Shown here: positions 1 through 52,641 of the stretch, piece after piece
Numbering within the stretch: position 1 is the stretch's first letter
Layout: each line of letters begins with the position of its first letter
DNA from: an uncultured Roseiflexus sp.
GTDB taxonomy: Bacteria > Chloroflexota > Chloroflexia > Chloroflexales > Roseiflexaceae
Assembly (NCBI GenBank): GCA_937935075.1
Contig: CALGYB010000099.1
Coordinates: forward strand, 1-52,641
DNA length: 52,641 bases
Reading direction: 5' to 3'
Translations under genes and position numbers: made by a program
Notes under the pieces: generated by a model
Database searches by the model: none
Seen by the model: only the letters and a program-made list of their open reading frames with translations
What the model was told of the DNA's origin: nothing

Positions 1-132
1 TGGATGGCGCGCTTTCGCCGGCTGGCGCGCGATGATGAGCGGTTGCCGGAGACCTTGGCGGGATTGCATGTTCTGGCCTTTGCGATGCTCATGCTAAAGC
101 GGTTCATTACCGTTATGCTCGAAAGTACATAA
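1..132 (+). CDS. IS5-family transposase, C-terminal end (partial at window edge)
   Basis: An open frame enters the window and ends with TAA at 130-132, giving the last 43 residues of a protein. The stretch RRLARDDERLPETLAGLHV is typical of the extreme C-terminus of IS5-superfamily DDE transposases, in which a basic RRL..D.ERLPET motif is followed by a hydrophobic helix (here LAFAMLMLKRF). The catalytic residues would lie upstream of the window, so activity cannot be judged. The stop lies only a few bases before a likely terminal inverted repeat, as expected at the right end of such an element. Family assignment is from motif recognition only. Confidence 0.75.
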   Translation, partial: WMARFRRLARDDERLPETLAGLHVLAFAMLMLKRFITVMLEST

Positions 133-139
133 CAGGCTC
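1..139 (+). mobile_element. Right end of an IS5-like insertion sequence
   Basis: The transposase tail is followed at once by CATAACAGGCTC (128-139). Its complement, GAGCCTGTTATG, resembles the tips of many IS5-group elements. A CTAG/TAG sequence at the outer edge (139-142) could be part of a short target duplication. The left end is outside the window, so the boundary and duplication cannot be confirmed. Confidence 0.5.
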
Positions 140-239
140 TAGGAGAGGCGTTGCACCGCAACGTCTTGCAACGTTGAAGGTTGAACGTTGCGCGAGGCGA
201 GAAACCCGGTTCCTGGTTCTCAGAACCTCTGACCATCGT

Positions 240-268
240 TTGCGGCGCCCTCCTGAAGGTGGTACTAT
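240..268 (+). promoter_or_regulatory. Candidate sigma-70 promoter for the Uma2 gene
   Basis: TTGCGG (240-245) is separated by 17 bases from TACTAT (263-268), which carries an upstream TGG extension typical of an extended -10. Transcription would start near 275 and leave about 33 bases before the ATG at 308. The -35 is poor and the -10 good, so support is moderate. The rest of 133-307 holds short 'aacgtt' repeats and a 'ggttctcag' tract. Confidence 0.4.
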
Positions 269-307
269 ACCCGACGCCGGCATCCTGTCGATGAGCGAGG
301 GAGACGT

Positions 308-916
308 ATGACGGTCGAAGCGCACGCCGATTCGTTGAGAATAACCCGCAGTGACGGGCTGGAAGTCGATCTCGCGCCGCTTCAGGGTCTCTGGACGGAG
401 GAGCAGTATCTGCGTCTCACCGAACAGACCAACCTCCTGATAGAGTTTACTGACGGTTGTATCGAGGTGCTGCCGATGCCCACCAGTCGCCATCAGACGA
501 TCCTGCTCCTCCTGTACGAACGACTGAAAGCGGCAGTGCCGGGAGGAAAAGTGCTGGTGGCGCCGCTGCGGTTGCGCCTGCGACCCGGCAAGTTTCGTGA
601 CCCCGATATTGTGTTGTTGCAGTCTGCTGACGATCCGCGCTATCAGGACGCATTCTGGCCTGGCGCCGACCTTGTGGTTGAGGTTGTCAGCCCCGACCGA
701 CCGGAGCGTGATACCGAAGAGAAAGTGCGCGACTACGCCGGGGCGGGCATCCCCGAATACTGGATTGTCAATCCGCTCGATGAGACGGTGACGGTGTTGA
801 CGCTCGCAGGAGAAGCGTACACGCCGCACGGCGTCTTTCGTCGGGGGCAGCGCGCGCGCTCGAAGTTGCTCGATGGTTTTGGCGTCGTGGTTGATGAGAT
901 TTTTGATGTGCAATAG
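308..916 (+). CDS. Uma2-family (DUF820) restriction-endonuclease-fold protein
   Basis: A 202-residue protein with the PD-(D/E)XK layout of Uma2/DUF820 proteins: RDPDIVLL supplies the first acidic residue (about D100), VVEVVSP the Glu (about E125) and EEKVRDY the Lys (about K139), followed by the usual GIPEYWIVNP strand. The family is greatly expanded in Chloroflexota, cyanobacteria and other multicellular or filamentous bacteria. Its members are predicted nucleases whose cellular role is generally unknown. GAGGGAG precedes the ATG by four bases, supporting this start. It ends 13 bases before a thioredoxin-like lipoprotein gene, so the two may be co-transcribed, though no functional link is evident. 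Confidence 0.85.
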   Translation: MTVEAHADSLRITRSDGLEVDLAPLQGLWTEEQYLRLTEQTNLLIEFTDGCIEVLPMPTSRHQTILLLLYERLKAAVPGGKVLVAPLRLRLRPGKFRDPDIVLLQSADDPRYQDAFWPGADLVVEVVSPDRPERDTEEKVRDYAGAGIPEYWIVNPLDETVTVLTLAGEAYTPHGVFRRGQRARSKLLDGFGVVVDEIFDVQ

Positions 917-929
917 CAGGGAAACACGT

Positions 930-1874
930 ATGCGCTCTCGATGGTTGATACTGCTCCTGACGACGCTGCTGATCGCTGCGTGCGGACAGCAGCCGACGCG
1001 CACCGGCGGTCCGGTGACGCCGGTCTTCGCCTTTACCGAAGCAGTGGTTGGTCCGAATCGCATCGCGCTGGGGCTGGTGCGTGACGGTTCACCCGTCAAT
1101 GATCCAGGGGCGAAGATTCATTTGCGCTTCTTCGACCTGAACGATACGAGTGCGCCGGTCAAGATCGAGGCGGATGCGATCTACTATGGCCAGGGATTGC
1201 CGGCGGCAATCTATGTCGCCTACCCGACATTCGACCGGGCGGGCAATTGGGGGATCGAGGTACAGACCACGCTCAGCGGTCAATCGGAGCCGAGCGTCGC
1301 GCGCTTGCGCCTTGAGGTGAAGGAGCGTTCAGAGGTTCCCAATGTGGGGGATCGAGCGATTTCAGTGAAGACGCCGACCGTCCGTGATGTGCCCGATCCA
1401 TCGCACCTCTCGTCAGGGCGCGTCGAAGACCTTTCGATGTATCAGATCAGTCTCGATGAGGCATTGCAAAACGGCAAACCGACCGCGCTGCTCTTCGCCA
1501 CGCCGGCCTTCTGCCGCACGGCGGTGTGCGCCCCCAGCCTGAGCGTGATGCAGGAGTTGCAGAAAACCTACGGCGACCGCATGAACTTTATTCACGTCGA
1601 GGTTTTCCGCTATCCGTTCCGCGAGTCGTTCGAGGCGCAGACGGCAATTTTCCAGAAACTGGCGCAGGAAGGGCGCGCGCCACGCCCTGAAGAGCGCAAT
1701 GTGGGGCTTTCCGACCCGATGATCGCGTGGGGATTGCAGTCGGAGCCGTGGCTGTTCCTGATCGATGCGAACGGCGTGATCGTGGCGCGGTACGAGGGCG
1801 GCATCACCCGCGAAGAAATGACCCCGGCGCTGGAGAACCTGATTGCGGGTAAGCCGCCGCAGGGCGGGGGGTGA
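930..1874 (+). CDS. Thioredoxin-fold lipoprotein
   Basis: Predicted 314-residue envelope lipoprotein. The N-terminus MRSRWLILLLTTLLIAAC gives a short basic head, a hydrophobic core and an IAAC lipobox with Cys18, which is why the ATG at 930 is preferred over earlier in-frame starts. Residues 30-130 look like an all-beta Ig-like domain. Residues 175-310 look like a thioredoxin-like domain: LLFATPAFCRTAVCAPSL carries two cysteines (about C195 and C200) after a beta strand, and EPWLFLIDANGVIVARYEG is the usual late strand-turn-strand. The cysteines are spaced C-x4-C, not the classical CxxC, so classical disulfide exchange is uncertain and a metal-delivery (SCO-like) role is also possible. Confidence 0.75.
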   Translation: MRSRWLILLLTTLLIAACGQQPTRTGGPVTPVFAFTEAVVGPNRIALGLVRDGSPVNDPGAKIHLRFFDLNDTSAPVKIEADAIYYGQGLPAAIYVAYPTFDRAGNWGIEVQTTLSGQSEPSVARLRLEVKERSEVPNVGDRAISVKTPTVRDVPDPSHLSSGRVEDLSMYQISLDEALQNGKPTALLFATPAFCRTAVCAPSLSVMQELQKTYGDRMNFIHVEVFRYPFRESFEAQTAIFQKLAQEGRAPRPEERNVGLSDPMIAWGLQSEPWLFLIDANGVIVARYEGGITREEMTPALENLIAGKPPQGGG

Positions 1875-2077
1875 TGTTTCAGAGCGCGGTTTCACCTGCC
1901 GTTGGAACCACAGAGGCATAGAGGGCACAGAGCCAAATGTGCGCCTTCGCGCCTGCACCCTTTGCACCTGGCATGTGAGGGCAAGGGGGCGCCCCTACGC
2001 ACCTGCAACGTGCGCTGGTGCGGCGCGACGCTATGTGCCGGCGCCGTGCAACGTCGTTACGTGGAACGTTCGCACGT
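1875..2077. repeat. Spacer built from dispersed short repeats
   Basis: This stretch between two tail-to-tail genes holds a 'ggaaccacagaggcatagag' tract (about 1904-1930), also found in variant form near 36.4 kb. It is followed by a 'gggggcgcccctac' palindrome (about 1985) and an array of 'aacgttcaacgt' motifs (about 2065-2095). No credible coding frame is present: frames that stay open here are Arg/Cys-rich and lack ribosome-binding sites. Confidence 0.6.
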
Positions 2078-2845
2078 TCAACGTTCAACGTGCATTCCCG
2101 CTTCCTGTACAAACGCCTGGAACACCCGCGCCCAACGCGGATCGGCGTTGTTCCACAGCATCTCCGGGTGACACTGCACTCCCACGACCCATGCGGGTGA
2201 CACAGCCTCAACTGCTTCGATAACCCCATCAGGGGCGCGGGCGGTCACGCGCAGCGCCGGCGCAACGTCGCGGAGCGCCTGGTGATGGAGCGTGTTGACC
2301 ATCACTTCTGTCGCGCCGAGCAGATCGGCAAGGCGCGCGCCGCGCTCGATGACGATAGGGTGCGCCAGATGCGCCATATCCTTGCGGTCGGTCGACTCGT
2401 TGTGGTTCAGGGCGCCTTCGATTTCGGCAGGAATATCCTGGTACAATGTACCGCCAAGCGCAACATTCAGCAGTTGAATGCCGCGGCAGATCGCCAGCAC
2501 TGGTTTTCCATCACGGATCGCCCATTGTGTCAATGTGATCTCGACATCGTCCTGTAAGGGATCGGGATCGCCCAATTTGGGATGGCGCGGAGCGCCGTAG
2601 CGCGCGGGATCGATGTCCTCGCCGCCAGCCAGGAGCAAGCCGTCAATCTGCTGATACAGCCTTTCCAGCACCTCACCGTTCGTCGTGAGATGGATGAGGA
2701 GCGGAGCGCCTCCAGCCGCTTCGATTGCCTGGAGGTACTCGATGACGTTGCCGTAGATTTTGGGAAACCAGGCGTCGTTTTGAGCGAAGAAGGCGATGCC
2801 CAGCAGACACGGAACGCCGATGATCGGTCGGTGTGTGTGGAACAC
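2078..2845 (-). CDS. Gamma-glutamyl-gamma-aminobutyrate hydrolase family (peptidase C26) amidotransferase-like protein
   Basis: A 255-residue cytosolic class-I glutamine-amidotransferase-like hydrolase of the PuuD/C26 type. Seen in the sequence: the family opening RPIIGVPC, the oxyanion-loop region LLAGGEDIDPARYG, the nucleophile elbow LAICRGIQLLN (C120), and GVQCHPEM with the His/Glu pair (H226, E228). The GTG at 2845 is chosen because GAGGAG lies six bases upstream and the family fold begins directly after it. A longer frame reaching 3166 only adds low-complexity sequence translated from repeats. Family members cleave gamma-glutamyl amides in polyamine catabolism or related pathways; substrate specificity cannot be read here. 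Confidence 0.88.
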   Translation of the reverse strand: MFHTHRPIIGVPCLLGIAFFAQNDAWFPKIYGNVIEYLQAIEAAGGAPLLIHLTTNGEVLERLYQQIDGLLLAGGEDIDPARYGAPRHPKLGDPDPLQDDVEITLTQWAIRDGKPVLAICRGIQLLNVALGGTLYQDIPAEIEGALNHNESTDRKDMAHLAHPIVIERGARLADLLGATEVMVNTLHHQALRDVAPALRVTARAPDGVIEAVEAVSPAWVVGVQCHPEMLWNNADPRWARVFQAFVQEAGMHVER

Positions 2846-2884
2846 AGGGAACTCCTCGTCACTGTTTCTGTACAGACATATCGT

Positions 2885-2893
2885 ATCATACCA
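2885..2893 (-). promoter_or_regulatory. Extended -10 promoter element for the C26 hydrolase
   Basis: Read on the minus strand, TGGTATGAT (2893 to 2885) is an extended -10 with a good TATGAT core. It would start transcription around 2878, leaving about 33 bases to the GTG at 2845. No convincing -35 lies 17 bases further up, as is common for extended -10 promoters. Confidence 0.4.
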
Positions 2894-3300
2894 GCAGACC
2901 TTAACGGTTGGGGACGTCTTTGACCTCTTTTGCGAGCCGTTGCACGCAACGGCTCTGCGGGCGCCGCTCCCGTCGCCCGGGCGAGCCAGCGGCGCGCCCC
3001 TCCCTGCACCCTGCCCCCGTCGTCCGGGCGCGCCAGTGGCGGGGTGCAGGCATGATTTGACAGGAACCACTGCGGTTCTGGCAGACGGCGCCCGCGCCCT
3101 CCCTGCACCCTGCACCTGTCCCCGGACGCGCCAGCGGCGCGCCCCTATGTCGCCCGGAACGTACAACGTTCAACGGTTCGCGCCATTGTGCTGTATCACG
3201 GCGCGCCATTGCGGTGCAACGTCTCTACCGCTTCAATCTTCCCGCCTGCAACCCCTCCCGCCTCTCGCCTCGATTTGACACCCGCACCGGCGGCGGTGGT
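2894..3300. repeat. Repeat-rich spacer between divergent genes
   Basis: This spacer contains imperfect direct copies of a 'ccctccctgcaccctgc' segment followed by a 'ccgggcgcgccag' hairpin-prone segment (near 2995-3045 and 3098-3150), plus another 'gtacaacgttcaac' tract near 3165. Frames that run through it are Arg/Pro/Gly-rich on both strands and are not believable genes. Confidence 0.55.
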
Positions 3301-3348
3301 AGACGGCGGGCTGGTCGTGTTTCCGGCGAACCCGCCTCTGGCCTCGAC

Positions 3349-3377
3349 TTGACACCCGCATCGGCGGCGGCTATGAT
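3349..3377 (+). promoter_or_regulatory. Strong sigma-70 promoter for the FAH-family gene
   Basis: A perfect TTGACA (3349-3354), a spacer of exactly 17 bases, and TATGAT (3372-3377). Transcription would begin near 3384, leaving a leader of about 25 bases that ends in AAAGGAG six bases before the ATG at 3409. A second near-identical block lies 74 bases upstream (TTGACA at 3275-3280 with a similar spacer), but it has GGTAGA where the -10 should be. It therefore looks like a duplicated, inactive copy. Confidence 0.75.
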
Positions 3378-3408
3378 CCGCGCACCGTGCATCCCAAAGG
3401 AGTAAGCC

Positions 3409-4413
3409 ATGCGTCTGGTCACGTTTCAGTTTATTGACCGGCAACCACGCGTTGGGGCGGTGATGGGCGACACCATCATCGACCTGGCTGCCGCAGCGCC
3501 GCTGGTGTTCGACGATCCGCCTCCGCCTCCCTGGAGTCTGCTCGATGTGCTGGAAGGGACGCCGGATGGTATGGGTCTCGATGGGGCAGCGGAGATTGCG
3601 GCGGCAGTGATCGATCAGATCAGCGGCGCTGATGACGAGCGCATGGGAACCACGCAGTATGGACCGCTGACGATTGGCGGCGTCGAGATGCTGATCCCGC
3701 TCGATGAAACGCGCCTGCTGGCGCCGCTGCCGCACCCTTCAAGTCTGCGCTGCTTCGAGGCAAGCGAACAGCACATGGCTGCGCTTGCCCGTCTTCACGG
3801 GGGCGGCGTGCCGTACTACTGGTACGAACGCCCGCTCTTCACCTTCGGCAACCACGCCGCCGTCTACGGACCCGATGCGCAGATACCGCTGCCGCGCACG
3901 ATGGCGTTCGATTACGAACTCGAAGTCGCCTGCGTCATTGGTCGCGCCGGTCGTAACATTTCCCCTGAGGAGGCGAACGATTACATCGCCGGGTACATGC
4001 TGCTGAACGACTGGACGGCGCGTGATGTTCAGCACGAAGAACTGATTGCAGGGTTTGCCTTCAGCAAAAGCAAGGACGCCGCCACATCGCTCGGACCCTG
4101 GCTTGCCACACCCGAAGAACTGGACGAATACGCGCTTGACGGCGGGCATTTCAATCTCGTCGTGATCGCCCGCGTCAATGGCGTCGAACAGTCGCGCGGC
4201 AACCTCCGCGACTTGACCTACACCTTCGCGCAGATGATCGCCGCGGCTTCACAGGATTGCACGTTGTACCCCGGCGACATCATCGCCTGTGGTGCGATCG
4301 GCGGTTCGCTCCTCGAGTCGACCGACGGTCGAGGTCCCTGGCTCGAACCCAACGATCTGGTCGAACTCGAGGCTGCCGGTCTCGGCGCCCTCCGAAACCG
4401 CATTGTTGCGTGA
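3409..4413 (+). CDS. Fumarylacetoacetate hydrolase family protein
   Basis: A 334-residue FAH-superfamily enzyme. Known members are metal-dependent hydrolases, decarboxylases or isomerases acting on beta-keto or oxo acids in aromatic and sugar-acid catabolism. The sequence shows an N-terminal segment starting MRLVTFQF, the metal-ligand region around FDYELEVACVIGRAGRNIS, the loop GYMLLNDWTARDVQHEEL, the family's SKSKDAATSLGPWLATPEEL, and the C-terminal LYPGDIIACGAIGGS. The start is fixed by AAAGGAG six bases upstream and by the strong promoter before it. The stop codon overlaps the GTG start of the next gene. The exact substrate is not deducible. Confidence 0.9.
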   Translation: MRLVTFQFIDRQPRVGAVMGDTIIDLAAAAPLVFDDPPPPPWSLLDVLEGTPDGMGLDGAAEIAAAVIDQISGADDERMGTTQYGPLTIGGVEMLIPLDETRLLAPLPHPSSLRCFEASEQHMAALARLHGGGVPYYWYERPLFTFGNHAAVYGPDAQIPLPRTMAFDYELEVACVIGRAGRNISPEEANDYIAGYMLLNDWTARDVQHEELIAGFAFSKSKDAATSLGPWLATPEELDEYALDGGHFNLVVIARVNGVEQSRGNLRDLTYTFAQMIAAASQDCTLYPGDIIACGAIGGSLLESTDGRGPWLEPNDLVELEAAGLGALRNRIVA

Positions 4414-6554
4414 GCGCGTGTCCGCAAAAGTTCATTGGACGGGTGAAGGCGCCGCCTGTGCCTCTCCAACGCTTTTCCTGGTTCCATCTCTTCGTAATAG
4501 CACTGGCGGCGCTGTTGATGGCCACGGGTGCAGCCATTGGCGCCGGTCCGCCGCTCTGCGACGTTGGCGCGGGTGAAGATGTCGGATGCGCCCGTGGCTT
4601 TGAGACGCGCGAACGTGATGGGTATGGGTCGTTTCGCTGGACGGACGGACATGCAGGTATGGTCCTCGCTGCTGCTGGATATGGCGGTCCACATATTATC
4701 GAAGTCGTGATGGCAGCCCCTCGTCCACCTGATGCACCCCGACCGTCCACGTTGTTCTCGACCAGCGCCGCCTCGATCATCGTTCCGCTGTCGGATGCGC
4801 CCCGGCGCTATCGTCTCATGCATCCACCCGGTTTTCCGGCGGGGGATGCCATGCGCATAACGATCCAGAGCGATACCTGGAAGCCGCCCGGCGATCGCCG
4901 CAGTCTCGGCGTTCTCGTGTATCGGGCGCGAGCGAAGCCGCTCGGTGCGCCTGTACTGCCCTCGGTGCAGCACACCTTCGCGTTGCTGGCGATTGGTCTT
5001 GCGGCTGCGCTTGTGGCGCCTCCGGGGGTGCGCCCTGCAGTGCACACCGCCATTGCACTTGCTGCCATCGGGGTATGGGGCGCGCTGTGGGTCTGGCTGC
5101 CGGCGCGCACCGCGCCATTTCTGCCGCTCTATGCGCTTCTGCTGGGGAGTGCGGCGCTCCTGTTCATCCGCGCAGAGCGACGCGCACCGCAGCGGCAAAG
5201 GCGAACCTGGAGGGAACCCGCGTGGCTGGCGGCCATCGGCGGCGTGGCGCTCGATGCGCTCTTTGTCGCCGGCATTGCGCGTGGTTGGTGGGTTGTGCCG
5301 GTGATTGCAGCACAGGCGGCGCTCGTCGTATGGGGAATGGGGAGCGCTGCCGGACGCTCCTGGTCGCTGACCGACCTGCTGCGGATCGCGCTGGCGGTTC
5401 GTCTGCTGGCGCTCCTGGCGCGCCTGCTCAGCGGCGAAATCGGCAGCGACCCGGACGTTGAACTGTTCTACAACTACGGGCGCGCCACGCTGGAACTGGG
5501 TCTGCCGGTCGTCGAGTATCCTTCTGGCGCGCTGATCCCGTGGGCAGTGCTGGCGCTCCCTGCAAGCCGTGAATGCTTTGCGCTGGCATTACCGCTCTTG
5601 AACACCGCCGCCGACCTGTTCATCGTTTGGGCGATCTGGCAGGTGGGTGTTCAGCGCCGTGCAGCAGAAGAAAGTGACAGCGCAGCGGCGCCAGCGTGCT
5701 TCTATGCGCTGTCGCCGCTGTTGCTCCCCTTCTGGCACGGCAAGTACGACGCGCTGCCAACGGCGTTTCTGGCGCTGGGGCTGGCGGCGTTTGCACAACG
5801 GCGCATGGGTTGGAGCGGTGTGGCGCTTGGCATTGGCGGCGCGCTGAAGTGGACGCCGTGGCTGGCAGCGCCTGTGCTGGCGCTTGGATTGATGCGCTCA
5901 CGCCGCACGTTCGCGCCTGCGTCATTGCTGGCATTTGCCGCGGGCGGGGCGGTTGCAGTTGCAGCAATGTCTCTTCCGTTTGCTTTGATGAATTGGGAAC
6001 GTTTTCTGGCGCCATACACGTTACAGGGCGGGCGCGCCATCACCGGGGAAAGCCTCTGGTTCCCGGCGTTCCTGCTCAGCACGCCGGAGTACTGGTCGCG
6101 CCTGCCGGCGCCGTGGGGTTCGGTCGAAACAGGTCGAGTGTTCCTGGGGATGGCGATTGCTGTTCAGGGTATGGCGCTGGCGGGGCTGATCCTGAACGCA
6201 TTACGATTGTCGCTCCCGGTGTGGCGGCTGATAGCGCTGGCGGCGCTGGCGCCGGCCACATTCCTGCTGCTCAACCGCGTCTTCAGCCCGCAGTACATGG
6301 TGACGATAACGGCAGCGGCGCTGATTGCCAGCGCCGCTGTTGGTGTTCCTTCATCTGTGGTCCGCCGGATTATTCTGTTGTTGACCCTTGCTCAGGCTGC
6401 CAATCTGCTGGTCTGGCCCAATACGGTTTCCTGGTGGCCTCTGGCATCGACGGTCATGTTCGTGACTTCGCTAAGCGCCTTGGCGTGGCTCTTTGCATCT
6501 GCGGTTCGATTACCGTCCCACTTCCATCACCGTGGGGAAGGCGCCGATCTGTAG
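4410..6554 (+). CDS. Large polytopic membrane protein, GT-C/GT87-like glycosyltransferase
   Basis: About 714 residues with one N-terminal membrane segment (FVIALAALLMATGAAIGAG), a beta-rich extracytoplasmic domain of about 200 residues, then ten or more membrane segments to the end. The motif ELFYNYGRATLELGLPVVEYPSG and the late FLLLNRVFSPQYMV resemble GT87/DUF2029-type GT-C enzymes, which use polyprenyl-phosphate sugars on the outer membrane face. The GTG at 4410 overlaps the previous stop (GTGA), implying translational coupling; a GTG at 4443 is an alternative start. The 3' end overlaps the convergent SnoaL-like gene by 45 bases. Function is inferred from topology and weak motifs. Confidence 0.6.
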   Translation: MSACPQKFIGRVKAPPVPLQRFSWFHLFVIALAALLMATGAAIGAGPPLCDVGAGEDVGCARGFETRERDGYGSFRWTDGHAGMVLAAAGYGGPHIIEVVMAAPRPPDAPRPSTLFSTSAASIIVPLSDAPRRYRLMHPPGFPAGDAMRITIQSDTWKPPGDRRSLGVLVYRARAKPLGAPVLPSVQHTFALLAIGLAAALVAPPGVRPAVHTAIALAAIGVWGALWVWLPARTAPFLPLYALLLGSAALLFIRAERRAPQRQRRTWREPAWLAAIGGVALDALFVAGIARGWWVVPVIAAQAALVVWGMGSAAGRSWSLTDLLRIALAVRLLALLARLLSGEIGSDPDVELFYNYGRATLELGLPVVEYPSGALIPWAVLALPASRECFALALPLLNTAADLFIVWAIWQVGVQRRAAEESDSAAAPACFYALSPLLLPFWHGKYDALPTAFLALGLAAFAQRRMGWSGVALGIGGALKWTPWLAAPVLALGLMRSRRTFAPASLLAFAAGGAVAVAAMSLPFALMNWERFLAPYTLQGGRAITGESLWFPAFLLSTPEYWSRLPAPWGSVETGRVFLGMAIAVQGMALAGLILNALRLSLPVWRLIALAALAPATFLLLNRVFSPQYMVTITAAALIASAAVGVPSSVVRRIILLLTLAQAANLLVWPNTVSWWPLASTVMFVTSLSALAWLFASAVRLPSHFHHRGEGADL

Positions 6555-6944
6555 CATCATCGCCGAACCGTCATAACTCCACCATGCCTCAGCGATCTTG
6601 CCTTCCACAAACCGCTCGATCGTCACTCCCTGGAGGGTGACCGCATTGTAGCTTGGCGGAATTGACCCATAGAATCCCGTGTGCGTACCGGTCCAGCTCC
6701 AGCGAACCGCGACCCGGTCGCGCTCGGCAATCAGGTCTTCGATCGTCATGTGCATATCCGGGAACGCGGTGCGTAAGCGTTCGATCCAGCGTTTGAGCGC
6801 TTTCGCATTGCGCACCTGATGCGCCGATGGGTCATGATTGACAAATCCGGGGGCGAACACTTCGTCGATGACTTCAAGCCGACCCTGGTTCCATGCGGCT
6901 TCGGCGACATATCGCGCGATCGCACGATTTGCTTCGACATACAT
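6510..6944 (-). CDS. SnoaL-like / ester-cyclase family protein
   Basis: A 144-residue single-domain protein of the cystatin-like alpha+beta barrel type. The sequence shows ARYVAEAAWNQGRLEVIDEV, FAPGFVNHDPSAHQV, FPDMHMTIEDLIAERDRVAVRW, GTHTGFYGSIPPS and a final IAEAWWSYDG strand, the order seen in SnoaL-type ester cyclases and related NTF2-like proteins. The ATG at 6944 has AAGGAGG about eight bases upstream, so the longer upstream frame is discarded. Family members range from polyketide cyclases to proteins of unknown role, and no substrate can be assigned. The gene ends inside the 3' end of the convergent membrane-protein gene. Confidence 0.82.
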   Translation of the reverse strand: MYVEANRAIARYVAEAAWNQGRLEVIDEVFAPGFVNHDPSAHQVRNAKALKRWIERLRTAFPDMHMTIEDLIAERDRVAVRWSWTGTHTGFYGSIPPSYNAVTLQGVTIERFVEGKIAEAWWSYDGSAMMLQIGAFPTVMEVGR

Positions 6945-7393
6945 CGGGAAAGCCTCCTTGTCTGTGCTGACGTTGCACCTCGGCAACATTGCCGATTTTG
7001 AGTAAGCGCGTCTTTGCGTCTCTGCCCGCCGCACAGCGTCGCCGAAAGTGACGACGCATCGCTGTCCGCGCCGGTTGCGTCAGAGGTGATGATACACGAG
7101 GGATGACCCTGCCGCATTCAAGGCGGAGTCATCCCTCTACCACTGCATGATACTCCTTGATCCAGTGATTTGAGTAGAGGTGTCCTGTCCAAAAGTAATC
7201 GTCTCGCAACTATTGGGTTCCCAGGGTTTTCCGTCCGGCAGAATGAGCAGGCTTGATGTTGCGACGTCATCAGCATGTGCGCTCTGGACGGAAGACCCTG
7301 CGCGTATTTCGTTGTATGATGCGTACAAGACACATGCGTGGCTGACATCTCTATCGAAGATCAGACATCGCAGGAAAATCTGGCGACAATATC
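6945..7393. other. 449-base spacer between divergent genes, with an inverted repeat
   Basis: No credible gene is seen in this spacer. A strong inverted repeat has arms GAGGGATGAC (7098-7107) and GTCATCCCTC (7128-7137), with a nested CCGC/GCGG stem between them. It has no T-run, so it does not look like an intrinsic terminator. It may be a regulator site, a small mobile-repeat relic or an RNA hairpin in the leader of either neighbour. The right half (7180-7380) is less GC-rich and otherwise featureless. Confidence 0.45.
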
Positions 7394-8557
7394 ATGACAA
7401 ACGTTATCATCATAGGCGGCGGCATCGGCGGGTTATGCGCCGCACTTGCCCTGCAACAGCGCAGCATTGACGCCGTGGTGTATGAACGCGCCGCCAAACC
7501 GCGCGATGCCGGCGCAGGGTTGGTGCTGTGGCCGAATGCCATAAGGGTCTTGCACGCACTTGGCGTGGGGGAAGCGGTCACTGCCGCAGGGGCGCGACTG
7601 ACCCGCTCGCAGATCCGGGCGGCGGATGGCAATGCGCTGTACGAAACCAACCTGGACGAACTGGCAGCCCGTTGCAGCGCACCGGTCATTGCGATCCATC
7701 GCGCGGCGCTCCATCGCGTTCTTGCGGATGCGCTCAAGCCGGGCACGCTCAGATTTGGCGCGCCATGCACCGGTTTCACACAGGATGCCCACTCGGTCGT
7801 TGCCCGGTTTCAGAATGGCAGTATTGCTCGCGCCGATCTCCTGATAGGGGCCGATGGCATTCACTCGGTCGTTCGCAAACAGATGTTTCCCAATATCCGG
7901 TTGCGCTATTCAGGATACACTGCCTGGCGCGGCGTCGTTGAAACAGCGGATGAATCCGCTCTGGGATTGACGTCCGAGTCGTGGGGACGGGGAGCGCGAT
8001 TCGGCATGGTGCGAATCGACCGCAGACGAGTCTACTGGTTTGCCACGCACAATCAGCCGGCAGGAGACGCCTCTTCTCCAGAGGAGCGGAAAATGCGCCT
8101 GCTGAAGATCTTCGGCGACTGGCACGATCCCATCCGGTATCTGCTGGAAGCCACACCCGCACCAGCGATCCTGCACAACGATATTTACGATATTCCGCCG
8201 TTCACACCCTGGACGCAGGGCCGCATCACGCTGCTGGGCGATGCCGCGCATCCCACCACTCCCAACATGGGGCAGGGCGCGTGCATGGCAATCGAGTCGG
8301 CGTATGTCCTGGCGCGATCATTGCGCGCCGAAACGGATTACCCCCTTGCTCTGCGCCGCTTTGAAGCGGAACGCCGCGCCCGCACCGCATGGGTGACAAA
8401 AACCTCGTGGCGCCTTGGCGCAGGTGCGCAGATTGCGAATCCAGTTCTGTGCAGTCTGCGCGCCTGGTTGGTTCGGTTGCTGCCAGAAGACGTGCTACAA
8501 TCGTTGTTCTATCGGGCGGCGCGATTCGATGTGACATGTGATCCCTTGTGCGACTGA
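7394..8557 (+). CDS. FAD-dependent monooxygenase (PHBH/UbiH-like)
   Basis: A 387-residue class-A flavoprotein monooxygenase. Seen: the Rossmann GGGIGGL at residues 8-14, the acidic end of strand 2 in VVYERAAKPR, the DG motif LLIGADGIHSVVR near residue 155, and the second FAD motif LLGDAAHPTTPNMGQGACMA near residue 280. Relatives hydroxylate aromatic or polycyclic substrates using NAD(P)H and oxygen; the substrate here is unknown. The start gives the usual four residues before the first strand. Only about 45 bases separate it from the next gene, and part of that gap is an invasive 'ggttctc' repeat, so co-transcription is possible but not proven. Confidence 0.88.
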   Translation: MTNVIIIGGGIGGLCAALALQQRSIDAVVYERAAKPRDAGAGLVLWPNAIRVLHALGVGEAVTAAGARLTRSQIRAADGNALYETNLDELAARCSAPVIAIHRAALHRVLADALKPGTLRFGAPCTGFTQDAHSVVARFQNGSIARADLLIGADGIHSVVRKQMFPNIRLRYSGYTAWRGVVETADESALGLTSESWGRGARFGMVRIDRRRVYWFATHNQPAGDASSPEERKMRLLKIFGDWHDPIRYLLEATPAPAILHNDIYDIPPFTPWTQGRITLLGDAAHPTTPNMGQGACMAIESAYVLARSLRAETDYPLALRRFEAERRARTAWVTKTSWRLGAGAQIANPVLCSLRAWLVRLLPEDVLQSLFYRAARFDVTCDPLCD

Positions 8558-8568
8558 CCGCAATCTGG

Positions 8569-8599
8569 TGTCAGTTCTCGGTTCTCGGTTCTCGGGCAT
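8569..8599. repeat. GGTTCTC-type dispersed repeat
   Basis: Three tandem copies of 'gttctcg' sit in the gap before the glycosidase gene. They are the reverse complement of the GAGAACCGAGAAC family found at 27200-27235 and 49703-49811. Confidence 0.6.
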
Positions 8600-8603
8600 C
8601 GTC

Positions 8604-10787
8604 GTGAAACATCTTCTTCCTATCTTCATCTTTGTTGTCGCCACTGCCTGTTCGGTTCCGCCGCAATCGCCTGTTGAGACGCCGCAGCCGTCGCCTGCGC
8701 CGATTGCAACCGTGCCGCCAACTGCCGATGCGTTCGCTGATTACTGGGCGCGCGCCGGCGGCGAGGCTGCTCTGGGAAGACCGGTAGGCAAGCCGATCCT
8801 GCTCGACGGAGCGCCGACGCAAGTCTGTGAGCGTGGCCTGATCGCGTTCCGTTCGGGTGGTCCGACTGCGCTCCCGCTGCCGCCAGGCTGGGCGAACGGT
8901 CTGCCAGCCGATCTCGCGCGCCTGCCTGCCTCGGCGTGGCGCGCGATGCTGACGGCGCCGCCGGCTGCGACGCCATTGACTCCGCTTCGGATTCAGGTCG
9001 CCGTGCCGGGATACGCAGGGCATGCCGCTGTGCATCTCTACGACGGGCGGGCGCGCCTGATCGGGCGTTGGGATGTCACCATAGCCGATGGTGCGGGAGG
9101 CGTGGATGCGCTACCGGGAGGCGCTCTTGGCGTCCATAGCGCCTTTGTGGTTATTGATGGCGCAATCGCCGGCGGTGCGAGTCGGTTGTACACCCTCGAC
9201 GCCGAAACGATGCTGGTGACCGGTCAGGAGCGCTTCGATGCGCTCTACCCGATGATCCGTCGGTTCATGGAACAGTGCGTGCTGGAATACACGCTCGACG
9301 GCGTTCCAGTGCGCGGGTATCGCTCGCCCGACAATCCACTGCTCTGGTTGCGCGATCATACGTATCAGGCGCGCGGGTTTCGCTACTTCGAGACCGACGT
9401 CACCAGTCTGATCGACGCATTTCGTCGCGCTCAGCGGCCTGATGGCAGTTTCCCCGATTTTCTGGCGCGTCCTGAACGCGGGGTGATGCGTCCCCTGCGC
9501 AAAGAGGTCGAGGCGGATGTGGAGTATCTGTTCATTCAGGCGGTGTATGAAGCCTGGCAGATGACCGGCGATGACGACTGGCTGCGAGCCAATCTCGACG
9601 CGCTGCGGCGCGCCGTGCGCTACACCATGAGCGATCCATTGCGCTGGGATGCCGAACGGGGTCTCATCAAGCGTCCGTACACGATTGACACGTGGGATTT
9701 TTCCTATGGTCCCACAACGACCGATCCCACCACCGGAAAACCGGCGCCGCGTCACTGGATTGATGACCAGACGATCTGGGGCATCTTCCATGGCGACAAT
9801 ACCGGTCTGGCGCATGCCCTCGAATTGCTGGCGCGTATCGAGGAGCGGGTTGGCAACCCGTCGCTGGCGCGGCAGTGGCGCGCGGAGGCGAACGGGATTA
9901 TGGACCGGCTGAATGCGTTGAGCTGGAATGGACGCTTTTTCACCCATTTTGTGCCGCTGGCGCCGTTCGACGCTCCTGGCGTCGATGAGGCGGCGCAACT
10001 CAGCCTGTCGAACGCCTATGCGCTCAACCGCGGCGTGTTGCGCCCTGGTCAGGGGCGCGCCATCGTCGATGAGTACTTTCAGCGCGGATTGCAGCGCGGC
10101 GAGACATTTGCCGAATGGTACAGCATCGATCCGCCATTTCCAGAGGGAAGTTTCGGGCTTGCCGGTCGTCCCGGCGAGCGCCCCGGCGAGTATGTCAACG
10201 GCGGGTTGATGCCGCTGGTCGGCGGCGAACTGGCGCGGGGCGCATTCCGGTATGGCGCAGAGCGTTACGCCTTCGAGATCCTGCACCGCTACTATTTTTT
10301 GATCAGCACCACCGGCGCAACGTATCTCTGGTACTATCCGGCAGGCAATCCAGGCATTTCCGGCGAAGACACGCTGCCGACCGACGGATGGGGCGCATCG
10401 GCGATGCTCGGCGCGCTGTTCGAGGGCGCAGCAGGCATCGAAGATCGCGAGGCGCTGTATCGCAATGTCGTGCTCAGCCCGCGCTGGATTTTCACCCGCG
10501 ATGTGGACAGCGTGCAGGCAGTTGCGCGATATGCCGCTTCGGAGGGGTATGTCGCCTACCGCTGGCAGCGGATGAGCAGCGGCGTTGAACTACAGGCGAC
10601 TGGATCGGGGGAACGCTTCCGTGTGCGCATACCGTTGCCAGAGGGCGTCGCTGCACCGACTCGTGTGTCACTGAATGGTTCGGCGCAAGAATACATCATC
10701 GAAGATGCGAACGGCGTCCGTTACGTCGTTTTCGACATAAGCGCGTCGTTTGGAACCGTCCAGGTGACATGGACGATGACGCGCTAG
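8604..10787 (+). CDS. Lipoprotein with LGFP-like module and six-hairpin glycosidase domain
   Basis: About 727 residues. The GTG start at 8604 yields a short signal (KHLLPIFIFVVATAC) ending at lipobox Cys16; the ATG at 8538 would place a repeat-derived stretch before the signal. Residues 45-110 contain FADYWARAGGEAALGRPVGKP, like the LGFP/'YW..GG...G.P' modules common in Chloroflexota surface proteins. Residues 230-620 form an (alpha/alpha)6-type domain, with LRDHTYQARGFRYFE, RPDGSFPDF, EAWQMTGDDDWL and HWIDDQTIWGIFHGDN supplying acidic residues typical of rhamnosidase or debranching-type six-hairpin enzymes. A C-terminal beta domain follows. It probably trims glycans at the cell surface; the bond specificity is unknown. 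Its TAG stop overlaps the convergent terC stop. Confidence 0.72.
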   Translation: MKHLLPIFIFVVATACSVPPQSPVETPQPSPAPIATVPPTADAFADYWARAGGEAALGRPVGKPILLDGAPTQVCERGLIAFRSGGPTALPLPPGWANGLPADLARLPASAWRAMLTAPPAATPLTPLRIQVAVPGYAGHAAVHLYDGRARLIGRWDVTIADGAGGVDALPGGALGVHSAFVVIDGAIAGGASRLYTLDAETMLVTGQERFDALYPMIRRFMEQCVLEYTLDGVPVRGYRSPDNPLLWLRDHTYQARGFRYFETDVTSLIDAFRRAQRPDGSFPDFLARPERGVMRPLRKEVEADVEYLFIQAVYEAWQMTGDDDWLRANLDALRRAVRYTMSDPLRWDAERGLIKRPYTIDTWDFSYGPTTTDPTTGKPAPRHWIDDQTIWGIFHGDNTGLAHALELLARIEERVGNPSLARQWRAEANGIMDRLNALSWNGRFFTHFVPLAPFDAPGVDEAAQLSLSNAYALNRGVLRPGQGRAIVDEYFQRGLQRGETFAEWYSIDPPFPEGSFGLAGRPGERPGEYVNGGLMPLVGGELARGAFRYGAERYAFEILHRYYFLISTTGATYLWYYPAGNPGISGEDTLPTDGWGASAMLGALFEGAAGIEDREALYRNVVLSPRWIFTRDVDSVQAVARYAASEGYVAYRWQRMSSGVELQATGSGERFRVRIPLPEGVAAPTRVSLNGSAQEYIIEDANGVRYVVFDISASFGTVQVTWTMTR

Positions 10788-11638
10788 AGCGAATCTGTTT
10801 TCGTCGAGTGCTTGCGGCGGAACGAACCTGTCAGCGCCGCCATGGTCGACTCGATGCGCAGCTGGATCATCGCCGAGAGCCAGATGAGGGGGCGCGCTGC
10901 CAGTTTGATCGGACCCCGCAACGGCGTGCGCGCAACAACCACCGTCAGGATCAGAATGCTGGCGGAAATGGCAAATTGGGTCATTTCTTCGATATGCACG
11001 CGCCACACTTCTTCCGCAAGCAGTTCCGCGCCAATCGCCAGCAGGAGCAGAAATGCACCGGTCTGAAGCGCCGGTTCCCAGGCAATCATGCGGGTGAAGA
11101 TGGCGGCGGCGAAGCGCATCACGAGGATGCCGATCGCCACGCCGAGCATCACCACCCAGAACTGATCCGACAGCGCCACGGCTGCAATCACGTTATCGAT
11201 GCTGAATGCCAGGTCGGCGAGTTCGATTGCCAGCACCGTGGGCCAGAACCCGCCGCGCACACGAGGGATTTCGTCGTGCCCGGCTTCGGCGCGGTGAGCG
11301 TGGTACAGTTCGGCGAAGTGGTGGAACGCCAGGTAGACCAGATACGCCGCACCAATGATACGCAGCCAGGGGACGTGAATGATAACGCTTGCCAGCGCCA
11401 GCATCAACCCGCGACCGACATATGCGCCGAGCAAGCCGACCTTGAGCGCTGCTTCGCGCTGATATCCCAGCACCCGCTGCGTCCATCCCGCCAGAAAGCG
11501 CAGTGGGCGAGGCCAGGGGATCGGACGATCATTCGGCAAGTGCGCCACCATCGCTCCCAGAACCGCAGCATTATCGATCGACAGAATGCCCTCGAGGAAG
11601 ATGAGTTGGATAATAATTGTGATAGCAGCGACATGCAT
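10784..11638 (-). CDS. terC: TerC-family integral membrane protein
   Basis: A 284-residue polytopic protein of the TerC family. The paired motifs FLEGILSIDNAAVLG (D22, N23) and ELADLAFSIDNVIAA (D142, D148, N149) carry the conserved membrane acidic residues. About seven hydrophobic segments fit the fold. Family members are linked to tellurite resistance and to manganese or calcium efflux for metallation of exported proteins. The stop codon shares the palindrome CTAG (10784-10787) with the stop of the convergent glycosidase gene, so the two genes meet with no spacer. A GAGAGCGGG element lies before the ATG. No manganese-riboswitch consensus could be recognised upstream. Confidence 0.9.
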   Translation of the reverse strand: MHVAAITIIIQLIFLEGILSIDNAAVLGAMVAHLPNDRPIPWPRPLRFLAGWTQRVLGYQREAALKVGLLGAYVGRGLMLALASVIIHVPWLRIIGAAYLVYLAFHHFAELYHAHRAEAGHDEIPRVRGGFWPTVLAIELADLAFSIDNVIAAVALSDQFWVVMLGVAIGILVMRFAAAIFTRMIAWEPALQTGAFLLLLAIGAELLAEEVWRVHIEEMTQFAISASILILTVVVARTPLRGPIKLAARPLIWLSAMIQLRIESTMAALTGSFRRKHSTKTDSL

Positions 11639-12142
11639 GGTTGCCCGCTCTCTTTTGTGGCATATTTAGACGTGCGAAATGTTCACAGGTGCTGATGGGA
11701 TCTATCCACGTTTCCAATGCGCCTGGTAATGCCGACGGGGCATGTTGCCGCTGCCCCGGAAACCTGGAGTCGCACAAATATCATCAACCAACGCATGGCA
11801 GATGCCTGCCGCACCGCAGAATATGCACTTCTCTGAAACCCGGCTATAATAGCATCTGGAGAAGACGGCGTCGATGCAATGCGGGCAGTTGCCTGACAGG
11901 AAGCGCAGCGTCGTGAGAAACCTTTCGTATCGTCGAATGGCGGACATTCGAGCAACGACAGGCTTGCAGCAGCGCTCATCAACGAGCAGGCAGCGACACA
12001 CATCAAAGGAACGCACTGTGACACTACCGGATGGGAAGATCTGCTTTCAACGCGTCTTTATCGGTAGATCGGCGCGTAACTTGCAATACTGAAGCCTATC
12101 ATATTACACGTTGCAAGTGACAGTACAGAAGGGAGTTCGCCG
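11639..12142. other. 504-base spacer between divergent terC and purA, with a large hairpin
   Basis: This spacer contains a two-part inverted repeat. Outer arms CCACGTTTCC (11706-11715) and GGAAACCTGG (11758-11767) enclose an inner stem GGGGCA (11737-11742)/TGCCCC (11752-11757) that abuts the outer arm. A TATAAT on the plus strand (11845-11850) lacks a partner -35. A minus-strand frame (11702-12016) encodes a Cys-rich 104-residue peptide with CPHC and CIFC pairs, but it has a GTG start without a ribosome-binding site; it is treated as doubtful. Confidence 0.45.
12079..12118. promoter_or_regulatory. Inverted repeat upstream of purA
   Basis: A perfect 8-base inverted repeat, ACTTGCAA (12079-12086) and TTGCAAGT (12111-12118), flanks an AT-rich centre containing TATCATATTAC. 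It ends 24 bases before the purA ATG, where the promoter and operator are expected. It could be a regulator site or a leader hairpin. Confidence 0.35.
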
Positions 12143-13435
12143 ATGCCCGTCGTCGCAGTAATTGGCGCCCAATGGGGCGACGAAGGGAAGGGGCATATCG
12201 TCGACATGCTCGCCGAGCGTGCACGGCTGGTCATTCGCTATGGCGGCGGCAATAACGCTGGTCACACCGTTGTCAATCGCCACGGAACCTTCAAACTTCA
12301 TATTGTTCCGTCGGGCATCTTCGATCCGGCGATTGTCAATATCATCGGCAGCGGCGTGGTGGTCGATCCCGCCATTCTCCTGGAAGAGATTGCCAATCTC
12401 GAGGCGCGCGGCATATCGACGGCCAAACTCTTCGTCAGCGACCGCGCCCATGTGATCATGCCGTACCACGTGCTCCAGGACAGGTTTGATGAGTCGCTTC
12501 GCGGTGAGGCGAAAATCGGCACAACCGGGCGCGGGATTGGTCCCGCCTATGCCGACAAAATGATGCGGATCGGTATTCGCATGGGTGATCTGTTGCACGA
12601 GGAAACCCTCTTGCAGCGCCTGCGCCTGGCGCTTGAAGTCAAGAACAAGATGTTGACGACGTGGTATGGCGCGCAACCGCTCTCGCTCCATGAGACATTT
12701 CTGAAGTATCTCGAATACGGCAGCAAACTTGAGCGTCATATCACGGATGTTCACCCGATCATCCAGCGCGCGCTCGACCGTGATCTGCCGGTGCTGCTCG
12801 AAGGCGCTCAGGGAGCGCTGCTCGACATTGATCACGGCTCCTACCCGTATGTGACGTCATCGCCGCCTGGCGCAGCAGGCGCATGCCAGGGGAGCGGCAT
12901 TCCGCCCGCCCGCCTCTCGTCGGTCATTGGCGTCTGCAAAGCCTATGCCACCCGTGTAGGCGAAGGTCCCTTCCCTACCGAGGTGGGGGACGAAACGGCG
13001 GCCACGCTGCGCCAGATGGGAACGCCGTGGGCTGAAGTCGGCGCCACCACCGGTCGCTTGCGACGGGTTGGCTGGTTCGATGCTGTTATGGCGCGCTACG
13101 CGGTGCGGGTCAACGGCATCGATACCCTGGCGATCACCAAGCTCGACGTGCTCGATACCTTGCCGCGCATTAAGGTCTGCGTCGGCTACCGGCGTCACGA
13201 CACCGAACTCGATCATCCGCCATCAAACCCGTTCATTCTCGGGCAGGTTGAACCAATCTATGAGGAACTTCCCGGATGGCAGACGTCCACCACAGGAGTG
13301 CGCAGCTTCGAGCAACTCCCGGTCGAGGCGCGTGCATACGTGGCACGCTTATGTGAACTTGTCGGTGCGCGACTGGGGATGGTGTCGGTCGGACCAGGAC
13401 ACGATCAGATTATCGAAGTTCACCGCATCATCTGA
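12143..13435 (+). CDS. purA: Adenylosuccinate synthetase
   Basis: A 430-residue enzyme, the usual length, that couples IMP and aspartate with GTP hydrolysis to give adenylosuccinate, the first committed step to AMP. The signature GAQWGDEGKGHIVD places the catalytic Asp at 13, GGGNNAGHTVV places His at 41, and IGTTGRGIGPAYADK, LEGAQGALLDIDHGSYPYVTSS and GATTGRLRRVGWFD are all intact. The start is supported by GAAGGGAG before the ATG and by the family's standard N-terminus. Here purA stands alone, facing divergent terC and meeting a convergent small gene three bases after its stop. Confidence 0.98.
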   Translation: MPVVAVIGAQWGDEGKGHIVDMLAERARLVIRYGGGNNAGHTVVNRHGTFKLHIVPSGIFDPAIVNIIGSGVVVDPAILLEEIANLEARGISTAKLFVSDRAHVIMPYHVLQDRFDESLRGEAKIGTTGRGIGPAYADKMMRIGIRMGDLLHEETLLQRLRLALEVKNKMLTTWYGAQPLSLHETFLKYLEYGSKLERHITDVHPIIQRALDRDLPVLLEGAQGALLDIDHGSYPYVTSSPPGAAGACQGSGIPPARLSSVIGVCKAYATRVGEGPFPTEVGDETAATLRQMGTPWAEVGATTGRLRRVGWFDAVMARYAVRVNGIDTLAITKLDVLDTLPRIKVCVGYRRHDTELDHPPSNPFILGQVEPIYEELPGWQTSTTGVRSFEQLPVEARAYVARLCELVGARLGMVSVGPGHDQIIEVHRII

Positions 13436-13438
13436 GGA

Positions 13439-13729
13439 TTACCGGCGAATATCCCCCGGACCCCAGAGGGCGTTCCATAGATCCTGGACTGTCGTCTGCA
13501 TTGTGGCGATCGTCTGGCGGATGGGGTCGGGCGAGAGGCGTGCATCGAGGCGCATGCGCGCATCTTCGATCACCTCGGTCAGCAGGGCGTGGGCATGACG
13601 CCCGTAGAGGATGGTTAGTTCATCGGTATACCGTTCGATCAGCGCCTCGCGCTCATCGGTCTGTTGGGCATCTTCCAGCATCCGTTCCAGCGCACGACGC
13701 GCCTCGGCGCGAAAATCGTCGACTCCCAT
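13439..13729 (-). CDS. Small helical protein of unknown function
   Basis: A 96-residue, highly charged and probably all-helical protein starting MGVDDFRAEARRALERMLED. There are no membrane segments or recognisable motifs. The ATG is preceded by AAAAAGGAG about eight bases upstream, a strong ribosome-binding site, which is the main reason to accept it. It ends three bases from the purA stop. It lies downstream of parA on the same strand, separated by a roughly 200-base spacer holding a simple repeat, so an operon with parA is possible but doubtful. The length and charge recall small partner proteins, but this is not evidence of function. Confidence 0.6.
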   Translation of the reverse strand: MGVDDFRAEARRALERMLEDAQQTDEREALIERYTDELTILYGRHAHALLTEVIEDARMRLDARLSPDPIRQTIATMQTTVQDLWNALWGPGDIRR

Positions 13730-13821
13730 GCGATAACTCCTTTTTGATGCGAATTGCGGAGGGCGCCTACGGGGGGGGCGCCCCTACGACGGCGATGGTG
13801 TGGTTGGGCGCCCACGGGGGC

Positions 13822-13935
13822 CTCACACCTCACACCTCACACCTCACACCTCACACCTCACACCTCACACCTCACACCTCACACCTCACACCTCACACCT
13901 CACACCTCACACCTCACACCTCACACCTCACACCT
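13822..13935. repeat. Tandem (CTCACAC)n array, about 16 copies
   Basis: A nearly perfect 7-base tandem repeat running to the last bases before the parA stop codon (CTA at 13934-13936 on this strand). Frames through it encode meaningless HLTPHTS polymers. Related 14- to 15-base arrays occur at 27390-27564 and 36128-36195. A 'ggggggcgcccctac' element and a 'gggcgccc' element precede it (about 13770-13815). Confidence 0.95.
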
Positions 13936-14869
13936 ATTGCCTATCCCTGACCAACTCCTGTTTCTTGTAGCGGCACTGGGCGCAATAGCTGATCCGGTAG
14001 CCTGCCAGGCTCGTATGCTGCAGCGCCTTCCCACAGTGCGGGCAGGTCTCTGGGGCGGCGGTCGAAACCGGACGATACGGCGCGGGCGCCGGATCCGGCG
14101 GCGGCGCTGGCGGCTGTGGGCGAGCAGCGAAGCCGAACGCCCGGCTGATATGTTCGACCAGTAGCGCATAGTCGATGGCGCCGCGGGATCGCGGGTCGTA
14201 CTCATAGATCGTCTTGCCCTGCGCGGGCGCCTCGGAAAGTCGCACATTCACGCGCACCGGCGGTGTCACCCGGTCGCCATAACGGTCGCGGAGCATGGCG
14301 AGCAATTCGCCAGACTGTCGCACGCGCGGATCGTACATTGTGGGAATGATCATGCGCACATGCCCGGCGCCGCCTTTAATGCGCCCAATCTGCGCCATGA
14401 GCAACTCCAGGCTCTTCACCGAGAAATGCTCGACGGTTGTTGGCGCAATCACATCGTGGGCGCACACCAGGGCATTGACATTGAGCGGCGTCAGCGACCC
14501 GGCCGAGTCGATCAGGACAAAATCATACGAGCCTGTGACCGGTTGGAGCGCCTGCGCCAGCACCCGGCTCCAATCGGGACGGCGCGCGATAATCGGTTGG
14601 GCGCCGAGCAGGGTCGCGTCCGCCGGCAGGAGATCGAGGCCGGGGCGTGCCTCGATGATGCAACGTTCGACGGGAACGCCATCGACCAGGGCATCGTAGA
14701 GCGTGCGGCGGGGATGAACACCCAATGCCATTGCCAGATTTCCCTGGGCATCGGTGTCAACAAGCAGGACGCGCGCCCCTTTGAGCGCCAGCCCTGCGCC
14801 CACATTGACGACCGTCGTCGTCTTGCCGATGCCGCCTTTAAGGTTCGCCACTGCAACGACCCGCGCCAC
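13934..14869 (-). CDS. ParA-type ATPase with C-terminal zinc ribbon
   Basis: A 311-residue SIMIBI-class ATPase. The deviant Walker A is KGGIGKTTT (residues 11-19), the A' motif is VLLVDTDAQGNLA, and Walker B is YDFVLIDSAGS. A conserved switch lies near SEAPAQGKTIYEYDP. Residues 250-270 are a Pro-rich linker, and residues 276-299 form a zinc ribbon (CPHC, 16 residues, CAQC), which is unusual for ParA. The GTG at 14869 is chosen because GGAGGCGG lies just upstream and the P-loop then begins at residue 11. No ParB gene or parS-like site is visible nearby, so this is an orphan and may position a cargo other than DNA. Confidence 0.85.
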   Translation of the reverse strand: MARVVAVANLKGGIGKTTTVVNVGAGLALKGARVLLVDTDAQGNLAMALGVHPRRTLYDALVDGVPVERCIIEARPGLDLLPADATLLGAQPIIARRPDWSRVLAQALQPVTGSYDFVLIDSAGSLTPLNVNALVCAHDVIAPTTVEHFSVKSLELLMAQIGRIKGGAGHVRMIIPTMYDPRVRQSGELLAMLRDRYGDRVTPPVRVNVRLSEAPAQGKTIYEYDPRSRGAIDYALLVEHISRAFGFAARPQPPAPPPDPAPAPYRPVSTAAPETCPHCGKALQHTSLAGYRISYCAQCRYKKQELVRDRQ

Positions 14870-15021
14870 GTTCCGCCTCCGGGGACATGTGTGATATGCC
14901 ACTCAGTGTAGCACATCCCGGTATGCGCCACAAACGGCGTGTAAGAAAATTGTCATCGTTGCTGCACGACTGTTTACCGTGGCTTCATTGCCTCGTGCTA
15001 CAGTGGAGACCAGTGGAGATG

Positions 15022-15060
15022 CTGCGGCTCGCGCAGCCGCAGTTTCTTTCGTTTCTTTTC
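15022..15060 (+). terminator. Terminator-like hairpin in the leader of the heptose-kinase gene
   Basis: CTGCGGCT (15022-15029) pairs with AGCCGCAG (15035-15042) around a 5-base loop and is followed by a T-rich tract (TTTCTTTCGTTTCTTTT). It is shaped like an intrinsic terminator on the plus strand, yet no plus-strand gene precedes it: parA diverges at 14869. It lies 42 bases before the ATG at 15102, so it could act as a leader attenuator. A weak TTGTCA-17-TTTACC pair (14950-14978) could be the promoter. Confidence 0.5.
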
Positions 15061-15101
15061 CCGGCTGCAATCGGCGCTTCTTGCAGGCAAGGAGATAGGG
15101 A

Positions 15102-16145
15102 ATGCTTATTGCGCGCTCTCCGGTACGGATCAGTTTTGGCGGCGGCGGGACCGATCTTGCGGCGTATTACGAGCGTTTTGGCGGTATGGTCGTCAGCGCT
15201 TCGATCAATAAGTACATCTACGGTATCGTGACCAAAAACTTCGATGCCACGTTCCAGGTGATTTCTGCGGATTACCGCAACAGCATCCTCCAGGTGCCGG
15301 TCGATGGTCGGGCTGTAAGCAGCAGTCTCGAAATGCGCATGGGGCAGGTGATCTACGAGCACTTCAACCTGCGTGTTCCGCTCAACATTTTTATTGCATC
15401 GGAGGTGCCGCCTGGAACAGGATTAGGATCGTCGAGCGCCGTATCGGTGACGCTGTGCAACATCTGCAGCACGCTGGCAGGCGAAGGGATGAACAAGCGC
15501 CAACTGGCGGAGACGGCATACGACATCGAAACGAAACGTCTCGAGGCGCCGATTGGCAAGCAGGATCAATATGCAGCGGCGTTTGGCGGCCTCAATTGCT
15601 TCGAGTTCAGCGCTGACGGAGTGAAAGTCACGCCGCTCAATATGAGCGTCGGCAACATTCGCACGCTGGAACGGCGTCTGATGTTGTTTTACACCGGCGC
15701 CACCCGCCAGGCGCGCGAGATCCTCAGCGAGCAGCGGGAGCGCAGCGAGCAGCGCAGCGGGAAAACGGTCGAAGCGCTGCATCGCATCAAGGAACTCGGA
15801 TGGCAGATCAAGGCGGCGCTCGAAGAGGGGCGCTTCGACGATTTTGGCGCCATGCTCGATGAAAGCTGGCGCCACAAGAAGCAACTCGCCAGCGGCATCT
15901 CCAACAGCGCTATCGATGAAGCCTACGCCGCTGCTAGAGCAGCGGGCGCCGGCGGCGGCAAAATCACCGGCGCCGGCGGCGGCGGCTTTCTGATGATCTA
16001 CTGCCGTGAAGAGCGTCAGGAAGCGGTGCACGCTGCGCTGGAACGTCTGGGGTTGATCCAGGTGCGGTTCGCCTTCGAGTTCGAAGGTGCGCGTATTCTC
16101 CTGCACACCAACCTGCTCAACTCACCCTACAACTGGAATGAATAG
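15102..16145 (+). CDS. hddA: GHMP kinase, D-glycero-alpha-D-manno-heptose-7-phosphate kinase type
   Basis: A 347-residue GHMP-superfamily sugar kinase. Seen: motif 1 SPVRISFGGGGTDLAAYY near the N-terminus, the ATP loop VPPGTGLGSSSAVSV (about 102-116), KRLEAPIGKQDQYAAAFGG, and the C-terminal motif GGKITGAGGGGFLMIYC. This combination matches HddA, which phosphorylates heptose-7-phosphate to the 1,7-bisphosphate on the way to GDP-heptose. The next gene is the matching phosphatase type, which strengthens the call. AAGGAG precedes the ATG by eight bases. GmhA and HddC partners are not in the window. A fucose/galactose-type kinase is the main alternative. Confidence 0.82.
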   Translation: MLIARSPVRISFGGGGTDLAAYYERFGGMVVSASINKYIYGIVTKNFDATFQVISADYRNSILQVPVDGRAVSSSLEMRMGQVIYEHFNLRVPLNIFIASEVPPGTGLGSSSAVSVTLCNICSTLAGEGMNKRQLAETAYDIETKRLEAPIGKQDQYAAAFGGLNCFEFSADGVKVTPLNMSVGNIRTLERRLMLFYTGATRQAREILSEQRERSEQRSGKTVEALHRIKELGWQIKAALEEGRFDDFGAMLDESWRHKKQLASGISNSAIDEAYAAARAAGAGGGKITGAGGGGFLMIYCREERQEAVHAALERLGLIQVRFAFEFEGARILLHTNLLNSPYNWNE

Positions 16146-16231
16146 GCTGTTGGAGCGACCCTGACATTCATCCGACGCACGACCACGATGCAACCAACAA
16201 TCTGAACCCTGTTCGGTTGAAAGGCGCAGCC

Positions 16232-16855
16232 ATGCAAACAGTATTCCTGGATCGCGATGGCGTTATCAACGAAAACCGCGTCGATCACGTGAAATCGTGG
16301 CGGGAGTTTGTCTTCCTGCCGGGCGCGCTGGCCGCATTGCGCTGGCTCAACCTTGCCGGCTTTCGCGTCTTTGTTGTGACCAATCAGGCGATTGTCGGGC
16401 GTGGCATCGTTCCTGCGCATGTCGTTGAAGAGATCCATGCGCGCATGCAGATTCAGGCGGCGCTTCATGGCGGGCAGATCCACGACATCCGCTACTGCCC
16501 GCACGATGAGCGCGAGGAGTGCGATTGTCGCAAGCCGCGCCCTGGGATGTTGCGCGATCTGGCGCGCCGGTGGAACGTCGATCTTGCGCATGCGTATATG
16601 GTTGGTGATGCGTGGAGCGATATCGCCGCCGGGCGCACAATGGGAATACGTAGTATACTGGTGCGCACGGGGCGTGGCGCCCAACAGATCGCGCGCCCTG
16701 AGATGCAGCAACATCCGCCGGATTACATTGCCAATGACCTGCTTGGGGCGGTTGCGTGGATCATGCACCAGGAAGAAGCGGCGCTGGCGCGGCGAGGCAT
16801 GGCGCAACCGCTCTACGAGCGCACAGTTGGTGTGCCATTACTGTCGCTGCAATAA
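16232..16855 (+). CDS. gmhB: HAD-family D,D-heptose 1,7-bisphosphate phosphatase (GmhB type)
   Basis: A 207-residue histidinol-phosphatase-like HAD enzyme. It has the nucleophile motif FLDRDGVIN (D7, D9), motif 2 VVTNQAIVGRG, the zinc-binding loop CPHDEREECDCRKPRPGM (C89, H91, C97, C99) that marks the GmhB subgroup, and motif 4 MVGDAWSDIAAG. It should remove the 7-phosphate from heptose-1,7-bisphosphate made by the upstream kinase. The ATG at 16232 begins the fold at once and has GAAAGG about eight bases upstream; an in-frame TTG at 16217 is less likely. A C-terminal extension of about 35 residues beyond the usual HAD end is unassigned. Confidence 0.85.
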   Translation: MQTVFLDRDGVINENRVDHVKSWREFVFLPGALAALRWLNLAGFRVFVVTNQAIVGRGIVPAHVVEEIHARMQIQAALHGGQIHDIRYCPHDEREECDCRKPRPGMLRDLARRWNVDLAHAYMVGDAWSDIAAGRTMGIRSILVRTGRGAQQIARPEMQQHPPDYIANDLLGAVAWIMHQEEAALARRGMAQPLYERTVGVPLLSLQ

Positions 16856-16900
16856 GGTCCTGCGGGAAAACGCCGGTCGACTGGTCTGGAGCAACTGCCC

Positions 16901-19021
16901 ATGATGATAACCCCGCAAGAACTGATTCGCCTGCTACGCCCCGTTTTGCGCTGGTGGTGGATCATTCTTATTGCAGTGCCGCTTTCGAGCGGCGTCGCTT
17001 TCTTTGTTAGCCGCTCCGAAACGCGTTACTACGTTGCGCGCGCCACGCTCATGATCGGCAATACGCTCGAGAGCCAGCGACCGGACCCGATTCAGTTGCA
17101 GTTGGGGTCGTCGCTTGGGCGTTTCTACGGGGAACTGGCAAAACGCGAGCGCATCCTTCAACCGGTGCAGGAGAAACTGAATCTGCCGTTCTCCTGGGAT
17201 GTGATTGCCAACTATATGCTGCGCACGTCGGTGGTGCCAAGCGCAAACCTGCTCGAAATCTATGTCACCGACTCGAACCCGGTGCGCGCTGCCGCCATTG
17301 CCAATGCGATTGCCGATCAGTTGATCGCCTATAGCCCGACATCGCCCGACAAAGTCGCCGCCGAGCAGATGACGATCGAGCAGCAACTGCGCGAGAGCGA
17401 AGCGCGCCTCAATGATCTGCGCGCGCGCATCGAAGAGACGACATTCCGCCGTCAACAGGTTGTCTCCGCCAGCGATCTCGCCGAAATCAATCAAACGTTG
17501 ATGCAGCTTGAAGCAAGCCTGAGCAAGGAGCAGGAGACCTACAATCGCCTGCTTTCGTTCAAGAACAGCAGCGTGGTCAATGTGCTGACGCCGTTCGAGC
17601 CTGCGGAGCCGCCTGCCGCTCCGCTGCCCTCACGGCGCAACCTGACGGTGCTTTTCGCCGGTCTTGGCGGGTTCCTGATTGCAGTGGCGGCAGCGTATGT
17701 GCTGGACCGGCTCGATCCGCAGCTGCGCGGTCCTGGTGATGTGCGTGACCGGATTGATCTGCCGGTGCTTGGAAGTGTTCCAAAAGGACCGCCGATCCAG
17801 GTTGTCGCCGATGTGCATGCAGAGCGCCGGATCGAAGCCATGCGTCGGGTGCAGACGAACCTGATGCTGGCAGCGCGTGAAGAGGGGATCCATGCGCTGC
17901 TTGTGACCAGCCCGTATCCGAATGAGGGACGCAGCGCAGTCAGCGCCGATCTCGCCGATCTGTTCGCACGTTCGGGGCATCGCGTTCTCCTGGTCGATGC
18001 CGATCCGACCGATCCGCACCTGTCACGCCTGCTGAGCGCCGATCCCGACATCGGTCATCCGTGGACTCGCCTTGGCGCCGGGGATCGCCAGGAGTTGCGG
18101 AAGCGCCTTGTCCCTTCGGCAATGCCGAATGTTGCATTTCTTCCGGTGGCGCCGACCCTCGATGCCCAACCGGCAATGTTGAGTTCGCGCCGCTGGCACG
18201 AGTTGACCCACCTCTTTACCGGTGTCGCCGATATTGTCATCTTCGATGGACCGGCGGCGATGGCGGGACCTGATGCGGCATTGCTGGCGCCTCACGTGGA
18301 TGGCGTGGTTGTCGTTGTGGACCCGGCGGCTGATGAACAGGACATACTGGTGCAGAGCAAACAGCGCCTTCAGAAGGACCAGCGCTCTCATCTGATGGGC
18401 GCAGTGCTGCTCGAACCGGCTGCGCTCGAAACAGTTCGCCGACCGTTGCTCGGCGCCTGGCCCTGGAAGCGACCTCCTGCGTTGCCGGATCTATCGGGTA
18501 ACGGCGCCGACGCTTCCGCTCAGCGTGGTCATGTGGGTGGGGCTTCGCACTCGCCCCCTGCCGGAGCGCCGATCGTTTTTGATGTCGATACATCCGACAT
18601 GCCCGAAGCTGAGCATGTGATTCTCACGCCGCCGCCTGTGCCTGATGCGAACGAGGAGCGCGTGCTCGTTACGCCGCTGAATGACGCCACGCGGCAAACG
18701 GACGAAAACGCGGGCGATGATACTTCACCGCAAAGCGACGATCACACACCAGCGCACTGGAGGAATGGCGTTGAACGCACGGTTGCTGATGGCGGGCTGT
18801 CGGGCGCGGAAGACCGGCGGGCTTCGACAGGCTCAGTCTGCGAGATAGAGCGCACGGCTGCTGATGATGCGCTTGCCGCAGCACAGACACCTGGACAACA
18901 GGAGGCTGAACGGCCTCAACGTGAGCATAAAAGGCATCAGACGCCAGCGGCGTCTTCCACAGGAGCGCGCTCTCATCGTGTGCGCAGCGCCAGAAGCCGT
19001 AAACGCAGCAGACAGCCATGA
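16901..19021 (+). CDS. Wzz-type chain-length regulator fused to a degenerate BY-kinase-like domain
   Basis: A 706-residue inner-membrane protein. Membrane segment 1 is [18 protein letters not shown] (about 19-36) and segment 2 is [18 protein letters not shown] (about 251-268); between them lie the extracytoplasmic Wzz domain and a coiled coil (about 150-220). Residues 305-500 follow the tyrosine-kinase/ParA-like fold with Walker A' [11 protein letters not shown] and Walker B DIVIFDGP. The P-loop reads [12 protein letters not shown] in place of the usual ..GEGKST, so the key Lys is Arg. Residues 520-706 are a disordered, Pro/Glu/Arg-rich tail with no tyrosine cluster. It probably sets polymer length, without kinase activity. 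Its stop overlaps the next start (ATGA). Confidence 0.75.
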
Positions 19022-19740
19022 AACAGGTCAATCTGTATCTCTCGCGCCAGTCGTCGTCGCTTGGCCGGTATGTCTGGGAGCAGGTCGTCCAGGCGGCAGC
19101 CGGATGGATTCCGGGGATTGTCGGGATTGGGGTGCGCGCAGTCGTGTATCGCGCGATAATGCACATCGACGGCGTGGCAGCCATCGAGGAGGGCGTGCGC
19201 ATCCGGTTTGCCGATAATGTGCGGCTTGGGCGCGGCGTCTACCTCGATCACGGCGTCTATCTGCATGCCTGTCCTGGCGGCATCTCGATTGGCGCCGAGA
19301 GTTATGTGATGAAGAATGCCATTCTCCACGTGTACAACTTCCGCGATCTGCCGCATGCCGGCATTCGAATCGGCGCCCGGTCTCTGATCGGCGAGGCGTG
19401 CATCCTGCGCGGGCAGGGAGGCATCACGATCGGCGACGACGTCTTTCTGGCGCCACTGGTGCAGATGCTGGCGGTGAACCACGTGTACCACGACACCAGC
19501 AGACCGATCAGCCTGCAAGGGATCACCTGTCAGGGGATCACGGTCGAAGACGGCGCCTGGATCGGCGGCGGCGCGATTATTCTCGATGGCGTGCGCATCG
19601 GGAAAAATGCCGTCGTCGGCGCGGGCGCGGTCGTGACCCGCGATGTGCCCGACTATTGCGTCGCGGTCGGCAATCCGGCGCGCATCGTCCGCGACCTGCG
19701 CAGCCAGCCGGTGGCGCCGGCGAAGGTTCCGGTGTATTGA
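19018..19740 (+). CDS. Left-handed beta-helix (hexapeptide) acyltransferase
   Basis: A 240-residue protein with repeated [LIV]GxxxxI turns from residue 55 on (for example [57 protein letters not shown]) and the typical close [16 protein letters not shown]. The pattern matches WbbJ/Maa-type sugar O-acetyltransferases that use acetyl-CoA. [15 protein letters not shown] carries the usual active-site His. An N-terminal helix precedes the coil. The ATG overlaps the Wzz stop by four bases, so the two are translationally coupled. Decoration of the polysaccharide repeat unit is the likely role; the acceptor is unknown. Confidence 0.82.
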
Positions 19741-19825
19741 TTCGTATTCCGATGGGGCAATGGCGCCATTTCAACAGCATTGTGGCGTTGTAACGTCAAC
19801 GCTATGGCGATCAATCTTCGCTTAA

Positions 19826-20801
19826 CCATTCTACCGTCTGGTTGGGCTGACTGCTGGCGTGCTGGCAATTGTTTGCCTTCTGTGCATCAATCAGCCACTC
19901 TACCCCCATCCCTGGTTTGACGAGGGCCTGAATGCAGGCGCAGCCGCTACGCTTGCGCGAAAGCGGCCTGTACGCATTGCCAGACCCGGACAGTCTGCGG
20001 ACTCTCGATCCGGCGATCCAGAGACCGGACCGACCGTTATCATTCCCATCGCTGTCGCTTGCCGCATACTTGGTCCGAGTATCTGGCTGGCGCGCATGAT
20101 CATGCTTCCGTTTGCAGCGCTGGCCGTTGTGATGTTTGTTCTTGTGGCGCGACGGCTTACCGGGGTTCACGGCGCCGTGCTGGCGACCCTGTTGCTGATG
20201 GCAGGCACATACGACCTCTATGCCAGTTTTGTGCCGATGGCGCGCCAGACATTGGGCGAGGTTCCTGCGCTCGCGTTCCTGCTGCTCGGGCTTCTGATCT
20301 GGTTTCGTTCGCTGGAGCGCGAAGCGCATGCTCCGCTTGCCTGGGCATTGAGCGGCATTGCCTGGGGCCTGGCGATGATTACCAAGTCGCAGGCGCTCAT
20401 TCTCATTCCTGTTTATTGGGAGTAATCCCGGCTCTAGATCGACTGTACTATCGCAGGGCAGGCTGGCTTGCCGTGATCGTCCCTGGCGTCTTCGCAGCTA
20501 TCCGTCGACACGTGTTGCAAATGAATATACCCGTCACCTGATCCTCCGCCAGCAATTGCCTGAGAAGGTGAGAGATGATCTCCCCACGTCTCCAGACTAC
20601 GTCCTGGTAGGCGGTTTTGGCGCGTGGACAAACATGTATCACGACATCATCGCCAGCCCCTGTGCTCATCTGGTGGTTGAACATGGCGCCTATAGCCTCT
20701 ATCGAGTGGTGACGCATCCGACATCTGACGCACCCCTCACGCCGCACTTCCCCCGGCGTCATCCGATTGTCATATCTCCATGCCACGATCTCTGGCAGTG
20801 A
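19826..20801 (+). pseudogene. Decayed GT-C (PMT/ArnT-like) membrane glycosyltransferase
   Basis: A remnant of a gene like the intact one at 49933-51549. Segment 1 (19826-20425) encodes GVLAIVCLLCINQPLYPHPW and FDEG, then QTLGEVPALAFLLLG and ITKSQALILIPVY, matching the WFDEG, QVLGEAPGVAFVFLG and VTKNQFVLIIPLA stretches of the intact copy. Within it, two offsetting frameshifts are visible: in an alternative frame the bases at about 19955-20020 read LRESGLYALPDPDSLRTLDP, a more natural sequence. Segment 2 (about 20413-20505, another frame) reads ALDRLYYRRAGWLAVIVPGV. Segment 3 (about 20526-20801, the third frame) reads PDYVLVGGFGAW and GAYSLYRVV, matching the C-terminal end. About 200 central-to-late residues are missing between segments 2 and 3. 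Confidence 0.85.
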
Positions 20802-20875
20802 GACAACGTGGATATGCCTGCGACGCGTCGTTGACGGCGCGTTGGAACAGGTGCGTGTGAGGAGGAATCAGGCGT

Positions 20876-22120
20876 ATGACAACCTTATCGGTGGTGATCC
20901 CGGCGTATAACGAAGAAGATGGGATTGCGGCAATCGTCGAGCGTGTGCTGGCGATTGAGCCTGAATTGCCGAAGTACGGCGTCGATGCGCTGGAGTGTAT
21001 TGTAGTCGATGACGGTTCGCGCGATCGCACGGCAGAGATTGTGCGGCGCTATGTGCCGCGGGTACGTCTGATTCAACAGCCCAACAAAGGGTACGGCGGG
21101 GCGTTGAAGACCGGCTTTCAGGCGGCGAGCGGCGATCTGCTCGGATTTCTCGATGCGGACAGCACCTATCCGCCGGAATATTTTCCGCAGATGTGCAAAG
21201 TGGCGCTCGATGGCGCCGACCTGGTGATCGGCAGCCGCATGGCGGGCGCAACAAGTGAGATGCCGCTGGTGCGACGTATCGGAAATTTCATTTTTGCCAA
21301 CCTGCTCTCGCTGGTCGCCGGTGTGCGCATCAGCGATAGCGCCAGTGGTCAGCGGATCATCCGCCGTGAGGCGCTGCCGCTCCTCTATCCGTTGCCCGAT
21401 ACGCTCGACTTCACCCCGGCGATGAGCACGCGCGCGCTGCACGAGAACTTGCGCATGGTCGAAGTGCCCATCCCGTACAAAGAGCGCTCGGGGCGCAGCA
21501 AACTCAGTGTGGTGCGCGACGGGCTGCGCTTCTTCAAGAGTATTGTGTGGACGGCGCTGACCTACAATCCGGTGCGCATTTTCGGCGGCATCGGCGCGCT
21601 GCTGCTGTTGCTCAGCGTGTTGGTGATGGCACTGGCATTCGGTATGCAGGCGCTCGGCATCGACTCGGTCGTCTCCTTCCCGCGTCTGTTCGGCGCGCTG
21701 GTGCTGGCGGTCGCCGGTGTGACGCTGTACACCACCGGCACGTCGTTCAGTTACATCGTTGCGCTGTTCCACAAGCGCCCAATCCGGCAGGGCATGTTCG
21801 GTCCGCGCGGTAATGGACGCAAGATCGAGAAGCACTACTGGTGGCTGGGGATGGTGGCGGTTCTGCTGGGTATCGTCATCTACATTGCTGCGGTCGCCTT
21901 CGATCTGACCAACCCGGCATTGCAGGTGTCGTGGTTTGCGCCGGTGGTCAGTGCGCTGCTGGTGCTGACCGGCGTGCAACTGGTGAGCGCCTGGAGCCTG
22001 GCGCGCGTGCTGGCGGAACTGAGCGTGCGCGAGGGTCTGGCGGCGCGCGACCTCAGCGGCAACGGTGTGCCGGGAGCCGCCACGAACGCCGAGAATGTGC
22101 AGACTGCGGCGGTGTCGTAG
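20876..22120 (+). CDS. GT2 glycosyltransferase with C-terminal membrane segments (DPM1/GtrB-like)
   Basis: A 414-residue protein. Residues 1-235 are a GT-A domain: LSVVIPAYNEEDGI, ECIVVDDGSRDRTAEI, PNKGYGGALKTGF, then GFLDADSTYPPEYF with the DAD metal motif and DSASGQRIIRREAL. Residues 240-400 contain four membrane segments (for example GALLLLLSVLVMALAFGMQA). This layout fits enzymes that transfer a sugar from a nucleotide donor to polyprenyl phosphate, supplying GT-C transferases such as those at 46.6-51.5 kb. GAGGAGG lies about nine bases before the ATG. The donor sugar is not deducible. Confidence 0.88.
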   Translation: MTTLSVVIPAYNEEDGIAAIVERVLAIEPELPKYGVDALECIVVDDGSRDRTAEIVRRYVPRVRLIQQPNKGYGGALKTGFQAASGDLLGFLDADSTYPPEYFPQMCKVALDGADLVIGSRMAGATSEMPLVRRIGNFIFANLLSLVAGVRISDSASGQRIIRREALPLLYPLPDTLDFTPAMSTRALHENLRMVEVPIPYKERSGRSKLSVVRDGLRFFKSIVWTALTYNPVRIFGGIGALLLLLSVLVMALAFGMQALGIDSVVSFPRLFGALVLAVAGVTLYTTGTSFSYIVALFHKRPIRQGMFGPRGNGRKIEKHYWWLGMVAVLLGIVIYIAAVAFDLTNPALQVSWFAPVVSALLVLTGVQLVSAWSLARVLAELSVREGLAARDLSGNGVPGAATNAENVQTAAVS

Positions 22121-22426
22121 GACCTTTGCCCCGACGCGCCTGGCGCCTGGTGTGACGGACGTTGAATGAATACTCCGCTATCTGCCTTGTAGCCCGGCGG
22201 TTGATGAACATGAAGTATTACGACATACGCTGCCGCCCGTACCCTGAGCCTGTCGAAGGGCGGGCGGCGCGCCCCGTTCGACACGCTCAGGGGGCGCGCT
22301 ACTGGCGGTATACCCAAATAAATACTGAGTCTTCATAAGCTGCGGGCTACGGGTGCGAAGCCCGCCTGCGCAGGCTAGATTGGGCGGTACCGGGTTAATG
22401 ACTCAACAACCGTCCGTCGCTGACAC
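22121..22426. repeat. Spacer with two REP-like inverted repeats
   Basis: The first inverted repeat pairs CCCTGAGCCTGTCGAAGGG (22242-22260) with a near-perfect complementary arm (22272-22292). A single arm of the same type occurs inside the Wzz coding tail near 18817. The second pairs GCGGGCT (22342-22348) with AGCCCGC (22359-22365) and runs into the palindrome CCTGCGCAGG. No coding frame of interest is present. These are likely mobile or mRNA-stabilising hairpins after the GT2 gene. Confidence 0.6.
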
Positions 22427-24454
22427 ATGAGTTCTGCTATGACGAAATGCCCAGATCGCCTATCCATTTCCCGCCGTCGCTTCCTGCAGGTGTGTGCGTG
22501 TGCAGCAGCGACCGGGGCGCTTGGCGCGACGGGGTATGTCGTCGCCAATGCTCCGCTTCCCCCTCCGTACTCCGGGTCGTCGGTTTTTCATACGCCGGTC
22601 GTGGGCACGCCGGCGCCTGATGCGCCCATCCTGCTGGTGACGAATCCGGCGGCGCAGCCGTCGTTTGGCGCATACCTTGGCGCTATTCTGCGCGCCGAAG
22701 GGTTTGTGGCGTTTCGGATGGCGCGCCTTGATGCTCTTGATCGGGCGCTACTGGCGCAGTTTCCGCTCGTGCTCCTGGCAGCCGGTTCGCTTCCCGCAGA
22801 AGCCGCCGATCTGTTTCGCGCGTATGTGCTGAATGGCGGGCATCTGATCGCGTTCCGTCCCGATTCGCGCCTCGCCGACCTCATGGGCGTGCGTGCGCTG
22901 GGGGGTGAGGTGACCGATGGCTTGCTCTCAGTCGCCGATCATCCGCTCGCACAGGGCATCACCACGCAGGCGCTTCAGGTCCATACCTCGATAGCGCAAT
23001 ACGAACTGTCCGGCGCCGAGGCAATTGCCTGGATAGCCCGCCGTGACGGCAGCCGGACATCTTATCCCGCCGTCACGGTGACGCGCGCCGGGAAAGGTAT
23101 TGCTGCGCTCTGGGCATTTGATCTGCCCTGGAACATCGCCCTCATCCGTCAGGGGAATCCGGCAGCGGCAAACCAGGAACGCGACGGGATGGAAGGGGTT
23201 CGGACGGTTGACCTGTTCGTGGAGTGGATCGACCTCGACCGCATCGAGATTCCACAGGCGGACGAACAGCAGCGGTTGCTTGCAACCATGGTGCATGCGC
23301 TGGCGGGTGACGCGCCGCTGCCGCGTCTGTGGTATTTGCCGGCTGGCGCTGCTGCGGTGCTGGTGGCAACTGGCGATGCCCATGGCCTGCTGGCGTCACA
23401 CATCGATGCGGCGCTGGACCTGGTGCATCGGTACGACGGCGCGCTCTCGGTCTACTATGCCCCGCCGCCCATGAGCAATCGGTCGCGGACGCTGCGCCGG
23501 GTGCGCTGGTGGGCAGCGGAACTGCCGGTCGCCGGCGCGGTCTTCACCGACGACTCAGGGTACCCGACACCAAAAGATGTGGCGCGCTGGCGCGATAGTG
23601 GTCATGGATTTGGCTTGCATCCCTACGTCGAACAGGGGGTTGGCAAGGGGTATCACGAGTACTGGAACACCTTCATCAAACTGGGGTACGGACCGGCTGA
23701 GCCGACCGTGCGCACCCATCGGGTGCTCTGGTCGGGATGGGTTGAGACGGCGCGGGTGCAGGCGCAGTACGGTCTGCGCATGAGCCTCGACCACTACCAT
23801 AGCGGTCCGCTTGTGCGTCGCGCGGATGGGTGCTGGGTTCACGGGTATCTGACCGGCAGCGGACTGTCTATGCCTTTCGTCGATGAGCAGGGAAATCTGT
23901 TGCGCGTCTACCAGCAGCATACGCACATTGTCGATGAGCACCTGATGCGAGTGTTCGACACCGGTTATGAGATGGGGGTGGATGTCAACGAAGCGATTGC
24001 CATTGCGTGTCGGCAGATCGATGCGGCAGTGGAGCGGTATCCTTCGGCGCTTGGGTTGCAGTGCCATATCGACCCGTTCGCCTTTGGCGGCGAGAAGGCG
24101 GAGATGGTGAGCGCCTGGTTCGACCGCGTGCTCAACCATGCTGCGTCGCGTGGGGTGATGATCGTGTCGGCGGAACAATGGCTGGCGTTCAGCGAGATGC
24201 GCGATCGGGCGGAGATGCGCGACCTGACGTGGGATGAAACTGAAGGCGCATTGACGTTTGAGACGGTTGTCGGTACCGAGTCACAGCATGCGCTGGCGCT
24301 GCTGCTGCCGCTGGAGCACCGCCAGCGCCCCCTGCGCCAGGTGACCATCAATGGTGTGCCGGCGAGCGCCGAGCAGAAGCGCGTCGGGGGCGTCGCCTAT
24401 GGCGCGGTGGCGCTGGCTGCCGGGAGGCGGCAGGTGCGGGCGAACTATAGATGA
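22427..24454 (+). CDS. Tat-exported two-domain protein: amidotransferase-like plus polysaccharide-deacetylase-like
   Basis: A 675-residue protein starting with a clear twin-arginine signal (SISRRRFLQVCACAAATGA, then ATGYVVANA). Residues 60-270 look like a class-I amidotransferase/ThuA-type flavodoxin-like domain (ILLVTNPAAQPSFGAYLGAI, LVLLAAGSLP, FVEWIDLDRI) without an obvious catalytic Cys. Residues 295-600 look like a TIM-barrel of the deacetylase/GH57-like kind: AVLVATGDAHG, AVFTDDSGYPTPKDVARW, HGFGLHPYVEQG, QQHTHIVDEHLM and LGLQCHIDPFAFGG hold candidate metal-binding Asp and His residues. It probably acts on glycans outside the membrane, but no named family was recognised. An ATG at 22439 is an alternative start. 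Confidence 0.65.
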   Translation: MSSAMTKCPDRLSISRRRFLQVCACAAATGALGATGYVVANAPLPPPYSGSSVFHTPVVGTPAPDAPILLVTNPAAQPSFGAYLGAILRAEGFVAFRMARLDALDRALLAQFPLVLLAAGSLPAEAADLFRAYVLNGGHLIAFRPDSRLADLMGVRALGGEVTDGLLSVADHPLAQGITTQALQVHTSIAQYELSGAEAIAWIARRDGSRTSYPAVTVTRAGKGIAALWAFDLPWNIALIRQGNPAAANQERDGMEGVRTVDLFVEWIDLDRIEIPQADEQQRLLATMVHALAGDAPLPRLWYLPAGAAAVLVATGDAHGLLASHIDAALDLVHRYDGALSVYYAPPPMSNRSRTLRRVRWWAAELPVAGAVFTDDSGYPTPKDVARWRDSGHGFGLHPYVEQGVGKGYHEYWNTFIKLGYGPAEPTVRTHRVLWSGWVETARVQAQYGLRMSLDHYHSGPLVRRADGCWVHGYLTGSGLSMPFVDEQGNLLRVYQQHTHIVDEHLMRVFDTGYEMGVDVNEAIAIACRQIDAAVERYPSALGLQCHIDPFAFGGEKAEMVSAWFDRVLNHAASRGVMIVSAEQWLAFSEMRDRAEMRDLTWDETEGALTFETVVGTESQHALALLLPLEHRQRPLRQVTINGVPASAEQKRVGGVAYGAVALAAGRRQVRANYR

Positions 24455-24639
24455 CGGTCATCCGGGGGATGGCAGGCGGTGCGCGGCGGGAATGGGCGAT
24501 TGGGGCGGGCAGGGGGCGGCTGGGCGGGGGTTGGGGGAGATGACGGTCATCCGGGGGATGGCAGGTGGTGCGCGCTGGGAATGCGCAACCGGGGGGGACT
24601 GGACGTGAGGGTGGGGAAGTGGTGCAGATGACGGTCATC
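24450..24639. promoter_or_regulatory. Three identical 13-bp palindromes spaced 88-89 bp apart
   Basis: GATGACGGTCATC occurs exactly at 24450-24462, 24539-24551 and 24627-24639. Each copy is followed by related sequence containing 'cggtgcgcg' or 'tggtgcgcgctgggaatg', so this is a degenerate 88-89-bp tandem repeat. Each core is a perfect 6+1+6 palindrome, the shape of a dimeric regulator site. The first overlaps the stop of the upstream gene and the last lies 73 bases before the next ATG (24713). Confidence 0.6.
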
Positions 24640-24712
24640 GGGCGGTGCGCGCTGGGAATGCACCTGCGCGCGGAATGTAAGCAATTCACCATGACGATCA
24701 AGGAGACGATGC

Positions 24713-27199
24713 ATGACAGACGTTCGAAGTTCTTCCTGGCGCAGGTATCTGGGGCTGGCGCTGGTGACGGCGAGCATTCTGGCGTTGCAGGTGACGTTCA
24801 CCCGCATCTTTTCGATCATGATCTGGCACCATTTTACCTACCTGATCATTGGGGTGGCATTGCTTGGCGGCGGCGCGTCTGGCACGTTTCTGGCAGTGCG
24901 CGCGTGGGACGCGGCGAAGCTTGAGCGCCGGCTGGGGAAACTCGTCGTTGTGTATAGTCTGGCGGTGCTGCTCAACCTGGCGATTATCGGCAGCGTCGCC
25001 ATTGATCCGTTGCGCGGCAGTCAGATTGTGCAAACCCTGGTCGGTCTGGCGCTCTATTTTGCCGGATTGTTCACAACATTCTTCCTCGGCGGGTTGATTG
25101 TTTCCGGCGTGTTTACCTTGTGGCACAAAGAAGCGCATCGCCTCTACTTCGCAGACATGCTGGGAGCGGGTGTGGCGACGCTGGTGATCGTGTGGGTCAT
25201 CCAGGCGATTGGCGGTCCGGCGACAATTGTGCTGACGGCGCTGCTCACGCTGGCAGGCAGTTGGTTGTTTGGCGTTGCGCTGGGGCGACACTGGCGCATT
25301 GGCGCTGCCATGCTGAGCGCCGGTCAGGTTGCGCTGGTCGGCTGGCTCCTCTTTGGGACGCCATTGCATCTGCCGGTGCCCGGCTCGAAAGAACTTGGAT
25401 GGGCGCAGCAACACTTTGGTGCGCGCCCGGAGTATACGCGCTGGAACCCGGTGGGGCGCGTTGATGTGATGCCAACCATTCAGGTGAAGGAGCCGATGAT
25501 CGTCGGCGGCATCAGCAAGGTGTATCTGGCAAGCGACGAGTTTCAGCGCGCGCCGCTGTACGACCTGAAACTGGTAACGCTTGACGGCACTTCGATGACC
25601 GGCATGTACCGGTTTGATGGAACGGACGCAGATCTCCAACGTTTCCGCTTCCTCGACCACGCAATCATCAGTGCGCCGTACCAGATGGGGTTGAAGCACG
25701 ACACCGCCTTGAAGATCGGCGTCGGCGGCGGTCTCGATATTCTGTTGGCGCGATTGTACGGCACTCAGCAGATTACCGCCATCGAATTGAATGCGGACGT
25801 TGTGAAGTTGCTGGAAGGACCGTATCGTGAGTTCAGCGGCAATCTCGCCGGGCATCCCTCCACGCGGATTGTCGTTGCAGAAGGGCGCAGTTTCCTGACG
25901 CGCGATGCCGCCACCTATGACCTCATCCAGGGAATTGGTCTCGATAATCTGGTGGCGCTTTCCGGCGGCGCATACGTCCTTTCCGAGTCCTATCTCTACA
26001 CCGTCGACTCGTTTACGCTCATCCTGAACCGGCTCAATCCGCAGGGGGTCTTTGCCTGGACGCGCAATGTCGATCAACCGCCGCGCGAAATGTTGCGGAT
26101 CACGGCGCTGGCTGCCGAGGCGCTGCGGCGACGCGGCATTGCCGATCCTGCCGCACACATCGCCATTGTCGCCAATGACACGAATACTCAGGCGACGCTG
26201 CTGGTGTCGCCGTCGCCGTTCTCGCCGGAAGCAATCGAGCGGCTGCGGGTATGGGCGGATGCTAATGCATTCATCATGCTGCATGATCCGTTGCAGCGGC
26301 TCAATACCGTGTATACGGATTATCTTTACGCACTCGATGTGCGCGCCTTTGAGGATGCGTATCAGTTCAACATCTTTCCGGTGACGGATGACAATCCCTT
26401 CTTTTACAATTACTTCAAGTGGGGTCGTCTGACCTTCGACCAGGCGTTCACGGGGAAGCTCAACCGCTTCCCGATAGGAAATCTGATCCTGGTTGTTATG
26501 TCTGGTTTTTCGCTGGCGAGTGCGGCAGCGTTCATTGTGGCGCCGCTGTGGCGCCATAACCGGCGCGGGTTGCAGTCGCCGCTGGCGCGCCCCATGCTGG
26601 TCTACTTCAGCGCCCTGGGAGTCGGCTACATTTTCGTGCAGATTGTGCTGATCCAGCGGTTTACCTTGTTCATCGGCTATCCCACGAGCGCCATCACCAC
26701 GACGATCTTCAGTATGCTGCTCTTTTCGGCAATGGGAAGCCTGCTCAGCCGCCGCCTGATCGATAGCCCCGCCCGCCTCCGCATGGCGCTGATTGCAGTC
26801 GTCATCGCCGTTGGCGTGTACATTGCGGCGCTGCCGCCGCTGTTCCAGGCGCTGCTGCACCTGCCGGACGCCGCGCGTATGGCGGTGAGCGTGCTGATGA
26901 TTGCGCCGCTTGCGTTGCTCATGGGCATGCCGTTCCCAACCGGTCTACGGCAACTCGGCACGCATGGCGCGGATCTGGTGCCATGGGCATGGGGGATGAA
27001 CGGCGTCTTTTCGGTCGTCGGCTCGACTCTCGTGATCATCGTCAGCATGGCAAGCACGTTTACCGTTGCCATGGCGTGTGCAGCGCTGTTCTATGGCGTC
27101 GCTGCCGTCGTTGCTGCGGGACTCTACCGGGGTGTGGCGGTGCGGTTGCCTGGAGTTGCGGGGGGACCGGTGGATGTGGTGGAGGGGGTCAGGGGGTAG
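24713..27199 (+). CDS. Membrane-embedded spermidine-synthase-like protein
   Basis: An 828-residue protein with three parts. Residues 1-215 contain about six membrane segments (LGLALVTASILALQVTFTRI, YLIIGVALLGGGASGTFLAV). Residues 240-570 contain a Rossmann methyltransferase/spermidine-synthase-like domain with IGVGGGLDILLARLYG, ITAIELNADVV and the loop YDLIQGIGLDNL. Residues 590-810 contain seven or so more membrane segments. This architecture is widespread in bacterial envelopes as 'SpeE-like membrane proteins' and is biochemically little studied. An aminopropyl- or methyl-transfer role at the membrane is inference. Three palindromic sites lie directly upstream. The stop is followed at once by a GAGAACC-type repeat. 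Confidence 0.75.
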   Translation: MTDVRSSSWRRYLGLALVTASILALQVTFTRIFSIMIWHHFTYLIIGVALLGGGASGTFLAVRAWDAAKLERRLGKLVVVYSLAVLLNLAIIGSVAIDPLRGSQIVQTLVGLALYFAGLFTTFFLGGLIVSGVFTLWHKEAHRLYFADMLGAGVATLVIVWVIQAIGGPATIVLTALLTLAGSWLFGVALGRHWRIGAAMLSAGQVALVGWLLFGTPLHLPVPGSKELGWAQQHFGARPEYTRWNPVGRVDVMPTIQVKEPMIVGGISKVYLASDEFQRAPLYDLKLVTLDGTSMTGMYRFDGTDADLQRFRFLDHAIISAPYQMGLKHDTALKIGVGGGLDILLARLYGTQQITAIELNADVVKLLEGPYREFSGNLAGHPSTRIVVAEGRSFLTRDAATYDLIQGIGLDNLVALSGGAYVLSESYLYTVDSFTLILNRLNPQGVFAWTRNVDQPPREMLRITALAAEALRRRGIADPAAHIAIVANDTNTQATLLVSPSPFSPEAIERLRVWADANAFIMLHDPLQRLNTVYTDYLYALDVRAFEDAYQFNIFPVTDDNPFFYNYFKWGRLTFDQAFTGKLNRFPIGNLILVVMSGFSLASAAAFIVAPLWRHNRRGLQSPLARPMLVYFSALGVGYIFVQIVLIQRFTLFIGYPTSAITTTIFSMLLFSAMGSLLSRRLIDSPARLRMALIAVVIAVGVYIAALPPLFQALLHLPDAARMAVSVLMIAPLALLMGMPFPTGLRQLGTHGADLVPWAWGMNGVFSVVGSTLVIIVSMASTFTVAMACAALFYGVAAVVAAGLYRGVAVRLPGVAGGPVDVVEGVRG

Positions 27200-27235
27200 G
27201 AGAACCGAAAACTGAGAACTGAGAACCGAGAACCC
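27200..27235. repeat. GAGAACCGAGAACTGA-type dispersed repeat
   Basis: Four or five imperfect 7-8-base units (gagaaccg, aaaactga, gaactga, gaaccga) begin directly after the stop codon of the membrane spermidine-synthase-like gene. Confidence 0.7.
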
Positions 27236-27389
27236 TGTCGCCCCGTCGTGACTGTCACTACTCGCGTTCTGCGTCTGACCCTGGCGACTCGTCGGGCAGG
27301 ATGAAGAACAGGAGTATGCCCGTCGTCCAGTGGTGACAGTCCACAGGCGTTGCGGTGCAACGCCTCTACCTGTAATCTTCCCACCTTCA

Positions 27390-27564
27390 CCCCTCTTCCC
27401 TCTCGCCTCACACCTCTCGCCTCACACCTCTCGCCTCACACCTCTCGCCTCACACCTCTCGCCTCACACCTCTCGCCTCTTCCCTCTCGCCTCACACCTC
27501 TCGCCTCTCCCCTCTCGCCTCTTCCCTCTCGCCTCTTCCCTCTCGCCTCTTCCCTCTCGCCTCA
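27390..27564. repeat. 14-bp tandem array related to CTCACACCTCTCGC
   Basis: About a dozen copies of two alternating variants, CTCACACCTCTCGC and CTCTTCCCTCTCGC. It is related to the 7-bp array beside parA and, on the opposite strand, to the array near 36.15 kb. Open frames through it (Ser/Pro/His/Leu polymers) are artefacts. The rest of 27236-27742 holds a 'gttgcggtgcaacg' element and nothing credible as a gene. Confidence 0.9.
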
Positions 27565-27742
27565 AATATGTCACCTCTGTAACCCCGGTTCAACCATCCT
27601 GTCAGCAGACATTCACGGCGCACGATTATGCTGATGATGCAGTATCAGTTCAGCGCGATCCAAGCAGGGGAACCTCGCGGCGGCAGACCCCGCGACCCCC
27701 GATGCCATGAGCGCGCTGCCCACGTGGGAGGAAGAACGTCAT

Positions 27743-29476
27743 ATGTCGGAGAACGAGACAAACGCGACGAACGGGAAGCACATTGCGCCCGGTGACAAGA
27801 AGCAGGGCATCAAACTGGTCGCTCCCGCCCGCGCCGATGAGCGCGCCGGTGAAATCAAGTTTGTGGAGATGCCGCGTGAGAAACAGCCGCGGCTCGACGT
27901 GCTGGTGCTTAATCCGCCATCGCCCGATGGCGACCTGTTCCTGCGCGACATTGCGCGCGTCGGGCGCCGCACCCGCGACGGCATCATCTGGCCGCAGACG
28001 GCGCTGGCGCAGATTGGCGCAGTCGTACAGCAGGCGGGCTATACCGTCGATGTGGTCGATGCCATCGGCCTCGAAATGTCGTGGGAAGATTTCGAGCGCT
28101 ACATGTACAAACACAAGCCGCGCTACATGATCATCCACGCCACTGCGCCGACGCTTACCAACGACATGCGCACCACCTTCATCGGCAAAGCGGTCGGTAC
28201 GATTACCATGGCGATCGGTACGCACGTCACGCCGATGAGCCGCGAGACGCTCGAATCGTACCCGACGCTCGATATCGTGATCCGCGGCGAGCCGGAAATG
28301 ACCATTCTCGATGTTATTCAGACGGTCGACCGCCAGGTGGAACTCGAGAGGGCCACCGAGACTGTGCCGGTCGGCAATCCCGATCTGACGTCGCCATGGC
28401 GCAAATTGCCGTTCCCGGATGCGTCGTACCTGACGACCCGTGGCCGTTTCCTGGGAGTGTATCCGCAGGTTATCGCGCGCGCGCTGCGCGAAACGCGCGG
28501 CATCGCCTTCCGCAACGAGCACGGCGAAGTCCAGATCAATCCTGACCGTCCGTTCATCGAGAACCTGGATAGCCTGCCGCTGCCGTTGCACCACATGCTA
28601 CCCTGGAAAAAGTACAAGGTTCCGATTGTCGGCGGACCGTACACGTTCGTGCTGACGAGTCGCGGGTGTCCGGCCGGCTGCCGCTACTGCATCAAGCACG
28701 TGACCTACCAGGCGAGTGTGCGTCACCGCAGCCCGCAGCATGTGCTCGAAGAGATGTACATGCTCAAAGAGATGGGCATGCACCACATCCACTTCGAGGC
28801 CGACCTGTTCACCGTCAAGAAAGAGTTCGTCTACGACCTGTGCAATGCGATCATCAAGGACGGCATCAAACTCCAGTGGTCGTGCAACAGCCGTGTTGAC
28901 TTCGTGGACGCCGAGGAACTGGCGCTGATGAAGAAAGCCGGGTGCTTCATGATCGCCTGGGGTCTGGAGAGCGGCAGCGAGGCGGTGCTGAAGCGCGCCC
29001 GCAAAGGCACGACGGTCAAGCGCATCGAGGAGACGATTGCCGCGAGCCGCAAGGTGGGCATCAAGAACTGGGGCTACTTCATCATCGGGTTGCCCGGCGA
29101 GACGGTCGAGACCATCCAGCAGACGATTACGCTGTCGAAGCGGCTGCCGCTGGACATCGCCCTGTTCCACATTGCCACGCCGTACCCCGGCACCCCCTTC
29201 TACTACGAAGCGGTCGAGAACGGCTGGATTCAGATGGACCGCTGGGAAGATTACGACATGTACAACCACACGGTGCTGAACTACCCGCACCTGAGCTCGA
29301 AGGACCTGGAGTACTGGGCGAAGCGCGCCGCGCGCGAGTGGTCGCTGCGCCCCGGACCGATCATGACCTTCCTCAAGGCGGCGAGCAACCGCGAGACGCT
29401 CGGGCGCCTGTGGAAGATCGGAACGAACCACATCCGCTGGATGAGCGGCAGCCTGACGGGCAGCGGGGCGTCATAG
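27743..29476 (+). CDS. B12-binding-domain radical SAM enzyme
   Basis: A 577-residue protein. Residues 45-200 form the cobalamin-binding Rossmann domain (VLVLNPPSPDGDLFL, TALAQIGAVVQQAGYTVDVVD, MIIHATAPTLTNDM), without the DxHxxG His, as is common in this class. Residues 300-540 are the radical SAM barrel with SRGCPAGCRYC (C309, C313, C316), LVFHFEAD-like strand HIHFEADLF and GLESGSEAVLKRARKGTTV. Relatives include BchE, HpnJ and phosphonate or lipid methylases, and catalyse methylations or ring rearrangements. The ATG at 27743 has GGAGG about ten bases upstream and is preferred to the one at 27707. The substrate is unknown; the setting suggests a cell-surface lipid or glycan. Confidence 0.85.
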   Translation: MSENETNATNGKHIAPGDKKQGIKLVAPARADERAGEIKFVEMPREKQPRLDVLVLNPPSPDGDLFLRDIARVGRRTRDGIIWPQTALAQIGAVVQQAGYTVDVVDAIGLEMSWEDFERYMYKHKPRYMIIHATAPTLTNDMRTTFIGKAVGTITMAIGTHVTPMSRETLESYPTLDIVIRGEPEMTILDVIQTVDRQVELERATETVPVGNPDLTSPWRKLPFPDASYLTTRGRFLGVYPQVIARALRETRGIAFRNEHGEVQINPDRPFIENLDSLPLPLHHMLPWKKYKVPIVGGPYTFVLTSRGCPAGCRYCIKHVTYQASVRHRSPQHVLEEMYMLKEMGMHHIHFEADLFTVKKEFVYDLCNAIIKDGIKLQWSCNSRVDFVDAEELALMKKAGCFMIAWGLESGSEAVLKRARKGTTVKRIEETIAASRKVGIKNWGYFIIGLPGETVETIQQTITLSKRLPLDIALFHIATPYPGTPFYYEAVENGWIQMDRWEDYDMYNHTVLNYPHLSSKDLEYWAKRAAREWSLRPGPIMTFLKAASNRETLGRLWKIGTNHIRWMSGSLTGSGAS

Positions 29477-29889
29477 GCATTGAACAATCTTACACACGAT
29501 GACCGTCTTGTGATTGGCGTCGGCTCGGACAGACTCAACCCGTGATGGCTGCGCCTGTCAAAGCTGACGCCAGCCGCTTCAGAGATACAGGCGTAATTGT
29601 CGAGGTTTTGGTCGATTGCTCTGCAAGTTCTCACAAAGTCAGCAGCATTGATTGGCGTGGCGCGGGACCTCACCCTTCGACTTGCAGAATTGTCATTATC
29701 CGGCGCCGGGGAACTTCATCATCACTTCATAGGGGTGCGTGATGATCCGTGGCAGACAGAGAAAGCGCCATTCGTGGCACAGACCGAACGACCTCGTTGG
29801 AATGCTTCTCGCCAAGCGACAAGTCCTCAAAGTCCGTTGTTCGCAATAGTGCGCTTCAGCGGCACACCGGCATCACGAAGGGTCAGTTG
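29477..29889. other. 413-base spacer without a recognisable gene
   Basis: No frame here looks coding. A perfect 8-base inverted repeat, ATCATCAC (29718-29725) and GTGATGAT (29739-29746), is the only clear structure. It lies about 145 bases before the next start and could be a regulator site. Confidence 0.4.
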
Positions 29890-31065
29890 ATGGCGACACA
29901 TGCAACAGCAACAGCGGGGATCCTCTCACAAACCAGCGTTGCTGCGCAAACGACAGCGCTCAGCCGCATCACCGCGATCGACGCGCTGCGCGGCGTGGCG
30001 CTGGCGCTCATGGCGCTGACTCACGCCGCATTTTTCATCGGCGTCGGGATGCAGGCGGAGTCGTATGGCGGGCAGGCGGTCTATCTCCAAAGCCCGCCTT
30101 ACTGGCTCTCCGGGTTGCTTACCACGCTGGCGTCGCCGATCTTCTTCTGTCTTGCAGGTGTCAGCCTGGCGCTGCTCGAACAGTCGCGCGTGCGCAAAGG
30201 CGCGTCGAGTTGGGCGGTGAGCCGCTTCATCCTGGCGCGCGCCGGCGTCATTATGGCGCTCGACCTGACGATCTGCGCCTGGCTGTGGCTGGGGAAGATG
30301 CCGTACATCCACGTGCTGACGGCGATGGGACTGGGCATGATTGTCCTGTCAGCCTTGCGCCTGTTGCCGGCGCGCGTGATCCTGGCGGTTGCCGTTGGGA
30401 CGCTGCTGGTGCACCAGGGGATCATCGAAGCGCTACGACCGCAGCTCGAAGCAGGCGCGCCGCAGAGTCTGGCGCAGGCGCTGTTCTTGACCTACAGCTA
30501 CGAGACGCAGCCGCCGGTCGGGTTCCCGCTGCTGGGGTGGGGTCCGGTGATGTGGCTGGGGTTTGTGCTGGGGCGAAATCTGAGCCGACCGGCGCTGCGG
30601 CAGCCGCGCACCTGGCTGGGGATCGGCGCGGGGTTGCTGGCGCTGTGGCTGGCGCTGCGCCTGATCGGCGGCTATGGCGACCTGGGATCGTACCGCGCCG
30701 ATGATCCGCTGCCGCAGTTCCTGGTGATGAGCAAAGCGCCGCCGAGCCTCAGTTATCTGGCGTTCAAACTGGGAATTGCGGCGTTGATCTTCGCTGCGCT
30801 GATCGCCTTCCCAAAGGGAATTGAAACCGGTCTGTTGCGCGTGCTGACCCTGATCGGGCAAACGTCGCTCTTCTTCTATGTGATGCATATTGTCGTGTAT
30901 CACGTGCTGGCGCGGGCGTTCTTCACCATCGACGCCCCGGCGCTGCCGGGTATTGTATACGGCTATGCGCTGTGGGCGCTCGGTATGCTGGCGCTGATTC
31001 CACTGTGCGGAGTCTACCGCGCGTTGCGGAAGCGGTATCCGGAGAGCGTGTTGCGGTATTTGTAG
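29890..31065 (+). CDS. HGSNAT/DUF1624-like membrane acyltransferase
   Basis: A 391-residue polytopic protein. The opening RITAIDALRGVALALMALTH is the signature of the heparan-glucosaminide N-acetyltransferase/DUF1624 group. The close, LIPLCGVYRALRKRYPESV with terminal LRYL, matches the family's C-terminal LYPLC..KxR..WLxYL pattern. Nine to ten membrane segments lie between. These proteins move acyl groups across the membrane from acetyl-CoA to sugars. The ATG at 29890 has GAAGGG about seven bases upstream; the upstream extension is not hydrophobic and lacks the motif. It probably modifies a surface glycan. Confidence 0.72.
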   Translation: MATHATATAGILSQTSVAAQTTALSRITAIDALRGVALALMALTHAAFFIGVGMQAESYGGQAVYLQSPPYWLSGLLTTLASPIFFCLAGVSLALLEQSRVRKGASSWAVSRFILARAGVIMALDLTICAWLWLGKMPYIHVLTAMGLGMIVLSALRLLPARVILAVAVGTLLVHQGIIEALRPQLEAGAPQSLAQALFLTYSYETQPPVGFPLLGWGPVMWLGFVLGRNLSRPALRQPRTWLGIGAGLLALWLALRLIGGYGDLGSYRADDPLPQFLVMSKAPPSLSYLAFKLGIAALIFAALIAFPKGIETGLLRVLTLIGQTSLFFYVMHIVVYHVLARAFFTIDAPALPGIVYGYALWALGMLALIPLCGVYRALRKRYPESVLRYL

Positions 31066-31132
31066 GAGTCCGGCAGGCGAGCAAAAGCGGCTGATCATCA
31101 GCCAGGAGAGTCTGGTTTGGAGGAGGAAAAGC

Positions 31133-32218
31133 GTGCGCGTGCTTGTCGTTGCTACCAACACAACGCCGCCGGGTCTCAGCGACGAGGTGCGCGCCGGTCG
31201 GCATCAGCGCGTCGATTACCTGGAATTGGCGCAGCGCTTTAGGACAGCGCATCACGACTATAATGCACTCCGTTCCAACCGATTGGTGCAGCGGCTCGAG
31301 GATCTGTCCCGCTTTGATGTGCAACAGGCAATGGCAGTGGCGCGTCTGGCGAAACGCAGCGGCTACGATGTGGTGGTGAGTCTTTCCGAGCGCGTAGGGA
31401 TTCCGCTGGCGCTCCTGCTTGATCGGCGCATCCGCCACATGGTCATCTTTCACCACGGCATGTCCCGGCAAAAGTTGCGCCTGATCAGGGCGTTGAAGTT
31501 GCAGCAGCGCTGGGATGTCATTGCAGCGATCAGTCGCGCCGAGGCTGAGGGGATGCGAAAGGCGCTCGGTCTTGACAATCAGCGCGTGGTTGCGCTCCAT
31601 ACGCCCGTCGATGTTGATTTCTATAAGCCATCGCAGCCGTCAACCGGTCGTGAGGCGTTTATCCAGAGTCTGGGACTGTCGCACCGTGACTATCCAACGC
31701 TCATTCGCGCTATGCGGCGACTGCCGCACATTTCCTGCCATTTGCGAGTGGGCAGCACGTGGGTGACGCGGCGCGGCGGTCATGAGCAGGAAATACTTCC
31801 ACTGAACGTCACCCCGCAACCGTTCGTTCACCCCAGCGTTCTGCGGCAGTGTTACGAAGAGAGTCGGTTTATCGTCGTACCCATCCAGGCATCGACCCAG
31901 TGGAGCGCGGGGTGCACGTCGGTGCAGGCGGCACAGGCGATGGGAAAGCCGGTTGTGGCAACCCGTCGTCCTGGATTGAGCGAATATCTTATCGAAGACG
32001 AAACAGGCGTGCTTGTTGAGCCTGGCGATGACCGGGGGATGGCGGAGGCGATTGAGACTTTGTGGAACGATCCGCAGCGCATTGTTCGGATGGGGCGCAG
32101 AGCGCGCGAGTGGATTGTGAGCAACCATTCGCTCGATCAGTGGCTCGACCGGGTAGCGGCGCTGGTTGAAAAGGCGGCATGTCACGCTGTCCGGCGCTCC
32201 GGCGAGGCTTACGCATAG
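31133..32218 (+). CDS. GT4-family glycosyltransferase
   Basis: A 361-residue GT-B enzyme starting at GTG with GGAGGAGG eight bases upstream. The C-terminal half holds the nucleotide-sugar domain: VVPIQASTQWSAGCTSVQAA then QAMGKPVVATRRPGLSEYLI and TGVLVEPGD. The usual EGFG..xxE motif is replaced by the more divergent SAGCTSVQAAQAMG. It is cytosolic or membrane-associated and transfers a sugar to a lipid-linked intermediate. The 3' end overlaps the predicted flippase start, arguing for one operon. Donor and linkage are unknown. Confidence 0.82.
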   Translation: MRVLVVATNTTPPGLSDEVRAGRHQRVDYLELAQRFRTAHHDYNALRSNRLVQRLEDLSRFDVQQAMAVARLAKRSGYDVVVSLSERVGIPLALLLDRRIRHMVIFHHGMSRQKLRLIRALKLQQRWDVIAAISRAEAEGMRKALGLDNQRVVALHTPVDVDFYKPSQPSTGREAFIQSLGLSHRDYPTLIRAMRRLPHISCHLRVGSTWVTRRGGHEQEILPLNVTPQPFVHPSVLRQCYEESRFIVVPIQASTQWSAGCTSVQAAQAMGKPVVATRRPGLSEYLIEDETGVLVEPGDDRGMAEAIETLWNDPQRIVRMGRRAREWIVSNHSLDQWLDRVAALVEKAACHAVRRSGEAYA

Positions 32219-33699
32219 GTTTTTTCGGTATGATGCACCAACTTGCTACAACCGTCCTGCGCAACTCTGCGTTCGGCATGGCGGCGCATATTGCGATGAA
32301 GTTGCTCTCGTTCGCCTTTTCGGTGCTGATCATCCGCAATCTGGGGGCGACCGATTTTGGACAGTATGCCGCCGTGCTTGGATTTGGCAGCGTGTTTCTG
32401 TTCATTGCCGACCTGGGGCTTAGCCCGTACACCGTGCGCGAGGTGGCGCGCCTGCGCGATCAACCCGACGGCAAGGAGCGCATTCAGGCGCTGTACGCTG
32501 ATGTTCTGACCCTGCGCCTGATCCTGTCGGTAATTGCCGGTATCCTGGTTGTCAGCGCCGCCATCCTGACGGGGCGACCGCTGCTGATGATCGGCGCGAT
32601 TGCGATCAACTCGTTGACCGTCCTGGTCTATGCGGTTCACGGCAGCAGCGAAGCGGTGTTGTCAGGGTATGAGCGGCTCGATCTGGTATCGGGGATGCAG
32701 GTTATCAATCAACTTGCGTTTGTCACGATTGGCGGTCTGGCGCTCTGGTTGGGGTTCGGGTACTATGGTCTGATCATCGCAACCATGATCGGCGTTACGC
32801 TGATGACGGCGCTGGTGGTGCGCGCCGTGCTGCGTCTTGGCGTTCGCCCCGGTCGCGTCACCTGGCGGCGCTGGCTGCCGCTGCTGCGCGCCGCGTTTCC
32901 TTTTGGCGTCATCGGTCTGACGCTCGGCATTTCGTACCGCTTCGACACGGTGCTGCTCAACATCTACAGCGGCGATACGGTCACCGGGCATTACAACGCG
33001 GCATACAATCTGATCTTCTCCCTCGTCACCCTGTCGAATGTGCTCAACACCGCCTTGTACCCGTCGCTATCACGGCAGTCGGCGACAGCGCCGGAGACAT
33101 TGCCGCTGGTGTACGAACGGGTGTTGCGCTACCTGATGCTGGTGGCGCTGCCGATTGCCGTTGGCGGCTTCATGGTTGCTGCGCCGTTGATCGGGTTGCT
33201 GTTCGGCGCCGATTATGCGCCCGCAGCGCCGTTGTTTGCCATCCTGGTCTGGGTGCTGCCGCTGATGTTCCTTTCCGAATTTCTCGGCTACGTGGTGGTC
33301 ATCGCCGGGCGCGAGGCGTTGGTGGCGCGGTCGATCATCGTCAGTAGCAGCATCAATGTCGTTGCCAACCTGATCTTCATCCCCGTCTACGGCGTACTGG
33401 CGGCAGCGGTGATCACGGTCATTACCGAAGCAGTGCTGGTTGTGCAGTATGTCTGGCTGGTGCGCGACCTGTTGGGGCGGATGAAGTGGAGCGCCTTTCT
33501 GCGCTCTGCGCTGGCAGTCATCGCAATGGCGGCGCTGGTCTATCTGACGCGCAGCCTGCCGGTCCTGGCGACAATCGCGCTCGGTGGCGCGCTCTACGGC
33601 GGGTTGCTGCTGGCGATGCGGGTTGTCGGACCGGACGAGGCGGCGTTTGTGCGCGGATTCCTTGCGGCGCGGCGCGCGCCGGCGGAAGGACATTCGTGA
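32179..33699 (+). CDS. Wzx-type polysaccharide flippase (MATE/MVF-like)
   Basis: A 506-residue protein with twelve to fourteen hydrophobic segments. The N-terminal AFSVLIIRNLGATDFGQYAA is typical of polysaccharide transporters, and ADLGLSPYTVREVAR and SYRFDTVLLNIYSG are characteristic. It should flip the lipid-linked repeat unit across the membrane. The ATG at 32179 overlaps the previous gene by 40 bases and has AAAAGG just upstream. Starts at 32230 or 32233 would remove 17-18 basic residues and lack a good ribosome-binding site, though the hydrophobic region would be intact. Confidence 0.85.
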   Translation: MSRCPALRRGLRIGFFGMMHQLATTVLRNSAFGMAAHIAMKLLSFAFSVLIIRNLGATDFGQYAAVLGFGSVFLFIADLGLSPYTVREVARLRDQPDGKERIQALYADVLTLRLILSVIAGILVVSAAILTGRPLLMIGAIAINSLTVLVYAVHGSSEAVLSGYERLDLVSGMQVINQLAFVTIGGLALWLGFGYYGLIIATMIGVTLMTALVVRAVLRLGVRPGRVTWRRWLPLLRAAFPFGVIGLTLGISYRFDTVLLNIYSGDTVTGHYNAAYNLIFSLVTLSNVLNTALYPSLSRQSATAPETLPLVYERVLRYLMLVALPIAVGGFMVAAPLIGLLFGADYAPAAPLFAILVWVLPLMFLSEFLGYVVVIAGREALVARSIIVSSSINVVANLIFIPVYGVLAAAVITVITEAVLVVQYVWLVRDLLGRMKWSAFLRSALAVIAMAALVYLTRSLPVLATIALGGALYGGLLLAMRVVGPDEAAFVRGFLAARRAPAEGHS

Positions 33700-33715
33700 G
33701 ATATCTGGAGCAGCA

Positions 33716-35038
33716 ATGAATATTGTTCTGCCGGTCCATCATTTTCTGCCGCGCTACACTGCCGGCGCCGAGTTGTATACTTATCGCCTGGCGCGCTGGC
33801 TGCACCGCTACGGGCACACAGTGGAAGTCGTCGCCGTCGAGTCGGTCGAGCATGAGAATCCTGGTACACTTGCTGTGACATCAGACACGTTCGACGGCAT
33901 TCCGGTTCACCGATTGCATTTCAACCGGGAAGCGGGAGCGCGCAGTTGGGAATACGACAACCCCTTGATCGGCGAATGGTTTACGCGCTACCTCGAACAG
34001 ACGCGCCCTGATCTGGTTCATTTTCAGGCAGGGTATCTGATGGGTGTTGCGCCGCTGCGCGCCGCTGTCGCTGCTGGTGTGCCGACGGTGCTGACGCTGC
34101 ACGATTACTGGTTCATCTGTCCGCGCTGGACTCTGCTGCGCGGCGATGGCGCGCTGTGCCGCGCTGTTCCTGATGATCCCGCCGAATGCGCCTGGTGTCT
34201 GCATCTTGATCGGCGTCGCTTCCGCCTGCCGGAGCGGGCGACCGGCGGCATGTTTGGGAACATGTTGCGACGCGCCGGCTTCGATCCGGGACGTGAGTAC
34301 ATTGCAGCGCGTCGCGAAGCGCTGCTCCGCGTACTAGCGTTGCCGGATGAAGTCATTGCTCCTTCGCATTTCCTGGCGGATCAGGTGCGCGCTTACGCGC
34401 CGCCAGATCGCCTGCACGTCTTGCGTCTTGGTCTCGACCTGGCGCCATTTTCCGGCATTCAGCGTCACGGTGAGCGTGACGCGCTGCGGCTTGGTTTTAT
34501 TGGGCAGATCGCGCCGCACAAAGGAGTCCATCTGCTCATCGCTGCGTTTCGGCAGTTACAGGCGCGCTCCAAACGTATCGAGTTGCACATCTACGGCGGA
34601 CTGACTGCAAACCCGGCGTATGTCACCCGGCTGCGCCGTATGGCGGGGAAGGACTCGCGCATCCATTTCCACGGAAGAATTGAAAACACTGCTGTTCCAG
34701 CAACTCTTGCCGGGTTTGATGTAGCGGTAGTTCCATCGATATGGTACGAAAACTCGCCACTGGCGATTCTAGAAGCGCACGCGGCGGGAACGCCGGTGGT
34801 GACTGCCGACATTGGCGGTATGGCGGAGTTGGTGCGCGATAGCGTCGATGGTCTGCACTTTCGTTTCAACGACGCCACCGACCTGGCGCGCGTCTTGCAG
34901 CGCCTGATCAATGAACCTGATCTGCTGCCGCGGCTGCGATCCGGCATTCAGAAGCCGCGTAGCATCGAGGATGAGATGGTTCAAATCCTTGAGATTTACA
35001 ATGAAGCCATCGCTCGACATGCTGCTCATAGACTTTGA
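33716..35038 (+). CDS. GT4-family glycosyltransferase
   Basis: A 440-residue GT-B enzyme. The N-terminal domain begins MNIVLPVHHFLPRYTAGAEL, a glycine-containing loop typical of GT4 enzymes, with TVLTLHDYWFICPRW further on and a Cys pair in ECAWCLHL common to a GT4 subgroup. The C-terminal domain contains LGFIGQIAPHKGVHLLIAA and the donor motif PSIWYENSPLAILEAHAAGT. It begins 16 bases after the flippase stop, with CTGGAG before the ATG. It probably adds one sugar of the repeat unit. Confidence 0.86.
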   Translation: MNIVLPVHHFLPRYTAGAELYTYRLARWLHRYGHTVEVVAVESVEHENPGTLAVTSDTFDGIPVHRLHFNREAGARSWEYDNPLIGEWFTRYLEQTRPDLVHFQAGYLMGVAPLRAAVAAGVPTVLTLHDYWFICPRWTLLRGDGALCRAVPDDPAECAWCLHLDRRRFRLPERATGGMFGNMLRRAGFDPGREYIAARREALLRVLALPDEVIAPSHFLADQVRAYAPPDRLHVLRLGLDLAPFSGIQRHGERDALRLGFIGQIAPHKGVHLLIAAFRQLQARSKRIELHIYGGLTANPAYVTRLRRMAGKDSRIHFHGRIENTAVPATLAGFDVAVVPSIWYENSPLAILEAHAAGTPVVTADIGGMAELVRDSVDGLHFRFNDATDLARVLQRLINEPDLLPRLRSGIQKPRSIEDEMVQILEIYNEAIARHAAHRL

Positions 35039-35204
35039 AACATGCGCGCGGTCTGCATTGTAACCTGCCTGCGCGGGCTGGACCGGGCTATAGCGGATTA
35101 TTTTCGCCAAAAATGTTGACGCAAGGGTGTGAAGTCGCAAAGGCGGGTAGGGTTGATGGCAAGCATTTGCCTCTTCGCGTCGATTTTGCGGTAGGAATGA
35201 TGAG

Positions 35205-36107
35205 ATGTCTCCTCGCGTCCTGATCCTCATCCTCTGCTACAACGGCGTCGCCGACACGCTGGCATGCCTGGAGTCGTTGCAGCGCGTCGAGTATCCGTCG
35301 TTCGATATTCTGGCGCTCGATAATGCCTCGAGCGATGGCACGCCGGAGGCGGTGCGCGCGCGGTTTCCGCAGGTCACGGTTATCGAGAACGGCGCCAACC
35401 TCGGTTTTGCCGCCGGCAATAATGTCGGGCTGCGCTATGCGCTGCGCCACGGGTACGACTATGCCCTGCTGCTCAACAACGATACCGAAGTCGCGCCGGA
35501 TTTCCTGACGCGCCTGGTCGAGGTCGCCGAGTCGGATCCGACGGTTGGCGCCGTGGGACCGACGATCACCTACTACGAACGTCCCGACCTGATCTGGTCG
35601 GCTGGCGGGATGATCGACTGGAAGCGCGGCATCGCTGTCATGCGCACGAATGAAGTCGATATCGGGCAGTACCGTGAGCCAGCCGAGGTTGATTTCGTGA
35701 CCGGATGCGCGCTGCTGGTCAAGCGCGCGGCGCTGGAGCGCGCCGGGTTGCTCGATGAGCGGTTCTTCATGTATTTTGAGGAAACCGAATGGTGCGTGCG
35801 CATCCGGCGCGCCGGGTTCCGCATTCTGCATGTACCGCAATCGCGCGTCCTGCACAAGATTCCGCTCAATGCGCGCTTCGACAAGGAGTATCTGGCGTAC
35901 TACATGACCCGCAATCGCCTCCTTTTCTTGCGCGCGACCGGAGCGCCGCTCCGCACCTGGCTCGATGTTCTCTTCCGGCAGGACCTGCGCACCTACCTCA
36001 GTCTTGTACTTCGCCCGAAATGGCGCAACCGGTCGGGACGCACCGGGATGCGGCGTGCCTGGATCGACTTCTGGTGCGGACGGTTCGGCAGGTGGGAGAT
36101 GACGTGA
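35205..36107 (+). CDS. GT2-family (rhamnosyltransferase-like) glycosyltransferase
   Basis: A 300-residue GT-A enzyme: ILILCYNGVADTLACLESL, DILALDNASSDGTPEAV, NLGFAAGNNVGLRYAL, LLLNNDTEVAPDFL (the NND metal motif), VTGCALLVKRAALERAGLLD and FFMYFEETEWCVRIRRAGF follow the order of RfbN/WbbL-type rhamnosyltransferases. It ends with a basic tail. The 166-base gap before it holds a 'cctgcgcgggctggaccgggc' fragment related to the repeat near 22.37 kb. It is paralogous to the gene at 40648. Confidence 0.87.
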   Translation: MSPRVLILILCYNGVADTLACLESLQRVEYPSFDILALDNASSDGTPEAVRARFPQVTVIENGANLGFAAGNNVGLRYALRHGYDYALLLNNDTEVAPDFLTRLVEVAESDPTVGAVGPTITYYERPDLIWSAGGMIDWKRGIAVMRTNEVDIGQYREPAEVDFVTGCALLVKRAALERAGLLDERFFMYFEETEWCVRIRRAGFRILHVPQSRVLHKIPLNARFDKEYLAYYMTRNRLLFLRATGAPLRTWLDVLFRQDLRTYLSLVLRPKWRNRSGRTGMRRAWIDFWCGRFGRWEMT

Positions 36108-36685
36108 GATTAACAACATTTCATTCAGGCGAGAGGGGCGAGGCGAGAGGGGCGAGGGGCGAGGCGAGAGGGGCGAGGGGCGAGGCGAGAGGGGTTGCGG
36201 GTGGTCGTTGAATGCGACGGCGCCAACGTTGCGCCGCAACGTCTTGAAACGTTATACGTAGGGGCGCCTTGTGGGCGCCCGTGGGGTCGCGGCAAGGCGT
36301 CGGGGCGCCTTGTGGGCGCCCTTTGTAGAGTGTAAACAGTCACCTCAGTAGCCCCATGATTCAGAAGAACAGGTGCGCAGGTGAAAGGCGCACATATGAC
36401 CCTCTCTGCATCCTCTGCGGCTCTGTGGTTCCAACCAGCAGGCGCACACGTGGCAGATGTGCGAGCGAATGGTGCATGTGTTGCTCCTCTCCGTGCCCTC
36501 TGTGGCTCTGCGGTTCAGAAGAACAGGCGTGACCGGAGCGGTAAGATCCACCTGATCTCACAATGACAATATCGTCAATCACTCCCCCTCCCCATTTAGA
36601 GCGCCGTCACCGCTGCGTGCTATAGTCTTTTCAGGCTTGCCTGTCAGCGATACAGGCGTGGCATCCGTGGAAGGAGAGCGCGGTT
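36108..36685. repeat. Spacer composed of four dispersed repeat types
   Basis: From left to right: a 15-bp 'gcgaggcgagagggg' array (36128-36195); an 'aacgttgcgccgcaacg' element; two copies of GGGGCGCCTTGTGGGCGCCC (about 36261 and 36303); and two diverged copies of a 'ccctctgtggctctgcggttc' tract with 'cagaagaacagg' (about 36360-36440 and 36480-36535). Frames that cross it are low-complexity. A CCTGT/ACAGG hairpin at 36640-36656 follows the promoter. Confidence 0.75.
36618..36626 (+). promoter_or_regulatory. Extended -10 promoter for the adaptor lipoprotein gene
   Basis: TGCTATAGT is a good extended -10. It lies 60 bases before the ATG at 36686, giving a leader of about 53 bases that contains a CCTGT-ACAGG hairpin. 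No clear -35 is visible. Confidence 0.4.
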
Positions 36686-38227
36686 ATGCGGAAGATTATT
36701 GCTGGCATTACCCTGATCGGGAGCATCATCCTCTCTGCCTGTGGGTCGATTGCATCGGCGCCCCCCACCCCTGAAACGTGGACGCCGCCTCCGGCGACGG
36801 CGACTCCTGCACCCACCACAATCCCGACGCCGACACGTGCGCCGTGGACGACGTATACTGTCCAGCGCGGCACAATCGAGCGTAGCGTCGAATTGCAGGG
36901 ACGGGTCGCTGCTGTCGGTGAACGCGAACTCTCCTTTGCGGTCGATGGGGTGGTCAAAGCGGTCTATGTGACGCCCAACACCGAAATCACCAAAGGTCAG
37001 GTGCTGGCGGAGCTGGACCCTGGCGAACTGGGTGATCGTCTGACGCAGGCGAAGCAGCAGTACGCGCAGGTGCGGCGGCAACTCGAGCGCGCGCTTGGCG
37101 AGTTGCGCTTCCCGCTGCGGCGCGCCGAGATCGATCTGGAAGCGGCGCGCGCCACGCTGGCACAATTGCTCACTCCTCCCGATCCTGCCAGAGTTGCGGC
37201 GGCGCGCGCAGCAGTTCAGCAGGCAGAGGCAGCCCGTGACCGGGCGCGCAATGATGCGTCCGCAGTAAAGACCCGCGCAGAACTTGCGCTACAACAGGCG
37301 CAGAAGCGTCTGATCGCTGCGCAGTCGGAGTTCAGCGCCGCTTCATATGCCGCAGAACAGGATAAAACCAACAACAGCGCACAGGAGCGTCTCGCCCGCG
37401 CCGGCGATGCGCTGCGCGCAGCCGAAGAAGAAGTCGCACGTCTTCAGATCGAGTACGACACCGCGCGCAACAACGAGATTGCCGCCGTCCAGGCTGCGGA
37501 AGCCCAGGTTGCTATCGCACAGGCGGCGCTCGACGAACTGCTCAGAGGTCCTGATCCGCTGAGAGTAGCGGAAGCGCGGCGCAATGTTGCGCTGGCAGAA
37601 CTGGCTGTCGAACAGGCGCGCAGCGCCATTCAGGTCGATCCAACACTCGAACGGGCAGCCGAGGAAGCAAAGAAAGGCGTGGAGGACATCCAGCGCCAGA
37701 TTGAGGCGCTCAAACTGGTCGCCGGGTTCAACGGGCAAATCCTGGCGGTCAACATCGCCCCTGGCTCTGTCATTCGCGCCGGAGAACTGGCATTCATTGC
37801 GCTGGACCCATCGGTCGCCGCCGATGCTCTGGAGGTGCTGGTGATGAGCGGTTCAGCCCCGCTGGTTGTGGGGCAGCCGGTGTCGATCACGTTTGCGCGC
37901 TACCCTGGCGCAACCTATCAGGGAACGGTGACCGGCATCCCCGGTAGCGGGGCGAATGGCGCTCTGAGCGGCTATCACATCGCCTATGAGCCGACCGATC
38001 TGAACGTGGTCTCCGGTGATGCGGCAGTCGTGACCGCCGTGCTGGCGCGGCGAGAAAACGTGCTGTGGCTGCCGCCAAAAGCCATTCGCGCCGACTCGCG
38101 CAGTTATGTGCTGGTGCAGCGCGGCGATCGACCTGAACGAGTGGATATCGAGACAGGGTTGACAACTCCAGACCGGGTGGAAATTCTCAGCGGTCTGAAT
38201 GAAGGCGACGTTGTCATCGGACAGTAG
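36686..38227 (+). CDS. HlyD/RND-type periplasmic adaptor lipoprotein
   Basis: A 513-residue protein with a lipobox signal MRKIIAGITLIGSIILSAC (Cys19) and a Pro/Thr linker. The first lipoyl half is VELQGRVAAVGERELSFAVD..VKAVYV. A very long coiled coil follows (about 110-350, Ala/Gln/Arg-rich), then the second lipoyl half FNGQILAVNIAPGSVIRAGE and a beta-barrel/MP domain that ends GLTTPDRVEILSGLNEGDVV. Such adaptors bridge an inner-membrane pump to the outside. Here no ABC or RND pump gene follows: the next gene is a GT4 enzyme seven bases after AGGAG. A role in polymer export is inference. Confidence 0.85.
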   Translation: MRKIIAGITLIGSIILSACGSIASAPPTPETWTPPPATATPAPTTIPTPTRAPWTTYTVQRGTIERSVELQGRVAAVGERELSFAVDGVVKAVYVTPNTEITKGQVLAELDPGELGDRLTQAKQQYAQVRRQLERALGELRFPLRRAEIDLEAARATLAQLLTPPDPARVAAARAAVQQAEAARDRARNDASAVKTRAELALQQAQKRLIAAQSEFSAASYAAEQDKTNNSAQERLARAGDALRAAEEEVARLQIEYDTARNNEIAAVQAAEAQVAIAQAALDELLRGPDPLRVAEARRNVALAELAVEQARSAIQVDPTLERAAEEAKKGVEDIQRQIEALKLVAGFNGQILAVNIAPGSVIRAGELAFIALDPSVAADALEVLVMSGSAPLVVGQPVSITFARYPGATYQGTVTGIPGSGANGALSGYHIAYEPTDLNVVSGDAAVVTAVLARRENVLWLPPKAIRADSRSYVLVQRGDRPERVDIETGLTTPDRVEILSGLNEGDVVIGQ

Positions 38228-38236
38228 GAGCCAACC

Positions 38237-39409
38237 ATGAGGATCGGCATCGACGTGCGCTATCTCTCCCACGGACTGGTGGGCGGGGTCCATACCTATA
38301 TCAAACACTTCGTTGCAGAACTGTGCATGATCGCTGCCGATCACCACGTCTTCCTGTATGCAGACGCCAAACGTCCGTTTGAATTGACTGATTTGCCGTC
38401 AAACGTCACACTGCGATTGCTGCCGTACTGCGGTCCGCATTCCAGCGTCTACCTGGACTATGTTGGGTTGCGGCGCGCCATGGCGCGCGACCGTCTCGAT
38501 GTGGCGCACTACCCGGCGAACTACGGATTTCGCGTCCCCGGCGCGCGCACCATTGTGACTCTCCACGATGCGCTGACCATTATGCCGCTGCGCGAGACGC
38601 TTTTCAGTTCCGGTTCCCGGCGCACGCTGCGTTCAATGGCGATGACCGTCTACCTGTACATCGGGTCGCGGTTAATGCTGCGCGATGCCGATCTGCTGCT
38701 GACCGTTTCGCAGCATGCCAGGCAGGATATTCTGCGCTACTGTCGTTTCGATCCACAGCGGATCATCCCCATCCCGCACGCACCGACGCCGGATATGCGA
38801 CGGATTGAGGATCGTACAACGCTCGACGCTGTGCGTCAGCGCCACGGGATCGCAGGACGTTTTGTGCTGGCCGACGCGCTGAAGAACCCCGGCGTGCTGG
38901 TGCGCGCCTGGCGGCGACTGCCGCACTCAGTGCGCGAGAGTCACCGGATCGTCTTCTTCTCACGCCATCCAACGCCGCTGCCGGTGGTGTTCGAGGCGGT
39001 CGAACGCGACCATGCGCTGCTGCTGATCAACCCGCCGCGCGCCGATCTGGTTGCGCTGTACAGTATGGCGGACGTCTTCGTGTTCCCGTCCTGGTTCGAG
39101 GGGTTTGGCATCCCGGTGCTTGAAGCGATGATCTGCGGCGCGCCGGTCATCGTCTCGGATCGCGGTCCGTTGCCGGAAGTCGCCGGTGGCGCGGCGCTGG
39201 TGATGGACGCCGAGGATGACGCCACGCTTGCCCGCTATCTGGAAAGGGTGCTGACCGATCCATCAGAAGCGGCGCAATTGCGCGAACGTGGGCTGGCGCA
39301 CGCGGCGCAGTTCAGCTGGCGCAAGACCGCGCAGCGGATCCTGGAGAGTTACGAGCAGGCGGCGCAGATGACGTATTGCGCATCTGCTGCGGTAAAAGCG
39401 AGTCGCTGA
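38237..39409 (+). CDS. GT4-family glycosyltransferase
   Basis: A 390-residue GT-B enzyme. It starts MRIGIDVRYLSHGLVGGVHTYI, with the GG loop of mannosyltransferase-like GT4 enzymes, has TIVTLHDALTIMPLRET, and carries the donor motif FVFPSWFEGFGIPVLEAMIC and PVIVSDRGPLPEVAGGAA. AGGAG lies six bases before the ATG and the gene follows the adaptor gene by nine bases. It closely resembles the gene at 41543, which suggests a duplication. The N-terminal segment after residue 120 is unusually rich in hydrophobic residues (AMTVYLYIGSRLML). Confidence 0.87.
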   Translation: MRIGIDVRYLSHGLVGGVHTYIKHFVAELCMIAADHHVFLYADAKRPFELTDLPSNVTLRLLPYCGPHSSVYLDYVGLRRAMARDRLDVAHYPANYGFRVPGARTIVTLHDALTIMPLRETLFSSGSRRTLRSMAMTVYLYIGSRLMLRDADLLLTVSQHARQDILRYCRFDPQRIIPIPHAPTPDMRRIEDRTTLDAVRQRHGIAGRFVLADALKNPGVLVRAWRRLPHSVRESHRIVFFSRHPTPLPVVFEAVERDHALLLINPPRADLVALYSMADVFVFPSWFEGFGIPVLEAMICGAPVIVSDRGPLPEVAGGAALVMDAEDDATLARYLERVLTDPSEAAQLRERGLAHAAQFSWRKTAQRILESYEQAAQMTYCASAAVKASR

Positions 39410-39419
39410 GGTGACGACA

Positions 39420-40646
39420 ATGCGCATCCTGGCACTCACATCCTGGTGGCCCGAGCCGGCGGATAATGGCATCAAATTGCGGATTCGCCATCTGCTGCGC
39501 GCACTTGCGCGCAACCATGAAATCCATCTCATCGCGCTCGTCCATGACGGCATCGGCGCTACTCAACGCCAGGAAATCGATCAAATATGCGCATCGGCAA
39601 TGGCGCTATCGGCGCCGCAGGTGAACCCACGTCATCGAGATGTCGTTGCCAGTTTGTGGCGTGTCCAACCGGCATCGGTGCGTGTTCGATGGAGTCCGCA
39701 GTTTAGCGCCCTGGTGAAAGAACGAACAGCAATGCTAAAGCCGGACGTCGTTCTGTCAATCGAACTGGCGACCGCTGTCTATGCATCCTCTATTCCTGGC
39801 GTAGTGCGCGTCCTTGATGACCCGGAGCTGGTTGGACTGTCTGCCTGGCATCGAGCGCCTTCCCCAAGCGGGAAGCTGCGCGCATGGTTGACGTGGTACA
39901 AGCAATGCGCATATGTTCGTTATCTCTTGCGCTCTTTTGATGCCTGTAGTGTCGTCTCGGAAGCAGAGCTGAGGTTGGTGCGTCGTCTGGCGTCTGCACA
40001 CACCCTCCTGGCATTGATACCGAACGGCGCCGACGTCGGCGAAGATCGCAGCAATTGGAGCGCGCCACAACCGGACACGCTTATCTATCCGGGTTCACTC
40101 ACCTACAGCGCTAATCTAGACGCAATGCACTACTTTCTGCGAGACATCTTTCCGCGGATACGTCATGAACGACCAGGTGTTCGGCTGCGTATCACCGGAC
40201 GCGCCGGGCCGGAACACCTCGCTGCATTCCCATCGCTCGAAGGCGTGGATGTGGTAGGGTTTGTTCCTGATGTGCGCGCCGAAGTTGCGCGCTCGTGGTG
40301 TGAGGTCGTGCCATTGCGTGAAGGCAGCGGCACCCGCCTTAAGGTGCTGGAAGCGCTGGCGCTTGGCACGCCGGTAGTTTCGACCTCAAAGGGGATCGAG
40401 GGATTGGCGCTTGAACATGACCGCCACGTGCTGGTTGCCGATACTCCAGAGTCGTTTGCTACGGCGACGCTGCGGCTGCTGGAGCAACCAGAGTTGCGCA
40501 CACGTCTGGCGATTGAGGGCCGCCGCCGCGTTGCGGATATGTACGACTGGCGCGTTATTGGCGAGCGGATGAACGACCTGATCCATGAGGTTGCAAAGCG
40601 CCGCCGGGTCGTTGCACCAGGACTCGAACACATCAGGAACGCCTGA
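39420..40646 (+). CDS. GT4-family glycosyltransferase, exosortase-associated-like subgroup
   Basis: A 408-residue enzyme. The N-terminus MRILALTSWWPEPADNGIKL and the C-terminal pattern VPLREGSGTRLKVLEALALG and TPVVSTSKGIEGL resemble the glycosyltransferase group found beside PEP-CTERM/exosortase EPS loci. That is a recognition from motif style, not a search. The ATG at 39420 is preferred to the GTG at 39411 because GAGGTGA forms its ribosome-binding site. It starts 10 bases after the previous stop and ends one base before the next ATG, so it is in the same operon. Confidence 0.85.
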   Translation: MRILALTSWWPEPADNGIKLRIRHLLRALARNHEIHLIALVHDGIGATQRQEIDQICASAMALSAPQVNPRHRDVVASLWRVQPASVRVRWSPQFSALVKERTAMLKPDVVLSIELATAVYASSIPGVVRVLDDPELVGLSAWHRAPSPSGKLRAWLTWYKQCAYVRYLLRSFDACSVVSEAELRLVRRLASAHTLLALIPNGADVGEDRSNWSAPQPDTLIYPGSLTYSANLDAMHYFLRDIFPRIRHERPGVRLRITGRAGPEHLAAFPSLEGVDVVGFVPDVRAEVARSWCEVVPLREGSGTRLKVLEALALGTPVVSTSKGIEGLALEHDRHVLVADTPESFATATLRLLEQPELRTRLAIEGRRRVADMYDWRVIGERMNDLIHEVAKRRRVVAPGLEHIRNA

Positions 40647-40647
40647 T

Positions 40648-41529
40648 ATGAACACAATGTCGATTATTATCGTCAACTGGAATACGCGTGCCATTCTGCT
40701 CGATTGCCTCGACTCAATCGCTGCACATCCGCCTTCGCGGTCTTACGATGTCTGGGTGGTTGACAACGCTTCAAGTGATGGCAGTGTTGCTGCGGTGCGT
40801 GAGCGCTATCCGTATGTTCAGGTCATTGAAAACGCAGAGAATCGGGGGTTTGCGGCAGCGAATAATCAGGCTATAGAGGCTTCGCGGGGCGATTATGTTC
40901 TGCTGCTCAACAGCGACACCATTGTTCACGCGCAGGCGCTCGAGCATATGGCCCGATTTCTGGATGTCCATCATCGGGTTGGCGTCGTCGGCGCCTGCTT
41001 GCTCAATGCTGATGGCACACTTCAACCTTCATGGTCCGCCTTTCCGTCGTTCTGGTCGGAACTGCTAGGGCGCAATATTCGGTCACGCAGACCGTATTGC
41101 ACCCGTGATGGAAGTGCAGCGTACTCGGTTGACTGGGTCGGCGGCGCCGCGCTGATGATCCGTCGTGAGGTCATCGAACAGATTGGCGTTCTTGACGAGG
41201 GATACTTCATGTATTCTGAGGAGACCGACTGGTGTTTCAGAGTGCGCAGAGCCGGTTGGGAGATCTGCTATCTGCCGAAAGCGACCATCGTGCATCTTGG
41301 CGGGCAGAGTAGCAAAAAGGCAAGTGCGCGTATGAAGGCGGAGCTCTACCGCAGCAAGATACGCTTCTACACCAAGCATTATGGTCGGCGTCAGGCGTAT
41401 GTTTTGAGCCTGACGTTGCGTCTTGTACTGCACGGAAAGGCATTGGTCGAGAAGATAAGCGGACGAGCCGAGGCATATCACGATCTTCGTCTTCTCACCC
41501 GGGCGTTGAGCGTCCCACACCTGCACTGA
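40648..41529 (+). CDS. GT2-family (rhamnosyltransferase-like) glycosyltransferase
   Basis: A 293-residue GT-A enzyme: SIIIVNWNTRAILLDCLDSI, WVVDNASSDGSVAAV, NRGFAAANNQAIEAS, LLLNSDTIVHAQAL, VGGAALMIRREVIEQIG and FMYSEETDWCFRVRRAGW. It is paralogous to the gene at 35205. A C-terminal segment of basic residues and an amphipathic stretch (LSLTLRLVLHGKALVEKI) could tether it to the membrane. The frame upstream of 40648 belongs to the preceding gene, and the ATG falls one base after its TGA stop. Confidence 0.87.
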   Translation: MNTMSIIIVNWNTRAILLDCLDSIAAHPPSRSYDVWVVDNASSDGSVAAVRERYPYVQVIENAENRGFAAANNQAIEASRGDYVLLLNSDTIVHAQALEHMARFLDVHHRVGVVGACLLNADGTLQPSWSAFPSFWSELLGRNIRSRRPYCTRDGSAAYSVDWVGGAALMIRREVIEQIGVLDEGYFMYSEETDWCFRVRRAGWEICYLPKATIVHLGGQSSKKASARMKAELYRSKIRFYTKHYGRRQAYVLSLTLRLVLHGKALVEKISGRAEAYHDLRLLTRALSVPHLH

Positions 41530-41542
41530 AGGGATAACGGTT

Positions 41543-42727
41543 ATGAGGATCGGAATAGATGCGCGTTTTCTGACCCATCCGCAGCCAGGCGGTTTCAAGA
41601 CATACACCGAGCAGTTGATTCGCGCATTGCTGGAAGTCGATCCCGACAATGAGTATATCCTGTATGTTGATCGTCCGCCTATCGCAGAGATGATCACACC
41701 ACTGGCGCCTAATGCAACCGTGCGGGTCGTGCCAGGAACGGCGCCGTTCATCGGCATGCCCTGGCGTGAGCAAATCGGTCTGGCGATGCAAGCCAGACGC
41801 GACCGGATCGACGTGCTCCACGCACTCTGCCTGACAGCGCCAGTGAATGCGCCCTGCCCGCTGGTTGTGACAATTCACGACACGATCTGGATGTTTCCCC
41901 ATCGTTTCACCCGGCAGCAGCAACGAGTCAGACGATCCCTGATGGATCTGTATTACCGGTATGTACCCAAGATGGCAGCCAGACGGGCACGTGCTGTCAT
42001 CACTGTGTCTTGCGATGCGCGCGCAGCGATTGTGCAGCATCTTGGCATTCCTGCACATCGCGTGTTTGTCACCTATGAAGCGGCAGCGCCTGGCTACCGC
42101 TTCATTGATCGATCAGTTGCAATCGATGCTGTGCGACAACGTTTTGGTCTGAGCGAAGGTTTTATTCTGGCGCTTGGCTCCGCCGACCCGCGGAAGAACA
42201 TCTCAACGCTACTGCACGCTTATGCGCTTCTGCCGGAACGATTACGGACGAAACATGATCTGGTTATTGTCTGGACACATTCGTTACTGGCGGGGTCGAT
42301 TCTGGAGGAAGCGCGCGTGCATGCCATCGAAGAGCGCTTACGATTCCTGCAACATGTCTCAAACGAAGACCTGGTCAACCTCTACAATGCGGCTGGATTA
42401 TTCGTTTTTCCGTCGCGGTACGAAGGGTTTGGTCTGCCGATCCTGGAGGCAATGGCGTGTGGCGTACCGGTGGTGGCCGCGAACAATTCGTCAATTCCTG
42501 AAGTTGCCGGCGATGCAGCGCTGCTAATCGACGCTGAAAGTCCGTCGAGCATTGCTCAGGCAATGGAACGAGTGCTCAACGATGCGGCGCTGCGTGATGC
42601 ATTGATGGCGCGCGGCTTGCAACGCGCGGCAAGTTTCTCCTGGCAGCGTTGCGCTCGTGAGACGGTTGCCGTGTATCAGCAGTGCTCTGCCGGTCGGAAG
42701 AGGGTCAGCGCCTTCCATGTCGCCTGA
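41543..42727 (+). CDS. GT4-family glycosyltransferase
   Basis: A 394-residue GT-B enzyme: [61 protein letters not shown] and the donor motif [20 protein letters not shown] with [23 protein letters not shown] precedes the ATG. It shares start and end motifs with the gene at 38237. Base usage is slightly less GC-rich than the flanking genes, more so toward the following gene. Confidence 0.87.
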
Positions 42728-42962
42728 CAGTGTCAGGATTGGGCCTCTTTCGTTGTCAGGCGCTCTAACGGGCAATCATACGATGTGAAACATGGGACGT
42801 TGCGCCTATCGGAATAATCAGGCGTTGTCATCGCTGCGCGAGGCGTATCAGGCGGCAGGATTGCCTCGCAGCGCTTGCGCCACGCATAGTCCAGCAGTGG
42901 CGACTCATTCAGAATAATATCCGGCTATTATTCGGATAGGACCTTATTTTCTGTGAACCGAT
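42728..42962. other. Spacer with a TATCCG/CGGATA hairpin
   Basis: No gene is seen. A perfect 6-base inverted repeat (TATCCG 42918-42923, CGGATA 42933-42938) with an AT-rich loop lies 25 bases before the ATG of the ligase gene, in the region where a promoter would be expected. Confidence 0.35.
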
Positions 42963-44402
42963 ATGCACGTGATATTTGACCGGCAGGCGCCTGGACTGAA
43001 AAGCGACAGAGCACGGGGGCAGTCCATCCTTGCCTCGCGTTGGTTCTTGATCGCCAGCGCCCTCTTTGGCGTCATCGGGTTGAGCCTGGCGGCGGGGTAT
43101 GTTATCGGCGCAGATCGGAAGCTTGTCGCATTGGCGATCTTCGGTCCGATAGCAGCAATACCGGCATTGTTCTTCATCAGCCGGCGCTTCAGGTTGATGA
43201 TTCTGCTCTTGCCGATTGCAGCAATGGCGATCCCCCTTGATATACCGACCGGAACATATACCAGAATACCTGTTTCTCTGGTTCTCGCAATGGCGCTCTG
43301 CGGCATATGGATCACATCAATGGCGATGCGCAAGAACTGGACTCTGTCGCCATCGCCGATCAATCGTCCAATGCTGGCGTTTTGCGTAGCATGTGCTATA
43401 TCGTTGATCTGGGGGATTGTATGGCGTGACCCGATCCTGCGGATGGGTATTTTTTCAAACTTTATCAACGTTCAATTGGCGTCCCTTATTACCTATTCGG
43501 TTTCGATTGGCGTTGCTCTGTTGATCGGCAATTTTCTGCAGAATGAAGGTTACATCAAATATTTCATCGGATGCTTTTTGGTGCTTGGGTCGCTCATGAC
43601 TATCTTTCAGATCTTAAAAATCGAGCATGGCATTCTGGCTGACCGTGGTTTATGGGGATTGTGGACCGTTATTCCAGCGTATACTTTGCTGATCGCTCAT
43701 CCAGGAATCGATTGGCGCTGGAGAGCACTACTCCTGGCGCTCATTATCGCTAACCTCTATCAGACTATGCTGGTCAATCTGCTCTGGAAATCCGGGTGGA
43801 TTCCGACAGTTATTGCCATATTTGCAGCAACATTTATTCGGTCATGGCGCTGGTTCCTGGTGCTCGTCATCGCAGCGGTCGTGCTCGTCTATGTGCAGCA
43901 GGACTTTTTTTATCAGATGATTGAAGATGAATTGAACGAAGGTGCGGATGGTCGGGTGGGCATGTGGGAGATCAATCTGCGTGTGGTTGGCGATCACTGG
44001 CTCTTTGGCACCGGTCCTGCAGGATATGCGCCCTACTACATGACGTACTACCCTCACGATGCGCGCTCGACGCACAATAACTACCTCGATATTATTGCCC
44101 AGTTTGGCGTAGTCGGGTCCGTTATCTGGCTCTGGTTCGCCATTGCGAGCACGCGCGAAGGGCTGCGGCTGTACCATGATGCGCCGCCCGGTTTTCTGAG
44201 GACTGCGGCGTTGACTGTCGTGAGCGGCTGGATCGGTGCGCAGGCTTCCATGTTCTTTGGCGACTGGATTCTGCCGTTTGCATACAATCAGACGATTACT
44301 GGCTTCAAGTACACGGTCTATAGCTGGTTTTTCGTCGGATTCTTGATTAGTCTGCGGCATATGATCGAGCGTCAACGAGCAACCGAGACGGTAAACATAT
44401 GA
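42963..44402 (+). CDS. O-antigen ligase / polymerase family protein (Wzy/WaaL type)
   Basis: A 479-residue polytopic protein with about eleven membrane segments. The signature STHNNYLDIIAQFGVVG (about residues 364-380), preceded by LRVVGDHWLFGTGPAGYAPY, is the Wzy_C motif region shared by O-antigen ligases and polymerases. These act on undecaprenyl-linked glycans on the outer face. DNA in 43.4-43.9 kb is visibly richer in A/T than the neighbours. No good ribosome-binding site precedes the ATG at 42963. The stop overlaps the next start (ATGA). Whether it ligates or polymerises cannot be told from sequence alone. Confidence 0.83.
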   Translation: MHVIFDRQAPGLKSDRARGQSILASRWFLIASALFGVIGLSLAAGYVIGADRKLVALAIFGPIAAIPALFFISRRFRLMILLLPIAAMAIPLDIPTGTYTRIPVSLVLAMALCGIWITSMAMRKNWTLSPSPINRPMLAFCVACAISLIWGIVWRDPILRMGIFSNFINVQLASLITYSVSIGVALLIGNFLQNEGYIKYFIGCFLVLGSLMTIFQILKIEHGILADRGLWGLWTVIPAYTLLIAHPGIDWRWRALLLALIIANLYQTMLVNLLWKSGWIPTVIAIFAATFIRSWRWFLVLVIAAVVLVYVQQDFFYQMIEDELNEGADGRVGMWEINLRVVGDHWLFGTGPAGYAPYYMTYYPHDARSTHNNYLDIIAQFGVVGSVIWLWFAIASTREGLRLYHDAPPGFLRTAALTVVSGWIGAQASMFFGDWILPFAYNQTITGFKYTVYSWFFVGFLISLRHMIERQRATETVNI

Positions 44403-46006
44403 AACCCCTGGCGACATTACTGGTGGGCTTGCTTTGCGTGATCAGTCTGGCGCAGCCGTCGGCGCCTGCATCGGCGCAGCGCAGCCGCTGGACGACGCCG
44501 TTCGAGGTGTCGCCGCCGGTCTCGGCGGAAATGCCGGCACAGGTGACGCCTGCACCGCTTTCCTCGGGCCAGAAAAAAGAAGTGCGTTATGGCTCCTCCT
44601 GGTTTCCAAGCATGGCGATTGGTCCGACAGGCAGCGTGCATATTGTGTGGTACAGCGGCATCGCAACTACGGCCGGCAATGAAGGGAGCATCGATCTTTT
44701 GATGTACCGCGAGTTGCGCGATGGCGCCTGGTCGCCATTCAATGATGTGGTGCAGACGGCTATTGGCGGATATACCGTTCGTAACAGTATTGTCATGAGC
44801 CGTGACGGAAAATTGCACGTGTTACTGCGCATGGGCACGGTAATCCGGCACGTCAGCGTTCCCTGGGATCGCGCGTGGACGGCGGCGGCGTGGAGTGAGC
44901 CGCGCACGGTTGGCGCCAGCGGCTACTATGTGGCGCTGGGGGTCGATAGCCTGGCGCGCTTGCATGCGTTCTGGTCGCAGGGAGTTCCTGATGAACCGGG
45001 AAAACCGCGCCCGGAGTGTCCAAACTGCGCCAATCTGTTCTACCGCTATTCCGATACCGGGGGCAAGAGTTGGTCGGAACCGGTCAACCTGTCGAACTCG
45101 CCCTATGGCGACAACCGACCGCAGGTGAAAGTTGACGGTCGCGATCGAGTTCACGTGGTCTGGGATCAGGGGAAGGACTGGTATGTCGGTTTGGGTTTAC
45201 CCAAACAGGGCGTCTACCGTCGTTCGGATGATCGCGGCGAAACGTGGCGACCGCCGGTCTATTTCACCGTTCCTGATGATGCCGTGCAGCAGACAACCAT
45301 CGGCATTGCGGCCGGCGATAATCCGATTGTGGTGTATCGCACACTGAAGGGAACGATCTACTACCAGTATTCGCGCGACGGCGGCGATACCTGGAGTCGG
45401 CCAGAGGCGCTGCCCGGCGTCGTTGCCCGTGATACCCGCGGGAACGATCTCGACCAGTATTCGATGGCCACCGACGGCGAAGGGAACGTCCATCTGCTGG
45501 TCGTTGGCTATCCGACGACGATGTCCGGCATCGTTCCCGGCGCTATGCCGTCGATGGTGCTGCACCTGGCATGGAATGGTTCGCGCTGGAGCCTGCCCGA
45601 AATCGTTTCGGCAAATGAGTTCTACCCAGAATGGCCCGTTATTGCCGTATCGAACGGCAATAAACTTCACGCCGTCTGGTACACGCGCAGAGCGGATGGC
45701 ATGGCAGCAGACGAACGCGACCGCTACCGTATCTGGTACAGCTCACGCCAGATCGATCTTCCCGAAACGGCGCCATTGCCATTGTTCACGCCAGTTCCGA
45801 CGGCAATGCCAACCGCTGCGCCAACCGCCACTCCGATCCCTCCCACTCCCACTCCTCTTCCTGCGGATGCAGTGACAGCGCCGCCGATCGACGGTCCTCC
45901 CCGCTGGGAAACGGCGGCGCTGCCGGTGCTGGCGCTAGCGCTGCTGCCGCCGATCAGCATCGTCGTCGGCGTTTATGCGTTGCGCCGATGGAGGCGACGC
46001 AGGTAG
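44399..46006 (+). CDS. Secreted Asp-box (BNR) repeat protein with C-terminal membrane anchor
   Basis: A 535-residue protein with an N-terminal signal (LLVGLLCVISLAQPSAPASA). The beta-propeller contains three Asp-box motifs: YSDTGGKSW, RSDDRGETW and YSRDGGDTW. A PTPTPLPAD-type Pro/Thr linker leads to a C-terminal membrane segment (ALPVLALALLPPISIVVGVY) that ends in RRWRRRR. Asp-boxes occur in sialidases and other glycan-binding proteins, but the sialidase catalytic Arg triad and FRIP motif are not evident, so the enzyme activity is unproven. Translation is coupled to the ligase gene by the ATGA overlap. The anchor topology suggests a surface protein of the glycan layer. Confidence 0.76.
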   Translation: MKPLATLLVGLLCVISLAQPSAPASAQRSRWTTPFEVSPPVSAEMPAQVTPAPLSSGQKKEVRYGSSWFPSMAIGPTGSVHIVWYSGIATTAGNEGSIDLLMYRELRDGAWSPFNDVVQTAIGGYTVRNSIVMSRDGKLHVLLRMGTVIRHVSVPWDRAWTAAAWSEPRTVGASGYYVALGVDSLARLHAFWSQGVPDEPGKPRPECPNCANLFYRYSDTGGKSWSEPVNLSNSPYGDNRPQVKVDGRDRVHVVWDQGKDWYVGLGLPKQGVYRRSDDRGETWRPPVYFTVPDDAVQQTTIGIAAGDNPIVVYRTLKGTIYYQYSRDGGDTWSRPEALPGVVARDTRGNDLDQYSMATDGEGNVHLLVVGYPTTMSGIVPGAMPSMVLHLAWNGSRWSLPEIVSANEFYPEWPVIAVSNGNKLHAVWYTRRADGMAADERDRYRIWYSSRQIDLPETAPLPLFTPVPTAMPTAAPTATPIPPTPTPLPADAVTAPPIDGPPRWETAALPVLALALLPPISIVVGVYALRRWRRRR

Positions 46007-46568
46007 GGCGGGAGCGGGCGATTGTTATTGCACCAGGCGATCTGATCGCTGCCCCTCCATGCTGTTGGCGACGCAACCCGCCTCTCACTCGTTTCGAGGT
46101 GTGGAACACTCCACCCTTCGCCCAATTAGAGCATCTTTGAAAAATGCACGCTGGCCAGACTTCATCTCAATGTGTATCGCGCTGCCGACTGATATGCAGA
46201 CGTAAACTAATACGCGGTCATTTGTATCATACTGCCGGGGTGCGCAGCGAGACGCTGGGGCGCTGCGGGCGAAAGCCCTCGCTGAGGACGCGGTGCGACG
46301 GGGCGCACCGCAAGTGGAAGCCCCGCCAGGGCTGCTAATGCCAGGGCGCAGTCTGCGTCCACGATACGCCTGACGGTGCGCATTGACCGCTGCGCCGTGC
46401 ACAACGAGCGCGCGAACATTTTGTCTGACTGATCGTAAGTTAGCATAAGTTACAGAATTATCACTCACTATCCACTGCAATACAGATTGCCGTCATCCCG
46501 ACGTGCTACGGTATATCCGTCCAAATAGCGTTTTTGAGTGAACCAGCAGGCACAGGGAAGACGATCCT
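46007..46568. repeat. 562-base spacer with a structured dispersed repeat
   Basis: From about 46230 to 46340 there is a structured repeat with 'gctgcgggcgaaagccctcgc', a GGTGCG/CGCACC hairpin and a 'gaagccccgccagggct' segment, related to the element at 51601-51675. The right end (46430-46560) is AT-richer with a 'tgctacggt' extended -10-like motif near 46505 that could serve the next gene. There is no credible gene. Confidence 0.5.
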
Positions 46569-48236
46569 ATGGCGGTCACCACCTCAGCAGCATCGGCAGA
46601 CATTGCAACACCGGCGGCGCGCTCGCATGAGCGTGTATTTATGATCCTGGTATGGGCGCTGGCGCTGATATTCAGTTCGCTGCCTGTTTTGGCGGGGTAT
46701 CTGTTTGCAACTTCAGAGTATCAGTTTGTCGGGATCGTGTACAACATGCCGGACCACGCGCAGTACTTCGCCTGGATGCGCGACCTGGCGCATGAGCCGC
46801 TGGCGCCAAATCGGCTGACGCCGGAACCGAACGCTCCCGCGTTCTTCAATCTGCTCTGGTGGACGGTGGGGCGTATCGGGGCGTTGACCGGACTTGAGTA
46901 CGCTGCGCTCTGGTCGGGGCTGCGGCTTGTGGCGGCAGTAGCGGTATTGGCAGCAGGGTATGCCTTCCTGAGTCTGGCGGTTGCCGATGCACAGCAACGA
47001 CGGCTGGCGTACCTGATCTTTATCTTCGGCGGTGGTCTCGGGTTTATCTGGGTGATTGTCAAATACGTCTACCGTCTGCCCGAAGCGCCGTTTCCGTTCA
47101 ACATCTACACTGCTGAAGCCAACACCTTTTGGATCATAACGGCGTTTCCGCATTTCGGTATGGCGCTGGCGTTGATTGTCGCAATGATGGCGCTCTTGCT
47201 TCAGGCTATGCGTACAGGACGCTACCGCTACGCTGTAGCGTGCGGCGTTCTGGGGGCAATTCTGGGGTTGCAGCATGCCTATGACCTGATCACAATCTAT
47301 GCCGTCATGGGATCGTTTGGTCTGCTTGTCTGGCTGCGTGACCGGCGCTTCCCGGCGTTTCTGTTTCGCTGCGGTTTGATCGTTTTCGCCCTCTCGGCGC
47401 CGGCGGCCGCGTATCTGTCGGCGCTGGTGCTTCTCGACCCCACGTGGGGCAAAAAATTGAGCCAGTTCGACAATGCCGGCGCCTGGACGCCGCCGCCGTG
47501 GGAGTTGCCGATCCTGCTGGGGGTCCCTTTCCTGCTTGCGCTGTTCCACTTCCGCCCTCGCGCTTTGCAAAGCCGGAGCGATGGAGAAACGCTCGTCGCC
47601 GTCTGGTTCGTGCTCCACTTTGTACTGGCGTATCTGCCGGTCAAGTTTCAGATCCACCTGCTACTCGGCTGGCAGATGCCGATTGCTATCCTGGCGGCTG
47701 CGGCGCTGGCAACTCGCGTTATTCCCTGGTTGCAGCAGCGCCGCTCTCTGTTGCTACAACCGGCGCTCGCCCTTCTCTTTACATTGATAGTTGCGACAAA
47801 TGTGTACCTCGTCGTCTGGCGGTTTGTTGATTTCCGCCGTCTCGAAGCGCCCTACTATCTGACACGCGGCGAGGCGGAGTCGCTGGTGTGGCTTGAGGCG
47901 CACACTACTGCCGGGGATGTGGTGCTGGCGGATCTCGAGTATGGGCAGCATGTGCCGGTGCGCTCCGATGCCCGCGCGTTCCTGGCGCATTGGGCAGGCA
48001 CCCTCGATTTCTTCGGCAAAAAGGCGATGGTGCGCGAGGTGTTTGATCCCATCGTTTCCGATGCGCGCCGTCAGGAGATTCTGTCTTCATATGGGGTGAC
48101 ATACATTGTCGTGCGTGAGCGTGACCAGGCGAGGGCTGCGCTCGATCCGGCGGTTGGGCGCTATCTGACGGTGGCGTTTTCTGAAGGCGATACGACGATT
48201 TACCGCGTAACAGCGGCACATCTGCCGAATGGATAG
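46569..48236 (+). CDS. Polytopic membrane protein, GT-C-like
   Basis: A 555-residue protein with about twelve membrane segments and a soluble C-terminal domain of about 130 residues. Near the first loop YNMPDHAQYFAWMRDLAHEP gives acidic residues as expected for GT-C catalytic loops (a D-H pair), and the late IVVRERDQARAALDPAVGRY is a C-terminal soluble region similar to other large surface GT-C enzymes. AGGGAAG precedes the ATG by nine bases. It most likely adds a polyprenyl-phosphate sugar to a glycan or protein. Sequence motifs alone do not identify the donor. Confidence 0.6.
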   Translation: MAVTTSAASADIATPAARSHERVFMILVWALALIFSSLPVLAGYLFATSEYQFVGIVYNMPDHAQYFAWMRDLAHEPLAPNRLTPEPNAPAFFNLLWWTVGRIGALTGLEYAALWSGLRLVAAVAVLAAGYAFLSLAVADAQQRRLAYLIFIFGGGLGFIWVIVKYVYRLPEAPFPFNIYTAEANTFWIITAFPHFGMALALIVAMMALLLQAMRTGRYRYAVACGVLGAILGLQHAYDLITIYAVMGSFGLLVWLRDRRFPAFLFRCGLIVFALSAPAAAYLSALVLLDPTWGKKLSQFDNAGAWTPPPWELPILLGVPFLLALFHFRPRALQSRSDGETLVAVWFVLHFVLAYLPVKFQIHLLLGWQMPIAILAAAALATRVIPWLQQRRSLLLQPALALLFTLIVATNVYLVVWRFVDFRRLEAPYYLTRGEAESLVWLEAHTTAGDVVLADLEYGQHVPVRSDARAFLAHWAGTLDFFGKKAMVREVFDPIVSDARRQEILSSYGVTYIVVRERDQARAALDPAVGRYLTVAFSEGDTTIYRVTAAHLPNG

Positions 48237-48242
48237 CATACT

Positions 48243-49790
48243 ATGAGCATCATCTCCCGGTTCCGGGTTGAAATCCTGCTTTTCCTGATTCTGCTGGCAT
48301 GCTACGCCTATTTTCCGCCACGCTGGGCGGACTGGAATCAGAACTCGCGCCTGAACCTGACGCTGGCGATTGTGGATGACGGTTCCTTCCAAATCGACCG
48401 GTTTGTTGCCAATACCGGCGATTATGCGAAGTACAACGGGCACTACTACAGCGACAAAGCGCCGGGCACGTCGTTCCTTGCCGTTCCGGTGTACGCCGCC
48501 GTTCGCCCGATACTCCAGACGGCGCCGGTGCAGCGCATCATCGACCGCATCGGTTCGTCAGCCGCCTTTGGCGAGACGCTGCGACCCGATGGGAGCGGGT
48601 TGGCGACGGAGAAGGTTTACTTCGCGCTGGTGCTGATGATCGCGTCGTTCGTGACGGTTGCTGTTCCCTCGGCGCTGCTCGGCGTTGTGCTCTATCGCTT
48701 TCTCGAACTGTTCAATCTTGCGGCTGGCTGGCGCGTGGTCATCACGCTGATCTATGGACTGGCGACGCCGGCTTTCCCCTATTCGAATGCGTTCATGGGG
48801 CATCAGCAGGTGGCGACGTTGTTGTTTGCCTCGTTCTGGATCGCGTTTCTCATCGGGCAGCGCCGCGTGTCGCCGCGCTGGTCGCTGCTCATCGGCGTGT
48901 TCCTGGGATGGACGCTGATAACCGAGTATCCAGCGGCGCTGATTATTGCGGGTGTCGGGTTGTATCTGCTGGCGGCGCTGCCCGACCGGCGCTGGATCGT
49001 GGGCGCGGCGCTGGCGGGTGTTCCGCCGCTGGCGTTGATGATGGCGTACAACGACGCGATTTTTAACACGGTGCTGCCGGTCGGCTACAAATACTCGGAG
49101 TTGTGGCAGGCTGAACATCAGTCTGGCTTCATGAGTCTTGCCGGTCCAAACAGTGAGGCGCTGTGGGGAATCACCTTCGGCGTGCACCGCGGTCTCTTCC
49201 TGCTGGCGCCGGTGTTGCTGATCGGCCTGGCGGGGTTTGTCGCCTGGTGGCGCAGCGGAACGCACCGCCGTGAACTGGCGGTCTGCGCCTGGGCGGTCGT
49301 CAGTTTCCTGCTGTTCAACGGATCGTCGGTGATGTGGAGCGGCGGTTTTGGCGTCGGACCGCGCTACCTTGTGCCGATGCTGCCGTTTCTGGCGTTCGGC
49401 ATTGGGGTGTTCATTGCGATATGGGGAGCGCACTGGTGGGCGCGCATGGCGCTGGGTATTACCGGCGTCTGGTCGTTCCTGAATGTATGGGCGCAGACGA
49501 TTGGCGGGCAGAGTTTCCCGCAGTACCAGCCGAACCCATTGCTGGACTACTCGCTGCCGGAACTGGCGACGGGGAATGTGGCGCGCAACCTCGGTATGGC
49601 GCTAGATCTCAGCGGTTGGGCAAGCCTGACGCCGCTGGCGCTGGTCGTGTTGATTGGGATGGTCATGCTCTTCCATTCAGTAGCGAAGCCGTCATTTCAG
49701 GCAGAAAAGCGTCGGGCTGAGAAGCGAGAGCCGAGAACTGAGAACCGGGAACCAAGAGTCGGGAACCAGGAAGTGAGAGCCGAGAATTGA
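48243..49790 (+). CDS. Polytopic membrane protein, GT-C-like, with repeat-derived C-terminal tail
   Basis: A 515-residue protein with eleven to twelve membrane segments. An early extracytoplasmic segment contains YNGHYYSDKAPGTSFLAVP, the kind of D-K loop seen in GT39-like enzymes. ALWGITFGVHRGLFLLAPVL and SGGFGVGPRYLVPMLPFLAF resemble the PMT_2/GT39 architecture. The last 30 or so residues (from about AEKRRAEKREP) are translated from a dispersed GAGAACCGAGAACTGA repeat and are not part of the fold. It starts seven bases after the preceding stop, so it is likely in the same operon. Confidence 0.6.
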   Translation: MSIISRFRVEILLFLILLACYAYFPPRWADWNQNSRLNLTLAIVDDGSFQIDRFVANTGDYAKYNGHYYSDKAPGTSFLAVPVYAAVRPILQTAPVQRIIDRIGSSAAFGETLRPDGSGLATEKVYFALVLMIASFVTVAVPSALLGVVLYRFLELFNLAAGWRVVITLIYGLATPAFPYSNAFMGHQQVATLLFASFWIAFLIGQRRVSPRWSLLIGVFLGWTLITEYPAALIIAGVGLYLLAALPDRRWIVGAALAGVPPLALMMAYNDAIFNTVLPVGYKYSELWQAEHQSGFMSLAGPNSEALWGITFGVHRGLFLLAPVLLIGLAGFVAWWRSGTHRRELAVCAWAVVSFLLFNGSSVMWSGGFGVGPRYLVPMLPFLAFGIGVFIAIWGAHWWARMALGITGVWSFLNVWAQTIGGQSFPQYQPNPLLDYSLPELATGNVARNLGMALDLSGWASLTPLALVVLIGMVMLFHSVAKPSFQAEKRRAEKREPRTENREPRVGNQEVRAEN

Positions 49791-49811
49791 GAAGTGAGAA
49801 CCGAGACCTGT
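49703..49811. repeat. GAGAACCGAGAACTGA-type dispersed repeat, partly coding
   Basis: A run of imperfect 7-8-base units (gagaagcg, gagagccg, gagaactga, gaaccggg) covering the last codons and the stop of the membrane-protein gene. It is the longest copy in the window. Confidence 0.75.
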
Positions 49812-49839
49812 GAGCATCGGCGCCGGTGGCGGTCAACGC

Positions 49840-49916
49840 AGGGTCGCCCCTGGTGGGCGCCCTGATGCGGGTTCAAGAGTAGGGTCGCCCCTGGTGGGCG
49901 CCCTGATGCGGGTTCA
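49840..49916. repeat. Two direct copies of a 36-bp GGGTCGCCCCTGGTGGGCGCC unit
   Basis: Copies at 49840-49875 and 49881-49916 are identical over 36 bases, 41 bases apart. They contain a GGCGCC-type palindrome and are related to the GGGGCGCC elements near 1.99, 13.77 and 36.26 kb. They lie just before the start of the next gene. Confidence 0.85.
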
Positions 49917-49932
49917 CAGGAGCATTTCAACC

Positions 49933-51549
49933 ATGATCCATCCAGAAGCGCACACTCCTTCACACCTTCAGACAACGTCAATGACCGTTGTTGCCTATCG
50001 GATTCTCGCAACGACGCTGTTTGTCGTAGCGGCGCTGCTGGCGACGATCAATCTGCCCTACGCGCCGCGCACCTGGTTCGATGAGGGGTCGCACCTGCAC
50101 GTGCCGAAGACGCTGGTGCAGCACGGCAAATATGCCGACATCAGCGCCACTCCCGATGGCGGCGTCGAGTTCCGCTATCACGGACCCACGATCGGCATCG
50201 GTCCGACGATTATGCTGCCGGTTGCGGCGGTCTACCAGGTGTTCGGCATCGGTCTGACGCAAGGGCGACTGGTGATTGTGATCTATTTCGCTATCGCGCT
50301 TATTGCCGGGTACGCGCTTGCACAGCGTCTATATGATCGCTGGACTGCGCTGATTGCCCTGGCGCTGCTCCTGGCATCGCGCACGGTCAATTACGAGGGT
50401 TTGATTGAATATGGACGGCAGGTGCTCGGCGAGGCGCCTGGCGTTGCGTTCGTCTTTCTGGGCATGCTGGCGTGGCTGGCGGCGCTGAAGACCGCGGCGC
50501 AACCGGCGATGCGACGCACACACTGGATGTGGAGCGTTCTGGCGGGGCTGGGGTTCGGTCTCGCGCTGGTGACGAAGAATCAGTTTGTGCTGATCATTCC
50601 GCTGGCGCTGGTGCTGATCGCGCTGCTCGACTGGCGCTACTACCGGGCTGGAACCTGGACGCTGCGCCTGGTTCCGCTCATTGTTGCTGTTGGGTGTTTT
50701 GCGCTCTGGACAGTGGTGCAGTTCGCGCTGCTCGGTCCGGGCACGTTCTTCGAGAATCTTCAGCAAACCCGGCAGGCTGCCGGTGGGGCGATTTTCGTCT
50801 TCAACCTGCGCTCGACCCTGCGCGCTGGGTATTACCTGTTGCGTCCTGATCTGTTCGGCGGGCTGGTTGTGCCGGCGCTGGCGTACACCATCTGGCGCGC
50901 GCGCCGCCGCACGTCGCAGGGGTTGAGTGAAGCGCTGCTGGCGCTGATCATTGGCCTGTGGCTGGCATGGTTCGTTGGTGTGTCCCTCGGCTGGCCCCGC
51001 TACGCCTTTCCGGCGGTTGCGCTGAGCGCGCTGACCGTCGCGCGGCTGGCGTTTGATGCCATCGGCTGGCTGCGCCGTGTGTTGCCGGCGGCAGCAACAA
51101 TTACCGCCATCTACCTGATTGTCATCATCGCGCTGCCGATTGCACTGACGGCGCGCGTTGTCTTCACACCCGACGACAGCGCACAGCGGTTCGCCGCATA
51201 TCTGGATGCCAATGTTCCTGAGACGGCAATCATCGCCACCTGGGAGCCGGAACTGGGTGTATTGACCGATCACTGCTATCTTTATCCGCCCCAACCGACG
51301 CTCGATCAGGCGGTGCGGCATACCTGGCTGGGAGGCGACTCTGTGCGGTACAACTGGTATGCTGATCGACCGGCATATGTTGTGGTTGGGAGTTTCGGCA
51401 GTTATACCGGTGTGTACAATACACTCGACCTGGAACGCTATTATGTTCGGGTGGCGCAGATTGGGACGTATGCGTTGTACCAGGTTCGGGCGGGGAGTGG
51501 GGAGTATTCGAATAACCCTGTACTGCCATCGAGCGCTTATGCGGATTAA
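49933..51549 (+). CDS. ArnT/PMT-like membrane glycosyltransferase (GT39-like)
   Basis: A 538-residue protein with ten to twelve membrane segments. The catalytic loop RTWFDEGSHLHVPKTL carries the D-E pair characteristic of PMT/ArnT-type GT-C enzymes, followed by QVLGEAPGVAFVFLGMLAWL and a C-terminal extracytoplasmic domain (TIIATWEPELGVLTDHCYLY). The ATG at 49933 is preceded by AGGAG ten bases upstream; earlier in-frame codons are repeat-derived, and an ATG at 49981 is possible. It transfers a sugar from a lipid carrier. A degraded paralogue lies at 19826-20801. Confidence 0.72.
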   Translation: MIHPEAHTPSHLQTTSMTVVAYRILATTLFVVAALLATINLPYAPRTWFDEGSHLHVPKTLVQHGKYADISATPDGGVEFRYHGPTIGIGPTIMLPVAAVYQVFGIGLTQGRLVIVIYFAIALIAGYALAQRLYDRWTALIALALLLASRTVNYEGLIEYGRQVLGEAPGVAFVFLGMLAWLAALKTAAQPAMRRTHWMWSVLAGLGFGLALVTKNQFVLIIPLALVLIALLDWRYYRAGTWTLRLVPLIVAVGCFALWTVVQFALLGPGTFFENLQQTRQAAGGAIFVFNLRSTLRAGYYLLRPDLFGGLVVPALAYTIWRARRRTSQGLSEALLALIIGLWLAWFVGVSLGWPRYAFPAVALSALTVARLAFDAIGWLRRVLPAAATITAIYLIVIIALPIALTARVVFTPDDSAQRFAAYLDANVPETAIIATWEPELGVLTDHCYLYPPQPTLDQAVRHTWLGGDSVRYNWYADRPAYVVVGSFGSYTGVYNTLDLERYYVRVAQIGTYALYQVRAGSGEYSNNPVLPSSAYAD

Positions 51550-51600
51550 GAAATAAATCTGTAAACCTGTGCCGCCAGGTCGCATGTTCTTTGAGCAGCA

Positions 51601-51675
51601 GCGGGCTAAAGCCCTTGCTCAGGACATTGAAGCCCTGCAGGGGCTTGCACGATCTCAGCCAGGGCTTCAGCCCGC
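51601..51675. repeat. REP-like inverted repeat (GCGGGCT...AGCCCGC)
   Basis: The outer arms, GCGGGCTAAAGCCC (51601-51614) and GGGCTTCAGCCCGC (51662-51675), pair with one mismatch, and an inner AAGCCC/GGGCTT stem nests between them. It is related to the elements near 22.34 and 46.25 kb. It lies between the two flanking genes and may act as a transcription or mRNA-stability element. Confidence 0.7.
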
Positions 51676-51725
51676 AGCGCCGCGACAGCACCAAACTATT
51701 TTATCTTCATTAGCCCGCAGCTCAA

Positions 51726-52598
51726 ATGATGCCACGCTGCCAGATCCAATCCGGTTTGATCGCCATTGCGCTTTTCAGCGCTCTGCTGGTGGGATGTGTG
51801 GGAACCGGACGGGGTTCAACGGGGTCTGGAGGCGCTGTGGCGCAACCAACACCCCTCATCACCGATGCGCTGCCAACGCCGCGACTCGCTGGCATCGTCG
51901 CTGAGCGCCGTGAGGTGCGCTTCGTCAGCGGCGATGCCGAACTGGCGGGGGAACTCGATCTTCCGCCGGGCGCGGGACCGCATCCGCTGGCGTTCATCAT
52001 TCATCACTCCGGTCCTGTGCCACGCGACTCTTACGGCTATCTGGCGGAGATTCTGCTGCGCGCCGGGTATGCGGTGTTCCGCTTCGACAAGCGTGGGACC
52101 GGGGCGAGCGGTGGGGTGTATGGGTGTTGCGAAAGCGATGATGCGCTGGCAGCCTATCGCGCAGCAGTTGCGCAGCCGGGCATTGATCGCTGTCGGGTCT
52201 TTATCGTCGCACAGAGCATTGGCACGCAGCATCTCGCGGCGCGGTTCGCGGAGTATGCTCAGGCGCATGCGCCACGCGGCGTTGCTCTGCTCTCCAGCCT
52301 GCTCCACGCCAGCGACATTGTGCGCATCGAGGCGCCGATCATCATCATTGTGGCGGATAGTGAGCCAGAGTTGAACGCCATTGGACCTGAAGCGGTAGCA
52401 GCGCACAACGCGCGTTTCTCTTCTTCGGCGGCGCTGTACATCGCTGAAGGCGCTGAACATACCCTCTTCGACATCCGCGATGGTCCTATCGACTGGACCG
52501 ATCCCGGCTGGGTGGAGCGCTATCACCGCGGTGCGATGGAGGCGCTTGTGCAGCAACTCGATACCTGGCGCGTCGCACAAGCGCCGGGGGACTGTTAG
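51726..52598 (+). CDS. Alpha/beta-hydrolase-fold lipoprotein
   Basis: A 290-residue protein with a lipoprotein signal ending LLVGC (Cys24), followed by a linker and an alpha/beta-hydrolase domain: [15 protein letters not shown] (HHSGP oxyanion-like loop), [16 protein letters not shown], the nucleophile turn VAQSIGTQ (Ser164, with Ala where Gly is usual) and [11 protein letters not shown] carrying the likely catalytic His. It is anchored outside the membrane and probably hydrolyses an ester or peptide, though the substrate is unknown. An ATG pair begins the frame with no clear ribosome-binding site. The bases after the stop to the window end (52599-52641) start another 'acaaaggcgcaaagg' repeat. 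Confidence 0.8.
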
Positions 52599-52641
52599 TT
52601 CCGACCTCACTGCCATATAACTCACACAAAGGCGCAAAGGC

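Follow-up and report, generated by a model that had tools for sequence, protein, structure and literature searches.

The radical SAM enzyme (rSAM) encoded in a Roseiflexus-like genome has as its steadier partners a hexapeptide acyltransferase (LbH) and a family 2 glycosyltransferase (GT2), both of them genes outside the four (g1-g4, rSAM being g3) that a sequence-only reading had grouped as one unit. We find that g1-g4 lie within one conserved surface-polysaccharide locus of 37 kb and more in filamentous Chloroflexota, which occupies 15102-52598 of the window (the whole 52,641-nucleotide stretch of DNA that was analysed), and that g1-g4 do not make up a single pathway by themselves.

The four reading frames and their order were borne out, all on the plus strand, and since each has close homologues they are not chance reading frames. 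g1 (22427-24454) encodes a predicted Tat-exported protein of two domains, one GATase-like (DUF4350/GH42M-like) and without Cys, the other rich in His and Asp. g2 (24713-27199) encodes a polytopic membrane protein in which a spermidine-synthase-like domain lacking the first catalytic Asp is flanked by two membrane blocks, g3 (27743-29476, with an upstream ATG at 27707 also open) a B12-binding-type radical SAM enzyme with CxxxCxxC at residues 309-316, and g4 (29749-31065, start probably at 29890) an HGSNAT/DUF1624-like membrane acyltransferase. Their claimed setting in a polysaccharide region also holds, and the locus is kept as a whole among relatives. On the same strand upstream are an HddA-like GHMP kinase (15102-16145; heptose 7-phosphate kinase-like, Pfam GHMP kinases), which shows family likeness only since it scores 181.4 bits on NF049969 against a cut-off of 600, a GmhB-like HAD phosphatase (16217-16855; D-glycero-D-manno-heptose 1,7-bisphosphate 7-phosphatase type) that just passes NF006506 (179.1 bits, cut-off 178), and a Wzz or tyrosine-autokinase-like chain-length protein (16901-19021; weak Pfam matches, TIGR01007 at 67.1 bits, below the cut-off of 108.05). 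A degraded or misassembled PMT-type membrane glycosyltransferase follows at 19832-20711 (plus strand), broken into three frames and missing residues 229-428 of the 501-residue homologue in genome G065; its PMT label was assigned by eye, without a family scan. Downstream, also on the plus strand, are a group 1 glycosyltransferase (31133-32218, Pfam), a Wzx-type polysaccharide flippase (32179-33699; Polysacc_synt 100.5 bits) and, at 33584-52598, genes labelled mostly by eye as glycosyltransferase-like, HlyD-like adaptor, polymerase-like and PMT-like membrane proteins and a hydrolase; three proteins of this last part were scanned and gave no match. The contig ends at 52641.

The repeats reported in the spacers were confirmed. 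A 14-nt tandem array fills 27399-27564 between g2 and g3 and belongs to a genome-wide repeat family (277 genome matches to its unit at up to 2 mismatches), and an 88/89-bp repeat covers the end of g1 and the g1-g2 spacer (24443-24661). Scans of the window gave no Rfam matches, 2 promoter sites where 2.2 were expected, and 12 terminator-like sites where 5.5 were expected (sd 2.5), only one of which falls between g1-g4, at 29780-29765 on the minus strand, if g4 starts at Met48.

LbH (19018-19740, plus strand; left-handed beta helix, Pfam Hexapep) and GT2 (20876-22120, plus strand; Pfam Glycos_transf_2) are the core partners of rSAM. GT2 resembles polyprenyl-phosphate-sugar synthases and has a hydrophobic C-terminal tail, with AglJ as its best model (114.6 bits, cut-off 325). 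Among 400 Chloroflexota genomes, orthologues were found in 41 for rSAM, 40 for GT2 and 39 for LbH; the rSAM set was cut at E 2e-122 or better, the next match being 8.7e-66, so that 30 weaker genomes of the 71 found at E <= 1e-40 were dropped, with one row kept per genome. All three genes occur in 39 of the 42 genomes having any one of them, a count that spans 13 families and is not corrected for phylogeny. Every LbH carrier (39/39) and 39/40 GT2 carriers also have rSAM, and the exceptions to the trio are two genomes with rSAM on 4-kb contigs (G248 and G299) and one with GT2 only (G168). Outside the order the trio is complete in 16 of 19 genomes, spread over 10 families. rSAM and GT2 share a contig in 35/39 genomes, always on the same strand and within 10 kb (35/35), and within 1 kb in 28; the trio genes are usually adjacent. 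Gene-tree distances of rSAM and GT2, compared by Mantel tests on 21 of 25 regions, agree with a rho of 0.86 (21 loci), or 0.50 for the 14 outgroup loci. However, in 8 outgroup loci with an initiating sugar transferase (PGT) the agreement was higher for rSAM-PGT (0.85) than for rSAM-GT2 (0.65), so it does not single out the trio.

Among 18 more distant rSAM loci (L014-L031), a GT2-like frame directly adjoins rSAM in two, a deltaproteobacterial MAG (L014; rSAM 33% identical, GT2 frame 2434-3141) and an uncultured Eubacterium (L028; rSAM about 30% identical, GT2 12217-13158), and no directly adjoining GT2 match was found in the other 16. The frame in L014 was seen from stop to stop and has no ATG, GTG or TTG start giving 100 amino acids. 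Because a sugar transferase and an acetyltransferase, one of each, almost always accompany rSAM, its product is probably an unusual sugar. That the neighbourhood is conserved is no proof of rSAM acting on the product of GT2.

rSAM is the best conserved of the four proteins. Its assignment to the radical SAM superfamily held (Pfam Radical_SAM, PF04055, 92.3 bits, cut-off 29.5), and Cys 309, 313 and 316 are invariant in all 25 rows of an alignment chosen from those available. The B12-binding part of that label fell just short, the window protein scoring 31.1 bits on PF02310 against a cut-off of 32.1; as only 18/25 family members match at E <= 0.001, cobalamin use is not proven. The best NCBIfam model was HpnJ (TIGR03471, 245.3 bits, cut-off 577.6), followed by BchE (TIGR02026, 175.6 bits, cut-off 481.35) and AprD4 (NF033070, 108.6 bits, cut-off 500), while the scores of several methyltransferase models range from about 61 to 117 bits. 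AprD4, which like HpnJ acts on a sugar and is said to have lost cobalamin use, is also the best PDB match (E 2.4e-35), spanning the radical SAM half. Judged by these profiles, rSAM is apparently a radical enzyme of undescribed type, nearest to HpnJ, BchE and AprD4 yet under every cut-off, and because it scores so far below every curated cut-off its reaction is not readable from sequence.

For g1, the predicted Tat export stood (TIGR01409 23.1, cut-off 16.7; RR invariant in 23/23 rows of an alignment made without two near-duplicates, without fragments and without proteins that were distant or fused). The amidotransferase label failed, since residues 26-468 of the window protein include no Cys, and none is therefore conserved there across the 23 rows; a class I glutamine amidotransferase was rejected because its nucleophile Cys is missing in the N-terminal domain. 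g1 itself has no Pfam match, and at E <= 0.1 its family gave weak matches to DUF4350 (14/23) and GATase1_like (6/23). The family has 16 invariant Asp, His or Glu residues. Comparison with the NodB profile by hhalign, made in two versions (the first with about 5 of 20 loci past a motif filter, the second with 15 proteins), gave probabilities of 6.7% and 1.6% with only a short GHxxGxH patch aligning, and four control profiles stayed at 0.6% or less.

g2 likewise has no Pfam match of its own, and 10/20 family members gave weak Spermine_synth matches. A profile search of the PDB found spermidine synthases (best E 3.3e-7), matching the middle domain, so the description of g2 as a SpeE-like membrane protein was upheld. 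Unlike spermidine synthase, however, g2 has 13 hydropathy-predicted membrane segments, and in the D-x-x-D motif the first Asp, which is catalytic in the aminopropyltransferase SpeE, is replaced in all 20 rows (fragments left out) with the second Asp kept, on which ground the proposed aminopropyl transfer was rejected. The structures predicted with AlphaFold2 for g1 (6 rows, mean pLDDT 42.6) and g2 (4 rows, mean pLDDT 37.9) were too poor for use. The HGSNAT-like label of g4 was supported by its profile match to HGSNAT_cat/DUF1624 (PF07786, 52.3 bits, cut-off 22), which predicts membership of that family. Its start is likelier at Met48 (29890) because matches in relatives begin at query residue 27-67. 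The g4 alignment had 17 rows, and fragments and sequences interrupted by stops (L121 and L122 included) were left out of it.

That g1-g4 form one dedicated export-and-modification pathway, acting on a surface lipid or sugar by radical methylation or rearrangement, aminopropylation and acylation, we consider quite unlikely. In its favour, the order g1-g2-g3-g4 is contiguous in the window, in G065 and, across contig ends, in G060 and G030, and the genes are not independently scattered: among 82 genomes of the order their presence is nested, with close g2 in 21, close g1 in 24, close g4 in 26 and rSAM in 35, and all 21 close-g2 genomes hold the other three, with g1 and g2 adjacent in each. The close counts and the adjacencies were read by eye from match tables and match coordinates, leaving out weaker g1 matches in 15 genomes and distant g2 matches (29-32%) in 4. 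Against it, g3 adjoins g1 or g2 in only 9/24 close-g1 genomes, which leaves the unit unsupported although the nested distribution stands. The trio tally takes in 13 of the remaining 15, and in all 13 g3 is within about 0.7 kb of GT2. g1-g2-g4 form a tight trio in Chloroflexus-like genomes, with gaps of 30 and 31 bp in G007, and rSAM lies 27-37 kb away where it is on one contig with them (5 genomes). Moreover, g3 is found without close g1, g2 or g4 in 10/35 rSAM genomes of the order and also occurs in 18 genomes outside it, and neither g2 nor g4 was found in the 15 outgroup rSAM loci examined (18-20 kb each). The motif losses in g1 and g2 also count against the proposed reactions.

We favour, with moderate confidence, a reading in which LbH, GT2 and rSAM are the nucleus of the locus, rSAM altering a sugar for a lipid-linked surface glycan, with g1, g2 and g4 as lineage-specific envelope steps. 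Gene content, co-occurrence, linkage and motif losses are what we observed; every substrate and reaction that follows we infer. HddA-like, GmhB-like and GmhA-like proteins would supply heptose-type precursors. Heptose-type genes were found near rSAM in 12 of 15 outgroup loci and not in the remaining 3 fetched stretches; some other Chloroflexota carry HddA-like homologues in their rSAM locus, and the GmhA-like protein of G007 scores 118.4 bits against a cut-off of 209.45. GT2 would put the sugar onto polyprenyl phosphate, and rSAM would generate a carbon-centred radical on the sugar (free, nucleotide-bound or lipid-bound), then either rearranging its carbon skeleton, as HpnJ does on lipid-linked glucosamine, or C-methylating it. 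LbH may O-acetylate the sugar, and the flippase and PMT-like transferases would export and attach it. To these steps the Chloroflexales would add three lineage-specific genes: g1, whose invariant residues are metal-hydrolase-like, may trim the exported glycan, acylation may fall to g4, and g2 would be a membrane protein whose SAM-binding core is SpeE-like but which is not an ordinary aminopropyltransferase. The earlier choice between lipid and sugar met no directly discriminating evidence, and the neighbouring genes favour sugar. A narrower version, in which the three-gene cassette carries out a radical skeletal rearrangement of a lipid-carried heptose-type sugar for a surface polymer, for example ring contraction to a carbocycle, is unlikely; we know of no polysaccharide with a surface sugar of this kind.

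rSAM could instead be a plain methylcobalamin-dependent C-methyltransferase that yields a branched sugar with no rearrangement, a reading that could well hold, though we lean against it. The methyltransferase models that score on rSAM speak for it, and passages of PMC13142503 give methylation as the predominant reaction of the class; the same passages describe HpnJ and BchE, the two top-scoring models, as non-methylating. Since all scores are sub-threshold, the models weigh little either way. Mere neighbourhood, with a large locus gathering unrelated genes and rSAM serving a different pathway, for instance the synthesis of pigments or lipids, is very unlikely. The locus is indeed long, its content differs between genomes, and its spacers hold generic repeats; however, the trio's co-occurrence over 13 families and tight linkage argue otherwise, as does a separate true BchE in the genome (832.4 bits). 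A link of rSAM to phototrophy was rejected by the PF00124 distribution in 82 genomes, where rSAM (35/82) does not follow reaction-centre genes (63/82), which did not show in two rSAM genomes (G052 and G030).

Several known systems resemble parts of the locus. In hopanoid cyclitol ether synthesis, HpnJ follows the glycosyltransferase HpnI and the deacetylase HpnK, according to PMC12583986. The locus likewise has a glycosyltransferase and then a B12-type radical SAM enzyme whose best NCBIfam model is HpnJ, with the putative deacetylase-like g1 nearby. However, rSAM is far below the HpnJ cut-off, none of the scanned locus proteins brought a hopanoid model over its cut-off, GT2 scores best on DPM1/AglJ-type models with HpnB at only 20.2 bits, and g1 is predicted to be exported whereas HpnK is thought to be cytosolic. 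rSAM shares the B12-type radical SAM architecture of the anaerobic cyclase BchE but scores far below the genome's own BchE, and it has the sugar diol-dehydratase AprD4 as its best solved-structure match but scores well under that model's cut-off. A Brachyspira plasmid block described in PMC4267127 also has radical SAM genes, with genes for glycosyltransferase and epimerase next to them; the likeness is by gene description, not sequence, and the gene content differs. Open-access full texts, within the limits of our word choice, gave no paper that describes a polysaccharide locus of Chloroflexota with a B12 radical SAM enzyme. In the open-access literature we also found no paper on Chloroflexus cell-wall glycan composition, judged by titles, and none on HpnJ ring contraction beyond PMC12583986.

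The proposed four-gene pathway is thus corrected to a unit that evolution has kept together, rSAM with GT2 and LbH. To our knowledge, few B12 radical SAM enzymes do anything other than methylation. A conserved rSAM with a defined glycosyltransferase and a defined acetyltransferase as partners makes radical sugar chemistry of the cell envelope open to testing, in a group that has cultured members (Chloroflexus and Roseiflexus).

Comparison of ORFs with relatives (the genomes G007, G014, G025, G052 and G065, plus parts of G061, G017 and G030) identified positions 15102-52598 of the window (contig C99; genome size 4.85 Mb) as a single conserved polysaccharide locus. All 25 called genes of the locus are on the + strand, and the contig ends just past it at 52641. 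They include a heptose-kinase-like gene, a GmhB-like gene, a Wzz/autokinase-like gene, the hexapeptide acyltransferase gene LbH (19018-19740), the polyprenyl-phosphate-sugar synthase-like family 2 glycosyltransferase gene GT2 (20876-22120), together with genes for a flippase, for glycosyltransferases and for membrane proteins resembling PMT; several of the labels were assigned by eye. The GmhA-like gene of the genome, 55% identical to that of G007, is on a separate contig (C40), where the surrounding 20 kb hold one further match to locus genes, at 36%. Since the PMT-type glycosyltransferase gene at 19832-20711 is split into three frames and lacks ~200 residues compared with its single 501-aa frame in G065, it is either decayed or misassembled. 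A 14-nt tandem repeat (CCTCTCGCCTCACA) of about 12 copies at 27399-27564 belongs to a dispersed repeat family; a 23-nt piece of it has 277 genome matches at ≤2 mismatches (120 forward, 157 reverse), with 0 for the reversed control.

The sequence-only reading had proposed that four genes of this locus form one exported glycan- or lipid-modification module: g1 (22427-24454), g2 (24713-27199), the B12-binding-type radical SAM gene rSAM (g3, 27743-29476) and g4 (29749-31065). They are present in the order described and on one strand, so the observation is confirmed; its interpretation is partly supported. Among 82 genomes of the order, rSAM occurs in 35, and match tables gave close orthologues of g1 in 24, g2 in 21 and g4 in 26. 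Presence is nested: every one of the 21 genomes with g2 also has g1, g3 and g4, and the 24 with g1 all carry g3 and g4 too. Beyond these, g4 is found in G040, with g3, and in G069, without it, and in ten genomes g3 occurs without a close copy of g1, g2 or g4. The genes are thus not scattered or independently distributed in the order, yet g3 often lies apart from g1-g2-g4, and a unit of these four is therefore unsupported. We observed g1 and g2 to be adjacent in 21/21 genomes with close g2, and g1-g2-g4 to be contiguous in the Chloroflexus-like group, separated by 30 and 31 bp in G007. Where Chloroflexus-like genomes carry g3 and g1-g2-g4 on one contig (G006, G007, G009, G014, G025), g3 is 27-37 kb away; nine genomes (G000, G065, G066, G068, G060, G030, G061, G029, G017) have it adjoining g1 or g2. 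Broken copies also occur: g2 is split across two frames in Roseiflexus SKYB12 (L005 6522-9009), the locus g4 of Roseiflexus 629F.7 is down to two fragments (L013 14163-14621), and in G066 a long match to g4 (82%, one internal stop) lies on another contig (G066:C161:14712-15896).

The steadier unit is LbH, GT2 and rSAM. Searching 400 Chloroflexota genomes, we found rSAM in 41, GT2 in 40 and LbH in 39, with all three in 39 of the 42 genomes that have any of them and a Fisher p for rSAM-GT2 co-occurrence of 1.5e-50, uncorrected for phylogeny. The 39 genomes with all three span 13 families; at the thresholds used, none of the three was found in 17 of the order's listed genomes. GT2 shares a contig with rSAM in 35/39, every pair <10 kb apart and 28 <1 kb, and with LbH in 38/39. 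Outside the order, 18 sampled Chloroflexota have a strong rSAM match (46-58% identity, some split into pieces). The 15 outgroup stretches fetched contain LbH in 15, GT2 in 14 (that of G140 is on a contig other than its rSAM stretch), heptose-type genes in 12, an initiating sugar transferase in 9 and g1-like proteins in 3 (G330, G270, G140); g2 and g4 were found in none of them. Additional genes occupy the intervals of some loci. In G007, the gene for a 176-aa protein with no Pfam match separates GT2 from rSAM (L150 2652-3179), with matches in G014, G025, G052 and G028, and an uncharacterised NTP_transf_5 nucleotidyltransferase, a candidate for sugar activation, lies between LbH and GT2 in G218 (L174 13034-14257) and has a homologue in G175.

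Among 18 distant rSAM loci (L014-L031), a GT2-like frame directly adjoins rSAM in two: upstream in L014 (235 aa stop-to-stop, no usual start giving 100 aa) and downstream in L028 (313 aa). GT2 matches lie about 8 kb from rSAM in L021 and L030, and the remaining 14 loci gave none. In L028 (9983-13158, uncultured Eubacterium), two radical SAM frames and GT2 follow in a row, and GT2 (12217-13158) shares 4 bp with the second of these frames.

Of the four proteins, rSAM shows the strongest conservation, at 79-96% within the order compared with 46-74% for g1, 59-91% for g2 and 51-84% for g4. Matches to it at 94-96% identity lie on three named contigs, two from Roseiflexus sp. MAGs and the third from a Chloroflexi MAG, and 25/25 aligned rows keep the radical SAM motif unchanged. 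By model score it comes nearest to HpnJ, BchE and ApyD, in each case far short of the cut-off, and the closest solved structure is AprD4. HpnJ is the best model, below cut-off, for the outgroup orthologues L169, L175 and L178 and for L014, as is BchE for L015; L029 falls in a different group. PMC12583986 places HpnJ at the last step, after the glycosyltransferase HpnI and the deacetylase HpnK, and a preprint (PMC13142503) describes few non-methylating B12 radical SAM enzymes, which catalyse ring formation or rearrangement. Taken together, these models, the structure, the HpnJ pathway and the class chemistry lead us to infer that rSAM may alter a sugar of a surface glycan.

In g2, 13 hydropathy-predicted membrane segments lie on either side of residues 215-590, which match spermidine synthases by profile. 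This part retains the Gly-rich motif and the ribose-loop Glu but lacks the first catalytic Asp in 20/20 rows, so the proposed aminopropylation is unsupported, and g2 may have another SAM-dependent or SAM-sensing function. The twin-Arg of g1 is invariant in 23/23 rows. Weak profile matches give its N-terminal domain, which lacks Cys, an amidotransferase fold, with the GH42M type also in 2/23; the best PDB match of the g1 profile is an endo-mannanase (weak, E 0.00056, N-terminal domain), followed by six at E 0.4-1.6, mostly beta-galactosidases or related. The invariant residues of the C-terminal part (D317, H319, H393, H398, E402, H431, D455, H458, H547, D549) resemble the set that a metal hydrolase would have, and two profile comparisons did not demonstrate kinship to NodB. 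Very large frames hold both g1 halves in Chloroflexales without close g1, g2 and g4 (G052:C2:912761-918829, 2022 aa, in the same locus as rSAM; G057:C2). By family match g4 is clearly an HGSNAT/DUF1624-type membrane acyltransferase of predicted activity, with 11 hydropathy segments and three His invariant in 17 rows (H92, H188, H380).

Our literature searches found no description of a conserved rSAM-GT2-acetyltransferase unit in Chloroflexota surface-polysaccharide loci. That such a unit is conserved there is what gives the finding its value, a reason other than the one originally put forward.
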